From Defluviitalea saccharophila (GTDB taxonomy: Bacteria > Bacillota > Clostridia > Lachnospirales > Defluviitaleaceae): 64,000 nt of DNA. The translations under genes and the position numbers were made by a program. This document shows, piece after piece, positions 1 through 64,000 of this stretch. The notes below the pieces were generated by a model, which did not search any database, had not been told where the DNA came from, and saw only the letters and a program-made list of their open reading frames with translations. The DNA is taken from contig NZ_CP121687.1 in the NCBI RefSeq assembly GCF_038396635.1, positions 2,232,001-2,296,000 on the forward strand, given 5' to 3'. Position 1 is the first letter of the stretch; each line of letters opens with the position of its first letter.

Positions 1-603
1 AATAGTAATCGTATTCATTTTATCATGGGCAGAAATGGAAGTGGAAAAACGACTTTCATTAAATGTCTATTGGGACTTGAACATTATGAGGGAACGATCA
101 CATATGGCGGAAAAGTATTGGAGGATGTGCGGAAGGGTATTTTCGCTATATTTGACGACATTCCCCTTTACAATGATTTAAATGGCTTTCAAAATATCAG
201 ATTAATGTTATCTGATAAAAAATTTTTTGATAAAAATTATATTGCAGAACTTGGCTTATTATCAGACAAGAAGCTGAAAGAGAATATAAAAAATTATTCC
301 CTAGGGGAACGCAAAAAGCTGGCATTGATTGCGGCCATACTTAATAACCCTAAATATCTCATTATAGATGAAATTTCAAACGGACTGGATATTGAAACCC
401 TTGAAACCCTTCGAGAAAAATTGAATGTTTTAAGGCAGAATTCCTTAATACTTGCTACAGGTCATCATTTTGAATTTTATGAAAGCATCATTGATGAATT
501 ATTGGTTCTTAATGCTGGAACATTAACCTATATTTCAGATTATAGAAAAGGCGGTGACAAACTATATGAAATCTATAAACAATATATTGCAAGTGGCAAA
601 TAA
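1..603 (+). CDS. ABC transporter ATP-binding protein, 5' end outside the window
   Basis: This is the nucleotide-binding subunit of an ABC exporter; it hydrolyses ATP at the membrane to drive the permease encoded next. The frame is open from base 1 (reading NSNRIHFIMGRNGSGKT), so the gene starts upstream and the ATG at 25 sits just before the Walker A and cannot be the true start. Visible motifs are Walker A GRNGSGKT, an ABC signature YSLGERKKL (degenerate LSGGQ) and Walker B YLIIDE with the D-loop SNGLD. The stop lies inside the permease gene, so the two overlap by about 38 bases and are probably translationally coupled. The substrate cannot be told from the sequence; bacteriocin self-immunity or drug export is typical for this subfamily, which is inference. 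Confidence 0.9.
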   Translation, partial: NSNRIHFIMGRNGSGKTTFIKCLLGLEHYEGTITYGGKVLEDVRKGIFAIFDDIPLYNDLNGFQNIRLMLSDKKFFDKNYIAELGLLSDKKLKENIKNYSLGERKKLALIAAILNNPKYLIIDEISNGLDIETLETLREKLNVLRQNSLILATGHHFEFYESIIDELLVLNAGTLTYISDYRKGGDKLYEIYKQYIASGK

Positions 604-1516
604 AGAACTGTATTATCAATGGTGCTCAAAGAAAATTGCGATTTTGCTTTTTATCCTTCTTTTCTTGAGTATATTTCATCTTATAGGACTGCATAATCGT
701 GTCATAACTTCTTATAACAGGTATCAAAGAACAGAAATGACCTATAGGGAAAATGGGATTGATATAGTAAAGGCATTAGAACAGCCTAACAATGTCTATG
801 TAGAAAATAATTCAAAAATAACAAGCAATCCATTAAAAGACGATTTCATATCCCTTGCCATTGCTATTCAAAGCTTAAAGCCTCGGAATATCATCAGTAA
901 TACCCTTGAGTATTTAGTATTTGTTTTTTGCACTTTAATCTTCGGTATTTATGCCGCCTATGTTGCTACATATGATTTTAGATTTAAGACATACAAATTT
1001 GTATCTGTCGGCGATAACCAGAGAGATATCATTTTAGGGAAGTTATTATCTGTTATTATTACAATGACTGGAACAATGGTATTTGTACTTATTTTTACCT
1101 TCATAGGCTCTTTTATTGTAAATCCGATTGTAGTCGCTAAAGTACCGGTAAAGGATTTCACAATAGACATTTTTAATTATGAGTATGGCATTATACCACA
1201 GTTATTTTTATCATTTATAGTGATACTATTCTATGTGATTGTCGGATTTTCAATAGGATTTATTTTAAAAAGTATGCTGATACCAACGATTGGGTTATTG
1301 CTTTATGGCTTATTTATTCCTGTCTTGGGAGCTTACGACTTCAGGAATATAATTTCCTACTTCTCTCATCAGGTATTTACTTTTACAGCTCGATTTGTGA
1401 TGTTTAAACCTATGCCAATTAATGAAGTGCTGGGCATATTACTAACCCTGGCAACAGCAGTCATTCTATTCGTTGTTCTTTTTACGGTAGCAAAAAAACG
1501 CAGTGCATATAGTTAA
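566..1516 (+). CDS. ABC-2 type membrane permease
   Basis: Membrane subunit paired with the upstream ATPase. It has about six hydrophobic segments: one near the N-terminus (about residues 20-40), then a polar loop of about 70 residues, then segments near residues 110-135, 160-185, 205-245 and 275-310. This matches ABC-2 exporters. I chose ATG 566 because AGGCGGTG at 549-556 is a near-perfect Shine-Dalgarno nine bases upstream; a GTG at 554 in the same frame overlaps that site. The gene begins inside the ATPase gene, which supports a two-gene operon. No sequence signature gives the cargo. Confidence 0.8.
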   Translation: MKSINNILQVANKELYYQWCSKKIAILLFILLFLSIFHLIGLHNRVITSYNRYQRTEMTYRENGIDIVKALEQPNNVYVENNSKITSNPLKDDFISLAIAIQSLKPRNIISNTLEYLVFVFCTLIFGIYAAYVATYDFRFKTYKFVSVGDNQRDIILGKLLSVIITMTGTMVFVLIFTFIGSFIVNPIVVAKVPVKDFTIDIFNYEYGIIPQLFLSFIVILFYVIVGFSIGFILKSMLIPTIGLLLYGLFIPVLGAYDFRNIISYFSHQVFTFTARFVMFKPMPINEVLGILLTLATAVILFVVLFTVAKKRSAYS

Positions 1517-1655
1517 ATTGTCAAGGGACATCAAACAGTTAAAGCGTAACCTTGTAGATTTTGAGGAGGAAAATACTATTGCTCAATACAATATAAGTTT
1601 ATTCACAGATTATAAATCACCTAATGAGTTTGTAAAGAAATTCAAAGATCTATAG
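1503..1655 (+). other. short open frame, possible gene remnant (50 codons)
   Basis: The frame opens with GTG inside the end of the permease gene and reads a protein-like, charged sequence (for example LSRDIKQLKRN and FVKKFKDL) to TAG at 1653. There is no Shine-Dalgarno before the GTG, so independent translation is unlikely. I do not recognise the family. It may be the tail of a decayed gene or a chance frame. Other apparent decay follows immediately downstream. Confidence 0.2.
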
Positions 1656-1679
1656 ATAATAATGGGTCTTTTTTTATAG

Positions 1680-1754
1680 GGAGAGAATAATGCCAAAGAA
1701 ATTTTGTTCAACTACGGCTTTTCTACAGAGAAAATATTAAGGTATAAAGCTTAA
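1680..1754 (+). pseudogene. possible C-terminal remnant of a CoA-transferase-like gene
   Basis: After an in-frame TAG the 24 codons read GENNAKEILFNYGF then STEKILRYKA and a stop. The pattern 'GE-(x)3-EIL-(x)3-GFS-(x)-E-(x)-I' resembles the last residues of CaiB/BaiF-type CoA transferases. There is no start codon with a ribosome site in this frame and nothing upstream continues it. The identification rests on a very short stretch and is tentative. Confidence 0.15.
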
Positions 1755-1828
1755 CATTAGCGTTAAGATAAAGTATTATAAAATAATTTTATCAAACGAC
1801 AAAAAACTGCAAAAAATTGCAAACTTAC

Positions 1829-1857
1829 TTGTATAGATTAGTGGAAACAGATAAAAT
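1829..1857 (+). promoter_or_regulatory. probable sigma-A promoter for the PAS-GGDEF-EAL gene
   Basis: TTGTAT and TAAAAT are separated by 17 bases. A start near 1864 would give a leader of about 110 nt holding the hairpin at 1908-1945. The -35 match is partial. Confidence 0.4.
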
Positions 1858-1907
1858 ATAATTATAATTAATAAAGCAATAGAATTAACGGCGATTTGTT
1901 TTCCACT

Positions 1908-1945
1908 CTAAAATAGACTTGCTTTGTTAAGCAAGTCTATTTTAG
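1908..1945 (+). terminator. perfect 17-bp hairpin in the leader before the PAS-GGDEF-EAL gene
   Basis: Arms starting CTAAAATAGACTTGC pair without mismatch around a TGTT loop. The A-rich left and T-rich right arms look like an intrinsic terminator in which the U tract is part of the stem. It lies 30 bases before the start codon and about 250 bases past the last upstream frame, so it may act on the downstream gene's own leader rather than end an upstream gene. Confidence 0.5.
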
Positions 1946-1975
1946 TTAAAACTAATGGAATAGGGGGTGTTTATA

Positions 1976-4069
1976 ATGAAAATATTTAAAATTTTAAGCA
2001 GCAAATTCAGGGAAAACGAAAAAGACGATATTAACTACTATAAGCAAAACAATTATAAAATAAATCCCTTATTTGAAGCCGTAAAGATTACTATAATATA
2101 TGGATTGGTAGGAGAGCTGTGGATTTTACTATCCGATGAAATTGCCAGAAGCTTTTCGGGAAGTCTTGAAATGTATAAACAAATACAAACCTATAAAGGC
2201 GGAATCTATGTACTTGTAACAATGGTGTTAATTTTTTTACTCATATTAAGTAAAATGAGTCTTTTGAAAAAAGCCTTTAAAGAAATAACAAAGAATTATC
2301 AAGAATTAAGTTCTAAAAATCAAGAATTACTAAAGCTGGATCAAGAACTTAGAAGAAAAGTGGATGAATTAGAAAAACATAGAAATGCTCTTGTGATCAG
2401 TGAGCAGAGGTTAGAATTGGCTATTGAAGGATCAGATAATGGTATTTGGGATTGGGATTTAGAAAAAGGTACCTTTTATATTTCTCCAAATTGGAAAACT
2501 TATCTTGGATATGGGCAAGATGAAATTGACGATACCAGTGAAGCTTGGGTAGAATTGCTCCATCCAGAGGATAGAAATGAAGCTGTATCAAAAATACATG
2601 CATATATCCTCTCTCCACAAAGCTCCTATGAACATGTCAATAGAATAAGATGCAAGGATGGAAGCTACAAATGGATACTCGCCAGGGCAAAAGCCATCAA
2701 AAGTGAAGACGGAAGAGTTACTAGAATAGCAGGCTCACAAGTGGATATTACGAAGGTAAAACAATTAGAAGAAAAGCTGCATTTATTAGCTTATTATGAT
2801 CAATTGACGGGACTGCCAAATAGATTTTTATTTGAAGAAAAAATGAATACCCTTTTAAGGGAAAGAACGTACTCTAACCAAAAGTTTGCCTTATTATATA
2901 TGGATATCGATAATTTTAAGAATGTAAATGATACCTTGGGTCATTCTTCAGGAGATCTACTAATTCAATACGTTGCAAACATTTTAAAATATCACGTCAA
3001 AGAACCAGATTTTGTAGCAAGATTAGGCGGAGATGAATTTGCAATTATTTTCTGCGATATCAAGGATAACAAAGATGTTGTAGATAGAGTTCAAACCTTA
3101 TTAAAGTATTTGAAAAGACCATGGATTCTTGAAAATCAAGAGTTTTATATAACTGTTAGTATTGGCATTGCAATATACCCTGAGCATGGGGATGACTTAT
3201 CTCTATTGCTTAAAAATGCAGATATTGCCATGTATTTTGTGAAGAAACATCTTAAAGGGAATTACTGCTTTTATTCTTTAGAATTGCAAAACAAAAGCTT
3301 AGAGCAGATCAAAATGATTAATTATCTAAGACATGCCATAGACCATAATGAATTTTATCTTCTGTATCAGCCGATTATTGATTTACAAAGCAGCAATTTA
3401 ATGGGGGCTGAAGTTTTAATCCGATGGGTGCATCCGAAGCTTGGAGTTATCCCTCCGATGAAGTTTATACCTTTGGCAGAAGAAACGGGTCTTATCTATG
3501 ATATAGAAAAGTGGGTATTAAAAACGGCTTTAATGCAAAAGAAAGACTGGCAAGAAAAGAAATATCCGAATTTGAAAATATCTATCAATATTTCAGGAAA
3601 AAGAATTACCAGCGCAGGAATTATCAATGAAATCAGAGACTTATTGCATGAAACAAGGTTAAAATCCGATGAAATACAGCTTGAAGTAACAGAAACTGCT
3701 GTAATGAAAGATCTGGATGCATCTATGAAAATCCTAAATGAAATTAAAAATATGGGAATACAAATTGCCCTTGATGATTTTGGAACAGGCTATTCTTCTC
3801 TAACCTATCTTAAAAAATTACCTATTGATATTGTAAAACTGGATAGAGAATTCATTAAAAATATATCCATAGAAAATAATGATCGGTTGATCATAGAGCA
3901 TATCATTAAGTTGATACAGGAATTAAATTTAAAGGTACTGGCTGAAGGAATCGAACTCCAGGAGCAGGTCGCCATTCTGAAAAATTACAACTGCGATTAT
4001 GGACAAGGGTATTTATTCGGAAAACCTGTTACCAAAGAGGAGTTTGAAAAATTAATTCTTTCTAATTAG
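1976..4069 (+). CDS. membrane PAS-GGDEF-EAL protein (c-di-GMP synthesis and breakdown)
   Basis: A 697-residue c-di-GMP enzyme. Order: two membrane segments (about residues 30-50 and 70-95) with a motif ELWILLSDE, a coiled coil (about 98-135), a PAS domain (about 147-262), GGDEF (about 285-435) and EAL (about 450-695). GGDEF is intact (RLGGDEFAII), with no RxxD inhibitory site in the usual place (KEPD instead). EAL is written EVLIRW, but the metal and catalytic residues are present: VTETAVM, LDDFGTGYSS, VKLDREF, EGIE and GQGYLFGKP. Both activities are therefore possible. Start: ATG 1976 with AGGGGGTG at 1962-1969; a GTG at 1967 overlaps that site. A possible attenuating hairpin precedes it. 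Confidence 0.93.
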   Translation: MKIFKILSSKFRENEKDDINYYKQNNYKINPLFEAVKITIIYGLVGELWILLSDEIARSFSGSLEMYKQIQTYKGGIYVLVTMVLIFLLILSKMSLLKKAFKEITKNYQELSSKNQELLKLDQELRRKVDELEKHRNALVISEQRLELAIEGSDNGIWDWDLEKGTFYISPNWKTYLGYGQDEIDDTSEAWVELLHPEDRNEAVSKIHAYILSPQSSYEHVNRIRCKDGSYKWILARAKAIKSEDGRVTRIAGSQVDITKVKQLEEKLHLLAYYDQLTGLPNRFLFEEKMNTLLRERTYSNQKFALLYMDIDNFKNVNDTLGHSSGDLLIQYVANILKYHVKEPDFVARLGGDEFAIIFCDIKDNKDVVDRVQTLLKYLKRPWILENQEFYITVSIGIAIYPEHGDDLSLLLKNADIAMYFVKKHLKGNYCFYSLELQNKSLEQIKMINYLRHAIDHNEFYLLYQPIIDLQSSNLMGAEVLIRWVHPKLGVIPPMKFIPLAEETGLIYDIEKWVLKTALMQKKDWQEKKYPNLKISINISGKRITSAGIINEIRDLLHETRLKSDEIQLEVTETAVMKDLDASMKILNEIKNMGIQIALDDFGTGYSSLTYLKKLPIDIVKLDREFIKNISIENNDRLIIEHIIKLIQELNLKVLAEGIELQEQVAILKNYNCDYGQGYLFGKPVTKEEFEKLILSN

Positions 4070-4166
4070 CCTTTTTATATGATGTGTTAGTTTAGTATTG
4101 TTTATGAAATGAACTACGAAATCTTGGCAGGAGTGACTTAATAAATAGAAGCTAAGGAGAGACGCT

Positions 4167-4343
4167 ATGAGTAACTATACAAAAGAAGATTTAGACGCTG
4201 CTCTGCAAATTATATCTTCAACGATTAGTAACTGTGAAAAAATGTAGCCAAAATTCCCAGAAGGCACATCTCAGCATACCCTTCTTAAAAACAGGATAAA
4301 AGCCTTGTATATTTCAAAAGCCCTAATAGAAGGCGAAAACATT
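4167..4343 (+). pseudogene. first copy of a duplicated small gene, interrupted by TAG
   Basis: ATG 4167 follows GCTAAGGAGAGACGCT, a strong ribosome site, and encodes MSNYTKEDLDAALQII and so on for 26 residues before TAG at 4245. Past the stop the same frame continues PKFPEGTSQHTLLKNRIKAL and runs without any stop into the ATG of the second copy at 4344. Aligned to copy two without gaps, TAG sits where copy two has CAG (Gln), so one C-to-T change explains the break. The copies share roughly half their residues (YT, ISS, CEK, EG, KN, YISK). It was probably once a two-repeat protein of about 120 residues. Function unknown; no family recognised. Confidence 0.6.
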
Positions 4344-4532
4344 ATGGACAGATATACAAGGGAAGAACTGATAGGAGCCCTAAGCCCTATATCCTCAATT
4401 ATCAGCAAATGTGAAAAAGCACAGTTAAAATGTAAAGAGGGCTCCTCCCACTACACCCGATTCAAGAATATAATACATGCGATGTATATTTCAAAGACAT
4501 TCATAACCGATGAAATCAATAAAAGTAGTTAA
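4344..4532 (+). CDS. small conserved-looking protein, second copy of a tandem duplication
   Basis: A 62-residue soluble, helical protein starting MDRYTREELIGAL and holding CEKAQLKCKEG and MYISKTFITDEI. An in-frame TTG at 4305 lies in the tail of the first copy. ATG 4344 is preferred because it aligns with the first copy's ATG and has AAGGCGA eight bases upstream. No known domain is visible. It sits between a GGDEF-EAL gene and an HDOD gene, so a role in signalling is possible but only suggested by position. Confidence 0.6.
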   Translation: MDRYTREELIGALSPISSIISKCEKAQLKCKEGSSHYTRFKNIIHAMYISKTFITDEINKSS

Positions 4533-4732
4533 TGTGACAAATAGCATAGAATTTCGATAAGAATTCTGATAAAATAAATTTAATATTCAAATAAACAGCT
4601 AAAAAAGAGCAATTTTAAAAACATCAAATGTAATAGCGCTATCAAAATTAAAAGACAATATGAAAACATACAGGATACTTTTTTATTGAACATAAACGTA
4701 TACAATAAATTTTTAAGAAAGTAGGATGATAC

Positions 4733-5596
4733 ATGGAGAACCATAAAATTATTCAACAGATAAAGGCATCTAATGATTTACCGGAAGTTCCGAAATCTTT
4801 TGGAGAAATTTTAAAAATGCTTCTTGATCCCTGTAATTTTGACATGGATGCATGCATTGAAAAGTTTTCCTATCATCCTCAGCTTGAGAATGCTTTAATA
4901 CAGGTATTAAATGATCATTCCAAACTAAAACGCGAGATTGTCAGCATAAAGGATGCAGTGGTTTATCTGGGTGCAAAAAATGCCAGAATCATTGCAATCG
5001 CATATGTTACCCGATTATTATTGCCGTACAGAAAAGGTAAGACTCAGATTTTTGACCATAATATTTATCTGAAACATTGTATTGGCACATCGATTGCCAG
5101 TTCTATGATCGCAGAGAAAACAGGTTTATGCGATAAAGACAAGATGTTTATTTACGGACTTATTCATGATATTGGTGTAATAGTCCTGGACGTATGTTTT
5201 CCTGAATACCTGGATAAGATTTATGAACTCCAAAAGAACGGTGTTCATCAAATCGTGGCAGAAAAAATAGTTTTAGGCGGAATAACCCATTCGGAGATTG
5301 GCAGATGGTTGTGCAAAGAATGGGGCTTACCCGATGAAATTGCACAGATTGTAGGCTTTCATCATACTCCGTTTTTATCGAATCAATTCACAACCGAAGT
5401 ACAGATCATCCATCTGGGAGATTCTATAAGTGCCAATTATTACGAACAGCTATTAGGAAATAAAACAGCGTTTATCTTTTCTGAAAAGATCATGGAAGCT
5501 TTAGGGGTAAATAAAGAATTCGTCAATGAAATTATTAGAAGGTTGCCAAAAGAAGTAGCAAAAATTAATCAAATCATAGAGTTCAAGGTCTTATAA
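4733..5596 (+). CDS. HDOD-domain signalling protein
   Basis: A 287-residue cytoplasmic protein made almost entirely of an HDOD domain. Family features visible are LPEVPKSFGEILKML near the N-terminus and LIHDIGVIVLD near residue 142, in the place of the HD-domain metal site, followed by 'GFHH' near residue 205. HDOD proteins usually lack full HD hydrolase activity and act as binding modules in chemotaxis or c-di-GMP circuits. Its position among c-di-GMP and two-component genes fits that. Start ATG 4733 follows AAGTAGGATGATAC. Enzymatic activity cannot be judged from sequence alone. Confidence 0.88.
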   Translation: MENHKIIQQIKASNDLPEVPKSFGEILKMLLDPCNFDMDACIEKFSYHPQLENALIQVLNDHSKLKREIVSIKDAVVYLGAKNARIIAIAYVTRLLLPYRKGKTQIFDHNIYLKHCIGTSIASSMIAEKTGLCDKDKMFIYGLIHDIGVIVLDVCFPEYLDKIYELQKNGVHQIVAEKIVLGGITHSEIGRWLCKEWGLPDEIAQIVGFHHTPFLSNQFTTEVQIIHLGDSISANYYEQLLGNKTAFIFSEKIMEALGVNKEFVNEIIRRLPKEVAKINQIIEFKVL

Positions 5597-5724
5597 AAAA
5601 CAAATGATTCAAATCCCCGTTTTATTTGTTTTCTTTATGTATTTTCAATCTTTTAAAGAAAATGTTTACAAGCATTTTATGGGCAGCACAATAGACAAAA
5701 AATAGAGAATTTTGTTGAAGAAGA

Positions 5725-5753
5725 TTGACAAATACAGTATAATTTCATATTAA
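5725..5753 (+). promoter_or_regulatory. probable promoter for the sensor kinase gene
   Basis: TTGACA and TATTAA lie 17 bases apart. A transcript from about 5760 would have a leader of about 165 nt that includes a terminator-like hairpin at 5836-5876. Confidence 0.5.
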
Positions 5754-5835
5754 TAATATAGTAATTTTTATATAATAATGTAAAGGCTTATTTAGATTTC
5801 CTTTATATAGGCTGCAATTATATATGACATCATAC

Positions 5836-5876
5836 AAATTTCCGCTGAGAATAAAAAATTTTGGCGGAAATTTTTT
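5836..5876 (+). terminator. intrinsic-terminator-like hairpin inside the kinase leader
   Basis: AAATTTCCGC pairs with GCGGAAATTT across an 18-base loop and is followed by further T residues. It lies after the likely promoter and 48 bases before the kinase start, so it could attenuate the kinase mRNA. No known riboswitch class was recognised in the leader. Confidence 0.5.
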
Positions 5877-5923
5877 GAGAATCACGAAAGTCAATGTATT
5901 CGTGTGGGTATTGGAGGGATTCG

Positions 5924-8293
5924 ATGAAAAAAGGGGGTTTGAATTGTTTTAGGACATTTTTGTGGCTTCTTATATTTATTTCAGCCATTTTATGTGCAAT
6001 GCAGTATAATCATGGAGAAAAAACCACCAAAAACATAGTAATTCTCAATTCTTATCACAAAGGACTTACCTGGACGGACGAACAGACAAACGGGATACTA
6101 AATGCGCTTAATCAGTATCATAACGATCTATCTATTTCAGTGGAATACATGGATTGGAAAAGGTATCCTACCGAAGAAAACATAAATAATATCTATACTC
6201 AATTGGAGTATAAATATTCCAATCAGAAAATAGATTTAATTTTAACGACAGATGATGCGGCTCTTGACTTTGCTTTGAAGCATCGGCATGCTATTTTTTC
6301 TGATGCGCCAATTGTTTTTTCTGGGGTCAATGAAAAAGATGCCTTAAGATTATTAAGGGAGCATCAAAAGGTAACAGGGGTAGTGGAAAAAGTTGATCCG
6401 GATCAAACCATAGCGCTCGCTTTAAAAATTAATCCGAAAATCAAAGAAGTTTATGTTATTTACGATAACACAGAAAGCGGATTGTCTACCGGGGAATTAA
6501 CGATTGAAGCAATTCGTAGAATCAATCCGGAGATCAAAATAAAGACATATAATGATAAGCCTTTTAATGAACTATTGTCCGATGTCGCCCATGCCCCTAA
6601 AGACAGTATCGTTCTTATTACTACCTATTATTCGGACATAGACCATACAGTCCTTGGCTTTGAAAAGACCTGTAGATTAATTAGTGCCGCCAGCGCTGTT
6701 CCGATTTATCATCTATATACCTTTGGGCTAAATAATGGCGCCCTGGGAGGAAGTATGCTTAATGGAAAACTGCAGGGGGAAGCAGCTGGCCAGCTCGCTT
6801 TTAGGATTTTACAGGGCGAAGATATAGATCGCATACCCCGTAGCGACTTTCAGGCAACAGAATATATCTTTGACTATCATCAGCTTCAAAGATTTAATAT
6901 TTCAAAAAGCAAATTGCCGAAGGAAAGTACAATCATCAATAAACCATTTTCATTTTTTGAGACATATCATGATATAGTTGTTACTACAATTATTATATTT
7001 GTAATCCTAGTAATCTTTATTTGTATATTGCTCTATCATTTAAAAAAGATCCATAGAATGAAAGAGGAGCTGGAAGCGAAACATGATGAGTTAACCCAGC
7101 TCAATAAAGAATTGACTGCCTCTGATCATAAAATCAAAAGCCAATATCTTGAATTGGTAAGAACGCAGGAAAATTTGATGCTTAGGGAACATCAATATCG
7201 GCTGTTGTTCGAAAAAATGCTGAATGGATTTTTTGTGTTTAAACCCGTATACAATGAAGATCACAAACTAGTGGATATTAAGTTCTTGAATGTTAATCCA
7301 AGCTTTAAACAACAAGCCAATATACAAATTGATGATGTTATTGGGAGAACATGGACGGATATCTTCGGTTATCCCAGCTTAGAATTGAGTATCTATGAGA
7401 GGATATTGGAAACAGGAAGAACTGAACGTTTTGAAACTTATTATGGAAAAATAAATGCATATTACTTAGTTAATGCTTTTAAGATATCCAGTAATCAAAT
7501 AGGAGTTATTTTTGAGAATATCTCAGAGTATAAAATGGCAATAAAAGAAATTAAAAAGCTCAATGAAGAATTAGAACAAAGAGTTGCCATAAGAACTGCA
7601 GAACTTAGTCAGGCCATGGATGAATTAGAATCCTTTACTTATACCGTATCCCATGATTTAAAATCACCCCTTAGGGCAATAGACAGCTACAGCAGAATCA
7701 TGTATGAAGACCATGGTAAAAATCTTCATAGTGATGCCGTAGATATCATTCACAACATAAGAGGAATCTGTAAAGACTTAATCAGTATGATCAATAATCT
7801 CTTAGAATACTCCATGGCATCGAAAAAAGAGCTAAGTAAAGAAGAAATCAATATAAAAGAAATGTTTATTTCCGTATTCAATGAACTGCAGCTTGCATAT
7901 CCGGAAAGAGAGGTAAACTTAATTATTGAAACAGTCCTTCCCACTGTTTATGCCGATAAACTTTTATTAAGGCAAGTGATCTACAATATCCTGTCCAATG
8001 CTTTTAAGTTTACAAAGAATGCAAGCAAACCACGGATCATCATCGGCAATACGATTACTTCAGAAGAATATATTTTCTATGTCAAAGATAATGGCATCGG
8101 ATTTAACATGGAGTATTCAAAAAAGCTATTTGGAATTTTTCAGCGGCTTCATACTAGTGATGAATTTGAAGGTACTGGCATAGGCCTCGTGACTATTAAA
8201 AAAATAATCCAAAAGCATGGGGGAAGGGCATGGATAGAAGGACAAGTGAACGTTGGAGCCACGATATATTTCACTTTGCCATTTTCTTGGTAA
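5924..8293 (+). CDS. sensor histidine kinase with ABC-type substrate-binding sensor domain
   Basis: A 789-residue membrane kinase. Order: signal-anchor (about residues 8-28), extracytoplasmic domain of the ABC substrate-binding type (about 35-325; NIVILNSYHKGLTWTD, DLILTTDDAAL, PIVFSGVNEKD), a membrane segment (about 348-372), coiled coil, PAS (about 422-535), HisKA with phospho-acceptor His near 577 (VSHDLKSPLRA) and HATPase with N box NAFKFT, G1 DNGIGF and G2 GTGIGL. It likely reads an external small molecule and phosphorylates the regulator encoded 24 bases downstream. Start ATG 5924 follows GGAGGG; an earlier in-frame ATG at 5894 has no good ribosome site. The ligand is unknown. Confidence 0.92.
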   Translation: MKKGGLNCFRTFLWLLIFISAILCAMQYNHGEKTTKNIVILNSYHKGLTWTDEQTNGILNALNQYHNDLSISVEYMDWKRYPTEENINNIYTQLEYKYSNQKIDLILTTDDAALDFALKHRHAIFSDAPIVFSGVNEKDALRLLREHQKVTGVVEKVDPDQTIALALKINPKIKEVYVIYDNTESGLSTGELTIEAIRRINPEIKIKTYNDKPFNELLSDVAHAPKDSIVLITTYYSDIDHTVLGFEKTCRLISAASAVPIYHLYTFGLNNGALGGSMLNGKLQGEAAGQLAFRILQGEDIDRIPRSDFQATEYIFDYHQLQRFNISKSKLPKESTIINKPFSFFETYHDIVVTTIIIFVILVIFICILLYHLKKIHRMKEELEAKHDELTQLNKELTASDHKIKSQYLELVRTQENLMLREHQYRLLFEKMLNGFFVFKPVYNEDHKLVDIKFLNVNPSFKQQANIQIDDVIGRTWTDIFGYPSLELSIYERILETGRTERFETYYGKINAYYLVNAFKISSNQIGVIFENISEYKMAIKEIKKLNEELEQRVAIRTAELSQAMDELESFTYTVSHDLKSPLRAIDSYSRIMYEDHGKNLHSDAVDIIHNIRGICKDLISMINNLLEYSMASKKELSKEEINIKEMFISVFNELQLAYPEREVNLIIETVLPTVYADKLLLRQVIYNILSNAFKFTKNASKPRIIIGNTITSEEYIFYVKDNGIGFNMEYSKKLFGIFQRLHTSDEFEGTGIGLVTIKKIIQKHGGRAWIEGQVNVGATIYFTLPFSW

Positions 8294-8317
8294 GAGAAGT
8301 TGGGAGGGGATAAAAAA

Positions 8318-8740
8318 GTGCTGAATGTGCTGATTGTTGATGATATGGATATTGTTCGCCGGGAGATCAAGCGGCTTAAGGTATGGGGGGAGTCTACAGG
8401 GTTTGTCATCGCAGAGGAAGCATCCAATGGACAAGCAGCTTTGGAGATTCTGGAAAATAGCTCTATAGACTTAGTAATTACCGATATAAAAATGCCGAAG
8501 GTAGACGGTCTGGAATTGCTTGAAAAAATTATGGAGAAAAATTTATGTCCATGTGTTGTACTGCTAAGCGACTATACAGATTTTACGTATGCCAGACAAG
8601 GGATTATATTAGGTGCCTTTGACTATATGTCCAAGCCCGTTTGTGAAGAAGAATTTGAAAAATTACTCCATAGAGCAAAGAAGCATATCACTGCAAAAAG
8701 CAGGGAAAAAGAAAGGCTAAAAGCGCTCCAAAAAATTTAG
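8318..8740 (+). CDS. response regulator, receiver half (ends early by frameshift)
   Basis: Receiver domain of the partner regulator: acidic pocket LIVDD, phospho-acceptor Asp in DLVITDIKMPKVDG (about residue 55), Ser in LLSDY and Lys in DYMSKP. The frame stops at TAG 8738 just past the receiver, within a sequence that should continue into the DNA-binding half. At the end the codons are CTC CAA AAA ATT TAG; one more A in the A-run at 8730-8735 would give CAA AAA AAT TTA GAA and join it to the next frame. Start GTG 8318 has GGGAGGGG eight bases upstream; the TTG at 8300 overlaps that site. Confidence 0.9.
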   Translation: MLNVLIVDDMDIVRREIKRLKVWGESTGFVIAEEASNGQAALEILENSSIDLVITDIKMPKVDGLELLEKIMEKNLCPCVVLLSDYTDFTYARQGIILGAFDYMSKPVCEEEFEKLLHRAKKHITAKSREKERLKALQKI

Positions 8741-9399
8741 AAGAAATAGTAGAAGTCTACTTTTCGGACGCTGAAGTGAGGCAAGTAGTACACCTTATGG
8801 AGCATGGAGATATGGAATACATCGAGGCATTGTCGCGGATGATGGATAGAATAGAGAACCATTTAGACCATGAATTCCTCAAAATAGAAAGAGCCTTAAG
8901 AAGTGTCTTTCGTGAGGTCGTAAAAACAATATTAGAGAACAAAAAGTGGCTGGAAAAATTTATTGATCCAAAGGAAATGAATGATATTAACTTTTTAAAT
9001 TGCAAAGAAATTGACGATTTAAGAGAAGCATTCATGGATAGGATAAAAACTATCTTTGATATTCTCGATAAACTGTATTGTACTAAAACATATAATGACA
9101 CGATTGTTCAAATCTGTGACTGTGTATTGGAGAATTCCGAGGATCAACTTTCTCTAACCTATATTGCAGAAAAACTCTATATGAATAAAAATTATATCAG
9201 CGAGGTATTTAAGCAAAAAACAGGAATGTCCATTACTCAATATCTTACGAGAATTAAGATGGAGAGAGCCAAGGTTTTAATCGCTGATGGGAAACTAAAG
9301 ATCTATGAGATCAGTGATATGCTGGGTTATAAAGATGTTGAATACTTTAGTAAGGTATTCAAAAAATATACGGGGATGTCCCCGACTCAATTTCGATAA
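8741..9399 (+). pseudogene. AraC-type DNA-binding half of the response regulator, out of frame
   Basis: The frame reads NLEEIVEVYFSDAEVRQ directly past the upstream stop, then a helical linker, then two helix-turn-helix units of the AraC family (LTYIAEKLYMNKNYISEVF and YEISDMLGYKDVEYFSKVF, ending MSPTQFR). The first in-frame start codon is GTG 8776, which has no Shine-Dalgarno, so this is best read as the C-terminal part of the receiver gene rather than its own gene. Joined, the product would be about 360 residues, a usual size for receiver-linker-AraC regulators. The break may be real, or a lost A in the assembly. Confidence 0.85.
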
Positions 9400-9455
9400 A
9401 TAACCTGATTTTTTTCAGGGTATGTCCTTGTTATTTTACATTCTGAATCATAAAG

Positions 9456-9497
9456 AAATCTTGTACTATATACATGAATAGGTACAAGATTTTTTTA
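9456..9497 (+). terminator. intrinsic terminator after the kinase-regulator operon
   Basis: AAATCTTGTAC pairs with GTACAAGATTT, followed by a run of T. Confidence 0.85.
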
Positions 9498-9615
9498 TTG
9501 CACCAAAGATTAGGACAAAGTATATGTATCATGACTTCATAGATAATAACTACTCTGGCAATTGCAGGAGGGGTTATGTGATGGATACAAATTTATAATA
9601 TAGGAGAGGGAAAAT

Positions 9616-9771
9616 GTGTATAGCAAGTTAAAAGAACTACAAGAATTTTTAAACGAAATGATTGCGTCAGAACAATATACATACGAAGAAATCTTAAATG
9701 TTAGCCAAAAGCTGGATTTTTTAATGGTCGATTATTTGAAAGAACAATGCCATGAGGAAAATGAACAATAA
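9616..9771 (+). CDS. Spo0E-like small protein (aspartyl-phosphate phosphatase family)
   Basis: A 51-residue helical hairpin protein carrying VSQKLDFLMVDYL, which matches the SQxLDxLI signature of Spo0E-type phosphatases. Characterised members remove phosphate from Spo0A and so delay sporulation. The start is GTG 9616 with GGAGAGGG five bases upstream; the overlapping ATG at 9614 hits a stop after five codons. It lies 32 bases before a GGDEF-EAL gene, probably in the same transcript. The second position of the signature region (L-M instead of L-I) is a mild deviation. Whether its target is Spo0A cannot be told from sequence. Confidence 0.8.
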   Translation: MYSKLKELQEFLNEMIASEQYTYEEILNVSQKLDFLMVDYLKEQCHEENEQ

Positions 9772-9803
9772 AATTCAATAAAGAATATAAAGAAGGTGCC
9801 AAA

Positions 9804-11483
9804 ATGCTGGAGAACGAAAAAATATATGATTATAAAAAAATATCCATTAAGATATGTTTGATCTATCTATCCATAGGTCTTTTATGGATTGTTATGTCGG
9901 ACTTAGCTGTTGTTACGACTGTTAAGGATAAAGATCTGATGACCTCTATCAATATAATCAAAGGATGGGGATATGTATTCGTTAGCGGCATTCTGATCTA
10001 CTTACTTACATATTTGACATTAAAAAAAATAAGCGACAAAGAAACTGAATTACGGCAGAGCTATCAGGAGCTGCTAGCTGCCAATGAGGAAATAGAGGCA
10101 ACTTATGGTCAACTGGCAGCCTCTGAAGGCTTATTAAAACAGCAATATCAGGAAATGGTAATTCATCAGCAGAAGCTCATGGAAAGCGAAAAAAGATATA
10201 AACTCATTTCTGAAGCATTACATCATCTCGCTTACCATGACCAATTAACAGGCTTAAAAAATAGAAATGCTTTTACTACTGCTTTAACCAAGCTTATGGA
10301 ACAAGAGCATTCTAAAAAAATAGGACTCCTCTTTGTAGATATTGATAATTTCAAATACATAAATGATTCCATGGGGCATACTTTTGGGGATCAGGTTCTA
10401 AAGGAAATAGGAAAACGACTGACTAAATTTCAGAATGAACATATTAGTATTTATAGATTAGGGGGAGACGAATACATCGTCTTGCTGGAAAGTTTTGGAG
10501 AAATTACTGAGGTTGAGAAACTGGCAGTCAATGTATTAAGAGCATTGAATCAACCTTTAGAAATCAGCAGCAGTTCGATTTTTATAACCGCAAGTATCGG
10601 TATATCCCTATTCCCTGAACACGGTGAAAACATTGATGAACTTCTAAAAAATGCGGATATTGCTGTATTTAGAGCAAAGGAAGCAGGCAAAAATAAAATC
10701 ATAATTTTTAATCAGCCTATGAATGAAGCCGTAACTGAACGGGCTCAGATTGAAAAGCATCTTAGAACTGCTTTGGAAAAGAATGAATTTGAATTATACT
10801 ATCAGCCTCAGTTAGATGTAAATACCAATCATATTTCGGGTTTTGAAGCCCTTTTAAGGTGGAAAAATCCTGAACTTGGCTTCGTGCCCCCTAATAAATT
10901 CATAAGTGTTGCAGAAGATACCCATTTAATCATACCTATTGGAGAGTGGGTATTAAGAAACAGCTGTATGTTTTTGAAGCATCTCCATAATCAAGGATAT
11001 AGGGATTTGACCATGTCTGTTAATATTTCTATGCTGCAGTTATTACAAGACGATTTTGTGGATATGGTTACAGATATCCTTGAATTAGTTAAAATCCATC
11101 CCAAATACCTTGAACTGGAGATTACAGAATCTGTTTTTATGGAGTCTTATGAGACCATAGCAGGAAAACTAAAACTTTTAAAGGCAATAGGTGTAAAAAT
11201 TGCATTAGATGACTTTGGCAAAGGCTATTCCTCTCTCCATTATTTAAAACACCTTCCCATATCCACATTAAAAATTGATAAGACCTTCATTGATAATATT
11301 TCCCTGGATAAAGTAAACAAGTCTTTAACCCATTTGATTGTGAAAATAGGAAGAGTTATGGATTTGTGTGTGGTAGCAGAAGGGGTTGAAACAGAAGAAC
11401 AAATGGAATACCTAAAAAACACAAATGCAATAAAATACAAGGATATCTGTTTTGCAGGCCTTTACCACAGAATGAAATCTTAA
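9804..11483 (+). CDS. membrane GGDEF-EAL protein, frameshifted near the C-terminus
   Basis: A 559-residue c-di-GMP enzyme: two membrane segments (about residues 13-32 and 50-72) with the motif LLWIVMSD also seen in the PAS-GGDEF-EAL protein at 1976, a coiled coil (about 78-130), GGDEF (about 142-295, RLGGDEYIVLL) and EAL (about 310-540, FEALLRW, LEITESVFM, LDDFGKGYSS, LKIDKTFI, EGVET). The end is wrong for the family: the frame reads IKYKDICFAGLYHRMKS. Moving back one base at about 11425 reads CNKIQGYLFCRPLPQNEIL and runs to TAA 11522-11524. That restores the conserved QGYLF, so a base has been lost. As written the EAL domain lacks its last strand and helix and may not work. Confidence 0.9.
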   Translation: MLENEKIYDYKKISIKICLIYLSIGLLWIVMSDLAVVTTVKDKDLMTSINIIKGWGYVFVSGILIYLLTYLTLKKISDKETELRQSYQELLAANEEIEATYGQLAASEGLLKQQYQEMVIHQQKLMESEKRYKLISEALHHLAYHDQLTGLKNRNAFTTALTKLMEQEHSKKIGLLFVDIDNFKYINDSMGHTFGDQVLKEIGKRLTKFQNEHISIYRLGGDEYIVLLESFGEITEVEKLAVNVLRALNQPLEISSSSIFITASIGISLFPEHGENIDELLKNADIAVFRAKEAGKNKIIIFNQPMNEAVTERAQIEKHLRTALEKNEFELYYQPQLDVNTNHISGFEALLRWKNPELGFVPPNKFISVAEDTHLIIPIGEWVLRNSCMFLKHLHNQGYRDLTMSVNISMLQLLQDDFVDMVTDILELVKIHPKYLELEITESVFMESYETIAGKLKLLKAIGVKIALDDFGKGYSSLHYLKHLPISTLKIDKTFIDNISLDKVNKSLTHLIVKIGRVMDLCVVAEGVETEEQMEYLKNTNAIKYKDICFAGLYHRMKS

Positions 11484-11524
11484 AAAAATTAGAAATCAGT
11501 CAACAAGACATGCAACTATCATAA
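11484..11524 (+). pseudogene. out-of-frame end of the GGDEF-EAL gene
   Basis: This stretch holds the last codons (LEISQQDMQLS, stop at 11522) of the EAL frame that begins at 11426 inside the gene upstream. It is followed directly by that gene's terminator at 11556-11591, as expected if 11524 is the original end. Confidence 0.7.
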
Positions 11525-11555
11525 CGGTTTCAATTTCTCCCTTAATTGATACACT

Positions 11556-11591
11556 AAAACGACTTTCAGAGTACTCTGGAGGTCGTTTTTT
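11556..11591 (+). terminator. intrinsic terminator after GGDEF-EAL gene
   Basis: AAAACGAC and GTCGTTTT pair, with an inner CAGAG/CTCTG stem, followed by T residues. Confidence 0.85.
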
Positions 11592-11610
11592 CTTACATAG
11601 GAAACTCCTT
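11592..11610. repeat. decayed copy of the dispersed palindrome (left arm only)
   Basis: CTTACATAGGAAACTCC matches the left arm of the repeat family seen at 14155 and elsewhere; the right arm is gone. Like the intact copies it follows a terminator. Confidence 0.4.
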
Positions 11611-11786
11611 GAAAACAATAAAAAATAAAAAATTTTAATAATAAATTGTTGTCTTAATTATGAAAAAATATTATATTGACGAATAATATCTAAATATAGT
11701 AGACTGTAGAAAACTGTTATTAATAACAGTTACTATTAAAAAGTGAATGTCAAATATTTATCAAGGATTTGCAAAGGAGGGGTGCA

Positions 11787-14078
11787 ATGCTAGAAAAACT
11801 CTCAATGCGTATGATCATGACGATTCTATTCATAACACTTACACTAATTACTTTTGTCATACAAGGGTACATAGTTTTTTCTAGCTGGCTGGCTTATGCA
11901 GATAATACAATCACCCAGAGGATAGACAGTATGCACAATGAGATACACTATAGTATTAAGCTGCTTTTAGACACCACTCAAGATAAGAATCAACTGAATG
12001 AAGAATTCATAGAACAACATATCATTTTTTCAAAACTCAATCATTATTTAGAAGATATTGTTAAAGAGAACAATGCTTTTACAATTATTGTTGACAAAGA
12101 CTCAGAATCTTTGATTGCAAATTCAGTAAACACTCCTAATTTGAGAATTCTTAAAGATGGCAGTTTAAGAAGAGTAAAGATTGATGAAATAAATCACGAA
12201 GCCTTCCTTAATGCATATAAAAATTATAGAGATACAGGTGATAGGCGTTTTAGAATAAAGTATGGGCAAGACAGATTATGCATCAACGTAATGGAATACC
12301 ATGATGAGGGATTAGATTGGATTATCCTTACAGGTGTTTTAGAAAGCTTATTTACTTCAGGCATTTATCATAATCTGAGATTGACAATTGTTTTAACTTT
12401 ATTGACAATCTTTATATCTATAGTTATCTATTTAAGATTTGTTAATAAGTTTTTAAGACCAATTGATGGGCTGGTTGAGGCTACTGAAAGCTTCTCCCGA
12501 GGAAATTTGCTGCAGCGTGCAGAGATTGTTCGAGATGATGAAATAGGAAGACTGGCCAAATCTTTTAATAAAATGGCAGATACAATCCTAAATCATGTTA
12601 ATGAGCTGGAACAAAAGGTGAAAGAAAGGACCAAAGCGCTGGAGATTGCCAATGAGGTATTAAGAGAAAATAAAGAAAAACTCCAACTTCTTCTTGATTC
12701 AACGGCAGAAGGAATTTATGGTGTGGATCTTGAGGGAAAATGCACTTTTTTTAATACCAGCGGGGTAAAACTTTTGGGCTACACCAGTCAAGAGGAGTTA
12801 CTGAATCAGGATATACATTTTAAAATTCATCATAGTCATAAAGATGGCACGCCGATGCCAGCGGATCAATGTAAGATATATAAAGCCCTTTCAGAGAGCA
12901 AAGGTGTTCATGTAGAAGATGAGGTTTATTGGAGAGCGGATGGCAGTTATTTTGATGTGGCATATTCTTCCTATCCACAGTACAAGGATGGAAAACTCGT
13001 TGGTGTTGTTGTTACATTTATAGACAATACAGAAAAAAAGAAAGCTCAGGAGCATATCCGGTATCTTACTTATCATGACGTTTTAACGGGTTTGTATAAC
13101 AGGATGTTCTTTGAAGACAAATTAAGAAGAATCGATATCAAAGACAATCTGCCTCTCTCGGTTATTTATGGAGACGTTAACGGATTAAAGCTTACAAATG
13201 ATATTTTCGGCCATGCTGCAGGAGATGAACTTTTAAAGAAAGTCGCCAGGGTATTTAAAAAATTTGCTGGAGAAAAAGGTATAGCGGCTCGTTTAGGTGG
13301 GGATGAATATGCGCTTCTTTTGCCCAATACACCAGGGGAAGAGGCAGAAAAAATCATGAACAGCATCAGCGAAGAGATCTCCAAGGAGAAAATTGTTGCC
13401 ATAAAAGGCAGTATGTCCATGGGATATGCTACGAAAACCCAATTAGATCAAAATATCATCATGATAGTGGAGCATGCCGAATCAAAAATGTATAAGCAAA
13501 AAATGCTCAATCGTCGAAATGTAGATTCTGATATGATAACAACCATCATGGAAACGCTGCATCATAAAAATCCTGAAGAAAAACAGCACTCCTTAGAGGC
13601 AAGTGAATTGTGTAAAAATATTGGACAAGCCATGCACTTATCGGAAGCAGAGGTGAAAAAATTTAAAGAAGCAGGCTTTTTCCATGATATCGGAAAAATC
13701 GTATTAAGTGAAAACATTCTGAAGAAAACGGATGACTTGACAGAAGAAGAAAAGAAGGAACTCATGCAGCATCCGATTATCGGATTTAGAATTCTCAATC
13801 TGTTTCAGGATACATTGGATTTGGCGGAAGGCGTCTTAAGCCACCATGAAAACTGGGATGGTTCAGGTTACCCGAAAGGGTTAAGAGAGGAAGAAATTCC
13901 TCAACTATCAAGAGTCATTAGGGTGGTTGAAATGTATGAAGATTTGATGCAGGATTTTAGTAACCCTCCTATTCATAAAGAAGAAGCCTTACAAATCATT
14001 AGAAAAGAAGCAGGGGTCACTTTGGACCCCAACATCGCAGAGATATTTATCAAGGTAATGTCAGAAGCCAATGCTTAG
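11787..14078 (+). CDS. membrane sensor PAS-GGDEF-HD-GYP protein
   Basis: A 763-residue protein with both c-di-GMP synthesis and breakdown domains. Order: membrane segment (about residues 8-32), extracytoplasmic sensor (about 35-195), second membrane segment (about 200-220), HAMP (about 222-278), coiled coil, PAS (about 290-410), GGDEF (about 425-570, RLGGDEYALLLP) and HD-GYP (about 580-760). HD-GYP hallmarks are FFHDIGKI, HPIIGFRIL and HHENWDGSGYPKGL. The usual VADxYDA metal-site stretch reads VVEMYEDLM, so one Asp is replaced by Glu. Start ATG 11787 follows AAAGGAGGGG; an in-frame ATG at 11769 lacks this spacing. Monocistronic, with a terminator behind it. Confidence 0.92.
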   Translation: MLEKLSMRMIMTILFITLTLITFVIQGYIVFSSWLAYADNTITQRIDSMHNEIHYSIKLLLDTTQDKNQLNEEFIEQHIIFSKLNHYLEDIVKENNAFTIIVDKDSESLIANSVNTPNLRILKDGSLRRVKIDEINHEAFLNAYKNYRDTGDRRFRIKYGQDRLCINVMEYHDEGLDWIILTGVLESLFTSGIYHNLRLTIVLTLLTIFISIVIYLRFVNKFLRPIDGLVEATESFSRGNLLQRAEIVRDDEIGRLAKSFNKMADTILNHVNELEQKVKERTKALEIANEVLRENKEKLQLLLDSTAEGIYGVDLEGKCTFFNTSGVKLLGYTSQEELLNQDIHFKIHHSHKDGTPMPADQCKIYKALSESKGVHVEDEVYWRADGSYFDVAYSSYPQYKDGKLVGVVVTFIDNTEKKKAQEHIRYLTYHDVLTGLYNRMFFEDKLRRIDIKDNLPLSVIYGDVNGLKLTNDIFGHAAGDELLKKVARVFKKFAGEKGIAARLGGDEYALLLPNTPGEEAEKIMNSISEEISKEKIVAIKGSMSMGYATKTQLDQNIIMIVEHAESKMYKQKMLNRRNVDSDMITTIMETLHHKNPEEKQHSLEASELCKNIGQAMHLSEAEVKKFKEAGFFHDIGKIVLSENILKKTDDLTEEEKKELMQHPIIGFRILNLFQDTLDLAEGVLSHHENWDGSGYPKGLREEEIPQLSRVIRVVEMYEDLMQDFSNPPIHKEEALQIIRKEAGVTLDPNIAEIFIKVMSEANA

Positions 14079-14108
14079 ATCAGTTTAAGATACATAAGTT
14101 TTAATAGA

Positions 14109-14156
14109 TGCTCTATAGAGAGACAAGCGTATAAGTCTCTTTATAGAGCATTTTTT
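14109..14156 (+). terminator. intrinsic terminator
   Basis: TGCTCTATAGAGAGAC pairs with GTCTCTTTATAGAGCA (one mismatch) and a T tract follows. Confidence 0.9.
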
Positions 14157-14194
14157 ATTACATAGGAAATCCATTTGGATTTCCTATGTAATAA
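14155..14194. repeat. dispersed palindromic repeat, copy with perfect 19-bp arms
   Basis: Arms TTATTACATAGGAAATCCA and their exact complement flank a TT loop. This is the cleanest member of a family with further copies near 37664, 40075, 44714, 49987, 62149 and 62852 and a half copy at 11592. It starts in the T tract of the preceding terminator. Confidence 0.85.
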
Positions 14195-14269
14195 AAGTTG
14201 AATTGTATGATATTTTAGTAATTTTTTAACCTTAAACCATTGACTTGTGCATTATGTACAAAAACATGG

Positions 14270-14332
14270 GTTGAAATTCAACGAAACTATACAAAAATTA
14301 TTTTGATTTCAAAAAGGGACAAGTGACCTTTT
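14270..14332. promoter_or_regulatory. candidate operators upstream of the nucleoside operon
   Basis: The 266 bases between the repeat and deoB hold two symmetric sites: GTTGAAATTCAAC at 14270-14282 (palindrome around a central A) and AAAAGG-9-CCTTTT at 14312-14332. A deo operon is normally controlled by a nucleoside- or deoxyribose-5-phosphate-sensing repressor, so these are reasonable operator candidates. No clear -35/-10 pair and no purine riboswitch were recognised here. Confidence 0.3.
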
Positions 14333-14460
14333 GTGAATTTAGTAAAACCAATATAATTAAGTTAAAGTACTAAATAATTAATTTGCTGATAGTTAATTGA
14401 ATTTTTTGGAGTATGTGAAATCGGAAAAATTATATTTTATAAGCAGATGAAGGAGGAAAC

Positions 14461-15633
14461 ATGATAGCGAAAAGAGTTTTCTTAATTGTATTAGATAGTT
14501 TTGGAATTGGTGAATTACCGGATGCCGCTTTGTTTAGTGACGAAGGAAGTAATACCTTAGGATCGATTGTCAAATCCAGTCAATATGATACCCCTAACAT
14601 GAAAAAACTTGGTTTATTTAATATCGACGGCGTATCCTGCGGGGAAAAAGAAGCCTATACCCTAGGTTCTTACGGAAGAATGGGTGAAAAGTCCATGGGC
14701 AAAGATACCACCATCGGACATTGGGAAATAGCCGGATTAATTTCGGAGAAACCTTTACCTACTTATCCCAACGGATTTCCCGAAGAAGTGCTGAATGAAT
14801 TTAGAAAACGAACCGGAAGAAATGTTTTATGCAATAAGCCATACTCCGGAACGGATGTTATTCGTGATTATGGACAACAGCATGTAGAAACAGGGGATTT
14901 AATTGTTTATACCTCTGCTGACAGCGTTTTTCAGATTGCAGCCCATGAGGACATCGTTCCTTTAGAGGATTTATACAAATACTGTACTATTGCAAGAGAA
15001 ATCTTACAGGGAGAGCATGGCGTAGGAAGAGTCATTGCAAGACCTTTTGTGGGGGAATATCCAAACTTTAAAAGAACAGCCCATCGCCACGACTATTCTT
15101 TGATTCCGCCAAAGAAGACAATGTTAGATTACTTAGAACAATCTGGACTTGAAACCATAGGCGTTGGGAAAATATACGATATTTTTGCCGGAAAGGGCAT
15201 ACAGAAAACCGTTTCGATTGTCAGCAATACAGATGGAATGAATAAAACTCTGCAGATTATGGATGAAGAGTTTAATGGTTTATGTTTTGTTAACCTGGTG
15301 GATTTCGACATGATTTATGGTCATAGAAATGACATCGACGGATATGCTAAGGCAGCTACAGAATTTGATAAGCAATTAGGGTTATTCATGGATAAAATGA
15401 AAGACGATGATATTTTAATCATTACAGCCGATCATGGCTGCGATCCGGGAACGCCCAGTACGGATCATTCCAGAGAATATACTCCAATGCTTGCTTACGG
15501 AAAGAAAATAAAAGAAAACACATCCATTGGAACAAAAGATACTTTTGCCGATATCGGAGCAACCATTCTTGATATCTTTGATATCCAGGGAGACATCGGC
15601 GGCAAAAGCTTTTTGAAGGAGATATTAAAGTAA
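14461..15633 (+). CDS. deoB: phosphopentomutase
   Basis: Interconverts ribose or deoxyribose 1-phosphate and the 5-phosphate, linking nucleoside phosphorolysis to central carbon metabolism. The 390-residue length is normal for DeoB. Alkaline-phosphatase-superfamily metal sites are visible: VLDSFGIGELPDA at the N-terminus (Asp ligand), KDTTIGHWEIAG near residue 82 (catalytic Thr) and ITADHGCDPGTPSTDHS near residue 320. Start ATG follows AAGGAGGA. First gene of a tightly spaced nine-gene operon that ends at the terminator at 23734. Confidence 0.97.
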   Translation: MIAKRVFLIVLDSFGIGELPDAALFSDEGSNTLGSIVKSSQYDTPNMKKLGLFNIDGVSCGEKEAYTLGSYGRMGEKSMGKDTTIGHWEIAGLISEKPLPTYPNGFPEEVLNEFRKRTGRNVLCNKPYSGTDVIRDYGQQHVETGDLIVYTSADSVFQIAAHEDIVPLEDLYKYCTIAREILQGEHGVGRVIARPFVGEYPNFKRTAHRHDYSLIPPKKTMLDYLEQSGLETIGVGKIYDIFAGKGIQKTVSIVSNTDGMNKTLQIMDEEFNGLCFVNLVDFDMIYGHRNDIDGYAKAATEFDKQLGLFMDKMKDDDILIITADHGCDPGTPSTDHSREYTPMLAYGKKIKENTSIGTKDTFADIGATILDIFDIQGDIGGKSFLKEILK

Positions 15634-15647
15634 AGGAGCAATTTTAA

Positions 15648-16070
15648 ATGGCAGATTACAAGGAGCTTATCGAAAAAGCGTTCCAGGCAAGGGAAAAATC
15701 CTATTCTCCATATTCCAAATTTAAAGTGGGCGCTGCCTTGTTGGGGAGTAATGGGAAAATTTATTTAGGATGCAATATTGAAAATGCCTCCTTTACCCCC
15801 ACCAATTGTGCGGAAAGAACTGCTTTCTTTAAAGCTGTTTCAGAAGGACAAATGGATTTTGAAGCCATTGCCATTGTAGGAGGACCAGCTTCAGTCAACA
15901 AGGGTGAAGGGGATTACTGTGCACCTTGTGGCGTATGCAGGCAAGTGATGGCTGAATTTTGCGATCCAAAGCGCTTCAAAGTAATTTTAGCAAAAAGCGA
16001 AACAGAGTATAAGGAATATTTATTGGAAGAAATACTGCCGTTAAGTTTTACAAAAGCTGCTTTGCAATAA
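15648..16070 (+). CDS. cdd: cytidine deaminase
   Basis: Zinc enzyme that deaminates cytidine and deoxycytidine to uridine and deoxyuridine, feeding the pyrimidine phosphorylase of the same operon. The 140-residue size is that of tetrameric Cdd. Catalytic motif NCAERTAFF supplies a Cys ligand and the proton-shuttling Glu, and PCGVCRQ supplies the other two Cys ligands. NIENASF, the substrate-binding Asn/Glu segment, is also present. It starts 14 bases after deoB behind AAAGGAG. Confidence 0.97.
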   Translation: MADYKELIEKAFQAREKSYSPYSKFKVGAALLGSNGKIYLGCNIENASFTPTNCAERTAFFKAVSEGQMDFEAIAIVGGPASVNKGEGDYCAPCGVCRQVMAEFCDPKRFKVILAKSETEYKEYLLEEILPLSFTKAALQ

Positions 16071-16090
16071 TCAGTAAGGAGGGGGATAAG

Positions 16091-17623
16091 GTGGAAAATG
16101 TAATTGAGATGAATCATATTACCAAGATATTTGGTAATTTTAAAGCAAATGATGATATTACACTGCAAGTACGCAAAGGAGAAATTCATGCTCTATTAGG
16201 AGAAAACGGAGCAGGGAAATCCACTTTAATGAGCGTTTTGTTCGGACTTTATCAGCCGGAAAAAGGTGAAATTAAAATCAATGGAAAACCAGTAAAAATC
16301 AATAATCCCAATGATGCGAACAATTTAGGTATCGGTATGGTGCACCAACACTTTAAACTGGTTCATAATTTTACCGTGCTGGAAAGCATTGTTTTAGGAA
16401 GAGAAACTACCAAAAATGGGCTTCTTAAAATGGATGCCGCAAGAGAAAAAATCCTTGAATTAAGTGAAAGATATAAATTTAAAATTGATCCGGATGCTTA
16501 CATATCGGATATCACCGTTGGTATGCAGCAAAGGGTAGAAATTTTAAAAATGTTATACTGTGACAACGATATTCTCATCTTTGATGAGCCTACAGCAGTT
16601 TTAACACCTCAGGAAATCGATGAACTTCTAAAAGTAATGAAACAATTGGTTTCTGAAGGCAAATCCATTATATTCATAAGTCATAAATTAAATGAAATCA
16701 AAGCTGTGGCAGATCGATGCAGCGTACTTCGCAAAGGAAAATACATCGGTACAGTAGATGTTGCAACCACTTCCAAGGAAGAAATGTCGGAGATGATGGT
16801 TGGAAGAAAAGTAAATCTTTCTATAGACAAGAAAGAAATGAGCCCTGGAGAACCTGTATTGGAAGTTCAGGATTTATGTATTAAATCCAAGCAATCCAAC
16901 AAACATGTAGTTAAAAATGTTTCCTTCCAGGTTAGAGCAGGAGAAATTGTCAGCATAGCCGGTATCGATGGAAACGGTCAATCGGAATTAGTATACGGCA
17001 TTACCGGTTTGATGCCTTTAGACGGAGGAAGTGTAAAGTTAAAAGGAAAAGACGTCACTAACGAGACGATTCGTAATAAATGTCTTGACGGACTGGCACA
17101 TATTCCGGAAGACAGACAAAAATACGGCTTGGTACTTGATTATACCCTGAAAGAAAATCTTGTATTACAATCCTACTTTACGCCAAAGTTCCAGAAGAAA
17201 GGATTTTTAAAGTTCGGCGATATCAGCCAATATGCTAAATATCTTATAGAAAAGTTTGATATTCGCTGCGGTCAGGGAGAAGATTCCATTGTTCGTGGTA
17301 TGTCCGGAGGAAACCAACAAAAAGCGATTATTGCCAGGGAGTTAGACAGAGATCCCAATCTCATTATCGCCGTTCAGCCGGTAAGAGGACTGGATGTAGG
17401 AGCAATCGAATATGTGCATAAGCAATTGGTTGAACAAAGAGATCAAGGTAAAGGAGTCCTTTTAGTATCCTTTGAATTAGATGAGGTAATGACTTTAAGC
17501 GATCGTATTTTAGTAATGTATGAAGGAGAAATTGTTGCTGATGTAAGACCGGAGGAAGTTACAGTTCAGGAACTTGGTCTTTATATGGCAGGTACGAAAA
17601 GAGGTGTAACCAGTGCTAGCTAA
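16091..17623 (+). CDS. nucleoside ABC transporter, duplicated ATPase subunit
   Basis: A 510-residue protein with two ABC cassettes, as in the NupO/NupA family that powers Bmp-type nucleoside importers. First cassette: GENGAGKST, signature VGMQQR (divergent) and Walker B ILIFDEPTAVLTPQE. Second cassette: a weakened Walker A (GIDGNGQSE), a good signature MSGGNQQK and LIIAVQPVRGLD, where the Walker B Glu is changed. This asymmetry is normal for the family, with the first site expected to do the hydrolysis. Start GTG 16091 follows AAGGAGGGGG. The gene overlaps the first permease by 11 bases. Confidence 0.95.
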   Translation: MENVIEMNHITKIFGNFKANDDITLQVRKGEIHALLGENGAGKSTLMSVLFGLYQPEKGEIKINGKPVKINNPNDANNLGIGMVHQHFKLVHNFTVLESIVLGRETTKNGLLKMDAAREKILELSERYKFKIDPDAYISDITVGMQQRVEILKMLYCDNDILIFDEPTAVLTPQEIDELLKVMKQLVSEGKSIIFISHKLNEIKAVADRCSVLRKGKYIGTVDVATTSKEEMSEMMVGRKVNLSIDKKEMSPGEPVLEVQDLCIKSKQSNKHVVKNVSFQVRAGEIVSIAGIDGNGQSELVYGITGLMPLDGGSVKLKGKDVTNETIRNKCLDGLAHIPEDRQKYGLVLDYTLKENLVLQSYFTPKFQKKGFLKFGDISQYAKYLIEKFDIRCGQGEDSIVRGMSGGNQQKAIIARELDRDPNLIIAVQPVRGLDVGAIEYVHKQLVEQRDQGKGVLLVSFELDEVMTLSDRILVMYEGEIVADVRPEEVTVQELGLYMAGTKRGVTSAS

Positions 17624-18710
17624 GAAAAAAAGCAAAGGGGAAAACAAAGCAATTCTTAATTTTTCTGCATCTGTACTCGCAATTATAGCTGGGTTATTAT
17701 TTGGTCTTCTGATACTTTTATTCAGTAATCCATCCCAGGCGTTTCCGGGATTTCTGATGATTTTACAGGGCAGTTTTACAGATGGCGCCTTTGGAATCGG
17801 TCAAATGTTCTATGTAGCGACTCCAATTATTATGACCGGTTTATCTGTAGGCTTTGCATTTAAAACAGGGTTGTTTAACATTGGTGCCTCAGGGCAATTT
17901 ACGATGGGTGCCTTTGTAGCGGTTTATATCGGAGTAAAATGGACCTGGCTTCCAGACCAGATTCATTGGGTAGTTGCCATACTGGGAGCAGCTATTGCAG
18001 GAGCATTATGGGGATTTGTTCCAGGGATTCTAAAGGCCATAGCCAATGTAAACGAAGTAATCTCATCCATTATGATGAATTATATTGGAATGTACTTGGT
18101 AAACATTTTAATTGTTAAACATGTTTATGATCAGGTAAAAAACCAATCCAAACCCGTTGCACCGACTGCCAATTTGCCTAAGGCAGGCTTGGACCAATTC
18201 TTAGGACCTAATATGACCATCGGGATTTTTATAGCGATTCTTTTTGTAGTCATTATCTATATCTTAATTGACAAAACCGTTTTCGGATATGAATTAAAAG
18301 CCTGCGGATACAATCCATTTGCTAGTAAATATGCGGGTATTAATTCTAAGAGAAATATTGTTCTATCCATGGTAATTGCCGGAGCATTATCCGGAATTGG
18401 GGGAGCACTGCTTTACCTTGCAGGCTCAGGAAAATATATTCAAGTATTAGACGTTATTGCACCGGAAGGATTTAAAGGTATATTTGTTGCATTACTGGGA
18501 TTATCCAATCCAATCGGTGTTCTATTTGCAGGACTGTTTATCGCTCATATAACTGTAGGAGGCTATAATCTTCAGCTATATAGCTTCGTACCAGAAGTTA
18601 TTGACATTATCATTTCAGCCATTGTTTACTTTGGAGCATTTGCGTTATTGTTCAAAGCCATTATCCGTAAACTTATGACAAACAGCAAGAAGGAGGGTGA
18701 GCAAATATGA
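17613..18710 (+). CDS. nucleoside ABC transporter permease 1
   Basis: A 365-residue inner-membrane subunit of the BPD_transp_2 (branched-chain amino acid / ribose / nucleoside) type, related to NupP/NupB. About nine hydrophobic segments are visible, with the family stretch FKTGLFNIGASGQFTMGAF near residue 85 and a polar loop GYELKACGYNPFASKYAGIN near 230 that should contact the ATPase. GTG start overlapping the ATPase gene; its stop overlaps the next permease in an ATGA arrangement. Confidence 0.94.
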   Translation: MLAKKKSKGENKAILNFSASVLAIIAGLLFGLLILLFSNPSQAFPGFLMILQGSFTDGAFGIGQMFYVATPIIMTGLSVGFAFKTGLFNIGASGQFTMGAFVAVYIGVKWTWLPDQIHWVVAILGAAIAGALWGFVPGILKAIANVNEVISSIMMNYIGMYLVNILIVKHVYDQVKNQSKPVAPTANLPKAGLDQFLGPNMTIGIFIAILFVVIIYILIDKTVFGYELKACGYNPFASKYAGINSKRNIVLSMVIAGALSGIGGALLYLAGSGKYIQVLDVIAPEGFKGIFVALLGLSNPIGVLFAGLFIAHITVGGYNLQLYSFVPEVIDIIISAIVYFGAFALLFKAIIRKLMTNSKKEGEQI

Positions 18711-19660
18711 GTATCTTATATTTCGTTGTTCAGCAAACTATGTTTTTTGCGATTCCTCTTTTAATCGTTGCACTAGGCGGCATGTTCTCTGAACGAAGCG
18801 GTGTTGTTAACATTGCTTTAGAAGGAATCATGGTTATGGGTGCCTTCATCAGTATCTTTTTCATCAATACTTTCCAAAACACTTTAAGCGGTCAGGGGCT
18901 TTTATTGCTGGCAATCCTTATTGCTGGTGTCAGCGGAGGAATTTTTTCACTGCTTCATGCCTTTGCTTCCATTAACCTTAAAGCAGACCAGACTATTAGC
19001 GGAACAGCATTAAATATGTTTGCTCCGGCAGTAGCGATCTTCATGGCAAGAATGATTCAAGGGGTTCAACAAGTACAATTCACAGATACTTTCCATATAG
19101 TTAAGGTTCCTGTTTTAGGGGATATCCCTGTAATCGGACCGATGTTCTTTCAGAATTGTTATATTACAACATATTTAGGTGTAGCAATATATATTCTTTC
19201 AAACATCCTGATCAATAATACAAGATTTGGATTAAGACTAAGAGCTTGTGGAGAGCATCCTCAGGCAGCCGATTCCGTAGGAATCAATGTATATAAAATT
19301 CGATATGCAGGGGTTATTATTTCGGGAGCATTAGCCGGTATAGGGGGATTGATCTTTGTTGTTCCAACATCAACCAACTTTAACGGAAGTGTTGCCGGAT
19401 ATGGATTCTTAGCATTGGCAGTTTTAATCTTTGGACAATGGAGAACAAAAGGTGTTTTAGGAGCTGCCTTTTTCTTCGGGATTATGAAGACCTTATCCAG
19501 TACCTATTCAGGTATTCCGGTCCTTAAGGATTTACCGATTTCCAATGAAGTATATAAGATGATTCCTTACATGGCTACCCTTATCGTTCTTGCTTGTGTT
19601 TCCAAGAACTCTCAAGCTCCGAAAGCAGAAGGAATTCCATATGACAAAGGCAGTAGATAA
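18707..19660 (+). CDS. nucleoside ABC transporter permease 2
   Basis: A 317-residue second membrane subunit, related to NupQ/NupC. Family stretches: GGMFSERSGVVNIALEGIM near the N-terminus and FGLRLRACGEHPQAADSVGI near residue 180 (coupling loop). About eight to nine hydrophobic segments. It starts four bases inside the end of permease 1, so translation is coupled. The two permeases should form the heterodimeric pore for nucleosides delivered by the lipoprotein at the end of this operon. Confidence 0.94.
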   Translation: MSILYFVVQQTMFFAIPLLIVALGGMFSERSGVVNIALEGIMVMGAFISIFFINTFQNTLSGQGLLLLAILIAGVSGGIFSLLHAFASINLKADQTISGTALNMFAPAVAIFMARMIQGVQQVQFTDTFHIVKVPVLGDIPVIGPMFFQNCYITTYLGVAIYILSNILINNTRFGLRLRACGEHPQAADSVGINVYKIRYAGVIISGALAGIGGLIFVVPTSTNFNGSVAGYGFLALAVLIFGQWRTKGVLGAAFFFGIMKTLSSTYSGIPVLKDLPISNEVYKMIPYMATLIVLACVSKNSQAPKAEGIPYDKGSR

Positions 19661-19684
19661 TTATAGAAAGGACTTGTTCTACCA

Positions 19685-21010
19685 ATGAGAATGTATGACC
19701 TTATTATGAAAAAAAGAAGTGGAGAAGCTTTAACGGAAGAAGAAATCAGATATATGATTGATGAGTACGTTGCAGGGAATATTCCTGATTATCAAATGTC
19801 TGCTTTTCTAATGGCCGTATACTTTAAAGGGATGACCGAAGAAGAAATTTTTATCATGACAGATGCAGTGGCACGCTCTGGCGACATGGTAGATCTTTCA
19901 GGCATCGAGGGCATTAAGGTGGATAAGCATTCAACAGGGGGCGTAGGCGACAAAACCACCTTAATCATTGCTCCCATAGTGGCTTCTTACGGTGTAAAAG
20001 TAGCCAAAATGTCCGGAAGAGGTTTAGGGCATACAGGAGGAACCATAGATAAGATGGAATCTATCCCCGGCATTAAGCTGTCCCTATCCCAGGAAGAGTT
20101 CTTTGCTGTGGTAAATAAAGCAGGGTTAAGTGTTATCGGACAATCAGGGAATTTAACCCCGGCAGATAAAAAATTATATGCGTTAAGAGACGTTACAGCT
20201 ACTGTAGACAGCATTCCTCTAATCGCAGTTTCCATTATGAGTAAGAAATTAGCTGCGGGCAGCGATTGTATCCTGCTGGATGTTAAAACGGGAAGCGGAG
20301 CATTCATGAAGAGCCTTGACGATTCTATTGCCTTGGCAGAATGCATGGTGAAAATCGGAGAAAGCTCTGGAAGAAGAACCGCTGCCTTAATTACGGATAT
20401 GGATATCCCTCTTGGCAATAATATTGGTAATGCTTTAGAAGTGATTGAAGCGGTTGAAACCTTAAAAGGGCAAGGCCCAGAAGACTTGACAGAAATCTGT
20501 ATTCGTCTGGCAGGTAACATGCTGTATCTGGCAGGAAAAGGGGAACTTCCGGAATGCATACAAATGGCTAAAGATGCTATTGAAAGCGGAAAAGCTTTAG
20601 AAAAGCTCATTAGTATGGTAGAAGCCCAAGGTGGAGATGCTTCAGTGATCAAAGATACGGATAAATTTGAAAAGGCTCAGTGGTCCTATGAAGTGAAAGC
20701 TCCACAATCAGGGTATATTACCCGTATCAATTCAGAAGCTTGCGGCATAGCATCCATGCTTCTAGGTGCCGGCAGAGAGACCAAAGATAGTGAGATTGAT
20801 TATTCTGCAGGGATTATATTAAGGAATAAAGTAGGCAAATATGTAGAAAAAGGAGAAGTTCTTGCTACTTTATATGCAAATAATCAAGAATTATTTAAGG
20901 CTGCAGAAGACAAACTAATAGAGGCATTTACTATTGAAGACAATACACCTAAGGAAAGACCATTAATCCTTGCAAGAATTGAAAAAGACAAAATAGTGAA
21001 ATATGTATAA
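19685..21010 (+). CDS. pdp: pyrimidine-nucleoside phosphorylase
   Basis: Splits uridine, deoxyuridine or thymidine with phosphate into base and (deoxy)ribose 1-phosphate. The 441 residues match Pdp/DeoA of Firmicutes. Signature region KVDKHSTGGVGDKTTL (phosphate and substrate binding) near residue 80 and KMSGRGLGHTGGTIDKME near 110 are intact; the C-terminal alpha/beta domain is complete. Together with cdd upstream it handles all pyrimidine nucleosides. Two in-frame ATGs (19685 and 19691) exist; 19685 is used here, but the choice between them is not certain. Confidence 0.95.
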   Translation: MRMYDLIMKKRSGEALTEEEIRYMIDEYVAGNIPDYQMSAFLMAVYFKGMTEEEIFIMTDAVARSGDMVDLSGIEGIKVDKHSTGGVGDKTTLIIAPIVASYGVKVAKMSGRGLGHTGGTIDKMESIPGIKLSLSQEEFFAVVNKAGLSVIGQSGNLTPADKKLYALRDVTATVDSIPLIAVSIMSKKLAAGSDCILLDVKTGSGAFMKSLDDSIALAECMVKIGESSGRRTAALITDMDIPLGNNIGNALEVIEAVETLKGQGPEDLTEICIRLAGNMLYLAGKGELPECIQMAKDAIESGKALEKLISMVEAQGGDASVIKDTDKFEKAQWSYEVKAPQSGYITRINSEACGIASMLLGAGRETKDSEIDYSAGIILRNKVGKYVEKGEVLATLYANNQELFKAAEDKLIEAFTIEDNTPKERPLILARIEKDKIVKYV

Positions 21011-21020
21011 AGGAGGCAGT

Positions 21021-21860
21021 ATGAACAGAATATACAATAAGTTATTAAGATGTTACAACTGCTACAAAGAAAAGATTCAATTTCAACCCAAAGTAGCCTT
21101 GGTATTGGGGTCCGGTTTAGGAGATTATGGGGATTCCATACAGGTGGAAGAAATACTTAATTATCACGATATTGAGGAATTTCCCGTATCTACGGTTCCA
21201 GGCCATAAAGGAAGATTCATCTTTGGATATGTGAATCAAGTTCCGGTAGTAATTATGCAGGGCAGAGTGCACTACTACGAAGGATACTCTATGGATGATG
21301 TAGTACTTCCAATAAGACTCATGAAGCTTATGGGAGCGGAAGTATTATTCCTTACCAATGCTGCCGGAGGCACAAACTATGATTTTCAGCCGGGAGATTT
21401 CATGCTCATTAAGGATCAGATAGGTACTTTCGTTGAATCTCCATTAAAAGGAGAAAACATTAACGAATTAGGGGTTCGCTTCCCGGATATGAGTGAAATT
21501 TATGATAAGGATTTAAGAAATATCATTAAAGATGTGGCAAAATCCTTAAATATTCCCTTGAAGGAAGGCGTTTATCTCCAACTTTCAGGACCTAATTATG
21601 AAAGCCCGGCAGAAATAAGAATGTGCAGAACCTTAGGAGCAGATGCGGTAGGAATGAGCACAGCCTGTGAAGCAATTGCAGCAAAGCATATGGGAATGAA
21701 AATATGCGGAATTTCTTGCATTTCGAATTTGGCTGCAGGCATGAGTGATCAACCTTTAAGCCATGAAGAAGTACAAGAAACTGCTGATAAGGTAGCTCCA
21801 TTATTTAAAGAATTAATCACACAATCCATTACAGAAATAGGGAAGACATTAGAGGATTAA
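21021..21860 (+). CDS. punA: purine-nucleoside phosphorylase
   Basis: Cleaves inosine, guanosine and their deoxy forms to base and sugar 1-phosphate. The 279-residue size and motifs are those of the trimeric (class II, PunA-like) type: phosphate loop LGSGLGDYGD, VPGHKGRF, TNAAGGTNYDFQPGD and GPNYESPAE, with the base-binding stretch AVGMSTACEA. ATG 21021 is chosen because AAAGGAGG lies five bases upstream; the longer frame from 21003 would cover the ribosome site and overlap pdp. Confidence 0.95.
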   Translation: MNRIYNKLLRCYNCYKEKIQFQPKVALVLGSGLGDYGDSIQVEEILNYHDIEEFPVSTVPGHKGRFIFGYVNQVPVVIMQGRVHYYEGYSMDDVVLPIRLMKLMGAEVLFLTNAAGGTNYDFQPGDFMLIKDQIGTFVESPLKGENINELGVRFPDMSEIYDKDLRNIIKDVAKSLNIPLKEGVYLQLSGPNYESPAEIRMCRTLGADAVGMSTACEAIAAKHMGMKICGISCISNLAAGMSDQPLSHEEVQETADKVAPLFKELITQSITEIGKTLED

Positions 21861-21889
21861 ACCTATTACACCTTGAGAAGGGGGATAAA

Positions 21890-22555
21890 ATGACAATACA
21901 AGAAATGCTGCAGCATGTGGACCATACACTGCTGAAAGCTGTTGCTACATGGGAAGAGATCCAGCAGCTCTGTGAAGAAGCGATAGAATATAAAACAGCG
22001 TCCGTATGTATTCCGCCATGTTATATAAAAAGAGTTCATGATACTTATGGAGAGAAAATCAATATTTGTACTGTAGTAGGCTTTCCGCTGGGATACAGTG
22101 TGAAAGAAGCAAAAATGGCAGAAGTACAAAAGGCGTTGGAAGATGGCGCCAATGAAATTGACATGGTTATCAATATTAGCGATGTCAAAAACAAAAACTA
22201 CGAAGCGATTAAAGATGAAATTGCTGCACTTAAAAAACTTGCAGGAGACAAAATCTTAAAGGTGATTATTGAAACCTGCTATCTCACAGAAGAAGAAAAA
22301 ATTACTATGTGCAAAGTCGTTTCCGAAGCAGGAGCCGATTACATTAAGACCTCCACAGGCTTTGGGACAGATGGCGCAACCATAGAAGACATTAACCTTT
22401 TTAAAGCACACATTGCTCCCGGCGTAAAGATGAAAGCTGCCGGCGGCGTAAAAAGTCTTAAGGATTTAGAGATGTTTTTAAATGCTGGGTGCGACCGTAT
22501 AGGTACGAGCTCCGCAATTAAATTAATAAAAGGCGAAAAGCCAAAAAATTATTAG
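21890..22555 (+). CDS. deoC: deoxyribose-phosphate aldolase
   Basis: Class I aldolase that splits deoxyribose 5-phosphate into acetaldehyde and glyceraldehyde 3-phosphate, the end of deoxynucleoside catabolism. Usual length at 221 residues. The Schiff-base Lys is in YIKTSTGFGTDGAT (about residue 154); VDHTLLKA at the N-terminus, CTVVGFPLGY and MKAAGGVKS are the other family blocks. It sits between punA and the lipoprotein gene with short gaps and a strong ribosome site (GAGAAGGGGG). Confidence 0.96.
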   Translation: MTIQEMLQHVDHTLLKAVATWEEIQQLCEEAIEYKTASVCIPPCYIKRVHDTYGEKINICTVVGFPLGYSVKEAKMAEVQKALEDGANEIDMVINISDVKNKNYEAIKDEIAALKKLAGDKILKVIIETCYLTEEEKITMCKVVSEAGADYIKTSTGFGTDGATIEDINLFKAHIAPGVKMKAAGGVKSLKDLEMFLNAGCDRIGTSSAIKLIKGEKPKNY

Positions 22556-22567
22556 GGGGAAAAAAAC

Positions 22568-23713
22568 ATGAAAAGAAAATTAGTGAGTTTAATGTTAGCA
22601 GCAGCAGTAAGTATTACAGCACTGGTTGGGTGTGGTCAAAGCAATACGACAAAGACTGAAGAAGCAGCACAAAGTAATTCAACAACCCAAGAAAGCACAA
22701 CAAAACAAGACAACTCAGCTGGAGCAGAATTGGCATTGATTACCGACGTAGGAACAATTGATGACAAATCCTTTAACCAAGGTTCTTGGGAAGGGGTTAA
22801 AGCTTACGCAGAACAAAGAGGTATTTCCTATAAATACTATCAACCTTCTGAGAAATCAGATGATGCAATTATGACTTCTATTGGACTTGCAGTTAAAGGC
22901 GGAGCAAAAGTAATCGTATGTCCAGGATATCTTTTCGAAGTACCTGTATATAATGCGCAATTAAAATATCCTGATGTAACCTTTATTCTTATAGACGGTG
23001 CTCCTCATGGTGGAGATTATAATTACGACATTAAATCCAATGTAAAAGCAATTTACTATGCTGAAGAACAAGCTGGATTCTTAGCAGGTTATGCAGCAGT
23101 ACAAGATGGATACAGACAACTTGGATTTATGGGTGGTATTGCAGTACCTGCAGTTGTACGTTTCGGTTATGGATTTGTTCAAGGCGCTGACTATGCAGCA
23201 CAAGAATTAGGTTTAGCTAAAGGGGATATTAATATCAAATACACCTATGTAGGAAACTTTGATGCATCTCCAGAAAACATGTCTAAAGCAGCAGCTTGGT
23301 ACAATGAAGGAACAGAAATTATCTTTGCATGTGGTGGCGGCGTTGGAAACTCTGTTATGAAAGCAGCTGAAACAGCAGGAACTAAAGTAATCGGTGTTGA
23401 CGTTGACCAATCTGTTGAATCCGAAACAGTAATCACATCCGCTATGAAGAATTTAAGTAAATCTGTTTATGATGCAATTGATGAATACTATCGTGGAACA
23501 TTTGAAGGCGGTACAGCAGTTACTCTTGACGTAAAAACTAATAACGTTCAATTACCAATGGAAACTTCCAGATTCCAAAAGTTCACTCAAGAACAATATA
23601 ACGATATCTATAATAAAATTGCAGACGGAAGTATTCAAATCAATAAAAACGACGTAGCAGAAAACGTAGCAGATCTACCAACTAATATTGTAAAAGTTGA
23701 ACCTATTCAATAA
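22568..23713 (+). CDS. Bmp-family nucleoside-binding lipoprotein
   Basis: Extracellular substrate-binding protein of the PnrA/Bmp/NupN family, anchored by lipid. Signal peptide with lipobox ALVGC (Cys about residue 22), then a Ser/Thr/Gln-rich linker. The mature domain begins LALITDVGTIDDKSFNQGS, the family hallmark for nucleoside binding, with later blocks YAEEQAGFLAGYAA and FACGGGVGNSV. It is the last gene before the terminator; having the binding protein at the 3' end of the operon may let it be made in excess, for instance by mRNA processing (inference). Its codons look biased to frequent ones, as expected for high expression. Confidence 0.95.
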   Translation: MKRKLVSLMLAAAVSITALVGCGQSNTTKTEEAAQSNSTTQESTTKQDNSAGAELALITDVGTIDDKSFNQGSWEGVKAYAEQRGISYKYYQPSEKSDDAIMTSIGLAVKGGAKVIVCPGYLFEVPVYNAQLKYPDVTFILIDGAPHGGDYNYDIKSNVKAIYYAEEQAGFLAGYAAVQDGYRQLGFMGGIAVPAVVRFGYGFVQGADYAAQELGLAKGDINIKYTYVGNFDASPENMSKAAAWYNEGTEIIFACGGGVGNSVMKAAETAGTKVIGVDVDQSVESETVITSAMKNLSKSVYDAIDEYYRGTFEGGTAVTLDVKTNNVQLPMETSRFQKFTQEQYNDIYNKIADGSIQINKNDVAENVADLPTNIVKVEPIQ

Positions 23714-23733
23714 GCTTTAACAATATGAGAAAA

Positions 23734-23773
23734 AAAGCCATCTTAAAGCTGATCACTCTTAAGATGGCTTTAT
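23734..23773 (+). terminator. intrinsic terminator of the nucleoside operon
   Basis: AAAGCCATCTTAA and its exact complement form a 13-bp stem with a 12-base loop, followed by a T-rich stretch. Confidence 0.92.
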
Positions 23774-23832
23774 TCCTACTACTTGAAACTTTCAACAGAA
23801 GTATAACTTAGAATTTTAGGAAGAGGACAAAT

Positions 23833-24450
23833 ATGAAACAAAACAGCAGCATGAAAATGATCTATGGACTAATAGGAATTTTTTTAGTAGGTATTGGTGT
23901 TGCTTTTAATGCTTCTACCATGTTTGGAAATGACCCTATTGGTATTGTATATGACGGAGTAAGAAATGTTTTCAATTTATCTACCAGACAGTTAGGAATG
24001 GCTTCTAATGTAGTTAATATAGGATTAATCATATTATTATTGTTTACTGGGCGAAAATATGTGAATGTTGGAACGTTTATATATATTATCCCCTATGGTT
24101 TTTTTGTAAGCATAGGGACAAAGCTCTATACCGTATTAGTAGGCTCTAACACAGTAGTACTTCGCAGCCTTGCAGGGATAATAGGATGCCTTGCATTATA
24201 TACGGGAGTAGCAATTTTTATAGTCATGGACATCGGACTGGATCCGTTTACCGGATTGGTGATGACCATTAAAGACAAGATATCCTGGGATTATAAAAAG
24301 ACTAAAATATTCTTTGATGTTTTTATGGTGATTATAGGCGTTTTATTAGGTGGAAAATGGGGTGTAATAACTTTGGTGACAGCATTTACAGCCGGCCCTA
24401 TGATACAATTAATATCGGAAAGATTACGTATTCTTTTGCTTAACAGATAA
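23833..24450 (+). CDS. YczE/YitT-like integral membrane protein
   Basis: A 205-residue membrane protein with about five hydrophobic segments. The start IYGLIGIFLVGIGVAF and the block GLDPFTGLVMTIKD, plus the end VITLVTAFTAGPMIQL, are typical of the YczE branch of YitT-like proteins. Biochemical function is not established for the family. Start ATG 23833 follows AGGAAGAGG. It stands alone between the nucleoside operon terminator and the Crp-type regulator. Confidence 0.75.
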   Translation: MKQNSSMKMIYGLIGIFLVGIGVAFNASTMFGNDPIGIVYDGVRNVFNLSTRQLGMASNVVNIGLIILLLFTGRKYVNVGTFIYIIPYGFFVSIGTKLYTVLVGSNTVVLRSLAGIIGCLALYTGVAIFIVMDIGLDPFTGLVMTIKDKISWDYKKTKIFFDVFMVIIGVLLGGKWGVITLVTAFTAGPMIQLISERLRILLLNR

Positions 24451-24526
24451 CATCATGGATCATAAATAGATCAATAAATTACCATAAATTGCTTAGCATT
24501 TGTTTAAGAACAGGGGATATATAGTG

Positions 24527-24535
24527 TGATATAAT
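24527..24535 (+). promoter_or_regulatory. extended -10 promoter for the Crp/Fnr-type regulator
   Basis: TGATATAAT is a consensus extended -10 box (TG-N-TATAAT) 22 bases before the start codon; no clear -35 is seen at 17 bases. The leader would be very short (about 14 nt). Confidence 0.45.
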
Positions 24536-24556
24536 GATTTCAAAGGGGGACCGATA

Positions 24557-25288
24557 ATGATGAAGGCGCAAAATAATATTGAAAAATTGGTGGCATTACA
24601 AAATACTCTTAAAGGTTCTGATAAAGAATATTTAGAGAAATATTTAAAAAATGCCCCCATGTGGCTGTTAGATTCTTTTAAGATCGTTCGCATGGAAAAG
24701 GATCATGTATTTATTAGAGAAAAAACTGAAGTGGATACGGTTTATGTATTAGTGGAAGGTATTGTCAAAGCTTTGGATTATAGAATTTTTGGAATCGTAT
24801 ACAACTATATGTGGTTTTATCCTATTAAAACCTTTGGCTCCATGGAAATACTGCTGGACCTTCAGAATTATATGACCACCCTTACAACCGTGACCCCCTG
24901 TACAATGTTGGTGATTTCAAAGGATAAATTTGAAAAATGGATGAGAAATGATATTAATACCGTATTGCTTGAAACCAAGTCCATGGGAAGCTATCTTTTA
25001 GAACAGGCAAGAAAAGAACGTATTTTTTTATTTTCCCAAGGAGTGGATAGAGTTATCCTTCTATTTATGCATTTGTACGAAAAGATGGCTGAAAATGGTA
25101 AATGTATTTTAAAATTTACACGACAGGATATTGCCGACCAATCCGGCTTAAGCATTAAAACCATCAATCGATCTATTAAAAAGATTGAAGAAGAAGGATA
25201 TATATCCAGAGAAGGCAATAAAATTATTATTTTAGAATCTCAATATAAAATGATGCAAGATTATATCACCGATAAAGTTGAAGAATAA
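24557..25288 (+). CDS. Crp/Fnr-family transcription regulator
   Basis: A 243-residue regulator with an N-terminal cyclic-nucleotide-binding-like beta roll (about residues 30-150; KDHVFIREKTEVDTVYVLVE) and a C-terminal Crp-type winged helix (about 165-235; FTRQDIADQSGLSIKTINRS, with recognition helix SIKTINRSIKKI). There is no N-terminal Cys cluster, so it is not an iron-sulfur FNR. The effector is unknown. The protein has a plausible relation to the palindromic Crp/Fnr-like site at 40502 in this window, but that is only inference. Confidence 0.9.
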   Translation: MMKAQNNIEKLVALQNTLKGSDKEYLEKYLKNAPMWLLDSFKIVRMEKDHVFIREKTEVDTVYVLVEGIVKALDYRIFGIVYNYMWFYPIKTFGSMEILLDLQNYMTTLTTVTPCTMLVISKDKFEKWMRNDINTVLLETKSMGSYLLEQARKERIFLFSQGVDRVILLFMHLYEKMAENGKCILKFTRQDIADQSGLSIKTINRSIKKIEEEGYISREGNKIIILESQYKMMQDYITDKVEE

Positions 25289-25359
25289 TCAAGGCTTTTT
25301 ATAAAAGGATATGCTGAATGAGATGTTTTCTATTTTCCTATAGCGGGGAGAGAGATAAT

Positions 25360-27342
25360 ATGCAAAGAATGGGTATAGCACAAAAACTGATTATAACCTT
25401 TATATTGCTCAGTGTCGTTCCTTTAAGTTTCATCTCCGGATTTACCTACCTGCAAGCAGAAAATACAGTAAAAAATAAAGTAGGTTTTTATTCAAAAAAG
25501 ATGGTTGAACAAGTAGTCGTGAATGTGGATTCTAAAATCGAAGAACTAGAAAATATCTCCATGATGATTCTCTCCAACACTTCTTTGATGAATAGCGCAC
25601 AAAGAAAGACATATGAAAATACGCTCCAAAGGATACAAGAAATTAATGCAATAGAATCAACTTTATTTTCTATGATGTCTTCTAATAACAATATAAAAGG
25701 AATTTACCTTTATAAAGCCAATGGAGAATCCTTTGGTTCAGGAGTGGATTTGACTCAGTCTTCAGGCCTAAAAGAAGAGTTTTTTAAATTGGTAAAAGAA
25801 ACAGGAGGAAAACCACTATGGGTTTGCGGCCTGGGAGGTTCCTATGATTATTTATACTTATTAAGACCTTTAGTAAGCTTAAATAACTTAAAAGAAGAAG
25901 GAATTTTAGCTATTTTTATCAGTATAGAAGAATTTAATTCTATATTTCAAAATGCAGATTTAGGGGATGGAGAGATTTTTTTATTAGATGAAAACAGAAC
26001 AATCCTCTCTCACCTGGATCAAGAACAGCTAGGGGTTACGTTAAATGATGAATATTTAGATAAAGTATATACAGAGAAGCTTTCTGATAATTTTAACCAC
26101 GGCAAGTATGTAGTAAGCTATGGCACTACAAAAAATGGCTGGAAGGTTACTACAAAAGAGCCGATTTCATCCCTGATGCAAGAAATGGAAATTGTAAGAG
26201 GTTATATTATTGTAGTAGCCCTTATATGCATCATCATTGCTATACTCATTGGAACTTTTATGGCTCTTGGTATATCCAAACCATTAAAGAGCATTATGAA
26301 TCTTATGAGTAAGGTAGAGGGCGGAGATTTAACCGTATTATCTTCCATAAAAGGTACAAATGAAATAGGAAAATTATCTTTAAGTTTTAATACAATGATA
26401 GAACATATCCGCAGTCTGATTATAGAAACAGCTCAAGTAGTCGCAAAAGTAGAGCAGGATACTAATGTCATCAGCAGTAATTCCAGTCAATCGGCGGCGG
26501 CGGCAGGACAGGTTGTTCATGCCATTACTGAATTGGCGGAGGGATCCACAGAACAGGCTAAGGAAGCAGAAAAAACCAATACATTAATGGAGGATTTAGC
26601 CCATGATATCAATCATGTTACGAAAAGAATAGAGGCGCTTATGGACGTGATTGAAAACACGGAAAACTCCAGGGATTATGCAGTCAGTACAATAGAACAG
26701 CTCAATGAGAAAACCAAGGATGCTGTAGAATCTTCCCACCTAATTACGGAGGAAATTAATGACTTAAACGATGAAACAAAAGAAATCATTCAAGTTGTCA
26801 AGGTGATTACAGATATCAGTGAGAAAACCAATCTCCTTTCTTTAAATGCAGCAATTGAGGCAGCTAAGGCGGGAGAGGCAGGAAAAGGTTTTGCAGTTGT
26901 AGCCGATGAAATCCGTAAATTGGCTTTGGGAACAAAAGAGGCTACCAATATGATTAGCCAAATCATATCCAGCATTCAGTCTAAAACCCAAAGAGCCGTA
27001 TCGGTGGTTCAATCTTCCGACAAAATATTTGAAGAGCAAAAAAATATTGTTCTCCAAACCAATAATGCCTTCAATGACATGGCAGAATCCATGCAGAAAA
27101 TCATTAAGATGATAGAAGACATCAATAAGAGGATACAAGATATAGAACAGCGTAAAGATAAATCAGTGGATGCGATTAGTCATATTGCATTGATTATCGA
27201 AGAATCTGCTGCATCCATCGAAGAAGTCACAGCAACCACTGAAGAACAAACCAGTTCTGCAGAGCAATTGGCATTATTAGCGAGTAATTTAACAGAAGTT
27301 ATCGATCACCTTAAGAAGTCCCTATCGAGATTTAAAGTATAA
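25360..27342 (+). CDS. methyl-accepting chemotaxis protein
   Basis: A 660-residue chemoreceptor: first membrane segment (about residues 8-30), extracytoplasmic sensor (about 33-275, Cache-like), second membrane segment (about 280-303), HAMP (about 304-358) and a long cytoplasmic coiled coil whose tip reads [20 protein letters not shown] (about 489-508), the conserved CheA/CheW contact. ATG 25360 is chosen because GGGGAGAGAGAT is directly upstream; a longer frame from 25318 has no ribosome site. The end [16 protein letters not shown] lacks a CheR-binding pentapeptide. Ligand unknown. Confidence 0.93.
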
Positions 27343-27420
27343 TTGTTAGTAGATTGTGGATAAATATAGAATCTAAATTATTTTTGTGAATAATTTTGGC
27401 TCTTTTATTATGTAAAAAAT

Positions 27421-27465
27421 AAAAGCTGAGATGCACGAATGAATCATGTATCTCAGCTTTTTTCA
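27421..27465. terminator. bidirectional terminator between convergent genes
   Basis: AAAAGCTGAGAT pairs with ATCTCAGCTTTT; A-rich on the left and T-rich on the right, so it can serve both the chemoreceptor and the gene on the opposite strand. Confidence 0.9.
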
Positions 27466-27484
27466 GTTGTTCATAATAGGGATA

Positions 27485-30400
27485 TTATAAATTAACAATT
27501 GTTATATTAAAGTATTTTCTGGCGGAATAGGGTGTAAAGCTTCCTTCGGCGAACAATAGATCTTTCTTCATTTTGATTTGTACTTGATTTAAAAGTCTGA
27601 TCAAATTGCCTCTTTCGTTTTCATCAACAATAAATTCAACCCCATATTCGTATAGATTGCCTTCCATTTCTCCTGACCAGACAAGATGCCCGCATACCTT
27701 GATTTCTTCTCCCATTAGTTCTGTAGTGAACTGTATAATAAAGTGCCTTTTAACGGGCATTTTGATGTTGGAGATAAAACATAATCCTCCTGGTCCTATA
27801 TTTTTTACCAATATTTTAGTGTTTCCTACATTCACTTTTTTGCCGTTAATCTCCTTAATGGTTATACTGGCTTCTAAGAGCTGATAAAATTGAATTCTAA
27901 AGAATTTTCGTCTTTCTTCCTGGGGCATTACAGGGGTACGATTAATGATAACAGGTTTGCATTTTCCCTTAGCCAGTATTTTTTCGAAGTCTTCTAATGG
28001 AACGGGTTTAGAATATAAGTAGCCTTGTCCTGCGTAGCAATTTAAGTCTCTTAAATAGTATAATTGTTCCCATGTTTCGATGCCTTCAGGAACAATGTTG
28101 ATGTTAAGTTTTTTAGCCGCATCAATAACTGCCCCTATAATAACGTTAGTTGTTTTATTGGTTAGACAATTTTTTATAAAAAATTTGTCTATTTTTATCA
28201 TATCAATATTAACAGAGTTCAAGTAAGCGAGGGAGGAAAAACTTTTTCCAAAGTCGTCGATAGCTACCTGTATACCGAAAGATCGAAGCTTTTTAAGAGC
28301 AAGAATGCATTTTCTGTTTTTTTCCACAATCACACTTTCAGTGACTTCCATGATGAGAAAGTTCGGGTTCACATTAAATTCATTAATAATATCTATAATA
28401 TTATCTACAAAATTCTTTTCCAAAAACTGAACGCTGGAAAAATTAACAGATACTTTTATGTCAGGGAGACCCTTTTGGATCCATTGACTATAATTGTAAC
28501 ATACTTCCCTTAAGATCCATTTTCCGATATCAATGATTAAGCCATTTTCTTCCGCTAATGGAATGAACTCTCCCGGGGAGATTGTTCCCCATTCAGGGTG
28601 TTCCCATCTAATCAAGGCTTCAGCAGCTAATACTTTATTGTCTTTTAAATTCACCATAGGTTGATAGTATACTTTCAGCTCATTATTTTCTATGGCATGA
28701 TGTAACTGAGTTCTTATGATATAATCTTTATAATTCTGAATCCCTAAGTCAGAGCTATAAAACTTAAATCTGTTTTTGCCTTCTTTCCTTCCTCTGGCTA
28801 AGGCTATCTTCGCATTTTTTCTAAGAGTATCCATATCCTGTGCATCGTCTGGGTACATACAGATTCCTAGATTGATTTTTATATCTAATTCATATTTTCC
28901 TATTTTGTAGGGTATTATTAATGATTCGATAAGTTTTCGAGCAATATATGCATATTCCTCAGAGGTTTCTAACCCTTTTACAATAAGCCCAAAAGTACTG
29001 TCTGAATATCGGCTGATAAATATCTTGTGCTCTGAAAAACTTTTTAATCGATCCACAATTGCCAGGATCAGTTTATTTCCGGTTTCATAGCCTAAGCCAT
29101 AATTAATCTTTTTTAGTCCATGAATGTCTAATATCATAAGAGCAAAGGGACTTTTGGTCCTATCGCTGAGCTCACATTCATTTCTTAATTGTTTTCTTAA
29201 ATAAGTACTGTTAGGAAGATTCGTTAAAGCGTCATGAGTAGAGATATACGTAATTTTTTGCTCCATTTTTACTCTTCTGGTAATATCTCTAAAGTTGACC
29301 ACGATTCCTTCTATGGAGGGTTCATGGATTAGATTTTTTATATGAACGTCCAGATAAATGTCTCTGTCTAAATGATCCTTAAAAATAACATTTCCATGGA
29401 TGACTTTATTAGGACATTTGATCGCAGTTTCGAGCATATTTTTAACTCTGCGCAACTGAACGCCTTCATAGAAATCATACACGTTTTTACCGATTCGATC
29501 TTCCGGTTTGTCCCCGATTATTCTCTCTGCCGCTTCGCTGACATATTTTATGGTTCCATCCGGTGCTATGATTTCAATAACATCATTGGCTTCTTGTACA
29601 AGAATCTGAAATCTCTTTTGCATTTTATCGATTTTTAGCTGCAATTTCTTTTTTTCCGTAATATCTTGTACTGTTCCCAATATATTTATGACTTGTCCAT
29701 CCTGATTCACTGTTGGGAGGCCTTTGGCAATAACATATTTTAGGGATCCGTCGGGTTGTACAATACGATATTCAAATTCACCGGCTTGTCCTGCTAAGTG
29801 CCTGTTCATTTCTTCCTGTACTTTGGGATGATCTTCAGGATGTATGAATTGAATTAGATTTTTATAATCCCCATTGAGGTCTTCTGCTTTAATGCCATAA
29901 ATATTCATCATTTCAGGAGAGCACCAAAATTTATTTTCTAAAACATCATATTTCCAGCTTCCAATTCCAGAGAGCATTTGTGCCTGGTTCAGGTGGTCGC
30001 CTATTTCTTTTAAATTCTTTTCTACTAATTTCTGCTCTGTAATGTCTTGCATAATCCCAAATACTTTAACTGGCTTATTTTCAATATCATATAAAACACT
30101 GGTTTTTTCATGAATATATTTTTCAGTGCCCTTACCAGTAACAATCCGGTATTGAATATCACATTCAATGCCTTCTAAAAATTTTTCATATGTACTTTTT
30201 ACGTATTCAAAATCATCTGGATGAACAAGAGCAAAAAATTCTTCCAGATGATTTTCTAAGGATTGATGGCTGCACTCTAAAAGATTATATACTTCCTCTG
30301 TTCTAAAGATCTCTCTTTTTTGAATATCGTAAGTCCAACTACCGGTTAAAGCCAAATTTTGACCATAAACGATATTTTCCTTTAATTCAGCAAGATTCAC

Positions 30401-30511
30401 TGCAAACTTCTCAGTCAATTCATTGAATCTCTTTTCTATTTCTTCTTTAACATGGTTTGAAGAATCTTCTTTCATAATTTTCTTAAAAGGATTTCCGCTT
30501 AAAATACTCAT
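27485..30511 (-). CDS. PAS-PAS-PAS-degenerate GGDEF-EAL-PilZ protein
   Basis: A soluble 1008-residue c-di-GMP protein. Three PAS domains with PAC ends (about residues 50-160, 175-290, 300-420; each ends in a DIT motif), a GGDEF domain (about 430-580) whose signature is SDSTF instead of GGDEF, an EAL domain (about 595-840) and a PilZ-like domain (about 870-985). EAL catalysis looks intact: EALIRW, MEVTESVIV, AIDDFGKSFSS, IKIDKFF, PEGIET and GQGYLYSKP. PilZ shows RKFFR and NIGPGG where the family has RxxxR and [DN]xSxxG, so c-di-GMP binding is plausible but not certain. Predicted to be a phosphodiesterase with its own effector domain. Start ATG 30511 lies eight bases after GGGGGG; a longer frame to 30565 has no ribosome site. 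Confidence 0.93.
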   Translation of the reverse strand: MSILSGNPFKKIMKEDSSNHVKEEIEKRFNELTEKFAVNLAELKENIVYGQNLALTGSWTYDIQKREIFRTEEVYNLLECSHQSLENHLEEFFALVHPDDFEYVKSTYEKFLEGIECDIQYRIVTGKGTEKYIHEKTSVLYDIENKPVKVFGIMQDITEQKLVEKNLKEIGDHLNQAQMLSGIGSWKYDVLENKFWCSPEMMNIYGIKAEDLNGDYKNLIQFIHPEDHPKVQEEMNRHLAGQAGEFEYRIVQPDGSLKYVIAKGLPTVNQDGQVINILGTVQDITEKKKLQLKIDKMQKRFQILVQEANDVIEIIAPDGTIKYVSEAAERIIGDKPEDRIGKNVYDFYEGVQLRRVKNMLETAIKCPNKVIHGNVIFKDHLDRDIYLDVHIKNLIHEPSIEGIVVNFRDITRRVKMEQKITYISTHDALTNLPNSTYLRKQLRNECELSDRTKSPFALMILDIHGLKKINYGLGYETGNKLILAIVDRLKSFSEHKIFISRYSDSTFGLIVKGLETSEEYAYIARKLIESLIIPYKIGKYELDIKINLGICMYPDDAQDMDTLRKNAKIALARGRKEGKNRFKFYSSDLGIQNYKDYIIRTQLHHAIENNELKVYYQPMVNLKDNKVLAAEALIRWEHPEWGTISPGEFIPLAEENGLIIDIGKWILREVCYNYSQWIQKGLPDIKVSVNFSSVQFLEKNFVDNIIDIINEFNVNPNFLIMEVTESVIVEKNRKCILALKKLRSFGIQVAIDDFGKSFSSLAYLNSVNIDMIKIDKFFIKNCLTNKTTNVIIGAVIDAAKKLNINIVPEGIETWEQLYYLRDLNCYAGQGYLYSKPVPLEDFEKILAKGKCKPVIINRTPVMPQEERRKFFRIQFYQLLEASITIKEINGKKVNVGNTKILVKNIGPGGLCFISNIKMPVKRHFIIQFTTELMGEEIKVCGHLVWSGEMEGNLYEYGVEFIVDENERGNLIRLLNQVQIKMKKDLLFAEGSFTPYSARKYFNITIVNL

Positions 30512-30928
30512 AGATTTATCCCCCCATGAAAAATTTTGGTGCATAAAGAATATACATATTCTCATCAGAGAAATTGTTTAAAAGAAAACTATGTTTAGCT
30601 AAAGTTGATATATAGTATTAGGAAATAATTACTATTATCATAGTTCTATAATACTATTTTATGTGAATTTTTTCAACAATTGTTGACAAAATAACAATAT
30701 TTATTACCCAAATTTAATCAAAAGCACTCAACCTTGTGAAAATTGTTAATTTTTATATTAATAAAATAGTCTCTTTTAACCAACCCATATAGTAACATTG
30801 AATTATCGTTGACAATATTTAGAACAATATTTATAATTCTTATAAGCAGAAAAAACAGTAAAAATATCAATTTTTCAACTTTTATTATCAAATATTGATA
30901 AATTTTATGAATACGTTGGAGATGGCAT
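30512..30928. other. AT-rich divergent intergenic region
   Basis: This 417-base gap separates the divergently transcribed PAS-EAL-PilZ gene and the orphan kinase gene. It is very AT-rich with many near-symmetric A/T runs, and should hold both promoters. An 82-codon minus-strand frame (30718-30966) overlaps the kinase start, lacks a ribosome site and has no protein-like features, so I do not call it. Nothing else was recognised. Confidence 0.5.
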
Positions 30929-32152
30929 ATGTGTGATGATATTAAAGAGAATACATTCGAGGACAATGAAGAAAGGTATAAGAATTTAGTTCAGGTTTTA
31001 CCGGAATTGGTTTTCATTCATGATGACAAACGCATATTTTATTGTAATCAATCTGCTGCCAATATGACTGGAGTCCAAGATACTAAGGAGCTTTTAGATA
31101 CATCCATATTGGAAATGGTTCCTTCCAAAATGCAGTACAGTTTCAGAAACTTTATTATGAAATCACTAGAAGAGGATATAGAGCCTACTTATTTTCAAAC
31201 GAAGTTCATGGATAAAAACGGTGAAATTAAATACGTGGAGATTATTACGACCAAATATAATTTTCAGGGGTATCCGGCTCTGTTATCTGTAGTAAGAGAC
31301 ATTACTCATGTTAGAAAGATTAATGACTTGGAAAAGGATATAGAACAAAGCAAAAGACTACTGGATGATGCTCTGGAATACGATAAGATGAAAACGGAAT
31401 ACTTTGCAACTATTTCCCATGAGCTAAGAACCCCCCTCAATGTTATTCTTGCCGCCATTCAATTGCTAAAGCTGGAATCGGATCAAGAGAATAAATATAT
31501 GAAAATGATGCAGCAGAATTGCTTCAGATTACTAAGACTTGTTAATAATATCATCGATATGACACGGATTGAAGCCAATTATTTTGATATCAAAGTTCAA
31601 AGCTTTGATATCATTAAGCTGATAAAATCTACTGTACTGTCTGTTTCAGAGTATACAAACAAGAAGGGTATAAACTTATTTTTTAATACTAATGTCGAAG
31701 AAAAGATGATTCTTTGTGATCCCGATCAAATGGAACGTATTATTTTAAATCTGCTTTCCAACTCTATAAAATTTACTCAAAGAGGCGGGAATATTTGGGT
31801 AAGTGTTTACGATTATGGGAAAAAGATCAATATTATTGTTAAAGATGACGGTATAGGGATTCCTCAGGATAAGCAGGAATATATTTTTAACAGATTTCAT
31901 CAGGTAGATAAATCGTTTACAAGAAAGCATGAAGGAAGCGGTTTAGGCTTATTTCTTGTTAAAGCATTGGTTGAAAAGCACAAGGGAGAAATAATAGTAA
32001 GAAGTGAGCTGGGCAAGGGAAGTGAATTTATTATAGAAATTCCTTGTGATACCTTTTTAGAAACAGAGAACATACCATATTTCCCAAATGAGTATAGCAA
32101 CTATTATTATAATGGAGAAAAAATTCCAATAGAGTTATCGGATATTTATTAA
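30929..32152 (+). CDS. orphan PAS sensor histidine kinase
   Basis: A 407-residue soluble kinase: PAS (about residues 14-125), short coiled coil, HisKA with FATISHELRTPLNVI (phospho-acceptor His about 164) and HATPase with N box NLLSNSIKFT, G1 KDDGIGIP, F box NRFHQVD and G2 GSGLGLFLV. No transmembrane segment and no response regulator next to it, which is the arrangement of sporulation or stress phosphorelay kinases in Clostridia. Whether it feeds Spo0A is inference. ATG 30929 follows TTGGAGATGG. Confidence 0.9.
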   Translation: MCDDIKENTFEDNEERYKNLVQVLPELVFIHDDKRIFYCNQSAANMTGVQDTKELLDTSILEMVPSKMQYSFRNFIMKSLEEDIEPTYFQTKFMDKNGEIKYVEIITTKYNFQGYPALLSVVRDITHVRKINDLEKDIEQSKRLLDDALEYDKMKTEYFATISHELRTPLNVILAAIQLLKLESDQENKYMKMMQQNCFRLLRLVNNIIDMTRIEANYFDIKVQSFDIIKLIKSTVLSVSEYTNKKGINLFFNTNVEEKMILCDPDQMERIILNLLSNSIKFTQRGGNIWVSVYDYGKKINIIVKDDGIGIPQDKQEYIFNRFHQVDKSFTRKHEGSGLGLFLVKALVEKHKGEIIVRSELGKGSEFIIEIPCDTFLETENIPYFPNEYSNYYYNGEKIPIELSDIY

Positions 32153-32233
32153 ATATAGATTTATTCGAAAATTATAAGAGGGGATAAAGTGTACTCCTCT
32201 TTTTTCTATGTCTTTTTTAACAGAAATATTTCT

Positions 32234-32262
32234 TTGAAGAGTGTAAAGTATTTATATATAAT
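32234..32262 (+). promoter_or_regulatory. probable promoter of the glutathione synthesis pair
   Basis: TTGAAG and TATAAT are 17 bases apart, ending 38 bases before the start codon. Confidence 0.6.
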
Positions 32263-32300
32263 AATAATAAGTGTAAATGATACTTGAGAAGAGGAAATCT

Positions 32301-33704
32301 ATGAATTGGAATTTCACAGAGCTATTAAATTTATTTAGTGGTCACAATAAAGCTAAGCTCCTACTTGACGGAACATGGGGGATTGAAAGAGAGACCCCAA
32401 GGGTCACTCCCACAGGAGATCTTGCCCTGACGGAACATCCGAAGGCATTGGAAGATAAACTTGAACATCCGAATATCACTACGGATTTTTCTGAAAGTCA
32501 AATAGAGATCATTACAGACCCTTATCCTGATATAGAGGAAACCTACCGGAATTTAAAAGCGATACATCTTGAGGTGGAAAAGGTCCTTGAAAATGAATAC
32601 TTATGGCCTATGAGCATGCCCCCAAGACTGCCGAAGGAAGAAGATATTCCCATAGCAAAATTTAATGCCTCTAAAGAAGGAAGAAAAAGAACCATTTATA
32701 GAAATGGTTTGGCCCTGCGATACGGGAAAAAGATGCAAATGATCTGTGGTCTTCATTACAATTTTGCCTTTGGCGAAGCAATCATGGATTATTTATTTCA
32801 GCATTATGGTCAGAATAAAAGTAAGAGAGAATTTACGGATGAAATATACTTTGCGGTAGCGAGAAATTTCCTTAAATACCGATGGTTATTGATTTATCTT
32901 TTTGGAGCTTCCCCCGTTTTCCATTCCAGTTACAAACCCGCACTGGATATGAAGCTGGAAGCTGCCACTTCCCTAAGGGTGAGTCCGTTTGGCTATGGAA
33001 ATACATTTCAGAAGGGAAATTTGGTGACTTATAATACATTATCACAGTATCTTGAAGATGTAAGAGAATTGCTGACTACAAAATGCGAAGAATTTGCGAA
33101 ACTGGGGATTTATAGAGGAAATGAACAAGTCCAGCTTAATGATCATATCTTACAGGATGAAGGGGAATTATACTCCTTTGTGAGATTTAAGCAAAGCCTT
33201 CAAAAAGACGAAACTCAGATTACGGCCCTTGAAAAAAGAGGAGTAAAATATATAGAAGTTCGGATTTTAGATATCAATCCTTTTGATCCGGCAGGTATTT
33301 CTATTGAACAATTATACTTTATGCAAATCTTTATGCTCTTTTGTCTTTTTGAAGATCGTTCGCCGGTTCCCCGAGAAATTTTAGAAGAAGCTGATAGAAA
33401 TCATGACGCAGTGGCCCTTTACGGAAGGCAAAAGCATTTAATGCTGGAGGATTACGAGAATCAAAAAATAACTCTGCAGGACTGGGCAGAAGCAATCTTT
33501 GAAAAGCTTAAAATGATTGCGGTTTATATGGATCAACCCAGTAAGGATAAAAAATATGAACTGGTCATTCATGAAGAGTATGAAATAATAAGGGATATTT
33601 CCAAGCTGCCCTCTTCAAAAATCTGTGAAGGTATTAAGAAGTGTGGGGGAGATTATCTGCAATTTGGCATGGAAAGAGCTGTCCTAAATAAAATAAATCT
33701 ATAA
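32301..33704 (+). CDS. gshA: glutamate-cysteine ligase
   Basis: Joins Glu and Cys with ATP to gamma-glutamylcysteine, the first step of glutathione synthesis. The 467-residue protein belongs to the GshA type that also forms the N-terminal half of fused GshAB (GshF). Family blocks: GTWGIERETPRVTPTG at the N-terminus, TTDFSESQIEIITDP (metal-binding Glu), CGLHYNFAF and YIEVRILDINPFDP. ATG 32301 follows GAAGAGGA; the upstream in-frame ATG at 32277 lies in the promoter region. The stop is 12 bases before the ATP-grasp gene, so the two halves of GshF are encoded as separate, coupled genes here. Confidence 0.93.
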   Translation: MNWNFTELLNLFSGHNKAKLLLDGTWGIERETPRVTPTGDLALTEHPKALEDKLEHPNITTDFSESQIEIITDPYPDIEETYRNLKAIHLEVEKVLENEYLWPMSMPPRLPKEEDIPIAKFNASKEGRKRTIYRNGLALRYGKKMQMICGLHYNFAFGEAIMDYLFQHYGQNKSKREFTDEIYFAVARNFLKYRWLLIYLFGASPVFHSSYKPALDMKLEAATSLRVSPFGYGNTFQKGNLVTYNTLSQYLEDVRELLTTKCEEFAKLGIYRGNEQVQLNDHILQDEGELYSFVRFKQSLQKDETQITALEKRGVKYIEVRILDINPFDPAGISIEQLYFMQIFMLFCLFEDRSPVPREILEEADRNHDAVALYGRQKHLMLEDYENQKITLQDWAEAIFEKLKMIAVYMDQPSKDKKYELVIHEEYEIIRDISKLPSSKICEGIKKCGGDYLQFGMERAVLNKINL

Positions 33705-33716
33705 GAAGGAGATATT

Positions 33717-34706
33717 ATGGCTGATATAAGCAATGAAAAATTGGAACTTTCTACAGAAATCCTTATAAAAGAAGCCCGAAACAGGAACATCCAGGTAGAT
33801 ATTCTGGATGCCGGAGATAATTTTATAAGATTAAAAAAAGGGGACAAGGTAGAATATATTAAACAAGCCACGAAGACCTCTCTGGATAGTTATATTGCCC
33901 CTCTGATAATGGAAAATAAATTGGTTACTAAAATTATATTAGAAGAGAATGGATTTAACGTACCAAAGGGAATAACAATTAAAAGTAAAGAAGAAGCCGA
34001 AACCCACTGGAAAGACTTTTGTACTAAAGGGGTTGTGATTAAGCCTAAAAATACCAACTTCGGAATAGGCATTACCATTCTTTTAGATAATTATTCTAAG
34101 GAACAATATATTAAAGGGGTAGAGTCGGCATTAGAACACGATAATACAGTATTAATTGAAGAATATGTACCGGGAAAAGAATACCGCTTCTTAGTGTTGG
34201 GAGATGAGGTAGCAGGGATTTTGCATCGTATACCTGCCAATGTAGAGGGAGATGGCATCCATACCATAGAAGAACTGGTAGAGGAGAAAAATAAAAACCC
34301 CATACGAGGGGAAGGGCATCTTACGCCTTTTGAGAAAATCAACCTTGGAAAAGTTGAAATCGACTTTTTAGCTTCTCAGGGACGAACGGTTAAAGATATC
34401 CCAAAAGAGGGAGAGACTGTTTATCTGCGGGAAAACTCCAATATAAGCACCGGAGGAGAAAGTATTGACTTTACCGATGACATCATACAAGACTACAAAG
34501 ATATTGCCGTCGGCACAACAAAAGCAGTGGGGGCAAAGATTTGCGGAGTGGATATGATTATTCAGGATATTTACGCGAAACCTAATGCAAACAATCACAG
34601 CATCATAGAGTTAAACTTTAATCCCGCTATTTATATACATGATTTGCCGTATGTAGGCAAAAACAGATATGTGGAGAAAAAATTATTGGATTTATTAGGA
34701 TTTTAA
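33717..34706 (+). CDS. ATP-grasp glutathione synthetase (second half of split GshF)
   Basis: A 329-residue ATP-grasp ligase that matches the C-terminal half of fused GshAB proteins and is expected to add Gly to gamma-glutamylcysteine. Visible: NKLVTKIILEENGFNVPKG at the subdomain start, VVIKPKNTNFGIGITIL (ATP-binding Lys and loop), LIEEYVPGKEYRFLVLG, and GVDMIIQDIY with IIELNFNPAI (metal ligands). Cyanophycin-synthetase-like ligases look similar, but the partner gene decides the call. Start ATG 33717 has AAGGAGAT. It ends just before a 68-bp palindrome. Confidence 0.85.
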   Translation: MADISNEKLELSTEILIKEARNRNIQVDILDAGDNFIRLKKGDKVEYIKQATKTSLDSYIAPLIMENKLVTKIILEENGFNVPKGITIKSKEEAETHWKDFCTKGVVIKPKNTNFGIGITILLDNYSKEQYIKGVESALEHDNTVLIEEYVPGKEYRFLVLGDEVAGILHRIPANVEGDGIHTIEELVEEKNKNPIRGEGHLTPFEKINLGKVEIDFLASQGRTVKDIPKEGETVYLRENSNISTGGESIDFTDDIIQDYKDIAVGTTKAVGAKICGVDMIIQDIYAKPNANNHSIIELNFNPAIYIHDLPYVGKNRYVEKKLLDLLGF

Positions 34707-34720
34707 TATAAATGGTATAA

Positions 34721-34788
34721 ATGGTACCTGTTTGTCCACATTTCCACATTTGTTAACAAATGTGGAAATGTGGACAAACAGGTACCAT
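34721..34788. repeat. perfect 68-bp palindrome between convergent genes
   Basis: Two 34-base arms beginning ATGGTACCTGTTTGTCC are exact complements around a central GTTAAC with no loop bases. It fills the gap between the convergent ATP-grasp and transporter genes. It may act as a two-way terminator, but it is far longer and more perfect than the other terminators here, which suggests a repeat element or a cruciform. Confidence 0.95.
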
Positions 34789-34793
34789 AATTA

Positions 34794-36167
34794 TTATAAG
34801 AAAAATAATGCCGTAATAAAAGTGGCTACAAATCCTATGATTACAGGCAGAAGATTTTTTCTGGCAAGTTCTAAGGGCTCCACATTACATATGGCAGCTA
34901 CCGGTATGATGCCCCAGGGAATAATGGTTCCTCCCCCTACCCAAACGGTACTGATTTGACCTAAGGAGGCGAGCACTTCTTTGTTGATGTCCATTGCAAA
35001 AGAAAAGGTTTGAGCCAGAGAACCGAGCAAAGGAAGTCCGGAAAATCCTGAACCGTCAAGACCGGTTATAATCCCTACAATAATCTGAATAAAGGCTACA
35101 GAGAATTTAGACAGGGCAATTTTATCCGACAGATAAAGTCCCATATCGGACAATAATCCGGTGGCATCGGGACCAAGAATGATTTTTGCATTTTCTTCAT
35201 TTCCTAAAAAGAAAAACGCACCTATGATGATTACCGGAGCAAAGATTTTTATACCAAAAATAAAACCTTCTCTGACATAGTCGGTTATCTTTTCAAAGGA
35301 ATCTACAAAATGATGATTAATAATGGATACAAAAACCATGATCAATACCGCGGTTCCTCCTACCAATGCTGTAGCATCTCCTCCTTTTAGCTTATATTTG
35401 TACATAATATAAATATCTAAAAGGAAGGCCAGGGGAGTTAAAATAGAGACAAAATAAACGCCGATCGTAGGCTTTAAAGCTTCAGAGGCTTTTAATTTTG
35501 CAGGTTCTTCTTTTTGAGGAGTATAATTTTTAAGATCTTTTTTCATCATAAAGAAGCTAGCACCGACAGTGACCACACTCATTACCAGCCAAAGGGGGAA
35601 GCTGGCGTGAATTAATGTAAGAGGGTTATCGATATTTGCTGCTTTGGCTGTAATGGCTGGCGCTCCTTGAATAAAATAGTCCCCGGATAAACCGATTCCG
35701 TGACCGAAGATATTCATGGCTACCGCAGCCCAAATGGGAGGAAGTCCTGCTTTTAGTGCTGCAGGAAGCATAATGGCTCCTACCAATGCTATCGCCGGAG
35801 AAGGCCAGATAAACCAGGAAAAGAAGAGCATGACAAATCCAAGTGCAAAAAACGTCACACTTGGATTAATCATGAGTTTTTTAATGGGCAGCATCATCAG
35901 TTCGTCCGCTCCAATATCCCTTAGGGCACGGGACATCGCCACCACCAAAGATATGACAAGAATAATGCTCCAAAACTCGTTGCCGGCTGCAATTAATGCA
36001 TTATATACCGCCTGAATACCCTTTACTACGCTGCCGGAATACATAAAACCGACTAAAAATATTCCAAGAATACAGGGCAGTACGGTGTCTTTTTTAAAGG
36101 CCATGGTGATGATGACAACGAGTACAATGACAAAATATACGAAATGTAAAGGGGTTAAATTTACCAT
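34794..36167 (-). CDS. transporter of the ion-transporter (CitMHS/DcuC-like) superfamily
   Basis: A 457-residue membrane protein with about 12 hydrophobic segments, starting TPLHFVYFVIVLVVIITMA. Repeated blocks such as WPSPAIALVGAIMLPAALKA and VWVGGGTIIPWGIIPVAA with Pro/Gly-rich re-entrant stretches (GLDGSGFSGLPLLGSLAQ) fit secondary carriers of the ion-transporter superfamily for carboxylates. The exact family and substrate are not recognised. It lies 20 bases downstream of the FAD oxidoreductase, so carrier and enzyme probably handle the same compound. Confidence 0.75.
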   Translation of the reverse strand: MVNLTPLHFVYFVIVLVVIITMAFKKDTVLPCILGIFLVGFMYSGSVVKGIQAVYNALIAAGNEFWSIILVISLVVAMSRALRDIGADELMMLPIKKLMINPSVTFFALGFVMLFFSWFIWPSPAIALVGAIMLPAALKAGLPPIWAAVAMNIFGHGIGLSGDYFIQGAPAITAKAANIDNPLTLIHASFPLWLVMSVVTVGASFFMMKKDLKNYTPQKEEPAKLKASEALKPTIGVYFVSILTPLAFLLDIYIMYKYKLKGGDATALVGGTAVLIMVFVSIINHHFVDSFEKITDYVREGFIFGIKIFAPVIIIGAFFFLGNEENAKIILGPDATGLLSDMGLYLSDKIALSKFSVAFIQIIVGIITGLDGSGFSGLPLLGSLAQTFSFAMDINKEVLASLGQISTVWVGGGTIIPWGIIPVAAICNVEPLELARKNLLPVIIGFVATFITALFFL

Positions 36168-36187
36168 ATAACGTCCTCCTCGGGGGA

Positions 36188-37468
36188 TTAAATAGCAAGG
36201 TTTCTATTAAATATATCCTCTAGGGATAGTGAGGCTACTTTGTTTTTAATTTCATGAATATCGGTGGTATATAGACCGAGTTCTTTCATTCTTTCAAAGT
36301 ATACAGAACCTGAAAAGGTATATTTTTTGCCCATGCCTTCTTCAGTTTCCATGGCACGCTTAACGTAAGCAATCGCATCTCCTACGGCAAGTTCTTTCGG
36401 CAATTGAAGAAGCTCAAGACCTAAAGCGTATCGCACGCTATTATGTCCTGCCAGTGTGCCGGTCACAATTGCTTCTGTGTGTCCTACCAAAAGACCTGCT
36501 TTTTCTCCCCCACAGAATAGATTATTTAAGCCTTCTACTTTAAGGTAATTATCCCTATAGGCCATGGCAAAATATCTCATGGAGTTTCCTTTTCCCCCTG
36601 CGTAAGGATCTTCATATCTGGCATTTTCAAATCCGGGGATTTTTCTTAATCTTTCTAAGGCAAAGTAGGGAGACATTAGTTTTGCATGACCAGTATCCAA
36701 TAGAATGATATTGGCTTTAAATGCTTCTAAGGCATATTGCTGACATGCCTTAACATCCAGATGGTCTTCGATTAAGTCATCAGGGATAGGAACGACACAT
36801 ACGCCCTTTGTATTTAATTCCTCCTGGATTTCTGGTGAAAGGGATTCCTTATATAATTTACATGAGCCGCTCATTGCTCCTACACTTCCATTGGCTTTTT
36901 TGCCCACCATTTCTTTCAGTCCGGCAAGTCCTGCAATACTTACTCTGCCTCCGAAGCTGGGGCATCTAAGAATGCACATCGCACAGCCGTTTCCATACTT
37001 TGTACAGTTGTTCATAGGTCCTGCGGTTCCTGTTGTATCAATAAAAGCATCTCCTTCGAAAATTCGTCCCTGTTCATCTGTAACAGATACAATAGATTCA
37101 TTCTCTACTGAAACTTTAGTAACTCTGGATTGAAAAACAATTTTAATTCCCATTTGTTCTATGTATTTAAGGACAGTTCCGTGGGTATCTGCAATATCAT
37201 ATAAATTGGCATGATGATGGCCCGGAAAGCTAATATTTTTATGCCTTGCATTTTCATCACATATTTTAAATAAGTCTCCGCCGCCCAGGGCAATCATTTC
37301 TTCTGCCGCAGTAAATCTGCCGTTATTTCGCATAATGCCTCCCACAAGGCCTGTCCCAAGAAGCATATCCGTTCTTTCTAATAAAGTAACTTCACCGCCG
37401 GCTTTAGCGGCACTGATGGCAGCAGCACAGCCTGCCCAGCCCCCGCCTATTACGATAACCTTAGCCAT
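36188..37468 (-). CDS. FAD-dependent oxidoreductase
   Basis: A 426-residue flavoprotein with an N-terminal Rossmann dinucleotide site (VIVIGGGWAGCAAAISAAKA, acidic end TLLER), resembling the FAD_oxidored family. A Cys-rich stretch, NNCTKYGNGCAMCILRCP near residue 150, contains CxxCxxxC and could bind a metal or cluster or form a redox disulfide. A second FAD-contact block, NNLFCGGEKAGLLVGHTEA, is near residue 315. Start ATG 37468 has GGAGG seven bases upstream; a longer frame to 37519 lacks a site. Substrate unknown; the downstream transporter suggests an imported carboxylate or similar. Confidence 0.8.
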   Translation of the reverse strand: MAKVIVIGGGWAGCAAAISAAKAGGEVTLLERTDMLLGTGLVGGIMRNNGRFTAAEEMIALGGGDLFKICDENARHKNISFPGHHHANLYDIADTHGTVLKYIEQMGIKIVFQSRVTKVSVENESIVSVTDEQGRIFEGDAFIDTTGTAGPMNNCTKYGNGCAMCILRCPSFGGRVSIAGLAGLKEMVGKKANGSVGAMSGSCKLYKESLSPEIQEELNTKGVCVVPIPDDLIEDHLDVKACQQYALEAFKANIILLDTGHAKLMSPYFALERLRKIPGFENARYEDPYAGGKGNSMRYFAMAYRDNYLKVEGLNNLFCGGEKAGLLVGHTEAIVTGTLAGHNSVRYALGLELLQLPKELAVGDAIAYVKRAMETEEGMGKKYTFSGSVYFERMKELGLYTTDIHEIKNKVASLSLEDIFNRNLAI

Positions 37469-37663
37469 GATTTCGCCTCCTAATATAATGATACAAACAA
37501 ATAAAAAAGCAATTGGCATAGTATCAACTGCTTGTCTGATTCCTATCTGCTTTTATGTACATTCCATCATAATTAAATATTTGAACTTTATATATAATAA
37601 TAGCATATCTAGAAATAAGTATCAAATAGTGTCGGAAATATTTTTGTATAACAAGAAAGAGTT

Positions 37664-37695
37664 TTAGGAAATTTGGATGAATTTCCTATGTAATT
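37664..37695. repeat. decayed copy of the dispersed palindrome
   Basis: TTTTAGGAAATTTGG and GAATTTCCTATGTAATTA keep the two arms with several changes and a shortened left end. Same position type as other copies: next to a terminator. Confidence 0.6.
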
Positions 37696-37722
37696 AAAAA
37701 AGAAAGCAACTAAGCTTTCTAT
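37696..37722 (-). terminator. intrinsic terminator of the polymerase operon
   Basis: On the minus strand AGAAAGC pairs with GCTTTCT and a T run follows; the left arm overlaps the stop codon of the small gene. Confidence 0.8.
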
Positions 37723-37979
37723 ATCTTATACAAATACCATTTTAGAGTATTGACTTCATATTTAATTTCATAGACTCTAAGGGTACCATGAATAATGCTT
37801 TGGCAGGTATAAGCAATCATTCGATTCCCTGCCAGTTTTTCTTCTTCTTTTGTATAAATCTTATCGATTTTGACGACAAGATGGGAATCTCCTTCATTCA
37901 TACGAAACTTAATAGGAATCAGACCTTTTGTTTGGTCAAACCATGCAATCACATCAATATTTTTCATCACTATTTTCAT
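37719..37979 (-). CDS. small protein encoded behind the Y-family polymerase
   Basis: An 86-residue, mainly beta-strand-looking soluble protein (KNIDVIAWFDQTKGLIPIKF, DSHLVVKIDKIYTKEEEKLA, MIAYTCQSIIHG). The start lies 11 bases past the polymerase stop with AGGTGAT upstream, so the two are co-transcribed and both should be induced by DNA damage. I do not recognise the family. An accessory role in damage tolerance is suggested only by position. Confidence 0.75.
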   Translation of the reverse strand: MKIVMKNIDVIAWFDQTKGLIPIKFRMNEGDSHLVVKIDKIYTKEEEKLAGNRMIAYTCQSIIHGTLRVYEIKYEVNTLKWYLYKI

Positions 37980-37990
37980 TCAATCACCTG

Positions 37991-39250
37991 CTATAGAATG
38001 CTGGACATTATCGGATAATCTTCTTCCATAACCCCTCCCGTAATGGGTTTTAGACGGGAGTGAAGGAAACTGGCTCTAAAAACTACGCGAGAACCATAGC
38101 GAAGCCGCAGAGCGTCTATACTTTTGTCAACGGCTTTTTGTTTTTGGGTATCGGAGGCATCAAATAAGGATAGCTGAGCAAATTGATTGCTGCACAGCTC
38201 GGATACCCGTACCCCTAGATGCCTTATGGGTTCTCCTTTCCATGCTTCGTCAAATAATTTACAGGCATATTTAAAAATATGATTGGTACAGTCCGTTGCC
38301 GTTTCGATTTTTCGCTGATGGGAATAATGTCTAAAGTCATTGGTTTTAATATATATGGAAATCAGTTTCGCACAACATTCTTCATTTCTAAGTCGCATGG
38401 CCACTGTTTCAACTAAGGAGAGCAGAATTAAATGGGCTGTCCTTCTGTCGGTGACATCAAAGGAAATAGTGGTTGAATTGCCTATACCTTTTACAGGGGC
38501 GGACTTTTCTTTTGTTACCGAAGAATTTTCAATGCCATTGGCGAAATTCCATACTAAGATACCATGGCTTTTAAGATGTTGGTATAAAAATTTAGGATTT
38601 GCTTTTGCCAGTTCTCCGATGGTATAGATGCCCAATCTACGAAGTTTCGGAGCAGTAGCTCTGCCCACCATAAATAAATCTTCTACAGGCAGGGGCCACA
38701 TTTTTTCGCCTATTTCATGGGGATACAGAGTATGTATTTTGTCCGGTTTTTCAAAGTCTGAGGCCATTTTAGCCAATAATTTATTGCTGGATATTCCGAT
38801 ATTCACTGTGAATCCTAATTCGGTCTTGATACGTTCTTTTATAGCATGGGCAGCTGACAGAGGAGAGCCAAAATGACATTCCATATTGGTATAATCAAGG
38901 AAACATTCATCTACACTGTATCGCTGAATAGCCGGGGAGTACTCTTCAAGTAATTGTATCAGGCTATTGCTGCACTGGAGATATAAATCATAACGGGGAG
39001 GAACGATAACGAGACTCGGGCATTTCTGCAGGGCTGAAAATATGGACTCCCCGGTTTTAATTTTATATTTTTTCGCAGGAATAGATTTGGCAAGGACAAT
39101 CCCGTGTCTCGAGACAGGATCGCCTCCTACAACGGAAGGAATCTCCCGTAGATCCAAAGTACTTCCGTGCTGCAATCTATAGACACTTTCCCAGCTTAAA
39201 TAGGCAGAGTTTACATCAATGTGCATAATCGTACGGTGATAATCAGTCAC
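37991..39250 (-). CDS. dinB: Y-family DNA polymerase (DinB/Pol IV type)
   Basis: Error-prone translesion polymerase. The 419 residues carry palm-domain motifs IMHIDVNSAYLSWE (first metal Asp), YSPAIQRYSVDECFLDYT (catalytic Asp-Glu) and NIGISSNKLLAKMASD, a helix-hairpin-helix (MVGRATAPKLRRLGIYTIGE) and a little-finger domain. Near the C-terminus QLSLFD resembles a beta-clamp-binding motif. Start GTG 39250 with GGGAGGTG upstream. Two LexA-type boxes lie 42-83 bases before the start, which supports SOS control. UmuC/UvrX-like naming is also possible. Confidence 0.93.
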   Translation of the reverse strand: MTDYHRTIMHIDVNSAYLSWESVYRLQHGSTLDLREIPSVVGGDPVSRHGIVLAKSIPAKKYKIKTGESIFSALQKCPSLVIVPPRYDLYLQCSNSLIQLLEEYSPAIQRYSVDECFLDYTNMECHFGSPLSAAHAIKERIKTELGFTVNIGISSNKLLAKMASDFEKPDKIHTLYPHEIGEKMWPLPVEDLFMVGRATAPKLRRLGIYTIGELAKANPKFLYQHLKSHGILVWNFANGIENSSVTKEKSAPVKGIGNSTTISFDVTDRRTAHLILLSLVETVAMRLRNEECCAKLISIYIKTNDFRHYSHQRKIETATDCTNHIFKYACKLFDEAWKGEPIRHLGVRVSELCSNQFAQLSLFDASDTQKQKAVDKSIDALRLRYGSRVVFRASFLHSRLKPITGGVMEEDYPIMSSIL

Positions 39251-39291
39251 AACAGCACCTCCCAGGTTGATCTATAGATATTATTATATAA

Positions 39292-39333
39292 AAACATATG
39301 TTCTATGTAAATAGATTATACGAACATGTGTTT
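39292..39333 (-). promoter_or_regulatory. two LexA (SOS) boxes in front of the Y-family polymerase
   Basis: AAACATATGTTC (39292-39303) and GAACATGTGTTT (39322-39333) each match the Gram-positive LexA/DinR core GAACNNNNGTTC with one change. Their centres are 30 bases apart, close to three helical turns. They lie just upstream of the polymerase gene. Confidence 0.75.
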
Positions 39334-39366
39334 TTAAAATACCAAGTTTTTCTCCAGCAAACAAAA

Positions 39367-39405
39367 AACGCCCTTAAAGTATGATGGTCATACTTTAAGG
39401 GCGTT
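39367..39405 (-). terminator. intrinsic terminator after reverse rubrerythrin
   Basis: AACGCCCTTAAAGTATGA and its complement form an 18-bp perfect stem with a TGG loop; on the minus strand T residues follow. Confidence 0.92.
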
Positions 39406-39421
39406 ATATGTATAAGGGGCA

Positions 39422-39967
39422 TTATGCAAAATATCTTTTTAATAATCCTGCGAAGGCAGCTCCGTGTCTTGCTTCATCTTTACACATTTCATGAACGGTA
39501 TCATGGATAGCGTCATAGTTTAATTGTTTTGCTCTTGTAGCAAGGTCTTTTTTGCCTTGGCAAGCGCCGTGTTCTGCATCCACTCTCATTTGAAGATTTT
39601 TCTTTGTATCGTTCGCAACTACTTCACCTAAAAGTTCTGCAAACTTAGCAGCATGTTCAGCTTCTTCCCAGGCAATTCTCTTATAAGCTTCAGCTACTTC
39701 AGGATATCCTTCTCTATCTGCTTGACGAGACATAGCTAAGTACATTCCTACTTCAGTACATTCACCGATGAAGTTTTGTCTTAATCCTTCCAAAACTTCA
39801 GGATCAACATCCTTAGCTACGCCGATACGATGTTCGTCAGCCCAAGCTAAATCAGTAGCTTTTTGTTCTACAAACTTATCTTTTGGAGCACTGCATTGAG
39901 GACATTTTTCTGGTGCTTCGTCTCCTTCATAAACATAACCACAGATTGTGCAAATAAATTTTTTCAT
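39422..39967 (-). CDS. reverse rubrerythrin (peroxide-reducing diiron protein)
   Basis: A 181-residue cytoplasmic protein with the rubredoxin-like domain first ([12 protein letters not shown] and CPQC, four Cys for iron) and the diiron four-helix domain after it ([50 protein letters not shown], with ExxH motifs). This order is that of the clostridial reverse rubrerythrins that reduce hydrogen peroxide and oxygen with NADH through a reductase. ATG 39967 has GGAGGG seven bases upstream; an earlier ATG at 39982 overlaps the probable operator. Strong terminator and ribosome site suggest high expression. Confidence 0.93.
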
Positions 39968-39981
39968 CCTAATTCCCTCCA

Positions 39982-40016
39982 AATAATAAAAATTATTTTA
40001 TAATAAAAATTATTAT
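39982..40016 (-). promoter_or_regulatory. PerR/Fur-like repeated operator before reverse rubrerythrin
   Basis: ATAATAAAAATTAT occurs twice, 17 bases apart, each copy an inverted repeat (the first is a perfect AATAAT-AAAA-ATTATT). AT-rich 7-1-7-like symmetry directly before a peroxide-defence gene fits a PerR or Fur-type box. The AT-rich background makes this uncertain. Confidence 0.4.
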
Positions 40017-40074
40017 ATACCAATTTTATCAAGTTTTTTGTTTTTGTCAACCATTTTTTAAAAAAATCAAGTTT

Positions 40075-40116
40075 TTATTAAATAGGAAATCCAGAGGAAT
40101 TTCCTATGTGTAATAA
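40075..40116. repeat. dispersed palindromic repeat copy
   Basis: TTATTAAATAGGAAATCC and GGAATTTCCTATGTGTAATAA; the right arm carries a two-base insertion. It directly abuts the terminator of the DUF2249 gene. Confidence 0.75.
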
Positions 40117-40158
40117 AAAATCCGCAGGGATTAAGGATATACCTTAAATCCTGCGGAT
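40114..40158 (-). terminator. intrinsic terminator of the DUF2249 gene
   Basis: ATCCGCAGGATTTAAGG pairs with CCTTAATCCCTGCGGAT (minus strand; one mismatch), followed by T residues that merge with the palindromic repeat. Confidence 0.88.
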
Positions 40159-40207
40159 CTTTATGATAACCCTAAGTCCTAGTAAGAACCAGGGATAATT
40201 TCATTGC

Positions 40208-40441
40208 TTACTTTTTACCTATAGATACACGCCATACTTCCGGACCTTGTTCTAAGTATTCCCATTCAAATTGATTTTCATATTCTACTAACATTTGATA
40301 GTGTAGGGGGCGGGGATCATGATCATTGAGTAACTCCATTTTTTCACCGGATTTTAAATTGTGAAAGGTCTCAAAAATTACAGCATGTTTATCCCTTGGG
40401 GGATATATTCTTGCATCTACTTGAGCAGCGAAGTCTGACAT
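40208..40441 (-). CDS. DUF2249-family protein
   Basis: A 77-residue TusA-like-fold protein. The family pattern is clear: DARIYPPRDKHAVIFETF near the start, ELLNDHDPRPLHYQML in the middle and WEYLEQGPEVWRVSIG at the end. Members often sit with nitric-oxide, nitrite or hemerythrin genes and are thought to act in redox or nitrosative responses; the biochemical role is not settled. ATG 40441 has AAAGGAGGG. A palindromic Crp/Fnr-like site lies 61-74 bases upstream. Confidence 0.85.
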   Translation of the reverse strand: MSDFAAQVDARIYPPRDKHAVIFETFHNLKSGEKMELLNDHDPRPLHYQMLVEYENQFEWEYLEQGPEVWRVSIGKK

Positions 40442-40501
40442 ATTAAATTCCCTCCTTTATATATTATGTTTACATCATACATCCATTTCTATAGTGTCTC
40501 C

Positions 40502-40515
40502 GTGATTGCAATCAC
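40502..40515 (-). promoter_or_regulatory. Crp/Fnr-type palindrome upstream of DUF2249 gene
   Basis: GTGATTGCAATCAC is a perfect 14-bp palindrome. Its half-sites match the recognition logic of Crp/Fnr proteins (TGA...TCA). A minus-strand -10 like CATAAT near 40463-40468 would place the centre about 50 bases before the start of transcription, a position fitting activation. Confidence 0.55.
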
Positions 40516-40556
40516 AATTTAACGATTTTTGGCAGTACAGTTTAGGATTTGTCGGA

Positions 40557-40585
40557 TTGATTTTTTTGCCATTTTGTCGTATAAT
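40557..40585 (+). promoter_or_regulatory. promoter upstream of chemoreceptor 2
   Basis: TTGATT and TATAAT are 17 bases apart. The predicted transcript starts near 40592 and meets the hairpin at 40635-40680 before the chemoreceptor gene. Confidence 0.6.
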
Positions 40586-40634
40586 TTTATAGGAGAATAG
40601 GAGATTTGTAAAAACCAGCATAAAGTTAATTGAG

Positions 40635-40680
40635 CCCAAAATAAAGCGATTCTTAATTATAAGAATCGCTTTATTTTGGG
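40635..40680 (+). terminator. perfect 21-bp hairpin in the chemoreceptor leader
   Basis: Arms CCCAAAATAAAGCGATTCTTA and complement with an ATTA loop. A-rich left and T-rich right arms fit an intrinsic terminator. No plus-strand gene ends upstream nearby, so it would cut a short transcript from the 40557 promoter (about 90 nt) or attenuate the chemoreceptor. Confidence 0.65.
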
Positions 40681-40771
40681 GAGATATCGATAGGGGGCAG
40701 AAAGGAAATAAGAATTATTTAAGTATTCGTTTCAAAAAGTTTTAATCGTAAAAAGGATGGTGGGGGATACC

Positions 40772-42847
40772 ATGAAGTCAATTAGAAAACAACTCATTTC
40801 TGTAATGTTATTATTAGTTATTATTCCATTTATTATTTCTAATGTAGTAGGTTATATTTTTATTTCTAAAGGGTTTAAAGAGTCTTTGGAAGAGAATAAT
40901 AAAATGCTTGCTATTGCTATAGCGGATAATGTACGAGGGTTTATAGACAAGGCATATAGTACAACAGAAGAAATCGCAAATTTAAAAGATGTAAAAAATT
41001 TTTTGGTAGAGGAACAAAAGAATATATTAGTCGATACAGCAACAAGGCACCCGTACTTTGACTTGCTTTACATCCAAGGTACAGATGGAATGCAGACGGC
41101 TCGCTCGGCAGGAGAGGTAGGAGATCGCTCAGGCAGATGGTGGTTTAAACAAATGATGGAGGATCAGCAGCCCTTTGTAAGTGCGTCATATTACTCTGTC
41201 AATGGGAATGTTCCTGTTACATCCATTTTCTTCCCTATATATAATGTCTCAAAATTAGTGGGGGTTATGGGTTCGGATATTAAATTAGATGCCCTTCAAA
41301 CAATGGTTGAAAAATTTAGTAAAGGAAACAATAGTTACTCATACATCATTGACGGTGAAGGCATCGTTATAGCTCATCCGGACAAGCAGCAGGTATCAGA
41401 ACTATATAATTATAAAACCTTGAAAAAGACCCTTTTAGTAAAGGATGAAAACGGGAATATCCTAAAAGACGAAAATGGGAATCAATTAACGGAACTTCAA
41501 GATATTAATGTACCGGAAAAACTTAAAGAAATTACTGAGAAAGCTCTAAATGGAGAAACAGGGGTTGCTGAGTATGTAGATAGCGAAGGGGAAGCAGTAA
41601 TAAGTGCTTACAGTACAATTGATTTGCCAGGGATTTCAGATAACTGGGGAGTTATTACGGTACAGAAAAAAGATGATGCCATGGCTATTTTTACTAATGT
41701 GCAAAGGAAAAATCTGCTTACAGCTTTCGTTCTCATTTTAGTGGTCATCTTGATTGCTTATTGGATTGCTAATGGAATTAGTCGACCGATTACAAGTGTT
41801 GTACAGTTAATGGAGATGGCGGCTCAGGGAGATTTAACCGTTAGCAGCAGCTATAAGTCTAAAACCGAAATAGGCAGATTGAGCACAAGCTTTAGTCATA
41901 TGATAGCCAATGTGCGAGATCTGATAAAGAAAATAGATGAACTAGGAAAGCAAGTATTTTCATCATCGGAAATCTTATCTGCTACTACAGAAGAGACAAC
42001 AGCCTCTATAGACAGTATTAGCCAGGCGATAACTGCGGTAGCTAATGGTGCCAACGAACAGGCTAAAGATATAGATGATGGGGCAAAGGAAGTCTCAGCC
42101 CTTGCAGAAGAAATAGAAGCAATATCTTATCAAGTAAGCCAAAGCAGAGAAGATTCGCAACTTATCCATGAAGCGAATATTAAAGGTTTAGAAGCTATGG
42201 AGCGTTTAGAAACTAAAAATCATGAAAGCAATACAGTTAGAAAAAATGTAGATAATATCGTAGAACAATTAAATCATAAGGCGAATGAAATCACTTCGAT
42301 TGTAGAAACTATTGTGGGAATATCTAAACAAACCAATCTTCTAGCACTCAATGCTGCTATTGAGGCATCCAGGGCAGGGGAAGCAGGACAAGGATTTGCC
42401 GTTGTTGCCGAAGAAGTGAGAAAACTTGCTGAAGATACAAGTGAAGCAAGCAATAATGTTAAAAAAATCATATTAGATATTCAGCAGGATGTAAAAAAGA
42501 CTCAAGATGCAATGGTAATCTTTAAAGTGGTTAGTGAAGAACAGAGCCAGGCAGTGGTTCATTCAAAAGACATATTCACTGAAATATCCAACGGTATTCA
42601 AGTGATTGTAAACAGAATCAATGATATTACAACCGGTCTGCAAAATGTAAAAAACGGCAAGGAAAAAGTTTTATCATCGATACAAGATATTTCAGCTGTA
42701 TCAGAAGAGACAGCAGCGAGTTCAGAGCAGGCTTCGGCATCCATGGAACAACAAATTGCTGCGGCAGAACAAGTAGGGAATTTAGCCGACGAATTACACA
42801 AGATGGCTACACAACTTTCAACGGCGATTCACAGATTTAAATTTTAG
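40772..42847 (+). CDS. methyl-accepting chemotaxis protein, dCache type
   Basis: A 691-residue chemoreceptor: first membrane segment (about residues 8-30), a large double-Cache sensor (about 35-305; blocks [48 protein letters not shown]), second membrane segment (about 313-335), HAMP, and the cytoplasmic coiled coil with tip [20 protein letters not shown] near residue 520. Two tandem KDENGNxL units at about 41445-41495 sit in the sensor domain. ATG 40772 has GGGGG six bases upstream; the ATG at 40757 overlaps that site. Ligand unknown; double-Cache domains often bind amino acids. Confidence 0.94.
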
Positions 42848-42884
42848 AGATTAATGACAGCGGCCACTCTTTTACATTTTAAAC

Positions 42885-42922
42885 AAAAAAGCTAAGGGTT
42901 TTTATAGGCCCTTAGCTTTTTT
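42885..42922 (+). terminator. intrinsic terminator after chemoreceptor 2
   Basis: AAAAAAGCTAAGGG pairs with CCCTTAGCTTTTTT; usable in both directions, also by the small gene on the minus strand. Confidence 0.9.
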
Positions 42923-42969
42923 ATTAAGTTTTAATAACACTGACAATTGTGTTGCAGGGTTTGGACGGT

Positions 42970-43110
42970 TTAAGATTGGGATTTAAATTTCAGTTTGATT
43001 GTTTCGGTTGTTATACCTTTTCCATACACAACTGTGGGAACAAAGCCTTGGCTCCTAGTTTTTTTACCATTTTCAGTTCTTTTCATTGCTACAATTTGAT
43101 TCACAGCCAT
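42970..43110 (-). CDS. 46-residue protein resembling the N-terminus of ribosomal protein L25
   Basis: On the minus strand ATG 43110 follows GGAGGGTTCAAT and encodes MAVNQIVAMKRTENGKK, then RSQGFVPTVVYGKG and a short tail to TAA. The middle part matches the start of L25/Ctc proteins (Lys/Arg-rich 'GKxxxRxxGxxPxVxYGKG'), which bind 5S rRNA, but a normal L25 has at least about 90 residues. Either this is a mini-L25 paralogue or a truncated relic kept with a strong ribosome site. A plus-strand 76-codon frame over the same region looks like its shadow. Confidence 0.65.
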   Translation of the reverse strand: MAVNQIVAMKRTENGKKTRSQGFVPTVVYGKGITTETIKLKFKSQS

Positions 43111-43227
43111 ATTGAACCCTCCAATTTTTTCTTTAGAGAATATTTTTATAAACAGTGTCTTTTAAACAATACACCATAAATGCAAATGATTGTAAAACAT
43201 AGATATGTACAGAAAATAAAGTTTTTA

Positions 43228-43256
43228 TTTAATTGAGTGTGAAAATCAAGTATAAT
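43228..43256 (+). promoter_or_regulatory. probable promoter of the SNF-family transporter
   Basis: TTTAAT and TATAAT with a 17-base spacer, 32 bases before the start codon. The -10 lies inside an imperfect repeat (AGTGTGAAAATCA ... TGATATTTACACT), a possible operator. Confidence 0.5.
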
Positions 43257-43287
43257 AGTAATGATATTTACACTTAGGAGGGATTTT

Positions 43288-44658
43288 ATGCAGCAAGAGA
43301 GAGAGAAATTTTCGTCACGGCTGGGGTTTATCTTAATTTCTGCCGGCTGTGCAATTGGCTTGGGTAATGTATGGAGATTCCCATATATTACAGGACTTTA
43401 CGGAGGAGGGCTTTTTGTACTTATATATCTTTTATTCCTTCTCATTTTTGGCTTGCCAATTATGGTTATGGAATTCTCCGTAGGTCGTGCCAGTCAAAAA
43501 AGCGTTGCTACATCATTTGACGTTTTGGAGCCCAAGGGAAGTAAGTGGCATGCCTTTAAGTGGTTTGGAATGGCAGGAAATTACTTATTAATGATGTTCT
43601 ATACGACGATTTCGGGATGGATGCTTGCTTATCTTTTCTTTATGGTTAGGGGAGATTTCGTTGGGCGTACCCCTGCAGAAGTAGAATCAATCTTTGGTGG
43701 CCTTGTTGCAAGTGCCGGCGGCAGTGTGTTTTGGATGATCATTACCTGTCTTTTGGGCTTTGGAGTGTGTTCTCTGGGATTGCAAAACGGGGTTGAAAAA
43801 ATAACCAAAATTATGATGTCAGCTCTTTTGTTTATTATGATAGCTCTGGTAATTCGGGCTGTTACATTACCTAACGCAGCAGAGGGCCTTGCATTTTATC
43901 TTTTACCCAATGTAAACAGTATTAAAGAACATGGACTTTGGACCATTATTTATGCAGCTATGGGACAGGCATTTTTCACCTTGAGTATTGGGATGGGCAG
44001 CATGGCGATTTTCGGAAGTTATGTTTCTAAGGACAGGAGATTACTTGGAGAAGGCTTAAATATTACAATCCTCGATACTTCTGTGGCTATTATGGCAGGC
44101 TTTATTATTTTCCCTGCATGCTTTGCTTTTGGGGTAAACCCAGGCAGCGGTCCTGGATTGGTTTTCGTTACTCTTCCTAATATCTTTAATTCCATGCCCC
44201 TTGGACAAGTATGGGGATCAGCATTTTTTGTTTTTATGGTTTTTGCGGCATTATCAACTGTTATTGCAGTATTTGAAAATATCATTTCTTTCGGTATTGA
44301 CCTTTTTGGCTGGGCAAGAAAAAAGTCTGTTATAATCAATCTTATTGCCATTATCATTCTGGCAATGCCAGCTGCTTTAGGATTTAATCTGTGGAGTCAT
44401 ATTGCTCCTTTAGGAGAAGGTACTAATATTTTGGATTTAGAGGACTTTATTGTAAGTAATAATATTCTTCCTATAGGTTCCTTGGTTTATGTTCTTTTCT
44501 GTGTAACCCGTTATGGATGGGGATGGGATAACTTTATAAAAGAAGCCAATACAGGAAAAGGACTTAAATTTCCAGAACAACTTAGATTTTATCTGACATT
44601 TATTTTGCCGATTATACTGTTAGCTATTTTTGTGTTTGGATATATTGATAAATTTTAA
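43288..44658 (+). CDS. sodium-dependent transporter, SNF/NSS family
   Basis: A 456-residue carrier of the neurotransmitter:sodium symporter family, which in bacteria take up amino acids with Na+. The family start is clear: SAGCAIGLGNVWRFPYITG (first helix, sodium and substrate site), then EFSVGRASQKS. About 11-12 hydrophobic segments. ATG 43288 is chosen because AGGAGGGA lies six bases upstream; the frame also has an ATG at 43261. Substrate not predictable; Trp, Leu or Tyr are known for relatives. Confidence 0.93.
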   Translation: MQQEREKFSSRLGFILISAGCAIGLGNVWRFPYITGLYGGGLFVLIYLLFLLIFGLPIMVMEFSVGRASQKSVATSFDVLEPKGSKWHAFKWFGMAGNYLLMMFYTTISGWMLAYLFFMVRGDFVGRTPAEVESIFGGLVASAGGSVFWMIITCLLGFGVCSLGLQNGVEKITKIMMSALLFIMIALVIRAVTLPNAAEGLAFYLLPNVNSIKEHGLWTIIYAAMGQAFFTLSIGMGSMAIFGSYVSKDRRLLGEGLNITILDTSVAIMAGFIIFPACFAFGVNPGSGPGLVFVTLPNIFNSMPLGQVWGSAFFVFMVFAALSTVIAVFENIISFGIDLFGWARKKSVIINLIAIIILAMPAALGFNLWSHIAPLGEGTNILDLEDFIVSNNILPIGSLVYVLFCVTRYGWGWDNFIKEANTGKGLKFPEQLRFYLTFILPIILLAIFVFGYIDKF

Positions 44659-44685
44659 ATAGCAGTAACAGTTATAATAAGTTTT

Positions 44686-44715
44686 ACAGCAGATTAAACT
44701 CTGCTGTATTTTTTT
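44686..44715 (+). terminator. intrinsic terminator
   Basis: ACAGCAG pairs with CTGCTGT, followed by a run of T. Confidence 0.88.
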
Positions 44716-44753
44716 GTTATATAGGAAATTCCTTTGGATTTCCTATGTAACAA
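44714..44753. repeat. dispersed palindromic repeat copy
   Basis: TTGTTATATAGGAAATTCC and GGATTTCCTATGTAACAA; the tail AAAAAGCCCTCAGG is the start of the conserved 3' extension seen in full at 50027 and 62892. It begins in the T tract of the terminator. Confidence 0.8.
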
Positions 44754-44858
44754 AAAGCCCTCAGGTATGGGAAATTTACTTCAATCATATATTGCTAAGG
44801 ACAAAATTCCTCGACTATAGTAGAATATAGTTAAAAAACTATAAATAAAGGAGAAGCT

Positions 44859-45329
44859 ATGGAAAAGGGATTTTATTATGAAACTAAAATAGGAACAATA
44901 GGCCTTGTAGAAAATGGAGAAGCCATCACTTATGTATGCTTTGGGGAGAATCTTCCTAAAGATATAGAGATTTCTGAAACCCCTTTGTTAAAAAAAGCAA
45001 ATGAACAATTACAAGAGTATTTAAACGGAAAAAGAAAAGTCTTCGATTTACCCCTTGAGCCAAAGGGAACGGCATTTCAACAAAAAGTCTGGGAGGTCCT
45101 TAGAGAAATTCCATATGGCACAACTTGCAGTTATAAAGATATAGCAGAAAAAATAGGAAATCCAAAAGCCTGTCGAGCAGTAGGTATGGCAAATAACAGA
45201 AACCCTATTTCTATATTTATTCCATGCCACAGAGTCATCGGTGCTAATGGTAAATTAGTTGGTTATGGCGGAGGACTGGACATAAAAGCAAAGCTTTTAG
45301 AAATAGAAAGACATCTCCATGGGAAATAA
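44859..45329 (+). CDS. ogt: methylated-DNA--protein-cysteine methyltransferase
   Basis: Suicide repair protein that takes the methyl group from O6-methylguanine. 156 residues; active-site motif IPCHRVIG with the acceptor Cys, DNA-binding stretch YGTTCSYKDIAEKIGNPKAC and Asn hinge VGMANNRNP. ATG 44859 follows AAGGAGA. Monocistronic; a possible promoter TTGCTA lies about 65 bases upstream. Confidence 0.96.
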   Translation: MEKGFYYETKIGTIGLVENGEAITYVCFGENLPKDIEISETPLLKKANEQLQEYLNGKRKVFDLPLEPKGTAFQQKVWEVLREIPYGTTCSYKDIAEKIGNPKACRAVGMANNRNPISIFIPCHRVIGANGKLVGYGGGLDIKAKLLEIERHLHGK

Positions 45330-45527
45330 AAATTTAGATATCTTTTTAGAAGAAGGAAAAGATATTAAAAAAATGGTTAAACTAAAAATAACTTTTACGA
45401 TTATATACAATCATGCACAATTGTAATATAATAAAAAATAGTTTAGTAGGTGAAAAAAGATTAAAATTGAACTGCTATGGTCAAAAAGAAGGATTCAAAA
45501 GGTACTAACATATTGAGGGGGAGACTC

Positions 45528-46880
45528 ATGAAGGAAAAGCTTAGTTTTCATCAAAATTTATTGATCGGTTCGTTGTTATTTGGGCTATTTTTTGGGGCAG
45601 GTAATTTGATTTTCCCCGTGAAAATGGGACAGGATGCTGGAAGCAATACCTTATGGGCTACTATTGGCTTTTTGATTACAGGAGTAGGGTTACCGGTATT
45701 AGGGATTATTGCATCAGCCCTTTCTGAAAGCGAAAGTTTATTTGATATGGCAAAGCCTGTTCATGTTAAATATTCGATTTTCTTTACCTGTGCGTTATAT
45801 TTAACCATCGGTCCGCTGTTTGCTATACCCCGTACGGCGACGGTTGCCTTTGAAGTAGGGATGAATCCCTTTATTCCAAAGGAACAATTAAGAATAGGGT
45901 TATTGATCTTTTCATTGATTTTCTTTGCCTTGACTCTTTATTTTTCCTTACGGCCGGGACGTATTTTAGATTGGGTAGGTAAGTATCTTACACCAATTTT
46001 CCTCATACTTTTATCGGTTTTACTTATTGCCACCTATGTAAAGCCAATGGGGCAGATCAGTCAGTATGCGCCTCAGGGAAATTATATGACGAAGGCTTTA
46101 TTTACCGGTCTACTGGACGGATATAATACGATGGATGCCTTAGCTTCTTTAGCATTTGCGATTATTATTATATCGAATATAAGAAAGTTGGGCGTTAATA
46201 AATCTCAATTCATTGCCATTGAATCCTGTAAGTCGGGACTAGTTAGTGTTATTGGTATGGGTGTTATTTATGCGTCCTTAGCTTATATGGGAGCAACGAG
46301 CCTTGGAAGTGTGAGTCGTGCCGATAATGGAGGAGCCATTTTATCTTTGGTAAGTAATCATTATTTCGGATTTATTGGAAAAGTCTTATTGGCCGGAATT
46401 GTAGGGGTTGCATGTTTAAAAACAGCTATTGGCTTAATAACCTCTTGTTCTGAAATGTTTAGCGAAATGTTTCCAAACTCCATTTCTTATAGAAATTATG
46501 CGATCTTGTTTACAGGATTTTCGTTTGTTATTGCTAATTTCGGATTGAATAATATTATTCAATTATCCATACCTGTACTCATGTTCCTTTATCCGCTGGC
46601 GATTACTTTAATCATATTATCTTTGTTAGCACCATTTATTCATAAGCAAAGTGATATTTACAAATGGACAACCGGATTAACCATTATTGCAGCATTCTTT
46701 GATCTATGTAAAGCACTCCCTGAGCCTTTACAAGGAAATGCAGTTATAAAATCTATTATTAATTTTGCCCAAGGATTTTTACCGGGGTTTGACTATGGAT
46801 TTGGCTGGGTGCTGCCGGCGGTTGTAGGTTTTATAATAGGATTTATTATTTGGAAGAATAAAAAGGCGGCTGTTGCATAA
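45528..46880 (+). CDS. brnQ: branched-chain amino acid carrier BrnQ
   Basis: A 450-residue sodium- or proton-coupled carrier for Leu, Ile and Val. About 12 membrane segments; family blocks SLLFGLFFGAGNLIFPVKMG near the start and AFAIIIISNIRKLGV and YPLAITLIILSLLAPF later. ATG 45528 follows GAGGGGGAG; a 17-codon longer frame starts at 45477 without a ribosome site. No T-box was seen in the 198 bases upstream, so control differs from the Trp transporter in this window. Confidence 0.94.
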   Translation: MKEKLSFHQNLLIGSLLFGLFFGAGNLIFPVKMGQDAGSNTLWATIGFLITGVGLPVLGIIASALSESESLFDMAKPVHVKYSIFFTCALYLTIGPLFAIPRTATVAFEVGMNPFIPKEQLRIGLLIFSLIFFALTLYFSLRPGRILDWVGKYLTPIFLILLSVLLIATYVKPMGQISQYAPQGNYMTKALFTGLLDGYNTMDALASLAFAIIIISNIRKLGVNKSQFIAIESCKSGLVSVIGMGVIYASLAYMGATSLGSVSRADNGGAILSLVSNHYFGFIGKVLLAGIVGVACLKTAIGLITSCSEMFSEMFPNSISYRNYAILFTGFSFVIANFGLNNIIQLSIPVLMFLYPLAITLIILSLLAPFIHKQSDIYKWTTGLTIIAAFFDLCKALPEPLQGNAVIKSIINFAQGFLPGFDYGFGWVLPAVVGFIIGFIIWKNKKAAVA

Positions 46881-46896
46881 CAGCCGCTAAATTTTT
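46866..46896 (+). terminator. intrinsic terminator overlapping the brnQ stop
   Basis: GCGGCTGTT pairs with AACAGCCGC; the loop contains the stop codon region and T residues follow. Confidence 0.85.
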
Positions 46897-46914
46897 GTCA
46901 TATGATGAATATTT

Positions 46915-48531
46915 TTAAGCTCGAGCTTTATTTGCTGTGAGCAATTTGATTCCTAAAAGGGTTGCAAACATCATAGCCATAGATATAGGAAGTACAATCC
47001 ATGCGGATTGGATTAAACCTGCAAGGATATAGCCCACAAAGGATACAGCTGCTACAGTTAATGCGTAAGGAAGCTGAGTGGACACATGGTTGATGTGGTT
47101 GCACATAGCCCCTGTAGAGGACATGATGGTTGTATCGGAAATAGGGGAGCAGTGGTCACCACATACAGCTCCAGCAAGGCAAGCTGAAATTGAAATTACC
47201 AGAAGTTCTGGCTCAAGACCTACTGCAACTACAATTGGAAGCAGGATACCAAAGGTTCCCCAGGATGTACCGGTTGCAAAGGACATACCAGTAGCCACAA
47301 TAAATACGATGGCTGGGAGGAAGATTTTTAGGTTTGCTGCACTGCCTCCAAAAATACCGCTAACGAATTCTTTTGCACCCAGAAGACTTGTCATTCCACT
47401 TAATGTCCAGGCAAAAGTAAGAATAAGAATTGCCGGAACCATGGCCTTAAATCCATTAGGGAAACATTCCATGCACTCATTGAAGCTAAGCACTTTACGC
47501 ACCAGATAATATACAATAATAATAAGCAGTGCAAGAGAAGAACCTAAAGATAGTCCAAGAGAAGCATCACAGTTAGCGAAAGCATCGACAACATTTACAC
47601 CATCTAAAATACCGCCCGTATAAAGCATACCTAATATACAAAAGGCAATTAAAATACCTACAGGAATAATCAAATCCATAACCTTACCTTTTCCAGCAGA
47701 CACCTCTCCATCTTGGCCTTCATAAGGACGGTCAGGGGTTGTATAAAGGTCATTTCTTAAAACAGCATTTTCTTCATGGGTTTTCATTGGTCCAAATTCT
47801 ATTTCCATCAAAGTAATAAATATGATTGTAGCAATGGTGAGTAAGGAATAAAGATTATAAGGTATTGCACGGATGAAAAGATCCAGTCCGTCATAACCTT
47901 CTACAACACCGGTTACAGCAGCAGCCCATGAGGAAATAGGTGCAATCATGCATATTGGAGCAGCCGTGGCATCAACAATATAGGCTAATTTAGCACGAGA
48001 AATTTTAAACTTATCAGTAATGGGTCTCATGACATTTCCAACAGTCAGACAGTTGAAATAGTCATCTACAAATATCAGAACGCCGAGTCCGAAAGTAGAA
48101 AGCATAGCCCCTTTTCTTGTCTTGATTTTTTGGCTTGCCCATTGACCGTATGCAGCAGAGCCGCCTGCTTTGTTGATTAGGCTTACAATGGTTCCCAATA
48201 CAACGAGGAAAATGAGGATACCAACATTCCAACTATCCGCAAGGGATGATATAAAACCATCAGTAAACATAGTATTGAAAGCTGTTAGAGGATTGAAGTT
48301 TGCATGCATCAATGCTCCGCAAACAATACCTATAAAGAGTGAACTATACACTTCTTTAGTAATAAGAGCCAGTACGATAGCAACAACTGGTGGGAACAGG
48401 GACCAAAAAGTAGCATAGAGATTACTTTGATACCCTTCTTCAGCGACTTCCGCAGCAAAGGTTGGCACAGCGAAAGCCATGATGATCAGTGCCACAACGG
48501 ACAACAGTGTGAAAAACTTTCTTCGATTCAT
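46915..48531 (-). CDS. NhaC-type Na+/H+ antiporter, predicted lysine transporter
   Basis: A 538-residue carrier of the NhaC superfamily with 12 or more hydrophobic segments; blocks SWNVGILIFLVVLGTIVSLI, GVLIFVDDYFNCLTVG, SSWAAAVTG and AVCGDHCSPISDTTIMSS are family hallmarks. The N-terminus looks like a signal sequence (LLSVVALIIMAFAVPTFA). Its leader is a lysine riboswitch with a terminator, so it should move lysine rather than act only in pH balance; NhaC-type genes with lysine leaders have been named lysW in comparative work. ATG 48531 lies eight bases after GGGAGG; a longer frame to 48597 runs back into the terminator. Confidence 0.9.
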   Translation of the reverse strand: MNRRKFFTLLSVVALIIMAFAVPTFAAEVAEEGYQSNLYATFWSLFPPVVAIVLALITKEVYSSLFIGIVCGALMHANFNPLTAFNTMFTDGFISSLADSWNVGILIFLVVLGTIVSLINKAGGSAAYGQWASQKIKTRKGAMLSTFGLGVLIFVDDYFNCLTVGNVMRPITDKFKISRAKLAYIVDATAAPICMIAPISSWAAAVTGVVEGYDGLDLFIRAIPYNLYSLLTIATIIFITLMEIEFGPMKTHEENAVLRNDLYTTPDRPYEGQDGEVSAGKGKVMDLIIPVGILIAFCILGMLYTGGILDGVNVVDAFANCDASLGLSLGSSLALLIIIVYYLVRKVLSFNECMECFPNGFKAMVPAILILTFAWTLSGMTSLLGAKEFVSGIFGGSAANLKIFLPAIVFIVATGMSFATGTSWGTFGILLPIVVAVGLEPELLVISISACLAGAVCGDHCSPISDTTIMSSTGAMCNHINHVSTQLPYALTVAAVSFVGYILAGLIQSAWIVLPISMAMMFATLLGIKLLTANKARA

Positions 48532-48565
48532 AATAAACCTCCCATAATGAGTAATATTTTTTGAA

Positions 48566-48599
48566 TAAAAAAAACATGAGGAACGGAGGTACCTCATGT
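48566..48599 (-). terminator. terminator of the lysine riboswitch
   Basis: Minus strand ACATGAGG pairs with CCTCATGT and eight T residues follow. It lies between the aptamer and the start codon, so lysine binding should favour it and stop transcription. Confidence 0.9.
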
Positions 48600-48616
48600 C
48601 TTATTATTCAACATAC

Positions 48617-48785
48617 GATAGCTCTCCACTTTAAAAAAAGTGACAGTCTGGTGCATATTCTGCAACAGCCCAGCAACGACCCCCCTTGGCAGGAAATCGA
48701 AACTTCGGCGACCGGTCTTTTCATCTATTACTGTGCCAAGTCATATATAATAGATTACTTGTACCAAATCGCGCCTCTATCCAAT
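48617..48785 (-). promoter_or_regulatory. lysine riboswitch (L box)
   Basis: On the minus strand the conserved blocks occur in order: GGATAGAGGCGCGA at the 5' end, AAGTAATC, GGTCGCCGAAG, a GTTGCTGGG block, GACTGTCACTT and GGAGAGCTATC closing P1 (GATAG with CTATC). This order and spacing are those of the lysine aptamer. A terminator follows directly and then the NhaC-type transporter. Confidence 0.92.
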
Positions 48786-48813
48786 TACATATAAAGTTTT
48801 ATTTCTTAAACTA

Positions 48814-48842
48814 AGAATAAACGCCAGACAGCTAAAAGTCAA
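48814..48842 (-). promoter_or_regulatory. promoter of the lysine riboswitch transcript
   Basis: Minus strand TTGACT and TATTCT with a 17-base spacer; transcription would start near 48807, about 20 bases before the aptamer. Confidence 0.7.
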
Positions 48843-48873
48843 TACAAAAACCACAATAAGTCGAAATAAATAT

Positions 48874-48911
48874 AAAAATAGCCATAAACCTTTAATAAAA
48901 GGCCTATGGCT
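48874..48911 (-). terminator. intrinsic terminator of the 133-residue protein gene
   Basis: Minus strand AGCCATA and TATGGCT with inner CCTTT/AAAGG pairing, followed by T-rich sequence. Confidence 0.8.
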
Positions 48912-48930
48912 GTTATATTTTTAACATAAA

Positions 48931-49332
48931 CTATTGCGCTTTTAACCATTCTAAAGCTTCATCAGGATCGGAGAACATTTTGGCTGTGATGCCTTGTTTT
49001 GCATATTGTTCAATAAGATTCTTCATATTCATCTGTCCAATAACTTTTTCTGGTTGCACGATTGCCCAGTATTTCCATCCATTTTTAACTGTCGCCGGGA
49101 ACCAAACTTTTTCTCCCCATTCCATATCTGCTTTTGTAAGTGCACTGTTATTTCTATCATCAGATAACCACTTTTTAGCCCCTTTGGTTTTTAAAAGTTC
49201 AGTACCTTTCATTAATAATTCCTGCAAGTTTTTGCCGTAGGCATACTTCTTAATCTGATGATGAACTATTTTGGAGTCCGTATGATACCATAAAATAGCA
49301 CAATCGTTTTCCAGAATTAACTCTTTTGCCAT
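48931..49332 (-). CDS. conserved 133-residue protein, STAS/SpoIIAA-like
   Basis: A soluble alpha/beta protein: beta strands ENDCAILWYHTDSKIVHHQI and WLSDDRNNSALTKADMEWG, then YWAIVQPEKVIGQMNM and a C-terminal helix FSDPDEALEWLKAQ. The pattern is like small SpoIIAA/STAS-fold proteins annotated as hypothetical in many bacteria, which lack the phosphorylatable Ser of true anti-anti-sigma factors. ATG 49332 is preferred to the GTG at 49341 because GGGAG lies ten bases before it. Function unknown. Confidence 0.75.
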   Translation of the reverse strand: MAKELILENDCAILWYHTDSKIVHHQIKKYAYGKNLQELLMKGTELLKTKGAKKWLSDDRNNSALTKADMEWGEKVWFPATVKNGWKYWAIVQPEKVIGQMNMKNLIEQYAKQGITAKMFSDPDEALEWLKAQ

Positions 49333-49656
49333 ATCACTCACACTCCCATAGGTTAGATTGTATAGAATAAATATATCATAAGATTCACATCAATACAATA
49401 CGAATAATCGGAATTATAGGTATTTAATAAATATTCATACTTATAGGAATAATACTTATAACATGTTTGGAAAAGTAAAGTTAAAGATACCATCCCTTAA
49501 TCATTGAAAGGAGAGTATCTTAGTTTCTTTTTGGCTATAATGACTATTATATAAAGTAAAAAAATTATTTATAGTTTGTTCGTTGAATTCATACTTACTT
49601 CGTTTTTTTTCGTATATTTAAGCAAATACTAAAACAAAAGGAAAGGTGTGAAGGAT
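49333..49656. other. intergenic region without recognised genes
   Basis: This gap of about 320 bases lies between divergent genes and is AT-rich. No frame longer than about 30 codons has a ribosome site. One imperfect GATACCATCCC...GAGAGTATC hairpin is present near 49485-49520. Nothing else recognised. Confidence 0.4.
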
Positions 49657-49899
49657 ATGAACAATAGAATTGCAAATATTATCTTATACTTTATTATAGG
49701 GCTTATTGCAGTGAGATATGGTTTTCCTTTGATCATAAAAGGTGTTGGACTATTAATCGGACTCATTGGCGGAGTTATTGGTCTGGCATTTGGTACCATT
49801 GGTTTACTCATAGGGCTTATTTTTACAGCAGTACCCCTTATTGTTATTGGCTGGATTATCTATACCTTTTTATTAAAAAAGAACCCAAATTCAAACTAA
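49657..49899 (+). CDS. small glycine-rich membrane protein
   Basis: An 80-residue protein that is almost entirely hydrophobic: about residues 6-24, then a Gly/Ile/Leu-rich stretch VGLLIGLIGGVIGLAFGTIG and a last segment ending IGWIIYTFLLKK. It resembles short two- or three-helix hydrophobic proteins; no family recognised. ATG 49657 follows AAAGGTG; a GTG at 49648 is possible. It has its own terminator. Confidence 0.6.
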   Translation: MNNRIANIILYFIIGLIAVRYGFPLIIKGVGLLIGLIGGVIGLAFGTIGLLIGLIFTAVPLIVIGWIIYTFLLKKNPNSN

Positions 49900-49910
49900 A
49901 TATTTTAACT

Positions 49911-49941
49911 GCAAAAGGGGCGTAATTTTCGCCCCTTTTGT
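49911..49941 (+). terminator. intrinsic terminator
   Basis: AAAAGGGGCG pairs with CGCCCCTTTT. Confidence 0.88.
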
Positions 49942-49986
49942 CATGGAATAAGAAAGTTCGTCTTGCTTGCAAGGGACCAAGCTTTC

Positions 49987-50026
49987 TTATTGCATAAGAA
50001 TTTCCTTCAGATTTCCTATGCAATAA
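49987..50026. repeat. dispersed palindromic repeat copy
   Basis: TTATTGCATAAGAATTTCC and AGATTTCCTATGCAATAA; compensating changes in the outer arms (TTGCAT with ATGCAA) keep pairing. Confidence 0.8.
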
Positions 50027-50126
50027 AAAGCCCTCCGGGCATAATGCACACTCGCGCATATTGTATTTTGTCGGCTTCGCCGACCGCGCTCGGCGCGAGA
50101 GTTTCGCAAACGAAATTCTTTCGTGT
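50027..50126. repeat. GC-rich 3' extension of the dispersed repeat
   Basis: It begins AAAAGCCCTCCGGGCATAAT and holds ACTCGCGC, a TCGGCTTCGCCGA hairpin, GCGCGAGAGT (pairing back to ACTCGCGC) and TTTCG...CGAAA. The first half is homologous to 62892-62945 (AACCTTCGGGAATAATG, CCTCGCG, ATTTTATCGG). It is much richer in G+C than its surroundings. No protein-like frame. Confidence 0.65.
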
Positions 50127-50137
50127 ATGTTTTGCCC

Positions 50138-50165
50138 TTGACAACAAAAAATGATATGCTAAAAT
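50138..50165 (+). promoter_or_regulatory. promoter of the pheST T-box transcript
   Basis: TTGACA and TAAAAT with a 16-base spacer, just upstream of the T-box leader. Confidence 0.7.
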
Positions 50166-50179
50166 AAAACATAATAAAA

Positions 50180-50430
50180 TAAAAGCTGTGAAGGTGTAGA
50201 TATTATATCTATAGTAGACAGTGAAATTCCTTACAAGAGAAAGAATGTCACCGGCTGAGAGCATTCTTAAGGTTCAGTCACTGTTGAAATTCCCACCGGA
50301 GCTGCATTTCCGAACGTAGTAGTAAGAAATGCCGGACGCCTCCGTTAAAGGTTTCGAGGGTCTGCAGTTTTGCAGAAACTAGGGTGGTATCGCGGATCAA
50401 CTCCGTCCCTTTTTTGGGACGGAGTTTTTT
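50180..50430 (+). promoter_or_regulatory. T-box leader for pheST, specifier TTC (Phe)
   Basis: The conserved antiterminator T-box is AGGGTGGTATCGCGG at 50381-50395, followed by the terminator at 50400-50430 (ACTCCGTCCC with GGGACGGAGT and T run). In stem I the sequence GTTGAAATTCCCACC puts TTC, a Phe codon, at 50290-50292 in the specifier loop position, which agrees with the downstream pheS and pheT. Uncharged tRNA-Phe should allow read-through. Confidence 0.95.
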
Positions 50431-50467
50431 GATGCTAAAAATATTGTAAATAGAAAGGAGCTTTATT

Positions 50468-51487
50468 ATGAAAGAAAAATTGCAGTCCATCAAGCAACAG
50501 GCAATGGACCGTTTAAAAGACGTAAAAGAATTAAAAGTTTTAGATGAAATTCGTATCGAGTTTTTAGGCAAAAAAGGTGAGCTCACCCAGGTTTTAAGGG
50601 GAATGAAGGATTTAAGCGCAGAAGAACGACCAATCATTGGACAGATGGCCAATGAAGTAAGAGAAGCTATTGAAACGAAACTGGAAGAAGTTAAAAATGT
50701 ATTGGCAGAAAAAGCTCAGGAAATGAAATTAAGAGCTGAAGTCATCGATGTGACCATGCCCGGCAAAAGAAGAAAATTAGGCCATCGCCATCCTATGAAT
50801 TTAGTTGTAGACGAAATCAAAGAAATTTTCCTTGGAATGGGTTATAAGATTGCTGAAGGTCCGGAAATAGAAACAGAATATTATAACTTTGAAGCTTTAA
50901 ATATTCCGGCAGACCATCCGGCAAGGGACGAACAAGATACCTTCTATATTAATAAAAACTTTATGCTTCGTACAGCAACTTCTCCCATCCAAGTTAGAGT
51001 GATGGAAAAAGAAAAACCTCCTATTCGTATTATTTGTCCGGGGAAGGTTTACCGCTCCGATGAAGTAGATGCCACACACTCTCCTGTTTTCCATCAATTA
51101 GAAGGCTTGGTGGTTGATAAAAATATTACTTTTGCAGACCTTAAGGGAGCATTGGAAGTATTCGCAAAAGAATTGTTTGGAGATAAGGTAAAAGTAAGAT
51201 TCCGTCCCCACTTCTTCCCATTTACAGAACCCAGTGCGGAAATGGACGTATCCTGTGTAGCCTGCGGAGGAGAAGGCTGCAGAATCTGTAAGGGAAGTGG
51301 ATGGATTGAAATTTTAGGCTGCGGAATGGTTCATCCTAAAGTTCTTAAAATGGCGGGTATTGATCCTGATATCTATACTGGTTTTGCTTTTGGAATGGGG
51401 CTTGAAAGACTTGCCATGAGTAAATACGGAGTGAAAGACTTACGTTTATTTGTAGAAAACGATGTTAGATTCTTAGATCAATTCTAA
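50468..51487 (+). CDS. pheS: phenylalanine--tRNA ligase alpha subunit
   Basis: Catalytic subunit of the alpha2-beta2 enzyme that charges tRNA-Phe. 339 residues, normal length: N-terminal coiled coil (about 1-90), then class II motifs, including [14 protein letters not shown] near residue 108, [12 protein letters not shown] (motif 2 region), [19 protein letters not shown] and [18 protein letters not shown] (motif 3). ATG follows AAAGGAG at seven bases. Regulated by the Phe T-box. Confidence 0.98.
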
Positions 51488-51518
51488 TCTTAAATCAATT
51501 TCAGAAAGGAGTATGGAT

Positions 51519-53909
51519 ATGAATATACCTATGTCTTGGCTTAAGGATTATACGCCAATTGATTGTGATATAAAAACTTATGTTGATGCTATGACGATGT
51601 CCGGTTCTAAGGTAGAAACCTATGAAGAACAGGGAAAAGAAATTACCAATGTAGTGGTAGGAAAGATTTTATCCGTAGAGCAGCATCCCGATGCAGATAA
51701 ATTAGTGGTTACAAAGGTGGATGTTGGGCAAGAAGTGATTCAGGTTGTAACAGGAGCTAAAAATATTTCTGTTGGAGATTATATTCCTGTTGCCCTTAAC
51801 GGTGCAACTTTACCCGGAGGCATTAAAATTAAAACCGGAAAACTTCGAGGAGTAGAATCCCAGGGGATGATGTGTTCTATTCAGGAGTTAGGATTTGAGC
51901 CTCAGGACTATCCGGAAGCTCCAGAAGACGGAATATATATTTTTGGAGAAGAACAGCCTTTAGGAAAAGACGTAAAAGAGATTTTTGGTCTTAACGATAC
52001 TGTCGTAGAATATGAAGTAACTTCCAATCGCCCTGATTGCTTTAGTGTAATAGGGATTGCAAGAGAAGCAGCTGCGACCTTTAATTTGCCTTTTAACTAT
52101 CCTCAGATTTCTGTTAAAGAAAGCGGAGGAAATGTTTCCGATTATATCTCTATAGAAATTGAGAATAAGGAACTCTGCCCAAGATACGCTGCAAGGGTGA
52201 TTAAAAATGTAAAAATAGGGCCCTCTCCAAAATGGATGAGACAGCGTCTTATCGCATCAGGGGTTAGACCGATTAATAATATCGTAGACATTACCAACTA
52301 TGTGATGCTGGAAATGGGTCAGCCCATGCATGCTTTTGACCTTGCAAAATTAGATAAGAAAAAAATTGTGGTGCGCAATGCCAAACCCGGAGAAAAAACC
52401 ATGACCCTGGATGGCGAAGAAAGGGATTTAGATGAATCCATGCTTTTAATTACCGATGGAGAACAACCTTTAGCCATCGCCGGAGTTATGGGAGGAGAAG
52501 AATCCAAAATCACAGAAGAAACAACGGATATTCTCTTTGAATCCGCTAATTTTAATGGAGCGAATGTAAGAATTACAGCGAAGAAATTAGGCCTTAGAAC
52601 CGATGCATCCGTAAAATTCTCCAAAGGCTTAGATCCTGAAAATGTACTGGATGCTTTAAACAGAGCGGCACAATTGGTAGAAGAATTAGGAGCAGGGGAA
52701 GTAGTGAGTGGTATTATTGATGTATATCCCGGAAAAAGAGAACCAAAGACCATTCCTTATTCCGTAGAAAAAATCAACGGACTTCTTGGAACTTCCTTCT
52801 CCGAAGACGAAATCATAGGATACTTAAGCCGTCTGGAATTTAAAGTAGACAAAGAAGCTAAAACCGTAACCATACCTACCTTCCGTCCGGATATAGAAGG
52901 AAACGCTGACCTGGCAGAGGAAGTGGCAAGATTATATGGCTATGATAAGATTGAGACTACATTAGAAACTGGAACGCCAACCGTAGGAAAGAAATCCTAC
53001 AGCCAAAAGATGGAATATACCGTTAAAGAAGTTATGGAAAGCCAAGGTTTTTATGAAATCATGAATTACTCCTTTGAAAGTCCTAAGGTATTCGATAAGC
53101 TTAATATTCCACAGGATGATGAACTCCGTAAAGTGATTACTATATCCAATCCTTTAGGGGAAGACTTTAGTGTGATGAGAACCCAGACCTTAAACGGAAT
53201 GCTGACTTCTTTATCCACCAATTATAATAGAAGAAACGAAGAAGCGTATCTCTATGAAATCGGAAAAGTGTATATTCCAAAATCCCTTCCATTGACGGAA
53301 TTACCGGATGAAAGGGCAAAGCTAACCATAGGAATGTATGGCAAAGTAGATTTCTATGATTTAAAAGGAACGGTAGAAGTATTATTTGAGAAATTGGGAA
53401 TGGATGAAAAGGTAGAGTATAATTTAAAACAAGATTTGGCTTGGATGCATCCCGGCCGCTGTGCGTCTATCTCCATTGGGGATATGGAAATAGGCTATAT
53501 CGGAGAACTTCATCCAAATGTAGCAGCCAACTATGATATAGATACCAGAGTATATGTAGGGGTTATTGATATACCTGCTATATTGGAAGAAGCACATCTC
53601 GAAAGAGAGTATAAGCCTCTGCCAAAATATCCTGCAGTATCCAGAGATATTGCTATGCTGGTTAAAGACGAAGTGCTCGTAAAAGATATTGAAAATGTGA
53701 TCAAACAAAGAGGGGGCAAGATATTAGAATCCTACAGCTTATTTGATGTCTACAAAGGCAAACAAATTCAAGAAGGCTATAAATCCGTTGCCTACTCCAT
53801 TACCTTTAGGGCTTCCGATCGTACCTTAACAGAAGACGAAGTGAATAAAGCAATGAAGAAAATATTAAACGGTTTAGAAACGACTTTAGGAGCACAATTA
53901 AGAGGATAA
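51519..53909 (+). CDS. pheT: phenylalanine--tRNA ligase beta subunit
   Basis: Beta subunit with tRNA-binding, B3/B4 editing, B5 and FDX-ACB domains; 796 residues as usual. The start MNIPMSWLKDYTPIDCD, the EMAP-like domain (residues about 40-150), B5 (about 405-475) and the C-terminal anticodon-binding domain (PKYPAVSRDIAMLVKDEVLV to the end) are all present. ATG 51519 is preferred over 51513 because AAAGGAG ends eight bases before it. 31 bases after pheS, same transcript. Confidence 0.98.
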   Translation: MNIPMSWLKDYTPIDCDIKTYVDAMTMSGSKVETYEEQGKEITNVVVGKILSVEQHPDADKLVVTKVDVGQEVIQVVTGAKNISVGDYIPVALNGATLPGGIKIKTGKLRGVESQGMMCSIQELGFEPQDYPEAPEDGIYIFGEEQPLGKDVKEIFGLNDTVVEYEVTSNRPDCFSVIGIAREAAATFNLPFNYPQISVKESGGNVSDYISIEIENKELCPRYAARVIKNVKIGPSPKWMRQRLIASGVRPINNIVDITNYVMLEMGQPMHAFDLAKLDKKKIVVRNAKPGEKTMTLDGEERDLDESMLLITDGEQPLAIAGVMGGEESKITEETTDILFESANFNGANVRITAKKLGLRTDASVKFSKGLDPENVLDALNRAAQLVEELGAGEVVSGIIDVYPGKREPKTIPYSVEKINGLLGTSFSEDEIIGYLSRLEFKVDKEAKTVTIPTFRPDIEGNADLAEEVARLYGYDKIETTLETGTPTVGKKSYSQKMEYTVKEVMESQGFYEIMNYSFESPKVFDKLNIPQDDELRKVITISNPLGEDFSVMRTQTLNGMLTSLSTNYNRRNEEAYLYEIGKVYIPKSLPLTELPDERAKLTIGMYGKVDFYDLKGTVEVLFEKLGMDEKVEYNLKQDLAWMHPGRCASISIGDMEIGYIGELHPNVAANYDIDTRVYVGVIDIPAILEEAHLEREYKPLPKYPAVSRDIAMLVKDEVLVKDIENVIKQRGGKILESYSLFDVYKGKQIQEGYKSVAYSITFRASDRTLTEDEVNKAMKKILNGLETTLGAQLRG

Positions 53910-53916
53910 AAAATTG

Positions 53917-53958
53917 GTGCCTGTTCACCCGTATTTTTAAATGGGGATGAGCAGGCAT
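53917..53958 (+). terminator. terminator after pheT
   Basis: GTGCCTGTTCACCC pairs imperfectly with GGGGATGAGCAGGCAT across an AT loop. The GGTGCCTGTT start resembles the arm of the 68-bp palindrome at 34721 (GGTACCTGTT). Confidence 0.75.
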
Positions 53959-53960
53959 CT

Positions 53961-54656
53961 TTATTTATTGAATGATCTTGTTGTAAAGATTATAATGATG
54001 GGCCAAAGTATCGTAGTGACCAGATGACTTATCATTGCCTGAACAATGATAATGCTTTTGGTTATAGAAGAATAAGAATGAGGAATAATATCTCCAAACC
54101 CGATGGTGAAAAAAGTTGTTGCGCTAAAATAAAGAGCATCCCAATTTTGTATGATTCGGTCACTGGTCTTTATGCCTTCATTGGAAATATTCCCAAGATA
54201 TGCATATAAGATAGCAAAAGTTAAAAGGATGGAAGAGAGTAATATAAGATATTGAATCAATAAAAATAAAGTATGCAAAAAAACTCTATCGGAAATATGG
54301 TATGCCATAATCAGAAGGTCAACAATCGTAATTAAGAAAAAATAGCTGATGATTAAAAGAGTAATAGAAGTACGGGATTGATCTGAAAAAATCAAATTTG
54401 TTTGGGTTAATATAAAGGGAAGCAGTAAAAGCAGCAAGACATTGATTAAAAAGCCTGCGAAGAAAGAGATAAAACTAATCGTTAGGAAAATTCCTCCAAA
54501 ACCTATAAACCATATCACTTGAATATAAAATGGTTCAATATTATATTTGATGAGAAAAAAACCAATTAAAAACAATACACTGAAAACAAAAAATAAACGA
54601 GAGGATATATCCCAGTTCTTCCATAAGTATGATAAGTAAGCTAAGAAAGATTTCAT
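53961..54656 (-). CDS. two-pore-type (Ion_trans_2) potassium channel
   Basis: A 231-residue membrane protein with six or so hydrophobic segments and a single pore loop near the C-terminus: ALYFSATTFFTIGFGDIIP, where TIGFGD is a variant of the TVGYGD selectivity filter, followed by a last helix. No cytoplasmic RCK domain. ATG 54656 has GGTGAG upstream; the longer frame to 54677 has none. Probably a K+ channel; gating unknown. Confidence 0.82.
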   Translation of the reverse strand: MKSFLAYLSYLWKNWDISSRLFFVFSVLFLIGFFLIKYNIEPFYIQVIWFIGFGGIFLTISFISFFAGFLINVLLLLLLPFILTQTNLIFSDQSRTSITLLIISYFFLITIVDLLIMAYHISDRVFLHTLFLLIQYLILLSSILLTFAILYAYLGNISNEGIKTSDRIIQNWDALYFSATTFFTIGFGDIIPHSYSSITKSIIIVQAMISHLVTTILWPIIIIFTTRSFNK

Positions 54657-54719
54657 ATCACTCACCAATGTATACATTTTTTAATAGTATTATTATTTTC
54701 ATGCGGCATATAAGCTATA

Positions 54720-55520
54720 CTATTGAATTTCTATGATAACCGGTTCATGATCAGAAAGGTTGAGAGTTGGCACTTCATAGGATTGAAGGGAGATATTTTT
54801 AGAAGTAAATATATAGTCAATACGGGATATATATTTTTTATTGATGAAAGTAGGGAGAGTTTCTTTTTTCATAGCTTTTCCCGTATCAATGGCTAAAGAA
54901 GATAATTTATATAATTCCGATGGATCGGGGGCATTCATATCTCCTGCAAGAACGAAAGGTTCTTTGGTTTCTTCTAATATCTTTAGAATTTCATCTATTT
55001 GCTCTTTGCGAATCGATCTGGATAAATCTAAATGGGTATTAAAAACAGCTAAATCTCCGGAAGGAGCCTGAATAACAGCTTTTTGTAGCTTTCTTGGATA
55101 TTTATCAAAGGAAAGCGTGTATTCTTCAGAAGCTACAATAGGATAACGACTGAGAATCATATTTCCGGTTTGCCCTGCAATCATGTTTTGAGTAGGAGTA
55201 TACATATAATCCATCGAGAGCTTTTTTGCGATATATTCCGGTTGATTTTGAAAATAAGAACGAAACGTTTTACGATCTACTTCCTGAAGAAAAATAATAT
55301 CGCTATCGGAGGATTTTAGAAAAGATAATATCTGATCTAAGGCAGGCTGTTTTTTTAGACTCATTCCATAGTGGATATTATAAGAAATAATTTTAATAGA
55401 ATCAGAGGAAGCAAAAGTATCCATTATTTCCGTAGGAGCAAAAATGCTCAAAGGAATCGCGAAAAGGCAGCAGATGATAAAAAATCCCAATAATAACCGT
55501 TTTTTTAGGGCAAGTCGCAT
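54720..55520 (-). CDS. secreted or anchored endonuclease/exonuclease/phosphatase-fold hydrolase
   Basis: A 266-residue protein with a single N-terminal hydrophobic segment (about residues 8-30; signal peptide or anchor) and a full EEP fold: ISYNIHYG, IIFLQEVDR (metal Glu), NTHLDLS, LAGDMNAPD, ISRIDYIFTS and LSDHEPV. It should cleave a phosphodiester or phosphomonoester outside the membrane. The substrate may be DNA, RNA or phospholipid; sequence does not decide. ATG 55520 follows GGAGGA. Confidence 0.88.
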   Translation of the reverse strand: MRLALKKRLLLGFFIICCLFAIPLSIFAPTEIMDTFASSDSIKIISYNIHYGMSLKKQPALDQILSFLKSSDSDIIFLQEVDRKTFRSYFQNQPEYIAKKLSMDYMYTPTQNMIAGQTGNMILSRYPIVASEEYTLSFDKYPRKLQKAVIQAPSGDLAVFNTHLDLSRSIRKEQIDEILKILEETKEPFVLAGDMNAPDPSELYKLSSLAIDTGKAMKKETLPTFINKKYISRIDYIFTSKNISLQSYEVPTLNLSDHEPVIIEIQ

Positions 55521-55683
55521 AGAATTTTCCTCCGAAGAAGTCTTAATTTATACATATATAATAAGAATACTATACTATTTAGCAAAAGTCCTCTATGAAA
55601 ATTATGGAAGTCAATAAAACAGTATAACCTCATCAAAATGATCTATACTAAGTACAAGAAACATAGATTATGGAGGTGGAATA

Positions 55684-55875
55684 ATGGAACTGACTACCCA
55701 GGATTATTTAAAAAAGGCATTGTTAGATACTCAGGAAAGGGTACGGGATTTTCAGAACTATTCTCAAATAGTAGAAGATGAAGAAATCAGTGATTGCTTT
55801 AAACGATTTGCCGAAAATGAAGGTATGCAGGCATCAGAACTTCAAAGACTTATTTCAAAGAAATTAGGACAATAA
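55684..55875 (+). CDS. small helical protein, ferritin/spore-coat-like fragment
   Basis: A 63-residue protein with two predicted helices: TTQDYLKKALLDTQERVRDF and ISDCFKRFAENEGMQASELQ. The pattern ('FAENEG-x-QA-x-ELQ') resembles short rubrerythrin-like or coat-associated proteins, but it lacks metal-binding ExxH motifs. I do not assign a function. ATG follows TATGGAGGTGG. Confidence 0.6.
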   Translation: MELTTQDYLKKALLDTQERVRDFQNYSQIVEDEEISDCFKRFAENEGMQASELQRLISKKLGQ

Positions 55876-55880
55876 AAAAT

Positions 55881-55904
55881 AAAAATCCCCGATGAGGGAT
55901 TTTT
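55881..55904. terminator. bidirectional terminator between two small genes
   Basis: AAAAATCCC and GGGATTTTT with a six-base loop, usable on both strands; it overlaps the stop codon of the minus-strand gene. Confidence 0.85.
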
Positions 55905-56070
55905 ATTTTGATGAGTGAGCGAGATTTTCATTCAAATAATAGGTATATTCTTCGATATAATCATATACAATATATTTTCGAGGAGATAATGAACGGATTG
56001 CACTTAGTCGTAAACTTTGATTTTTAGGATAACTATATTTACGAAAAGATGGATTAGGAAATGTAATCAT
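55903..56070 (-). CDS. 55-residue hypothetical protein
   Basis: On the minus strand ATG 56070 follows AAGGAGAATCTAT and encodes MITFPNPSFRKYSYP and onward to DYIEEYTYYLNENLAHSSK and TAA. It is basic in the first half and tyrosine-rich in the second (seven Tyr). The strong ribosome site, complete frame and shared terminator support a real gene. No family recognised. It is convergent with the 63-residue gene. Confidence 0.55.
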   Translation of the reverse strand: MITFPNPSFRKYSYPKNQSLRLSAIRSLSPRKYIVYDYIEEYTYYLNENLAHSSK

Positions 56071-56151
56071 ATAGATTCTCCTTACCTCTGTTATCGTTAA
56101 ATAGTTTATCCATTTAAAGCATACTTATGTGTGGAGATAATTGTTATAGAT

Positions 56152-56631
56152 TTATCCAGGATAATTGAGATTTTCCTTTTTAATATTTTTTAGGACTTCA
56201 TCTAAGAACTTTTTAGATTCATATTTCGCCATAGGAAGATTCATATCCAAATAGTTCCCACATTCCACAGCAGAAGCACCGGGAACATTTCCTTCGAAAG
56301 TAGACATAAATTCAAACATTTCTGTGATTAAAGGAAGGACCTCTTCAGAAGAGAAATCCCCATGTATAATAAGATAGAAGCCGGTTCTACATCCCATGGG
56401 ACCGAAGTAAATGATCTTCTCGGCATAATTCGGATGGTTTCTAAGGAAAGTAGCTCCCAGATGTTCCATGGTATGAATTTCAGCCGTATTTAATACGGGT
56501 TCGCGATTGGGTTCTTTCATTCTTATATCAAAAGTCGTTAATATTTCACTTCCTGCAGGATCTTTTCTGGAAACAAAGATTCCCCTAAGAAGCTTATTAT
56601 GATCGACGGTAAAACTCGTAATTTTTTTCAA
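56152..56631 (-). CDS. luxS: S-ribosylhomocysteine lyase (autoinducer-2 synthesis)
   Basis: Cleaves S-ribosylhomocysteine to homocysteine and DPD, the AI-2 precursor. 159 residues, normal. Metal ligands: [13 protein letters not shown] (two His, catalytic Glu) and [11 protein letters not shown] (Cys). The block [12 protein letters not shown] is also conserved. ATG 56631 follows AAGGAGGAATTGC. No SAM riboswitch was seen upstream. Confidence 0.97.
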
Positions 56632-56836
56632 TGCAATTCCTCCTTATTTTATCGTATCAATAAAAAATAATGGTAGTATATTCATTTCTTTATATTATGG
56701 AACATATACATTGAATTCGCAATGAAAAAATAATGGGATATTTTTCATAAAATAAAACTTTTAAAAATCTATTTCGTATGTTATAGTTGAGTAGTTTTCC
56801 CTCAAATTTTAGGAATTCCATTGAAATCGGAGAATG

Positions 56837-56879
56837 TTTATAATAAAATAGGTTTAGTATAAAACTATTTTATTATAAA
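56837..56879. promoter_or_regulatory. inverted repeat, probable MarR operator
   Basis: TTTATAATAAAATAG and its exact complement CTATTTTATTATAAA (15 bases each) lie 13 bases apart and end 17 bases before the marR start. Overlap of such a repeat with the promoter and ribosome-site region of a MarR gene is typical of autorepression. Confidence 0.7.
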
Positions 56880-56896
56880 TATATTAGGTGGGATTT

Positions 56897-57367
56897 ATGG
56901 AAGAGAAAAAGGTAAACGAGATCAGTCATCAATTTTTGAAATTCACAATGAGTTTAAAACGCTGGCTTCATGACAACTATTTAAAAGAATTCAATATTAA
57001 CGGAAAGGGCGATTGTGATCTTACAGGAAGGCAATTTAGTATCTTGATCGTTGTACATGAATTTCAATGCTGTACAATATCGGATTTAGAGAAGGAGCTC
57101 AATGTAAGCAGCAGCAGCCTGTCCATTGTTGTCTCTAAATTGGTTAAAGAAGGCTATCTGCAAAGAACATATCCTTCAGAGGAGGAAGACAGAAGAAAGA
57201 CATACATATCTTTAACTCAAAAAGGCATGTCGGTACTTATTGAAGCCTATGAAAGAATTATTAAGGTTTTTGGAGAGTTCTATTCTAATCTGGATGAAAA
57301 AAAGCAAAAGGATTTTGAAGAAGGCTTAGAAAAATTAAATGCCATTTTTGGCAGTTCAATTCAATAA
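56897..57367 (+). CDS. MarR-family transcription regulator
   Basis: A 156-residue winged-helix repressor: TGRQFSILIVVHEFQCCTIS and LEKELNVSSSSLSIVVSKLV (recognition helix), wing RTYPSEEEDRRKTYISLT, and C-terminal dimer helices. Members commonly repress neighbouring efflux genes until a drug-like ligand binds. ATG 56897 has AGGTGGG close upstream; a GTG at 56888 overlaps that site. 27 bases before the RND adaptor gene, so it is probably the first gene of the efflux operon and controls it. Confidence 0.92.
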   Translation: MEEKKVNEISHQFLKFTMSLKRWLHDNYLKEFNINGKGDCDLTGRQFSILIVVHEFQCCTISDLEKELNVSSSSLSIVVSKLVKEGYLQRTYPSEEEDRRKTYISLTQKGMSVLIEAYERIIKVFGEFYSNLDEKKQKDFEEGLEKLNAIFGSSIQ

Positions 57368-57394
57368 AACTAGTTTAATAAGGAGGATGTATCA

Positions 57395-58675
57395 ATGAAG
57401 ATGAAAAGATTAATCCCTATCGTACTTGCTTTAGGGATGTTGACTGTTGGCTGTGGCCAAACCAACCAAGAAGCGATGAACGAGGTAGAAGAAAAATCAA
57501 CACCTGTCAAAGTAGAACAGGTTTCAAAAGGACAAATTTCTAATACCTTTACATATGGGGGTAAAATCAATCCCAGGCAACAGATTACCGTTACAAGCAA
57601 AATTGTAGGCAAAGTAAAAGAAGTGAATTTTGACATTGGAGACGTCGTTAAAGCTGGAGACGTATTATTCACCTTAGATGAAAAAGATATTCAAAATACC
57701 ATAAGAAGTCTGGAAGCCCAAATAAAATCTGCTGAGGCGACGGTGAATATGAGTAAAATCGGCCTTAACAGTGCAAAAGGAAGTCAGAAGGAACAGCAAA
57801 AAAGCCAGTTGGAATCCTCTTTAAAAATGGCTGAAATTCAATTACAGGATGCTAAAAAGGCTTATGAAGATATGAAAACCTTATATGAAATAGGTTCAGC
57901 CTCCAAACAGCAATTGGATCAGATGAAAACAGCTTATGAAACAGCTTCTATCGGATACAATTCTGCAAAAGATGCCTATGATTTGTTTATCAATAGTCTT
58001 TCAAAAGAAAGCATTGAAAGAGCAGAAAGCCAATTGACTCAGGCAGCTGCTACAAAAGAAGGTTTAGAAGTTCAATTGGCTAACGCCTATGAAAGTTTAA
58101 AAGATACAGCAGTTAAAAGTCCTATTGACGGTATTGTAAGCAGCCGTACCATTGATCCAGGAGAAATGGTAAGTGGAGCCGTTGCACCTTTTACGATTAT
58201 ACAAATGGATACGGTATCTGTAGAAGTGAATGTTTCTGAGCAGCTCATTAATAAAATTGAAAAAGGTCAGAAGGTAACAGTACATGTAAGTTCTGCTTTT
58301 GATAAACCCTTTGAAGGAACGATTCATGCCATAAGCCCTGCAGCGGATGAAAGAACTTTTACATACCCTGTAAAAATAGAAATTCCTAATAAGGAAGGGC
58401 TACTCAAACCCGGTATGTTTGCAGAAGTGGAATTTTCAGCGGACACAGTAAAAGATGCAGTTATAGTTCCCAGAGAAGCTGTATTAACTGAAGGGGATGT
58501 GCATTATGTTTATATTGTTGAAGGAGACAGAGCTAAAAAATTAGCGGTAAAATTAGGCCTTGATAATGGAAAAGAAGCAGAAATTTTAGAAGGATTAAAT
58601 GAAGGAGTGCAACTTGTTATAAAAGGACAAAATTATCTTGAAGATGGTGGTAAAGTCCAGATTACAGAGAATTAG
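57395..58675 (+). CDS. RND efflux adaptor (membrane-fusion) lipoprotein
   Basis: A 426-residue lipoprotein with lipobox LTVGC (Cys about residue 20). Order: biotinyl-lipoyl half (about 58-105, VTSKIVGKVKEVNFDIGDVV), a coiled-coil hairpin (about 105-205), the second lipoyl half and beta-barrel (KSPIDGIVSSRTIDPGEMVS; then to about 330) and a membrane-proximal domain. This is the AcrA/HlyD type used with RND pumps. In a Gram-positive cell there is no outer membrane factor, so it may act with the pump only. AGGAGG at eight bases. Confidence 0.93.
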   Translation: MKMKRLIPIVLALGMLTVGCGQTNQEAMNEVEEKSTPVKVEQVSKGQISNTFTYGGKINPRQQITVTSKIVGKVKEVNFDIGDVVKAGDVLFTLDEKDIQNTIRSLEAQIKSAEATVNMSKIGLNSAKGSQKEQQKSQLESSLKMAEIQLQDAKKAYEDMKTLYEIGSASKQQLDQMKTAYETASIGYNSAKDAYDLFINSLSKESIERAESQLTQAAATKEGLEVQLANAYESLKDTAVKSPIDGIVSSRTIDPGEMVSGAVAPFTIIQMDTVSVEVNVSEQLINKIEKGQKVTVHVSSAFDKPFEGTIHAISPAADERTFTYPVKIEIPNKEGLLKPGMFAEVEFSADTVKDAVIVPREAVLTEGDVHYVYIVEGDRAKKLAVKLGLDNGKEAEILEGLNEGVQLVIKGQNYLEDGGKVQITEN

Positions 58676-58693
58676 GATGGGAGGAAAATAGCC

Positions 58694-61600
58694 ATGAAGC
58701 TTTCAAAAGTATCAATACAGCGTCCTGTTACCACTGTCATGGTAGTGTTTATTGTTATACTGCTGGGGATAGTATCTATTGGAAGGTTACCGGTAGATTT
58801 ATTGCCAAGCTTTGAACTTCCTTATGCATTGGTCATGACATCTTATAATGGGGCAGGGCCTCAGGAAATAGAATCGTTAATTACCAAGCCCTTAGAATCT
58901 ATGGTAGGCACAGTAAGCAATTTAAAGAACATAACATCCACGTCTTCCAATGGTTCCTCAATGATTTTTGTGGAGTTTAATGATGGAACCGATATGGATG
59001 TGGCGATGCTTAATATGAGAGAAAAGATTGACATGATTAAAGACTTTTTACCGGAGGATGCAGAAGATCCCTTGGTAATGGCACTTGATCCCAATATGAT
59101 GCCAGTCATGGAAATAGGGGTTAGTGGAAATGAAGATTTGGTTAAATTAAAACAGATAGTAGACGACGAAATAACCGGTAAAATTGAAAGAATAGAAGGG
59201 GTTGCTTCTGTAAGCGTAACAGGAGGAAAAGCAAAGGAAATACGCATTACTTTACTTCCAGATAAACTAAAAGGCTATAATATAGTCCCCAGTACAGTAG
59301 CACAATCCATAGCAGCAGAAAACTTAAACCTTCCTGCAGGGGAAGTGAAGCAGGGAACCAGTACCCTTACCCTGCGTGCTGTAGGAGAATTTAACAGTAT
59401 CGAGGAAATTAGAAATCTTCCTATTACGACTCCCGGAGGCGTAATATATTTAAGAGATATCGCAGAAGTTGAAGAAGTATTTAAAGAAATGACTTCTTAT
59501 GCATATATAAATGGTCAGTCCAGTATTAGTTTATCTATTCAAAAACAATCCACAGCAAATACAGTACAGGTGTCAAAACAGATTAATAAAGTATTGGATC
59601 AATTAAGAACTGAATTAAAGGATATTGAGATCACAACAATTTACGACAGTGCAGAATTTATTAATTCATCCATTGGAAATGTTGCATCTACTGCTATTTT
59701 AGGTGGAATATTGGCGGTATTCATATTATTTATTTTCTTAAGAAATATAAGAAGTACATTTATTGTTGGCACAGCAATTCCCGTATCTATTATTACGACC
59801 TTTGCTCTTATGTATTTTAGCGGACTTACTCTTAATATGGTTTCCTTAGGCGGTTTAGCTCTAGGAGTTGGAATGCTGGTAGATAATGCTATTGTTGTTT
59901 TGGAAAACATCTATAGACATAGGGAAAAAGGAGCAAGTCGAATTGACGCAGCTGATGAGGGAACTACAGAAGTGGGAATGGCGGTTCTGGCTTCTACCCT
60001 TACAACCATTGCCGTATTCCTGCCTATAGTGTTTGTTGAGGGAATCGCTGCAAAAATGTTTAAAGAGATGGCATTAACGGTAACCTATTCTTTAACGGCT
60101 TCTTTGGTAGTTGCAGTAACACTGGTGCCTATGATGGCATCTAAGATTTTAAAGGTTGAAAAAGTAGATGAAATTAAAAGAAGAAAAATAACAACCAAAA
60201 TATTTGATAAATGGAGCGCAGTACTGGATAAGGTAGATAAGGGATACAGAAGAGTACTTCACTGGACCATACACCATAGGGTGAAGGCAGCTTTGATTAC
60301 GATAGGCGTTTTTATAGGAACTTTATTAATTCCTGCATTTGGTCTGGTTGGAATGGAATTTTTCCCCGCTTCTGACGAAGGAAGTTTTAGTATCAGTATA
60401 ACCCTTCCAAAAGGTACAGTTATAGAAGAAACCTTTGAAGTGGTGGAGCAGGTTCAAGCAAGATTAGAGAGTATAGAAGAAATACAGGAAGTTTTTGTGA
60501 ATATAGGCGGAGGAGGCAGCATGATCAGTACGGGGACCTCTTCTAACCGTGCCACATTGACAGTGAATATAGGCTCCGTCAAAGAAAGAAAACGTTCTGT
60601 AGATGAAATTGCAGATGAAGTAAGAAACCTGGTTTCTGATATTCCGGGAGCAGAATTCTCTGTTACAGGAAGCAGTTCTATGATGATGGGAGGGGGAGGA
60701 AGTCCGATTTCTATACAAATTGCAGGAGACGATTTAGAACAGTTAGAACTCATCGCCAATGACGTTGTATCTCTTGTAGAAAGTGTAGAGGGAACAAGAG
60801 AGGTAACAAGCTCTATTGAGGACGGAATTCCAGAAGCTCAAATTACGATTAACAGAAATAAAGCATCCTTGTATGGACTTAATATGGCAACCATATCGAA
60901 CACCTTAAAAACTGCCGTACAAGGTTCTGTGACAACAAAGTATAAGGTAGACGGAACGGAAATTGATGTAAGGATGGTATACGATACATCAAAATCAGAG
61001 TACTTAAAGGATATTAGAAATATTGCCATTACATCTCCTATGGGAGTGAATGTTCCTTTGTCCGAGGTAGCAGATATTTCAATTAGTCAAAGCCCTACCA
61101 GTATCGCCAGAGATAACCAAAAGAGAGTTGTAACCGTCAACTCATCTCTTTTTGGGGTAGATATGAATACGGCTAAGACGGCTATTGAACAAAAACTACA
61201 AAGCTATCCTATGCCTGAAGGATATAGTTATGAATTTGCGGGAGAAGTAGAAGAAATGATGGAGTCCTTTGCAAGTCTTGGATTGGCGTTGTTATTAGCA
61301 ATTCTGCTCGTATATATGGTTTTGGCAGCGCAATTCGAATCCTTCCTCCATCCATTCACAATTATGTTTTCTGTACCCCTGGCGTTAACAGGAGCGATTC
61401 TTGCATTGTTTGTAACGGGCAGAACCTTAAGCATGCCGTCCTTTATAGGATTAATTATGCTGGTAGGTATTGTCGTTAATAATGCGATTGTATTGATTGA
61501 CTATATTATTCAGCTTCGTCAAAGAGGATATAACAGAACAGAAGCTATTTTAGAGGCTGGTCCGACAAGACTTCGTCCTATTCTGATGACAACCCTTACA

Positions 61601-61810
61601 ACTGTTCTGGGTATGATTCCTATGGCATTAGGAATTGGTGAAGGGGGAGAAACCATGGCTCCTCTGGCTACAGCTGTTATAGGAGGATTATCCTTGTCTA
61701 CAGTCCTCACCTTAGTTGTTATTCCTCTTAACTATACATTGTTTGATGATATATCCGTGAAGTTAAGAGGGAAAAGAAAGAAAAATAAAACCCAACAAAT
61801 TACAATATAA
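58694..61810 (+). CDS. RND-family efflux pump (AcrB-like)
   Basis: A 1038-residue, 12-helix proton-driven pump. Helix 1 (PVTTVMVVFIVILLGIVSIG) and two large extracellular loops are followed by RND motifs: GLALGVGMLVDNAIVVLENI (helix 4, proton-relay Asp), PVSIITTFALMYFSGLTLNM and the repeated second half (LVGIVVNNAIVLIDYI). The Gly/Met-rich stretch GSSSMMMGGGGSPI near residue 660 is unusual but lies in a loop. Drug or lipid export; the substrate is not predictable. Operon with marR and adaptor. Confidence 0.95.
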   Translation: MKLSKVSIQRPVTTVMVVFIVILLGIVSIGRLPVDLLPSFELPYALVMTSYNGAGPQEIESLITKPLESMVGTVSNLKNITSTSSNGSSMIFVEFNDGTDMDVAMLNMREKIDMIKDFLPEDAEDPLVMALDPNMMPVMEIGVSGNEDLVKLKQIVDDEITGKIERIEGVASVSVTGGKAKEIRITLLPDKLKGYNIVPSTVAQSIAAENLNLPAGEVKQGTSTLTLRAVGEFNSIEEIRNLPITTPGGVIYLRDIAEVEEVFKEMTSYAYINGQSSISLSIQKQSTANTVQVSKQINKVLDQLRTELKDIEITTIYDSAEFINSSIGNVASTAILGGILAVFILFIFLRNIRSTFIVGTAIPVSIITTFALMYFSGLTLNMVSLGGLALGVGMLVDNAIVVLENIYRHREKGASRIDAADEGTTEVGMAVLASTLTTIAVFLPIVFVEGIAAKMFKEMALTVTYSLTASLVVAVTLVPMMASKILKVEKVDEIKRRKITTKIFDKWSAVLDKVDKGYRRVLHWTIHHRVKAALITIGVFIGTLLIPAFGLVGMEFFPASDEGSFSISITLPKGTVIEETFEVVEQVQARLESIEEIQEVFVNIGGGGSMISTGTSSNRATLTVNIGSVKERKRSVDEIADEVRNLVSDIPGAEFSVTGSSSMMMGGGGSPISIQIAGDDLEQLELIANDVVSLVESVEGTREVTSSIEDGIPEAQITINRNKASLYGLNMATISNTLKTAVQGSVTTKYKVDGTEIDVRMVYDTSKSEYLKDIRNIAITSPMGVNVPLSEVADISISQSPTSIARDNQKRVVTVNSSLFGVDMNTAKTAIEQKLQSYPMPEGYSYEFAGEVEEMMESFASLGLALLLAILLVYMVLAAQFESFLHPFTIMFSVPLALTGAILALFVTGRTLSMPSFIGLIMLVGIVVNNAIVLIDYIIQLRQRGYNRTEAILEAGPTRLRPILMTTLTTVLGMIPMALGIGEGGETMAPLATAVIGGLSLSTVLTLVVIPLNYTLFDDISVKLRGKRKKNKTQQITI

Positions 61811-61826
61811 GAAATTAAAAAAACTA

Positions 61827-61855
61827 TTGCATAATTCAAAAAAGTATATTATAAT
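61827..61855 (+). promoter_or_regulatory. promoter of the Trp T-box transcript
   Basis: TTGCAT and TATAAT with a 17-base spacer, 17 bases after the RND stop. Confidence 0.7.
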
Positions 61856-61882
61856 TACTTCAACAATAAATATTGAAATTCA

Positions 61883-62150
61883 ATGATTGGAAAGAGTAAA
61901 TATATCGATTCTATTCAGCGAGTCGGCGGTGGTGTGAGGTCCGATATAGAGGGATATATTGAATGGTTCCATGAGAAGCACCATGAAATCTTTGTGAAAG
62001 TATTGGGCGCCGGATGCTTACCGTTACAGAAGCAGGATATCGAGTTCGTCTCCGTATCTGTTTGAGCGAGATAGGTTTATCTATCTAATTTGGGTGGTAC
62101 CGCGGAATAATAGCATTTCGTCCCTTATCTAGGGATGAAGTGCTTTTTTT
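61883..62150 (+). promoter_or_regulatory. T-box leader for trpP, specifier TGG (Trp)
   Basis: T-box core TGGGTGGTACCGCGG at 62091-62105, then a terminator at 62113-62150 (GCATTTCGTCCCT with AGGGATGAAGTGC, then T run). In stem I, GAATGGTTCC places TGG, the Trp codon, at 61964-61966 in the specifier position. The downstream gene is a tryptophan transporter, which agrees. Confidence 0.92.
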
Positions 62151-62187
62151 ATTGTATAGGAAATTCCTCTGAATTTCCTATACAATA
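62149..62187. repeat. dispersed palindromic repeat copy
   Basis: TTATTGTATAGGAAATTCC and GAATTTCCTATACAATAA; compensating changes (TTGTATA with TATACAA). It starts inside the T tract of the Trp T-box terminator, only about 80 bases before the trpP start, so it lies in the trpP leader. Confidence 0.8.
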
Positions 62188-62270
62188 AAAAGACATGAAC
62201 TCGAAAAGTAAAGTAGCTGATACGCTACTTATAAGAAATTCAAATAATAAAAATGAAAGGGGTATTTATT

Positions 62271-62795
62271 ATGAAGGTAAAACAATTAACTATGTCGGCA
62301 ATTTTATTGGCAATCGGGGCGATTTTACACTACATTGTTCCAGGAATTTTTGCAGGTATGAAACCGGACTTCTTATTATCCATGATGTTTTTAGCAATTT
62401 TTATTAATTTTAACGCAACGAATGTGGCTGCAACATCTATTGCCTGTGGATTGATCTCAGCGTTAACAACTACTTTCCCTGGAGGTCAAATTCCTAATAT
62501 TATTGATAAGTGTATTACAGGTATTGTTGTTGGATTATTGATTTATGGATTAAGTAAGATCTCCATTCCTCAAACCATTAAAATGGGACTTATAGGATTT
62601 ATAGGAACACTCATCAGTGGAACAGTATTTTTAGGCAGTGCTTATCTTTTAGTAGGACTTCCCGGCGGAGCAAGTTTTGGAGCGTTATTTATGGCAGTAG
62701 TTATTCCGGCATCCATCGGAAATGTGATTTTTACAATTTTACTGTATCAAATTATCGCCCGTGTAGGCTTAAGCAGAGTAACACTTTCTGAGTAA
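62271..62795 (+). CDS. trpP: tryptophan transporter TrpP
   Basis: A 174-residue membrane protein with about five hydrophobic segments, resembling the tryptophan transporter family: MSAILLAIGAILHYIVPGIF, GMKPDFLLSMMFLAIFINF and FPGGQIPNIIDKCITGIVVG are typical blocks. The Trp T-box in front supports the substrate. ATG 62271 has AAAGGGG at eight bases; a longer frame to 62253 overlaps that site. Confidence 0.9.
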   Translation: MKVKQLTMSAILLAIGAILHYIVPGIFAGMKPDFLLSMMFLAIFINFNATNVAATSIACGLISALTTTFPGGQIPNIIDKCITGIVVGLLIYGLSKISIPQTIKMGLIGFIGTLISGTVFLGSAYLLVGLPGGASFGALFMAVVIPASIGNVIFTILLYQIIARVGLSRVTLSE

Positions 62796-62823
62796 AAAAT
62801 TGAATAGATTTTCTTATGTGCAG

Positions 62824-62853
62824 CAGGGGGGGGCGATGTCCACCCCTGTTTTT
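62824..62853 (+). terminator. intrinsic terminator after trpP
   Basis: CAGGGG pairs with CCCCTG around a GC-rich loop, followed by T residues and directly by a palindromic repeat. Confidence 0.8.
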
Positions 62854-62945
62854 ATTACCTAGGAAATTACTTCGGATTTCCTATGTAATAAAAAACCTTC
62901 GGGAATAATGAGTCCTCGCGTATTGGATTTTATCGGTGTTTCAAA
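62852..62945. repeat. dispersed palindromic repeat with 3' extension
   Basis: Core 62852-62891: TTATTACCTAGGAAATTAC and CGGATTTCCTATGTAATAA. The extension AACCTTCGGGAATAATG ... CCTCGCG ... ATTTTATCGG matches that at 50027-50095. Present just before the trpS promoter, as the other extended copy is just before the pheST promoter. Confidence 0.8.
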
Positions 62946-62955
62946 GGATTCTCCC

Positions 62956-62984
62956 TTGCAGTTTTCCGGTGAAAATTATATACT
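62956..62984 (+). promoter_or_regulatory. promoter of trpS
   Basis: TTGCAG and TATACT with a 17-base spacer, 45 bases before the start codon. The short leader leaves no room for a T-box. Confidence 0.65.
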
Positions 62985-63028
62985 AATAAAAGTGAGTTTT
63001 TAACACAACTAAAAGAGGTGAAAACGAT

Positions 63029-64000
63029 ATGACAGCAGATATACAAACAGAAAAAAAGAAGGTTATATTTAGTGGAATGCAGCCTTCAGGAAATATTACT
63101 TTAGGAAATTATTTAGGCGCTTTAAAGAACTGGACGAAATTACAAGATGAATACAATTGCTTGTTTTGTATTGTAGACCTCCATGCCTTAACCGTACGTC
63201 AAAATCCTGCTGAACTTAGAAAAAGATCGAGAGAAGTTTTGATGCAGTATATTGCGGCAGGGCTGGATCCTGAGAAAAATATTATTTATTATCAATCCCA
63301 TGTACCTGCTCATGCAGAATTAGCATGGATTCTTAACTGCTTTACATATATGGGCGAATTAAACCGCATGACTCAGTTCAAGGAAAAGTCCCAAAAGCAT
63401 AAGGACAATATTAACGCCGGATTATTTACTTATCCAGTCCTGATGGCGGCGGACATTTTATTGTATCAGGCGGATTTAGTGCCTGTTGGAAACGATCAAA
63501 GCCAGCACCTGGAAATTGCAAGAGACATTGCCATTCGATTCAATAATTTATATGGGGATACCTTTACTGTTCCGGAAGGGTATTTCCCTAAAGTAGGTGC
63601 AAGGATTATGAGTCTGCAGGAGCCTACTAAGAAGATGTCAAAATCCGATGAGAATGAAAATGCATTTATTGCTCTGTTAGATTCTCCAGATACCATTGTA
63701 AGAAAATTAAAGAGAGCTGTAACAGATTCAGAAGCCAAAATTCAATATACCGATAAACAGCCGGGAATAAAAAATCTTCTGGATATTTATTGCAGTATTA
63801 CAGAGGAATCTATAGAACAGGCAGTGGAGAGATTTTCATCCTTAGGCTATGGGGAGTTTAAACTAAAGGTAGCAGAAGTGATTATAGAAGCCTTAAGACC
63901 TCTCCAAAACAGATTCTATGAATTGGAAAAAGATAAGCAATATATAGACGGAATCATTAAAAATAATGCAGAAAAAGCATCTTATATTGCCAATAAGACT
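63029..64000 (+). CDS. trpS: tryptophan--tRNA ligase, 3' end outside the window
   Basis: Charges tRNA-Trp. The 324 residues present cover nearly the whole class I enzyme: FSGMQPSGNITLGNYLGAL (HIGH-like motif), CIVDLHALTV, PVLMAADILLYQADLVPVG, ARIMSLQEPTKKMSKSDENE (KMSKS) and the C-terminal helices; about ten residues or fewer are likely cut off by the window end. ATG follows AAGAGGTGAAAACGAT. Unlike trpP it has no T-box. Confidence 0.95.
   Translation, partial: MTADIQTEKKKVIFSGMQPSGNITLGNYLGALKNWTKLQDEYNCLFCIVDLHALTVRQNPAELRKRSREVLMQYIAAGLDPEKNIIYYQSHVPAHAELAWILNCFTYMGELNRMTQFKEKSQKHKDNINAGLFTYPVLMAADILLYQADLVPVGNDQSQHLEIARDIAIRFNNLYGDTFTVPEGYFPKVGARIMSLQEPTKKMSKSDENENAFIALLDSPDTIVRKLKRAVTDSEAKIQYTDKQPGIKNLLDIYCSITEESIEQAVERFSSLGYGEFKLKVAEVIIEALRPLQNRFYELEKDKQYIDGIIKNNAEKASYIANKT

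Follow-up and report, generated by a model that had tools for sequence, protein, structure and literature searches.

The genome of Defluviitalea saccharophila carries a gene for a Spo0E-like protein 32 bases ahead of a gene for a GGDEF-EAL protein. Does this arrangement tie the level of c-di-GMP to the decision to sporulate? The question was raised by a preliminary description of the 64,000-nucleotide stretch of DNA analyzed here (the window; contig NZ_CP121687.1, positions 2,232,001 to 2,296,000), which singled out a dense island of c-di-GMP and two-component genes and proposed that co-transcription of the pair would provide such a link. The source genome is a single contig of 3.01 Mb, 99% complete.

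Spo0E of C. difficile is reported to bind Spo0A and repress sporulation (PMC11115286), and c-di-GMP to inhibit early sporulation of the same organism, “likely” through an “unidentified regulatory pathway” (PMC8653836). The latter paper also cites work in which single deletions of c-di-GMP genes had no effect on sporulation in two Bacillus species. The present locus would resemble the C. difficile system in that c-di-GMP influences entry into sporulation, and it differs in offering a physical gene link, Spo0E being absent from that paper's main text. The pairing had been called not commonly described, and our searches agree: among open-licence papers in PubMed Central none was found that names both Spo0E (or SpoOE) and GGDEF, and the combination of Spo0E with “EAL domain” returned there a single paper, on VieB of Vibrio cholerae. 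Spo0E and the word “diguanylate” co-occur in six papers, for example PMC11115286, in whose main text “c-di-GMP” occurs 0 times.

Gene content of the island

Genes were called from the ORF list and a Pfam scan of window positions 25-17620. The features are as follows.

1976..4069, + strand: PAS-GGDEF-EAL protein (Pfam, motifs; ATG start, with a GTG at 1967)
4167..4532, + strand: small protein gene, tandem duplicate of a unit of about 58 aa (two copies, by sequence comparison)
4733..5596, + strand: HDOD protein (PF08668, 108 bits)
5894..8293, + strand: sensor histidine kinase with ABC_sub_bind-like domain and PAS (Pfam)
8300..9399, + strand: response regulator with AraC-type HTH (Pfam; a single 366-aa gene in contig L005, see below)
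9450..9498, + strand: terminator-like hairpin downstream of the response regulator gene and upstream of spo0E (folding, -18.7 kcal/mol)
9616..9771, + strand: Spo0E-like protein of 51 aa, starting at GTG, with the motif SQKLD (PF09388, 28.5 bits)
9804..11483, + strand: GGDEF-EAL protein (Pfam; truncated at the C-terminus through the loss of one base near 11413)
11556..11589, + strand: terminator-like hairpin 3′ of the GGDEF-EAL gene (folding, -18.9 kcal/mol)
11769..14078, + strand: HAMP-PAS-GGDEF-HD-GYP protein (Pfam PF13487, 107.9 bits; motifs)

Every gene named in the preliminary description was recovered, including the HDOD gene, the Spo0E-type gene at its distance of 32 bases and the three genes for c-di-GMP turnover proteins, which were recognized by Pfam and by their motifs; the exception is the separate AraC gene, discussed below. 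The motif searches used patterns characteristic of EAL and HD-GYP domains. In the first protein of the island the GGDEF site is canonical, AEVL replaces EAL, VKLD replaces LKID, and QGYL is present. The HD-GYP protein shows HDIGK and HHE by pattern and GSGYP upon reading of the translation, and its GGDEF site is GGDEY. Three c-di-GMP genes lie within 11.1 kb, a clustering that arises in about 2% of random placements of 16 genes (17 matches, two of them in one gene), in a test that is post hoc and ignores tandem duplication. An Rfam search of window positions 1-20000 yielded no c-di-GMP riboswitch, nor any other RNA at gathering score.

Two probable assembly errors

A close relative of the island is contig L005, from a metagenome-assembled genome deposited as “Candidatus Epulonipiscium sp. 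isolate AS22ysBPME_176” (class Clostridia, order Lachnospirales according to NCBI), which is 98.6% identical to the window across 11.8 kb. Comparison with L005 and with a congeneric genome (G001, locus L046) identified two breaks in the window. The kinase/AraC pair of the preliminary description stands as to the kinase; its AraC gene proved to be part of a larger one, the receiver ORF (8300-8740) and the “AraC” ORF (8776-9399) forming one gene of 366 aa in L005 and 361 aa in G001. An A-run near 8729 counts 6 A in the window and 7 A in L005. Similarly, the GGDEF-EAL ORF stops early in the window, at 559 aa, with one A missing near 11413; the protein measures 573 aa in L005 and 628 aa in G001, and both carry the EAL motif “QGYL”. 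The window ORF is without the QGY motif because of this one-base deletion. G001 is unbroken at both sites. Each change is the loss of a single A from an A-run, and neither break occurs in the relatives; real pseudogenization is for these reasons less likely than assembly error, and the genes were probably split falsely by homopolymer errors in this assembly. Window and L005 also differ in the small ORF at 4167-4532, where a TAG of the window is replaced by CAG in L005, which leaves the frame open there (121 aa); an open ORF matching it by length and place occurs in G001. No Pfam family matches the small protein above cut-off.

The Spo0E-like protein

The Spo0E family (PF09388) includes Spo0E, YnzD and YisI of B. 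subtilis. The 51-aa protein of the window matches the family profile with 28.5 bits, above the cut-off of 23 (27.4 bits in the scan of the whole genome), and has no match in NCBIfam. Its GTG start is preceded by GGAGAGGG. The SxxxD motif reads SQKLD, and its residues S30 and D34 are invariant in an alignment of 12 sequences. Relative to the G001 copy, 27 of the 51 codons are identical, with 12 synonymous and 12 non-synonymous changes among the others (dN 0.12, dS saturated). As judged from this comparison, the window gene is under purifying selection and is more than a chance ORF.

Structure prediction points in the same direction. AlphaFold2, run on the single sequence without alignment, returned a two-helix hairpin (helices 2-18 and 23-50; mean pLDDT 90.7 in the best of five models, which was kept, and 73.5 in the lowest). 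A profile made from the 12 Spo0E sequences matched PDB entries 2bzb (E 3.6e-4) and 2c0s (E 0.12), both structures of the Spo0E family. A Foldseek search of the PDB with the model gave nothing at E ≤ 0.001; what it returned were unspecific helical hairpins, the best at E 1.7, with no Spo0E entry among the best 50 rows. The protein is like the known Spo0E family phosphatases, the C. difficile protein among them, in length, SxxxD motif, predicted hairpin fold and profile match to 2bzb; unlike them, it is encoded directly ahead of a GGDEF-EAL gene, scores only 28.5 bits, and has a phosphatase activity that is predicted.

The source genome contains sigF, above cut-off, and two full-length genes for Spo0A, the presumed target of this Spo0E, also above cut-off (410.7 and 370.8 bits):

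G000:C1:490183-490968: Spo0A (profile match)
G000:C1:1207911-1208702: Spo0A (profile match)

Two Spo0A_C matches are found in seven of eight genomes of the family. The genome scan detected four Spo0E genes in all, the window copy scoring third best; to judge from the lengths of neighboring ORFs, the other three seem to recur in the family.

The GGDEF-EAL protein

The window protein carries the EAL-domain motifs EALLRW, VNIS, LEITE, DDFGKG, LKID and EGVE, and all the EAL motifs searched for are present in its L005 and G001 counterparts. The active site of its GGDEF domain is the variant GGDEY, and no RxxD inhibitory site was seen in the sequence. Because the EAL motifs are complete in the relatives, the GGDEF site is GGDEY and RxxD was not seen, the protein most likely degrades c-di-GMP, as a phosphodiesterase. 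NCBIfam gives matches to DibA and PRK10060, both below their own cut-offs. The protein shares domain order and EAL motifs with these phosphodiesterases; it differs from them in the GGDEY site, in having no visible RxxD, in the C-terminus cut in the assembly and in being paired with Spo0E.

Conservation of the pair

The GGDEF-EAL protein was searched for in eight genomes of the family, four from the genus and four others. The pair was present in three of the four genus genomes and in none of the four others; the conservation required by the preliminary description is thus borne out within the genus and does not extend to the rest of the family sample. The three genomes are the source genome itself, a second genome of the same species (G057; perhaps identical with the assembly that contains L005) and the congener G001. 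In G057 the GGDEF-EAL protein is 98% identical, and the Spo0E DNA upstream is 100% identical. Identity between window and G001 is 76% for Spo0E, and for the GGDEF-EAL protein 84% over residues 133-550 and 75% over residues 1-81. The fourth genus genome, G002, is 78% complete; neither it nor the four genomes from elsewhere in the family yielded an orthologue of the GGDEF-EAL protein, the best matches there having 33-42% identity. The closest homologues outside the genus (L006-L009, 47-48%) have no Spo0E in the flanking DNA retrieved, which is short upstream in L006.

In G001, spo0E and the GGDEF-EAL gene are separated by 27 nt, and the order of the block is kept: the end of the PAS-GGDEF-EAL gene (the G001 stretch holds its C-terminal end, the gene being conserved in L005), the small duplicate, HDOD, kinase, response regulator-AraC, Spo0E and GGDEF-EAL. 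The content of the block varies: the G001 kinase has 511 aa and no ABC_sub_bind match, and the G001 GGDEF-EAL protein carries an additional PAS domain. G001 has no HD-GYP gene at this position, so that this gene falls outside the conserved block, and the notion of the island as a single unit is not supported.

Adjacency of spo0E and c-di-GMP genes in other genomes

We surveyed 204 distinct Spo0E ORFs among the matches listed, mostly the best-scoring ones and hence not a random sample. A c-di-GMP gene lies directly downstream on the same strand in three of them: the window, G001, and G420, from another family. Among other genes, counted if they encode 100 aa or more, the figure is 11 of 1086, or 2 of 914 after leaving out 36 loci that had been fetched for their GGDEF-EAL or Spo0A matches. 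Two of the three cases come from the window genus; without it, one of 202 remains and, for this reason, adjacency alone proves little. We discarded these statistics (3/204, or 1/202 without the genus, against 11/1086 or 2/914) as a proof of linkage. The connection between c-di-GMP and sporulation put forward in the preliminary description draws instead on the G420 pair and on the fusion proteins described below.

In G420, spo0E overlaps by 11 nt the gene for a 922-aa PAS-GGDEF-EAL protein. Upstream of the pair are genes for a receiver-bearing hybrid kinase and a TetR-type regulator with a weak match to RefZ, below cut-off.

Could the pair be a chance neighborhood, in which a Spo0E paralogue specific to the genus has settled in a GGDEF-rich region, so that the two genes may be co-expressed without being functionally coupled? 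Adjacency is indeed rare and, once the genus is set aside, indistinguishable from background; island content also differs between congeners, in the HD-GYP gene, in the sensor part of the kinase and in the PAS domain of the GGDEF-EAL protein. Against this stand the retention of the pair, with its short gap, in two species, the purifying selection on spo0E, and the occurrence of independent fusions and of a further pair in other genomes. We regard a chance neighborhood as unlikely.

A model for a probable spo0E-GGDEF-EAL transcript

The 32-nt gap between the end of spo0E and the start of the GGDEF-EAL gene has an AGAAGG ahead of position 9804 and folds at just -1.0 kcal/mol. Hairpins bound the pair on both sides; the upstream one (9450-9498) has a T-rich 3′ side, and its sequence is largely kept in G001. 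Neither hairpin was among the calls of the consensus terminator scanner. Scans of this type were close to expectation, with 63 promoter sites found against 57.6 expected in shuffles, and 7 terminators against 5.9. The short gap and the bounding hairpins are in agreement with a two-gene transcript. Directly 5′ of spo0E (9566-9599) is a reading frame of five codons that has a ribosome-binding-like site of its own. It is kept in G001 with its residues changed, and could be a leader peptide or a chance occurrence.

The interpretation we favor, to which we give close to an even chance, is that the pair encodes a phosphatase of Spo0A~P and a c-di-GMP enzyme, expressed together and probably under the control of the neighboring two-component system. 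The two genes would form one transcript beside the sensor kinase and the response regulator-AraC gene, and the latter system would probably control this transcript. Upon induction, Spo0E would strip the phosphate from Spo0A~P, holding sporulation back, while the GGDEF-EAL protein would alter c-di-GMP, most likely by degrading it. A single external signal could then set two lifestyle decisions, amounting to “stay vegetative, do not settle or sporulate”. Should the inhibition of sporulation by c-di-GMP known from C. difficile hold in this organism too, Spo0E and the phosphodiesterase would work against each other; alternatively, both might favor an active, non-sessile, non-sporulating state.

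Immediate proximity of spo0E to the kinase and regulator genes lends itself to a different explanation, namely that Spo0E acts locally, in a feedback that restrains the two-component system, on the receiver of the adjacent response regulator-AraC protein (or on some other receiver) and has no role in sporulation. The three other Spo0E genes of the genome could take care of Spo0A, the G420 pair too has a receiver-bearing kinase upstream, and the authors of PMC11115286 argue for possible contacts between Spo0E-like proteins and further response regulators. The partners named in the discussion of that paper are nonetheless Spo0A and RstA, and in the window a terminator-like hairpin parts the regulator gene from spo0E. 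A local brake seems to us unlikely.

GGDEF-Spo0E fusion proteins

The case for a functional connection gains from proteins in which the two activities are joined. A profile built from four GGDEF-Spo0E proteins was run on 393 genomes of the class; with the best seven or fewer candidates scored per genome, the resulting counts are lower bounds. At least 12 matches, from 10 genomes and with scores of 168.9 to 363.3 bits, span the whole profile. Three further matches (177 to 189 bits) are incomplete: that of G082 has in-frame stops, that of G357 reaches the contig end, and one of G327 ends after the GGDEF part. The remaining matches among those listed score about 145 bits or less. Both domains are above the Pfam cut-off in nine of the 12 full-length fusions (7 genomes, 5 families), four of the nine being the sequences from which the profile was built:

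G242: two fusions
G349: one fusion
G265: one fusion
G127: one fusion
G182: two fusions
G126: one fusion
G327: one fusion

In the other three, the Spo0E domain is below cut-off (G177, 15.5 bits) or gives no Pfam match (G103 and G117). All nine confirmed fusions keep SxxxD and eight have a canonical GGDEF, the exception being G265, with RYSSDKF. Conservation of both motifs makes it seem that both activities are selected in one chain.

The existence of these fusions in other genomes of the class supports the view that the functions of Spo0E and of a c-di-GMP enzyme belong together, and, taken with the pairing, suggests that c-di-GMP and the sporulation decision are wired together. The fusions, being other proteins and having a GGDEF domain but no EAL domain, do not prove that this GGDEF-EAL protein works with this Spo0E. 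They also bring up a direct form of coupling, in which c-di-GMP or the GGDEF-EAL protein would regulate Spo0E by contact, as could happen within the fusions. The near-complete retention of both motifs in the confirmed fusions is what one would expect from it; the window proteins, however, are separate, their Spo0E has no extra partner-binding domain, and fusion relatives without a recognizable Spo0E end exist. Direct coupling in the window therefore appears improbable. Co-expression of phosphatase and c-di-GMP enzyme remains our preferred reading of the pair.

Neighboring gene families were compared over 14 fusion-protein loci. A small HTH_3 gene is present at eight loci (two checked by Pfam), a SpoVS homologue at six (five checked by Pfam), a DndB-like protein at four (two checked), and an actin-like partition protein, accompanied by a small partner, at four (one checked, by Pfam and PHROGs); DnaG-like/Toprim proteins fall into two families, found at three loci each. 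In G242 the fusion gene is followed by a BREX-1 cassette (BrxA, BrxB, BrxC, PglX, PglZ and BrxL), and BLAST relatives of this run occur in G103, next to the fusion relative without a recognizable Spo0E end. Fusion loci with SpoVS, HTH_3, partition and BREX genes (L295-L299, L304 and L312-L319; genomes G242, G349, G103 and G182) are apparently mobile elements with sporulation-related cargo. The G265 locus has no such setting that we could see, and none of these partition, SpoVS or BREX genes are among the scanned genes of the window (25-17620).

Mobile carriage of Spo0E has precedents. PMC10075063 describes phage and prophage homologues of Spo0E and AbrB beside RRNPP quorum-sensing genes, and PMC4909266 a phage Spo0E homologue. 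The fusion loci are like the elements in the former in that mobile DNA carries Spo0E-type sporulation regulators; they are unlike them in joining Spo0E to GGDEF and in lying, in several cases, beside SpoVS and partition genes, and no such fusion is found in the scanned part of the window. By tblastn, the fusion reached 80% coverage in 0 of 87 phage and 0 of 3638 plasmid records with matches. On viral contigs, 15 loci match it, 14 of them no further than residue 150 and one (L327) to residue 183; the Spo0E profile found nothing beside these matches, and one 13-bit match elsewhere in L327.

A broader proposal would make Spo0E plus c-di-GMP enzymes a recurrent unit in the class, occurring sometimes as pairs and, more often, as fusions, several of them on mobile elements. 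Synthesis or binding of c-di-GMP would gate the phosphatase, c-di-GMP thus acting directly on Spo0A~P, and the elements would thereby set the sporulation of their hosts. We find this proposal unlikely. Be that as it may, a Spo0E that shares a transcript or a polypeptide with a c-di-GMP enzyme would provide a concrete, testable route from c-di-GMP to sporulation in related bacteria and, where fusions lie near SpoVS and partition genes, c-di-GMP may be a means by which mobile elements influence sporulation of the host. Fusions of Spo0E to other domains were also observed, one with MEDS (L133, 2974-3711) and one with GAF (L213, 2359-3156).
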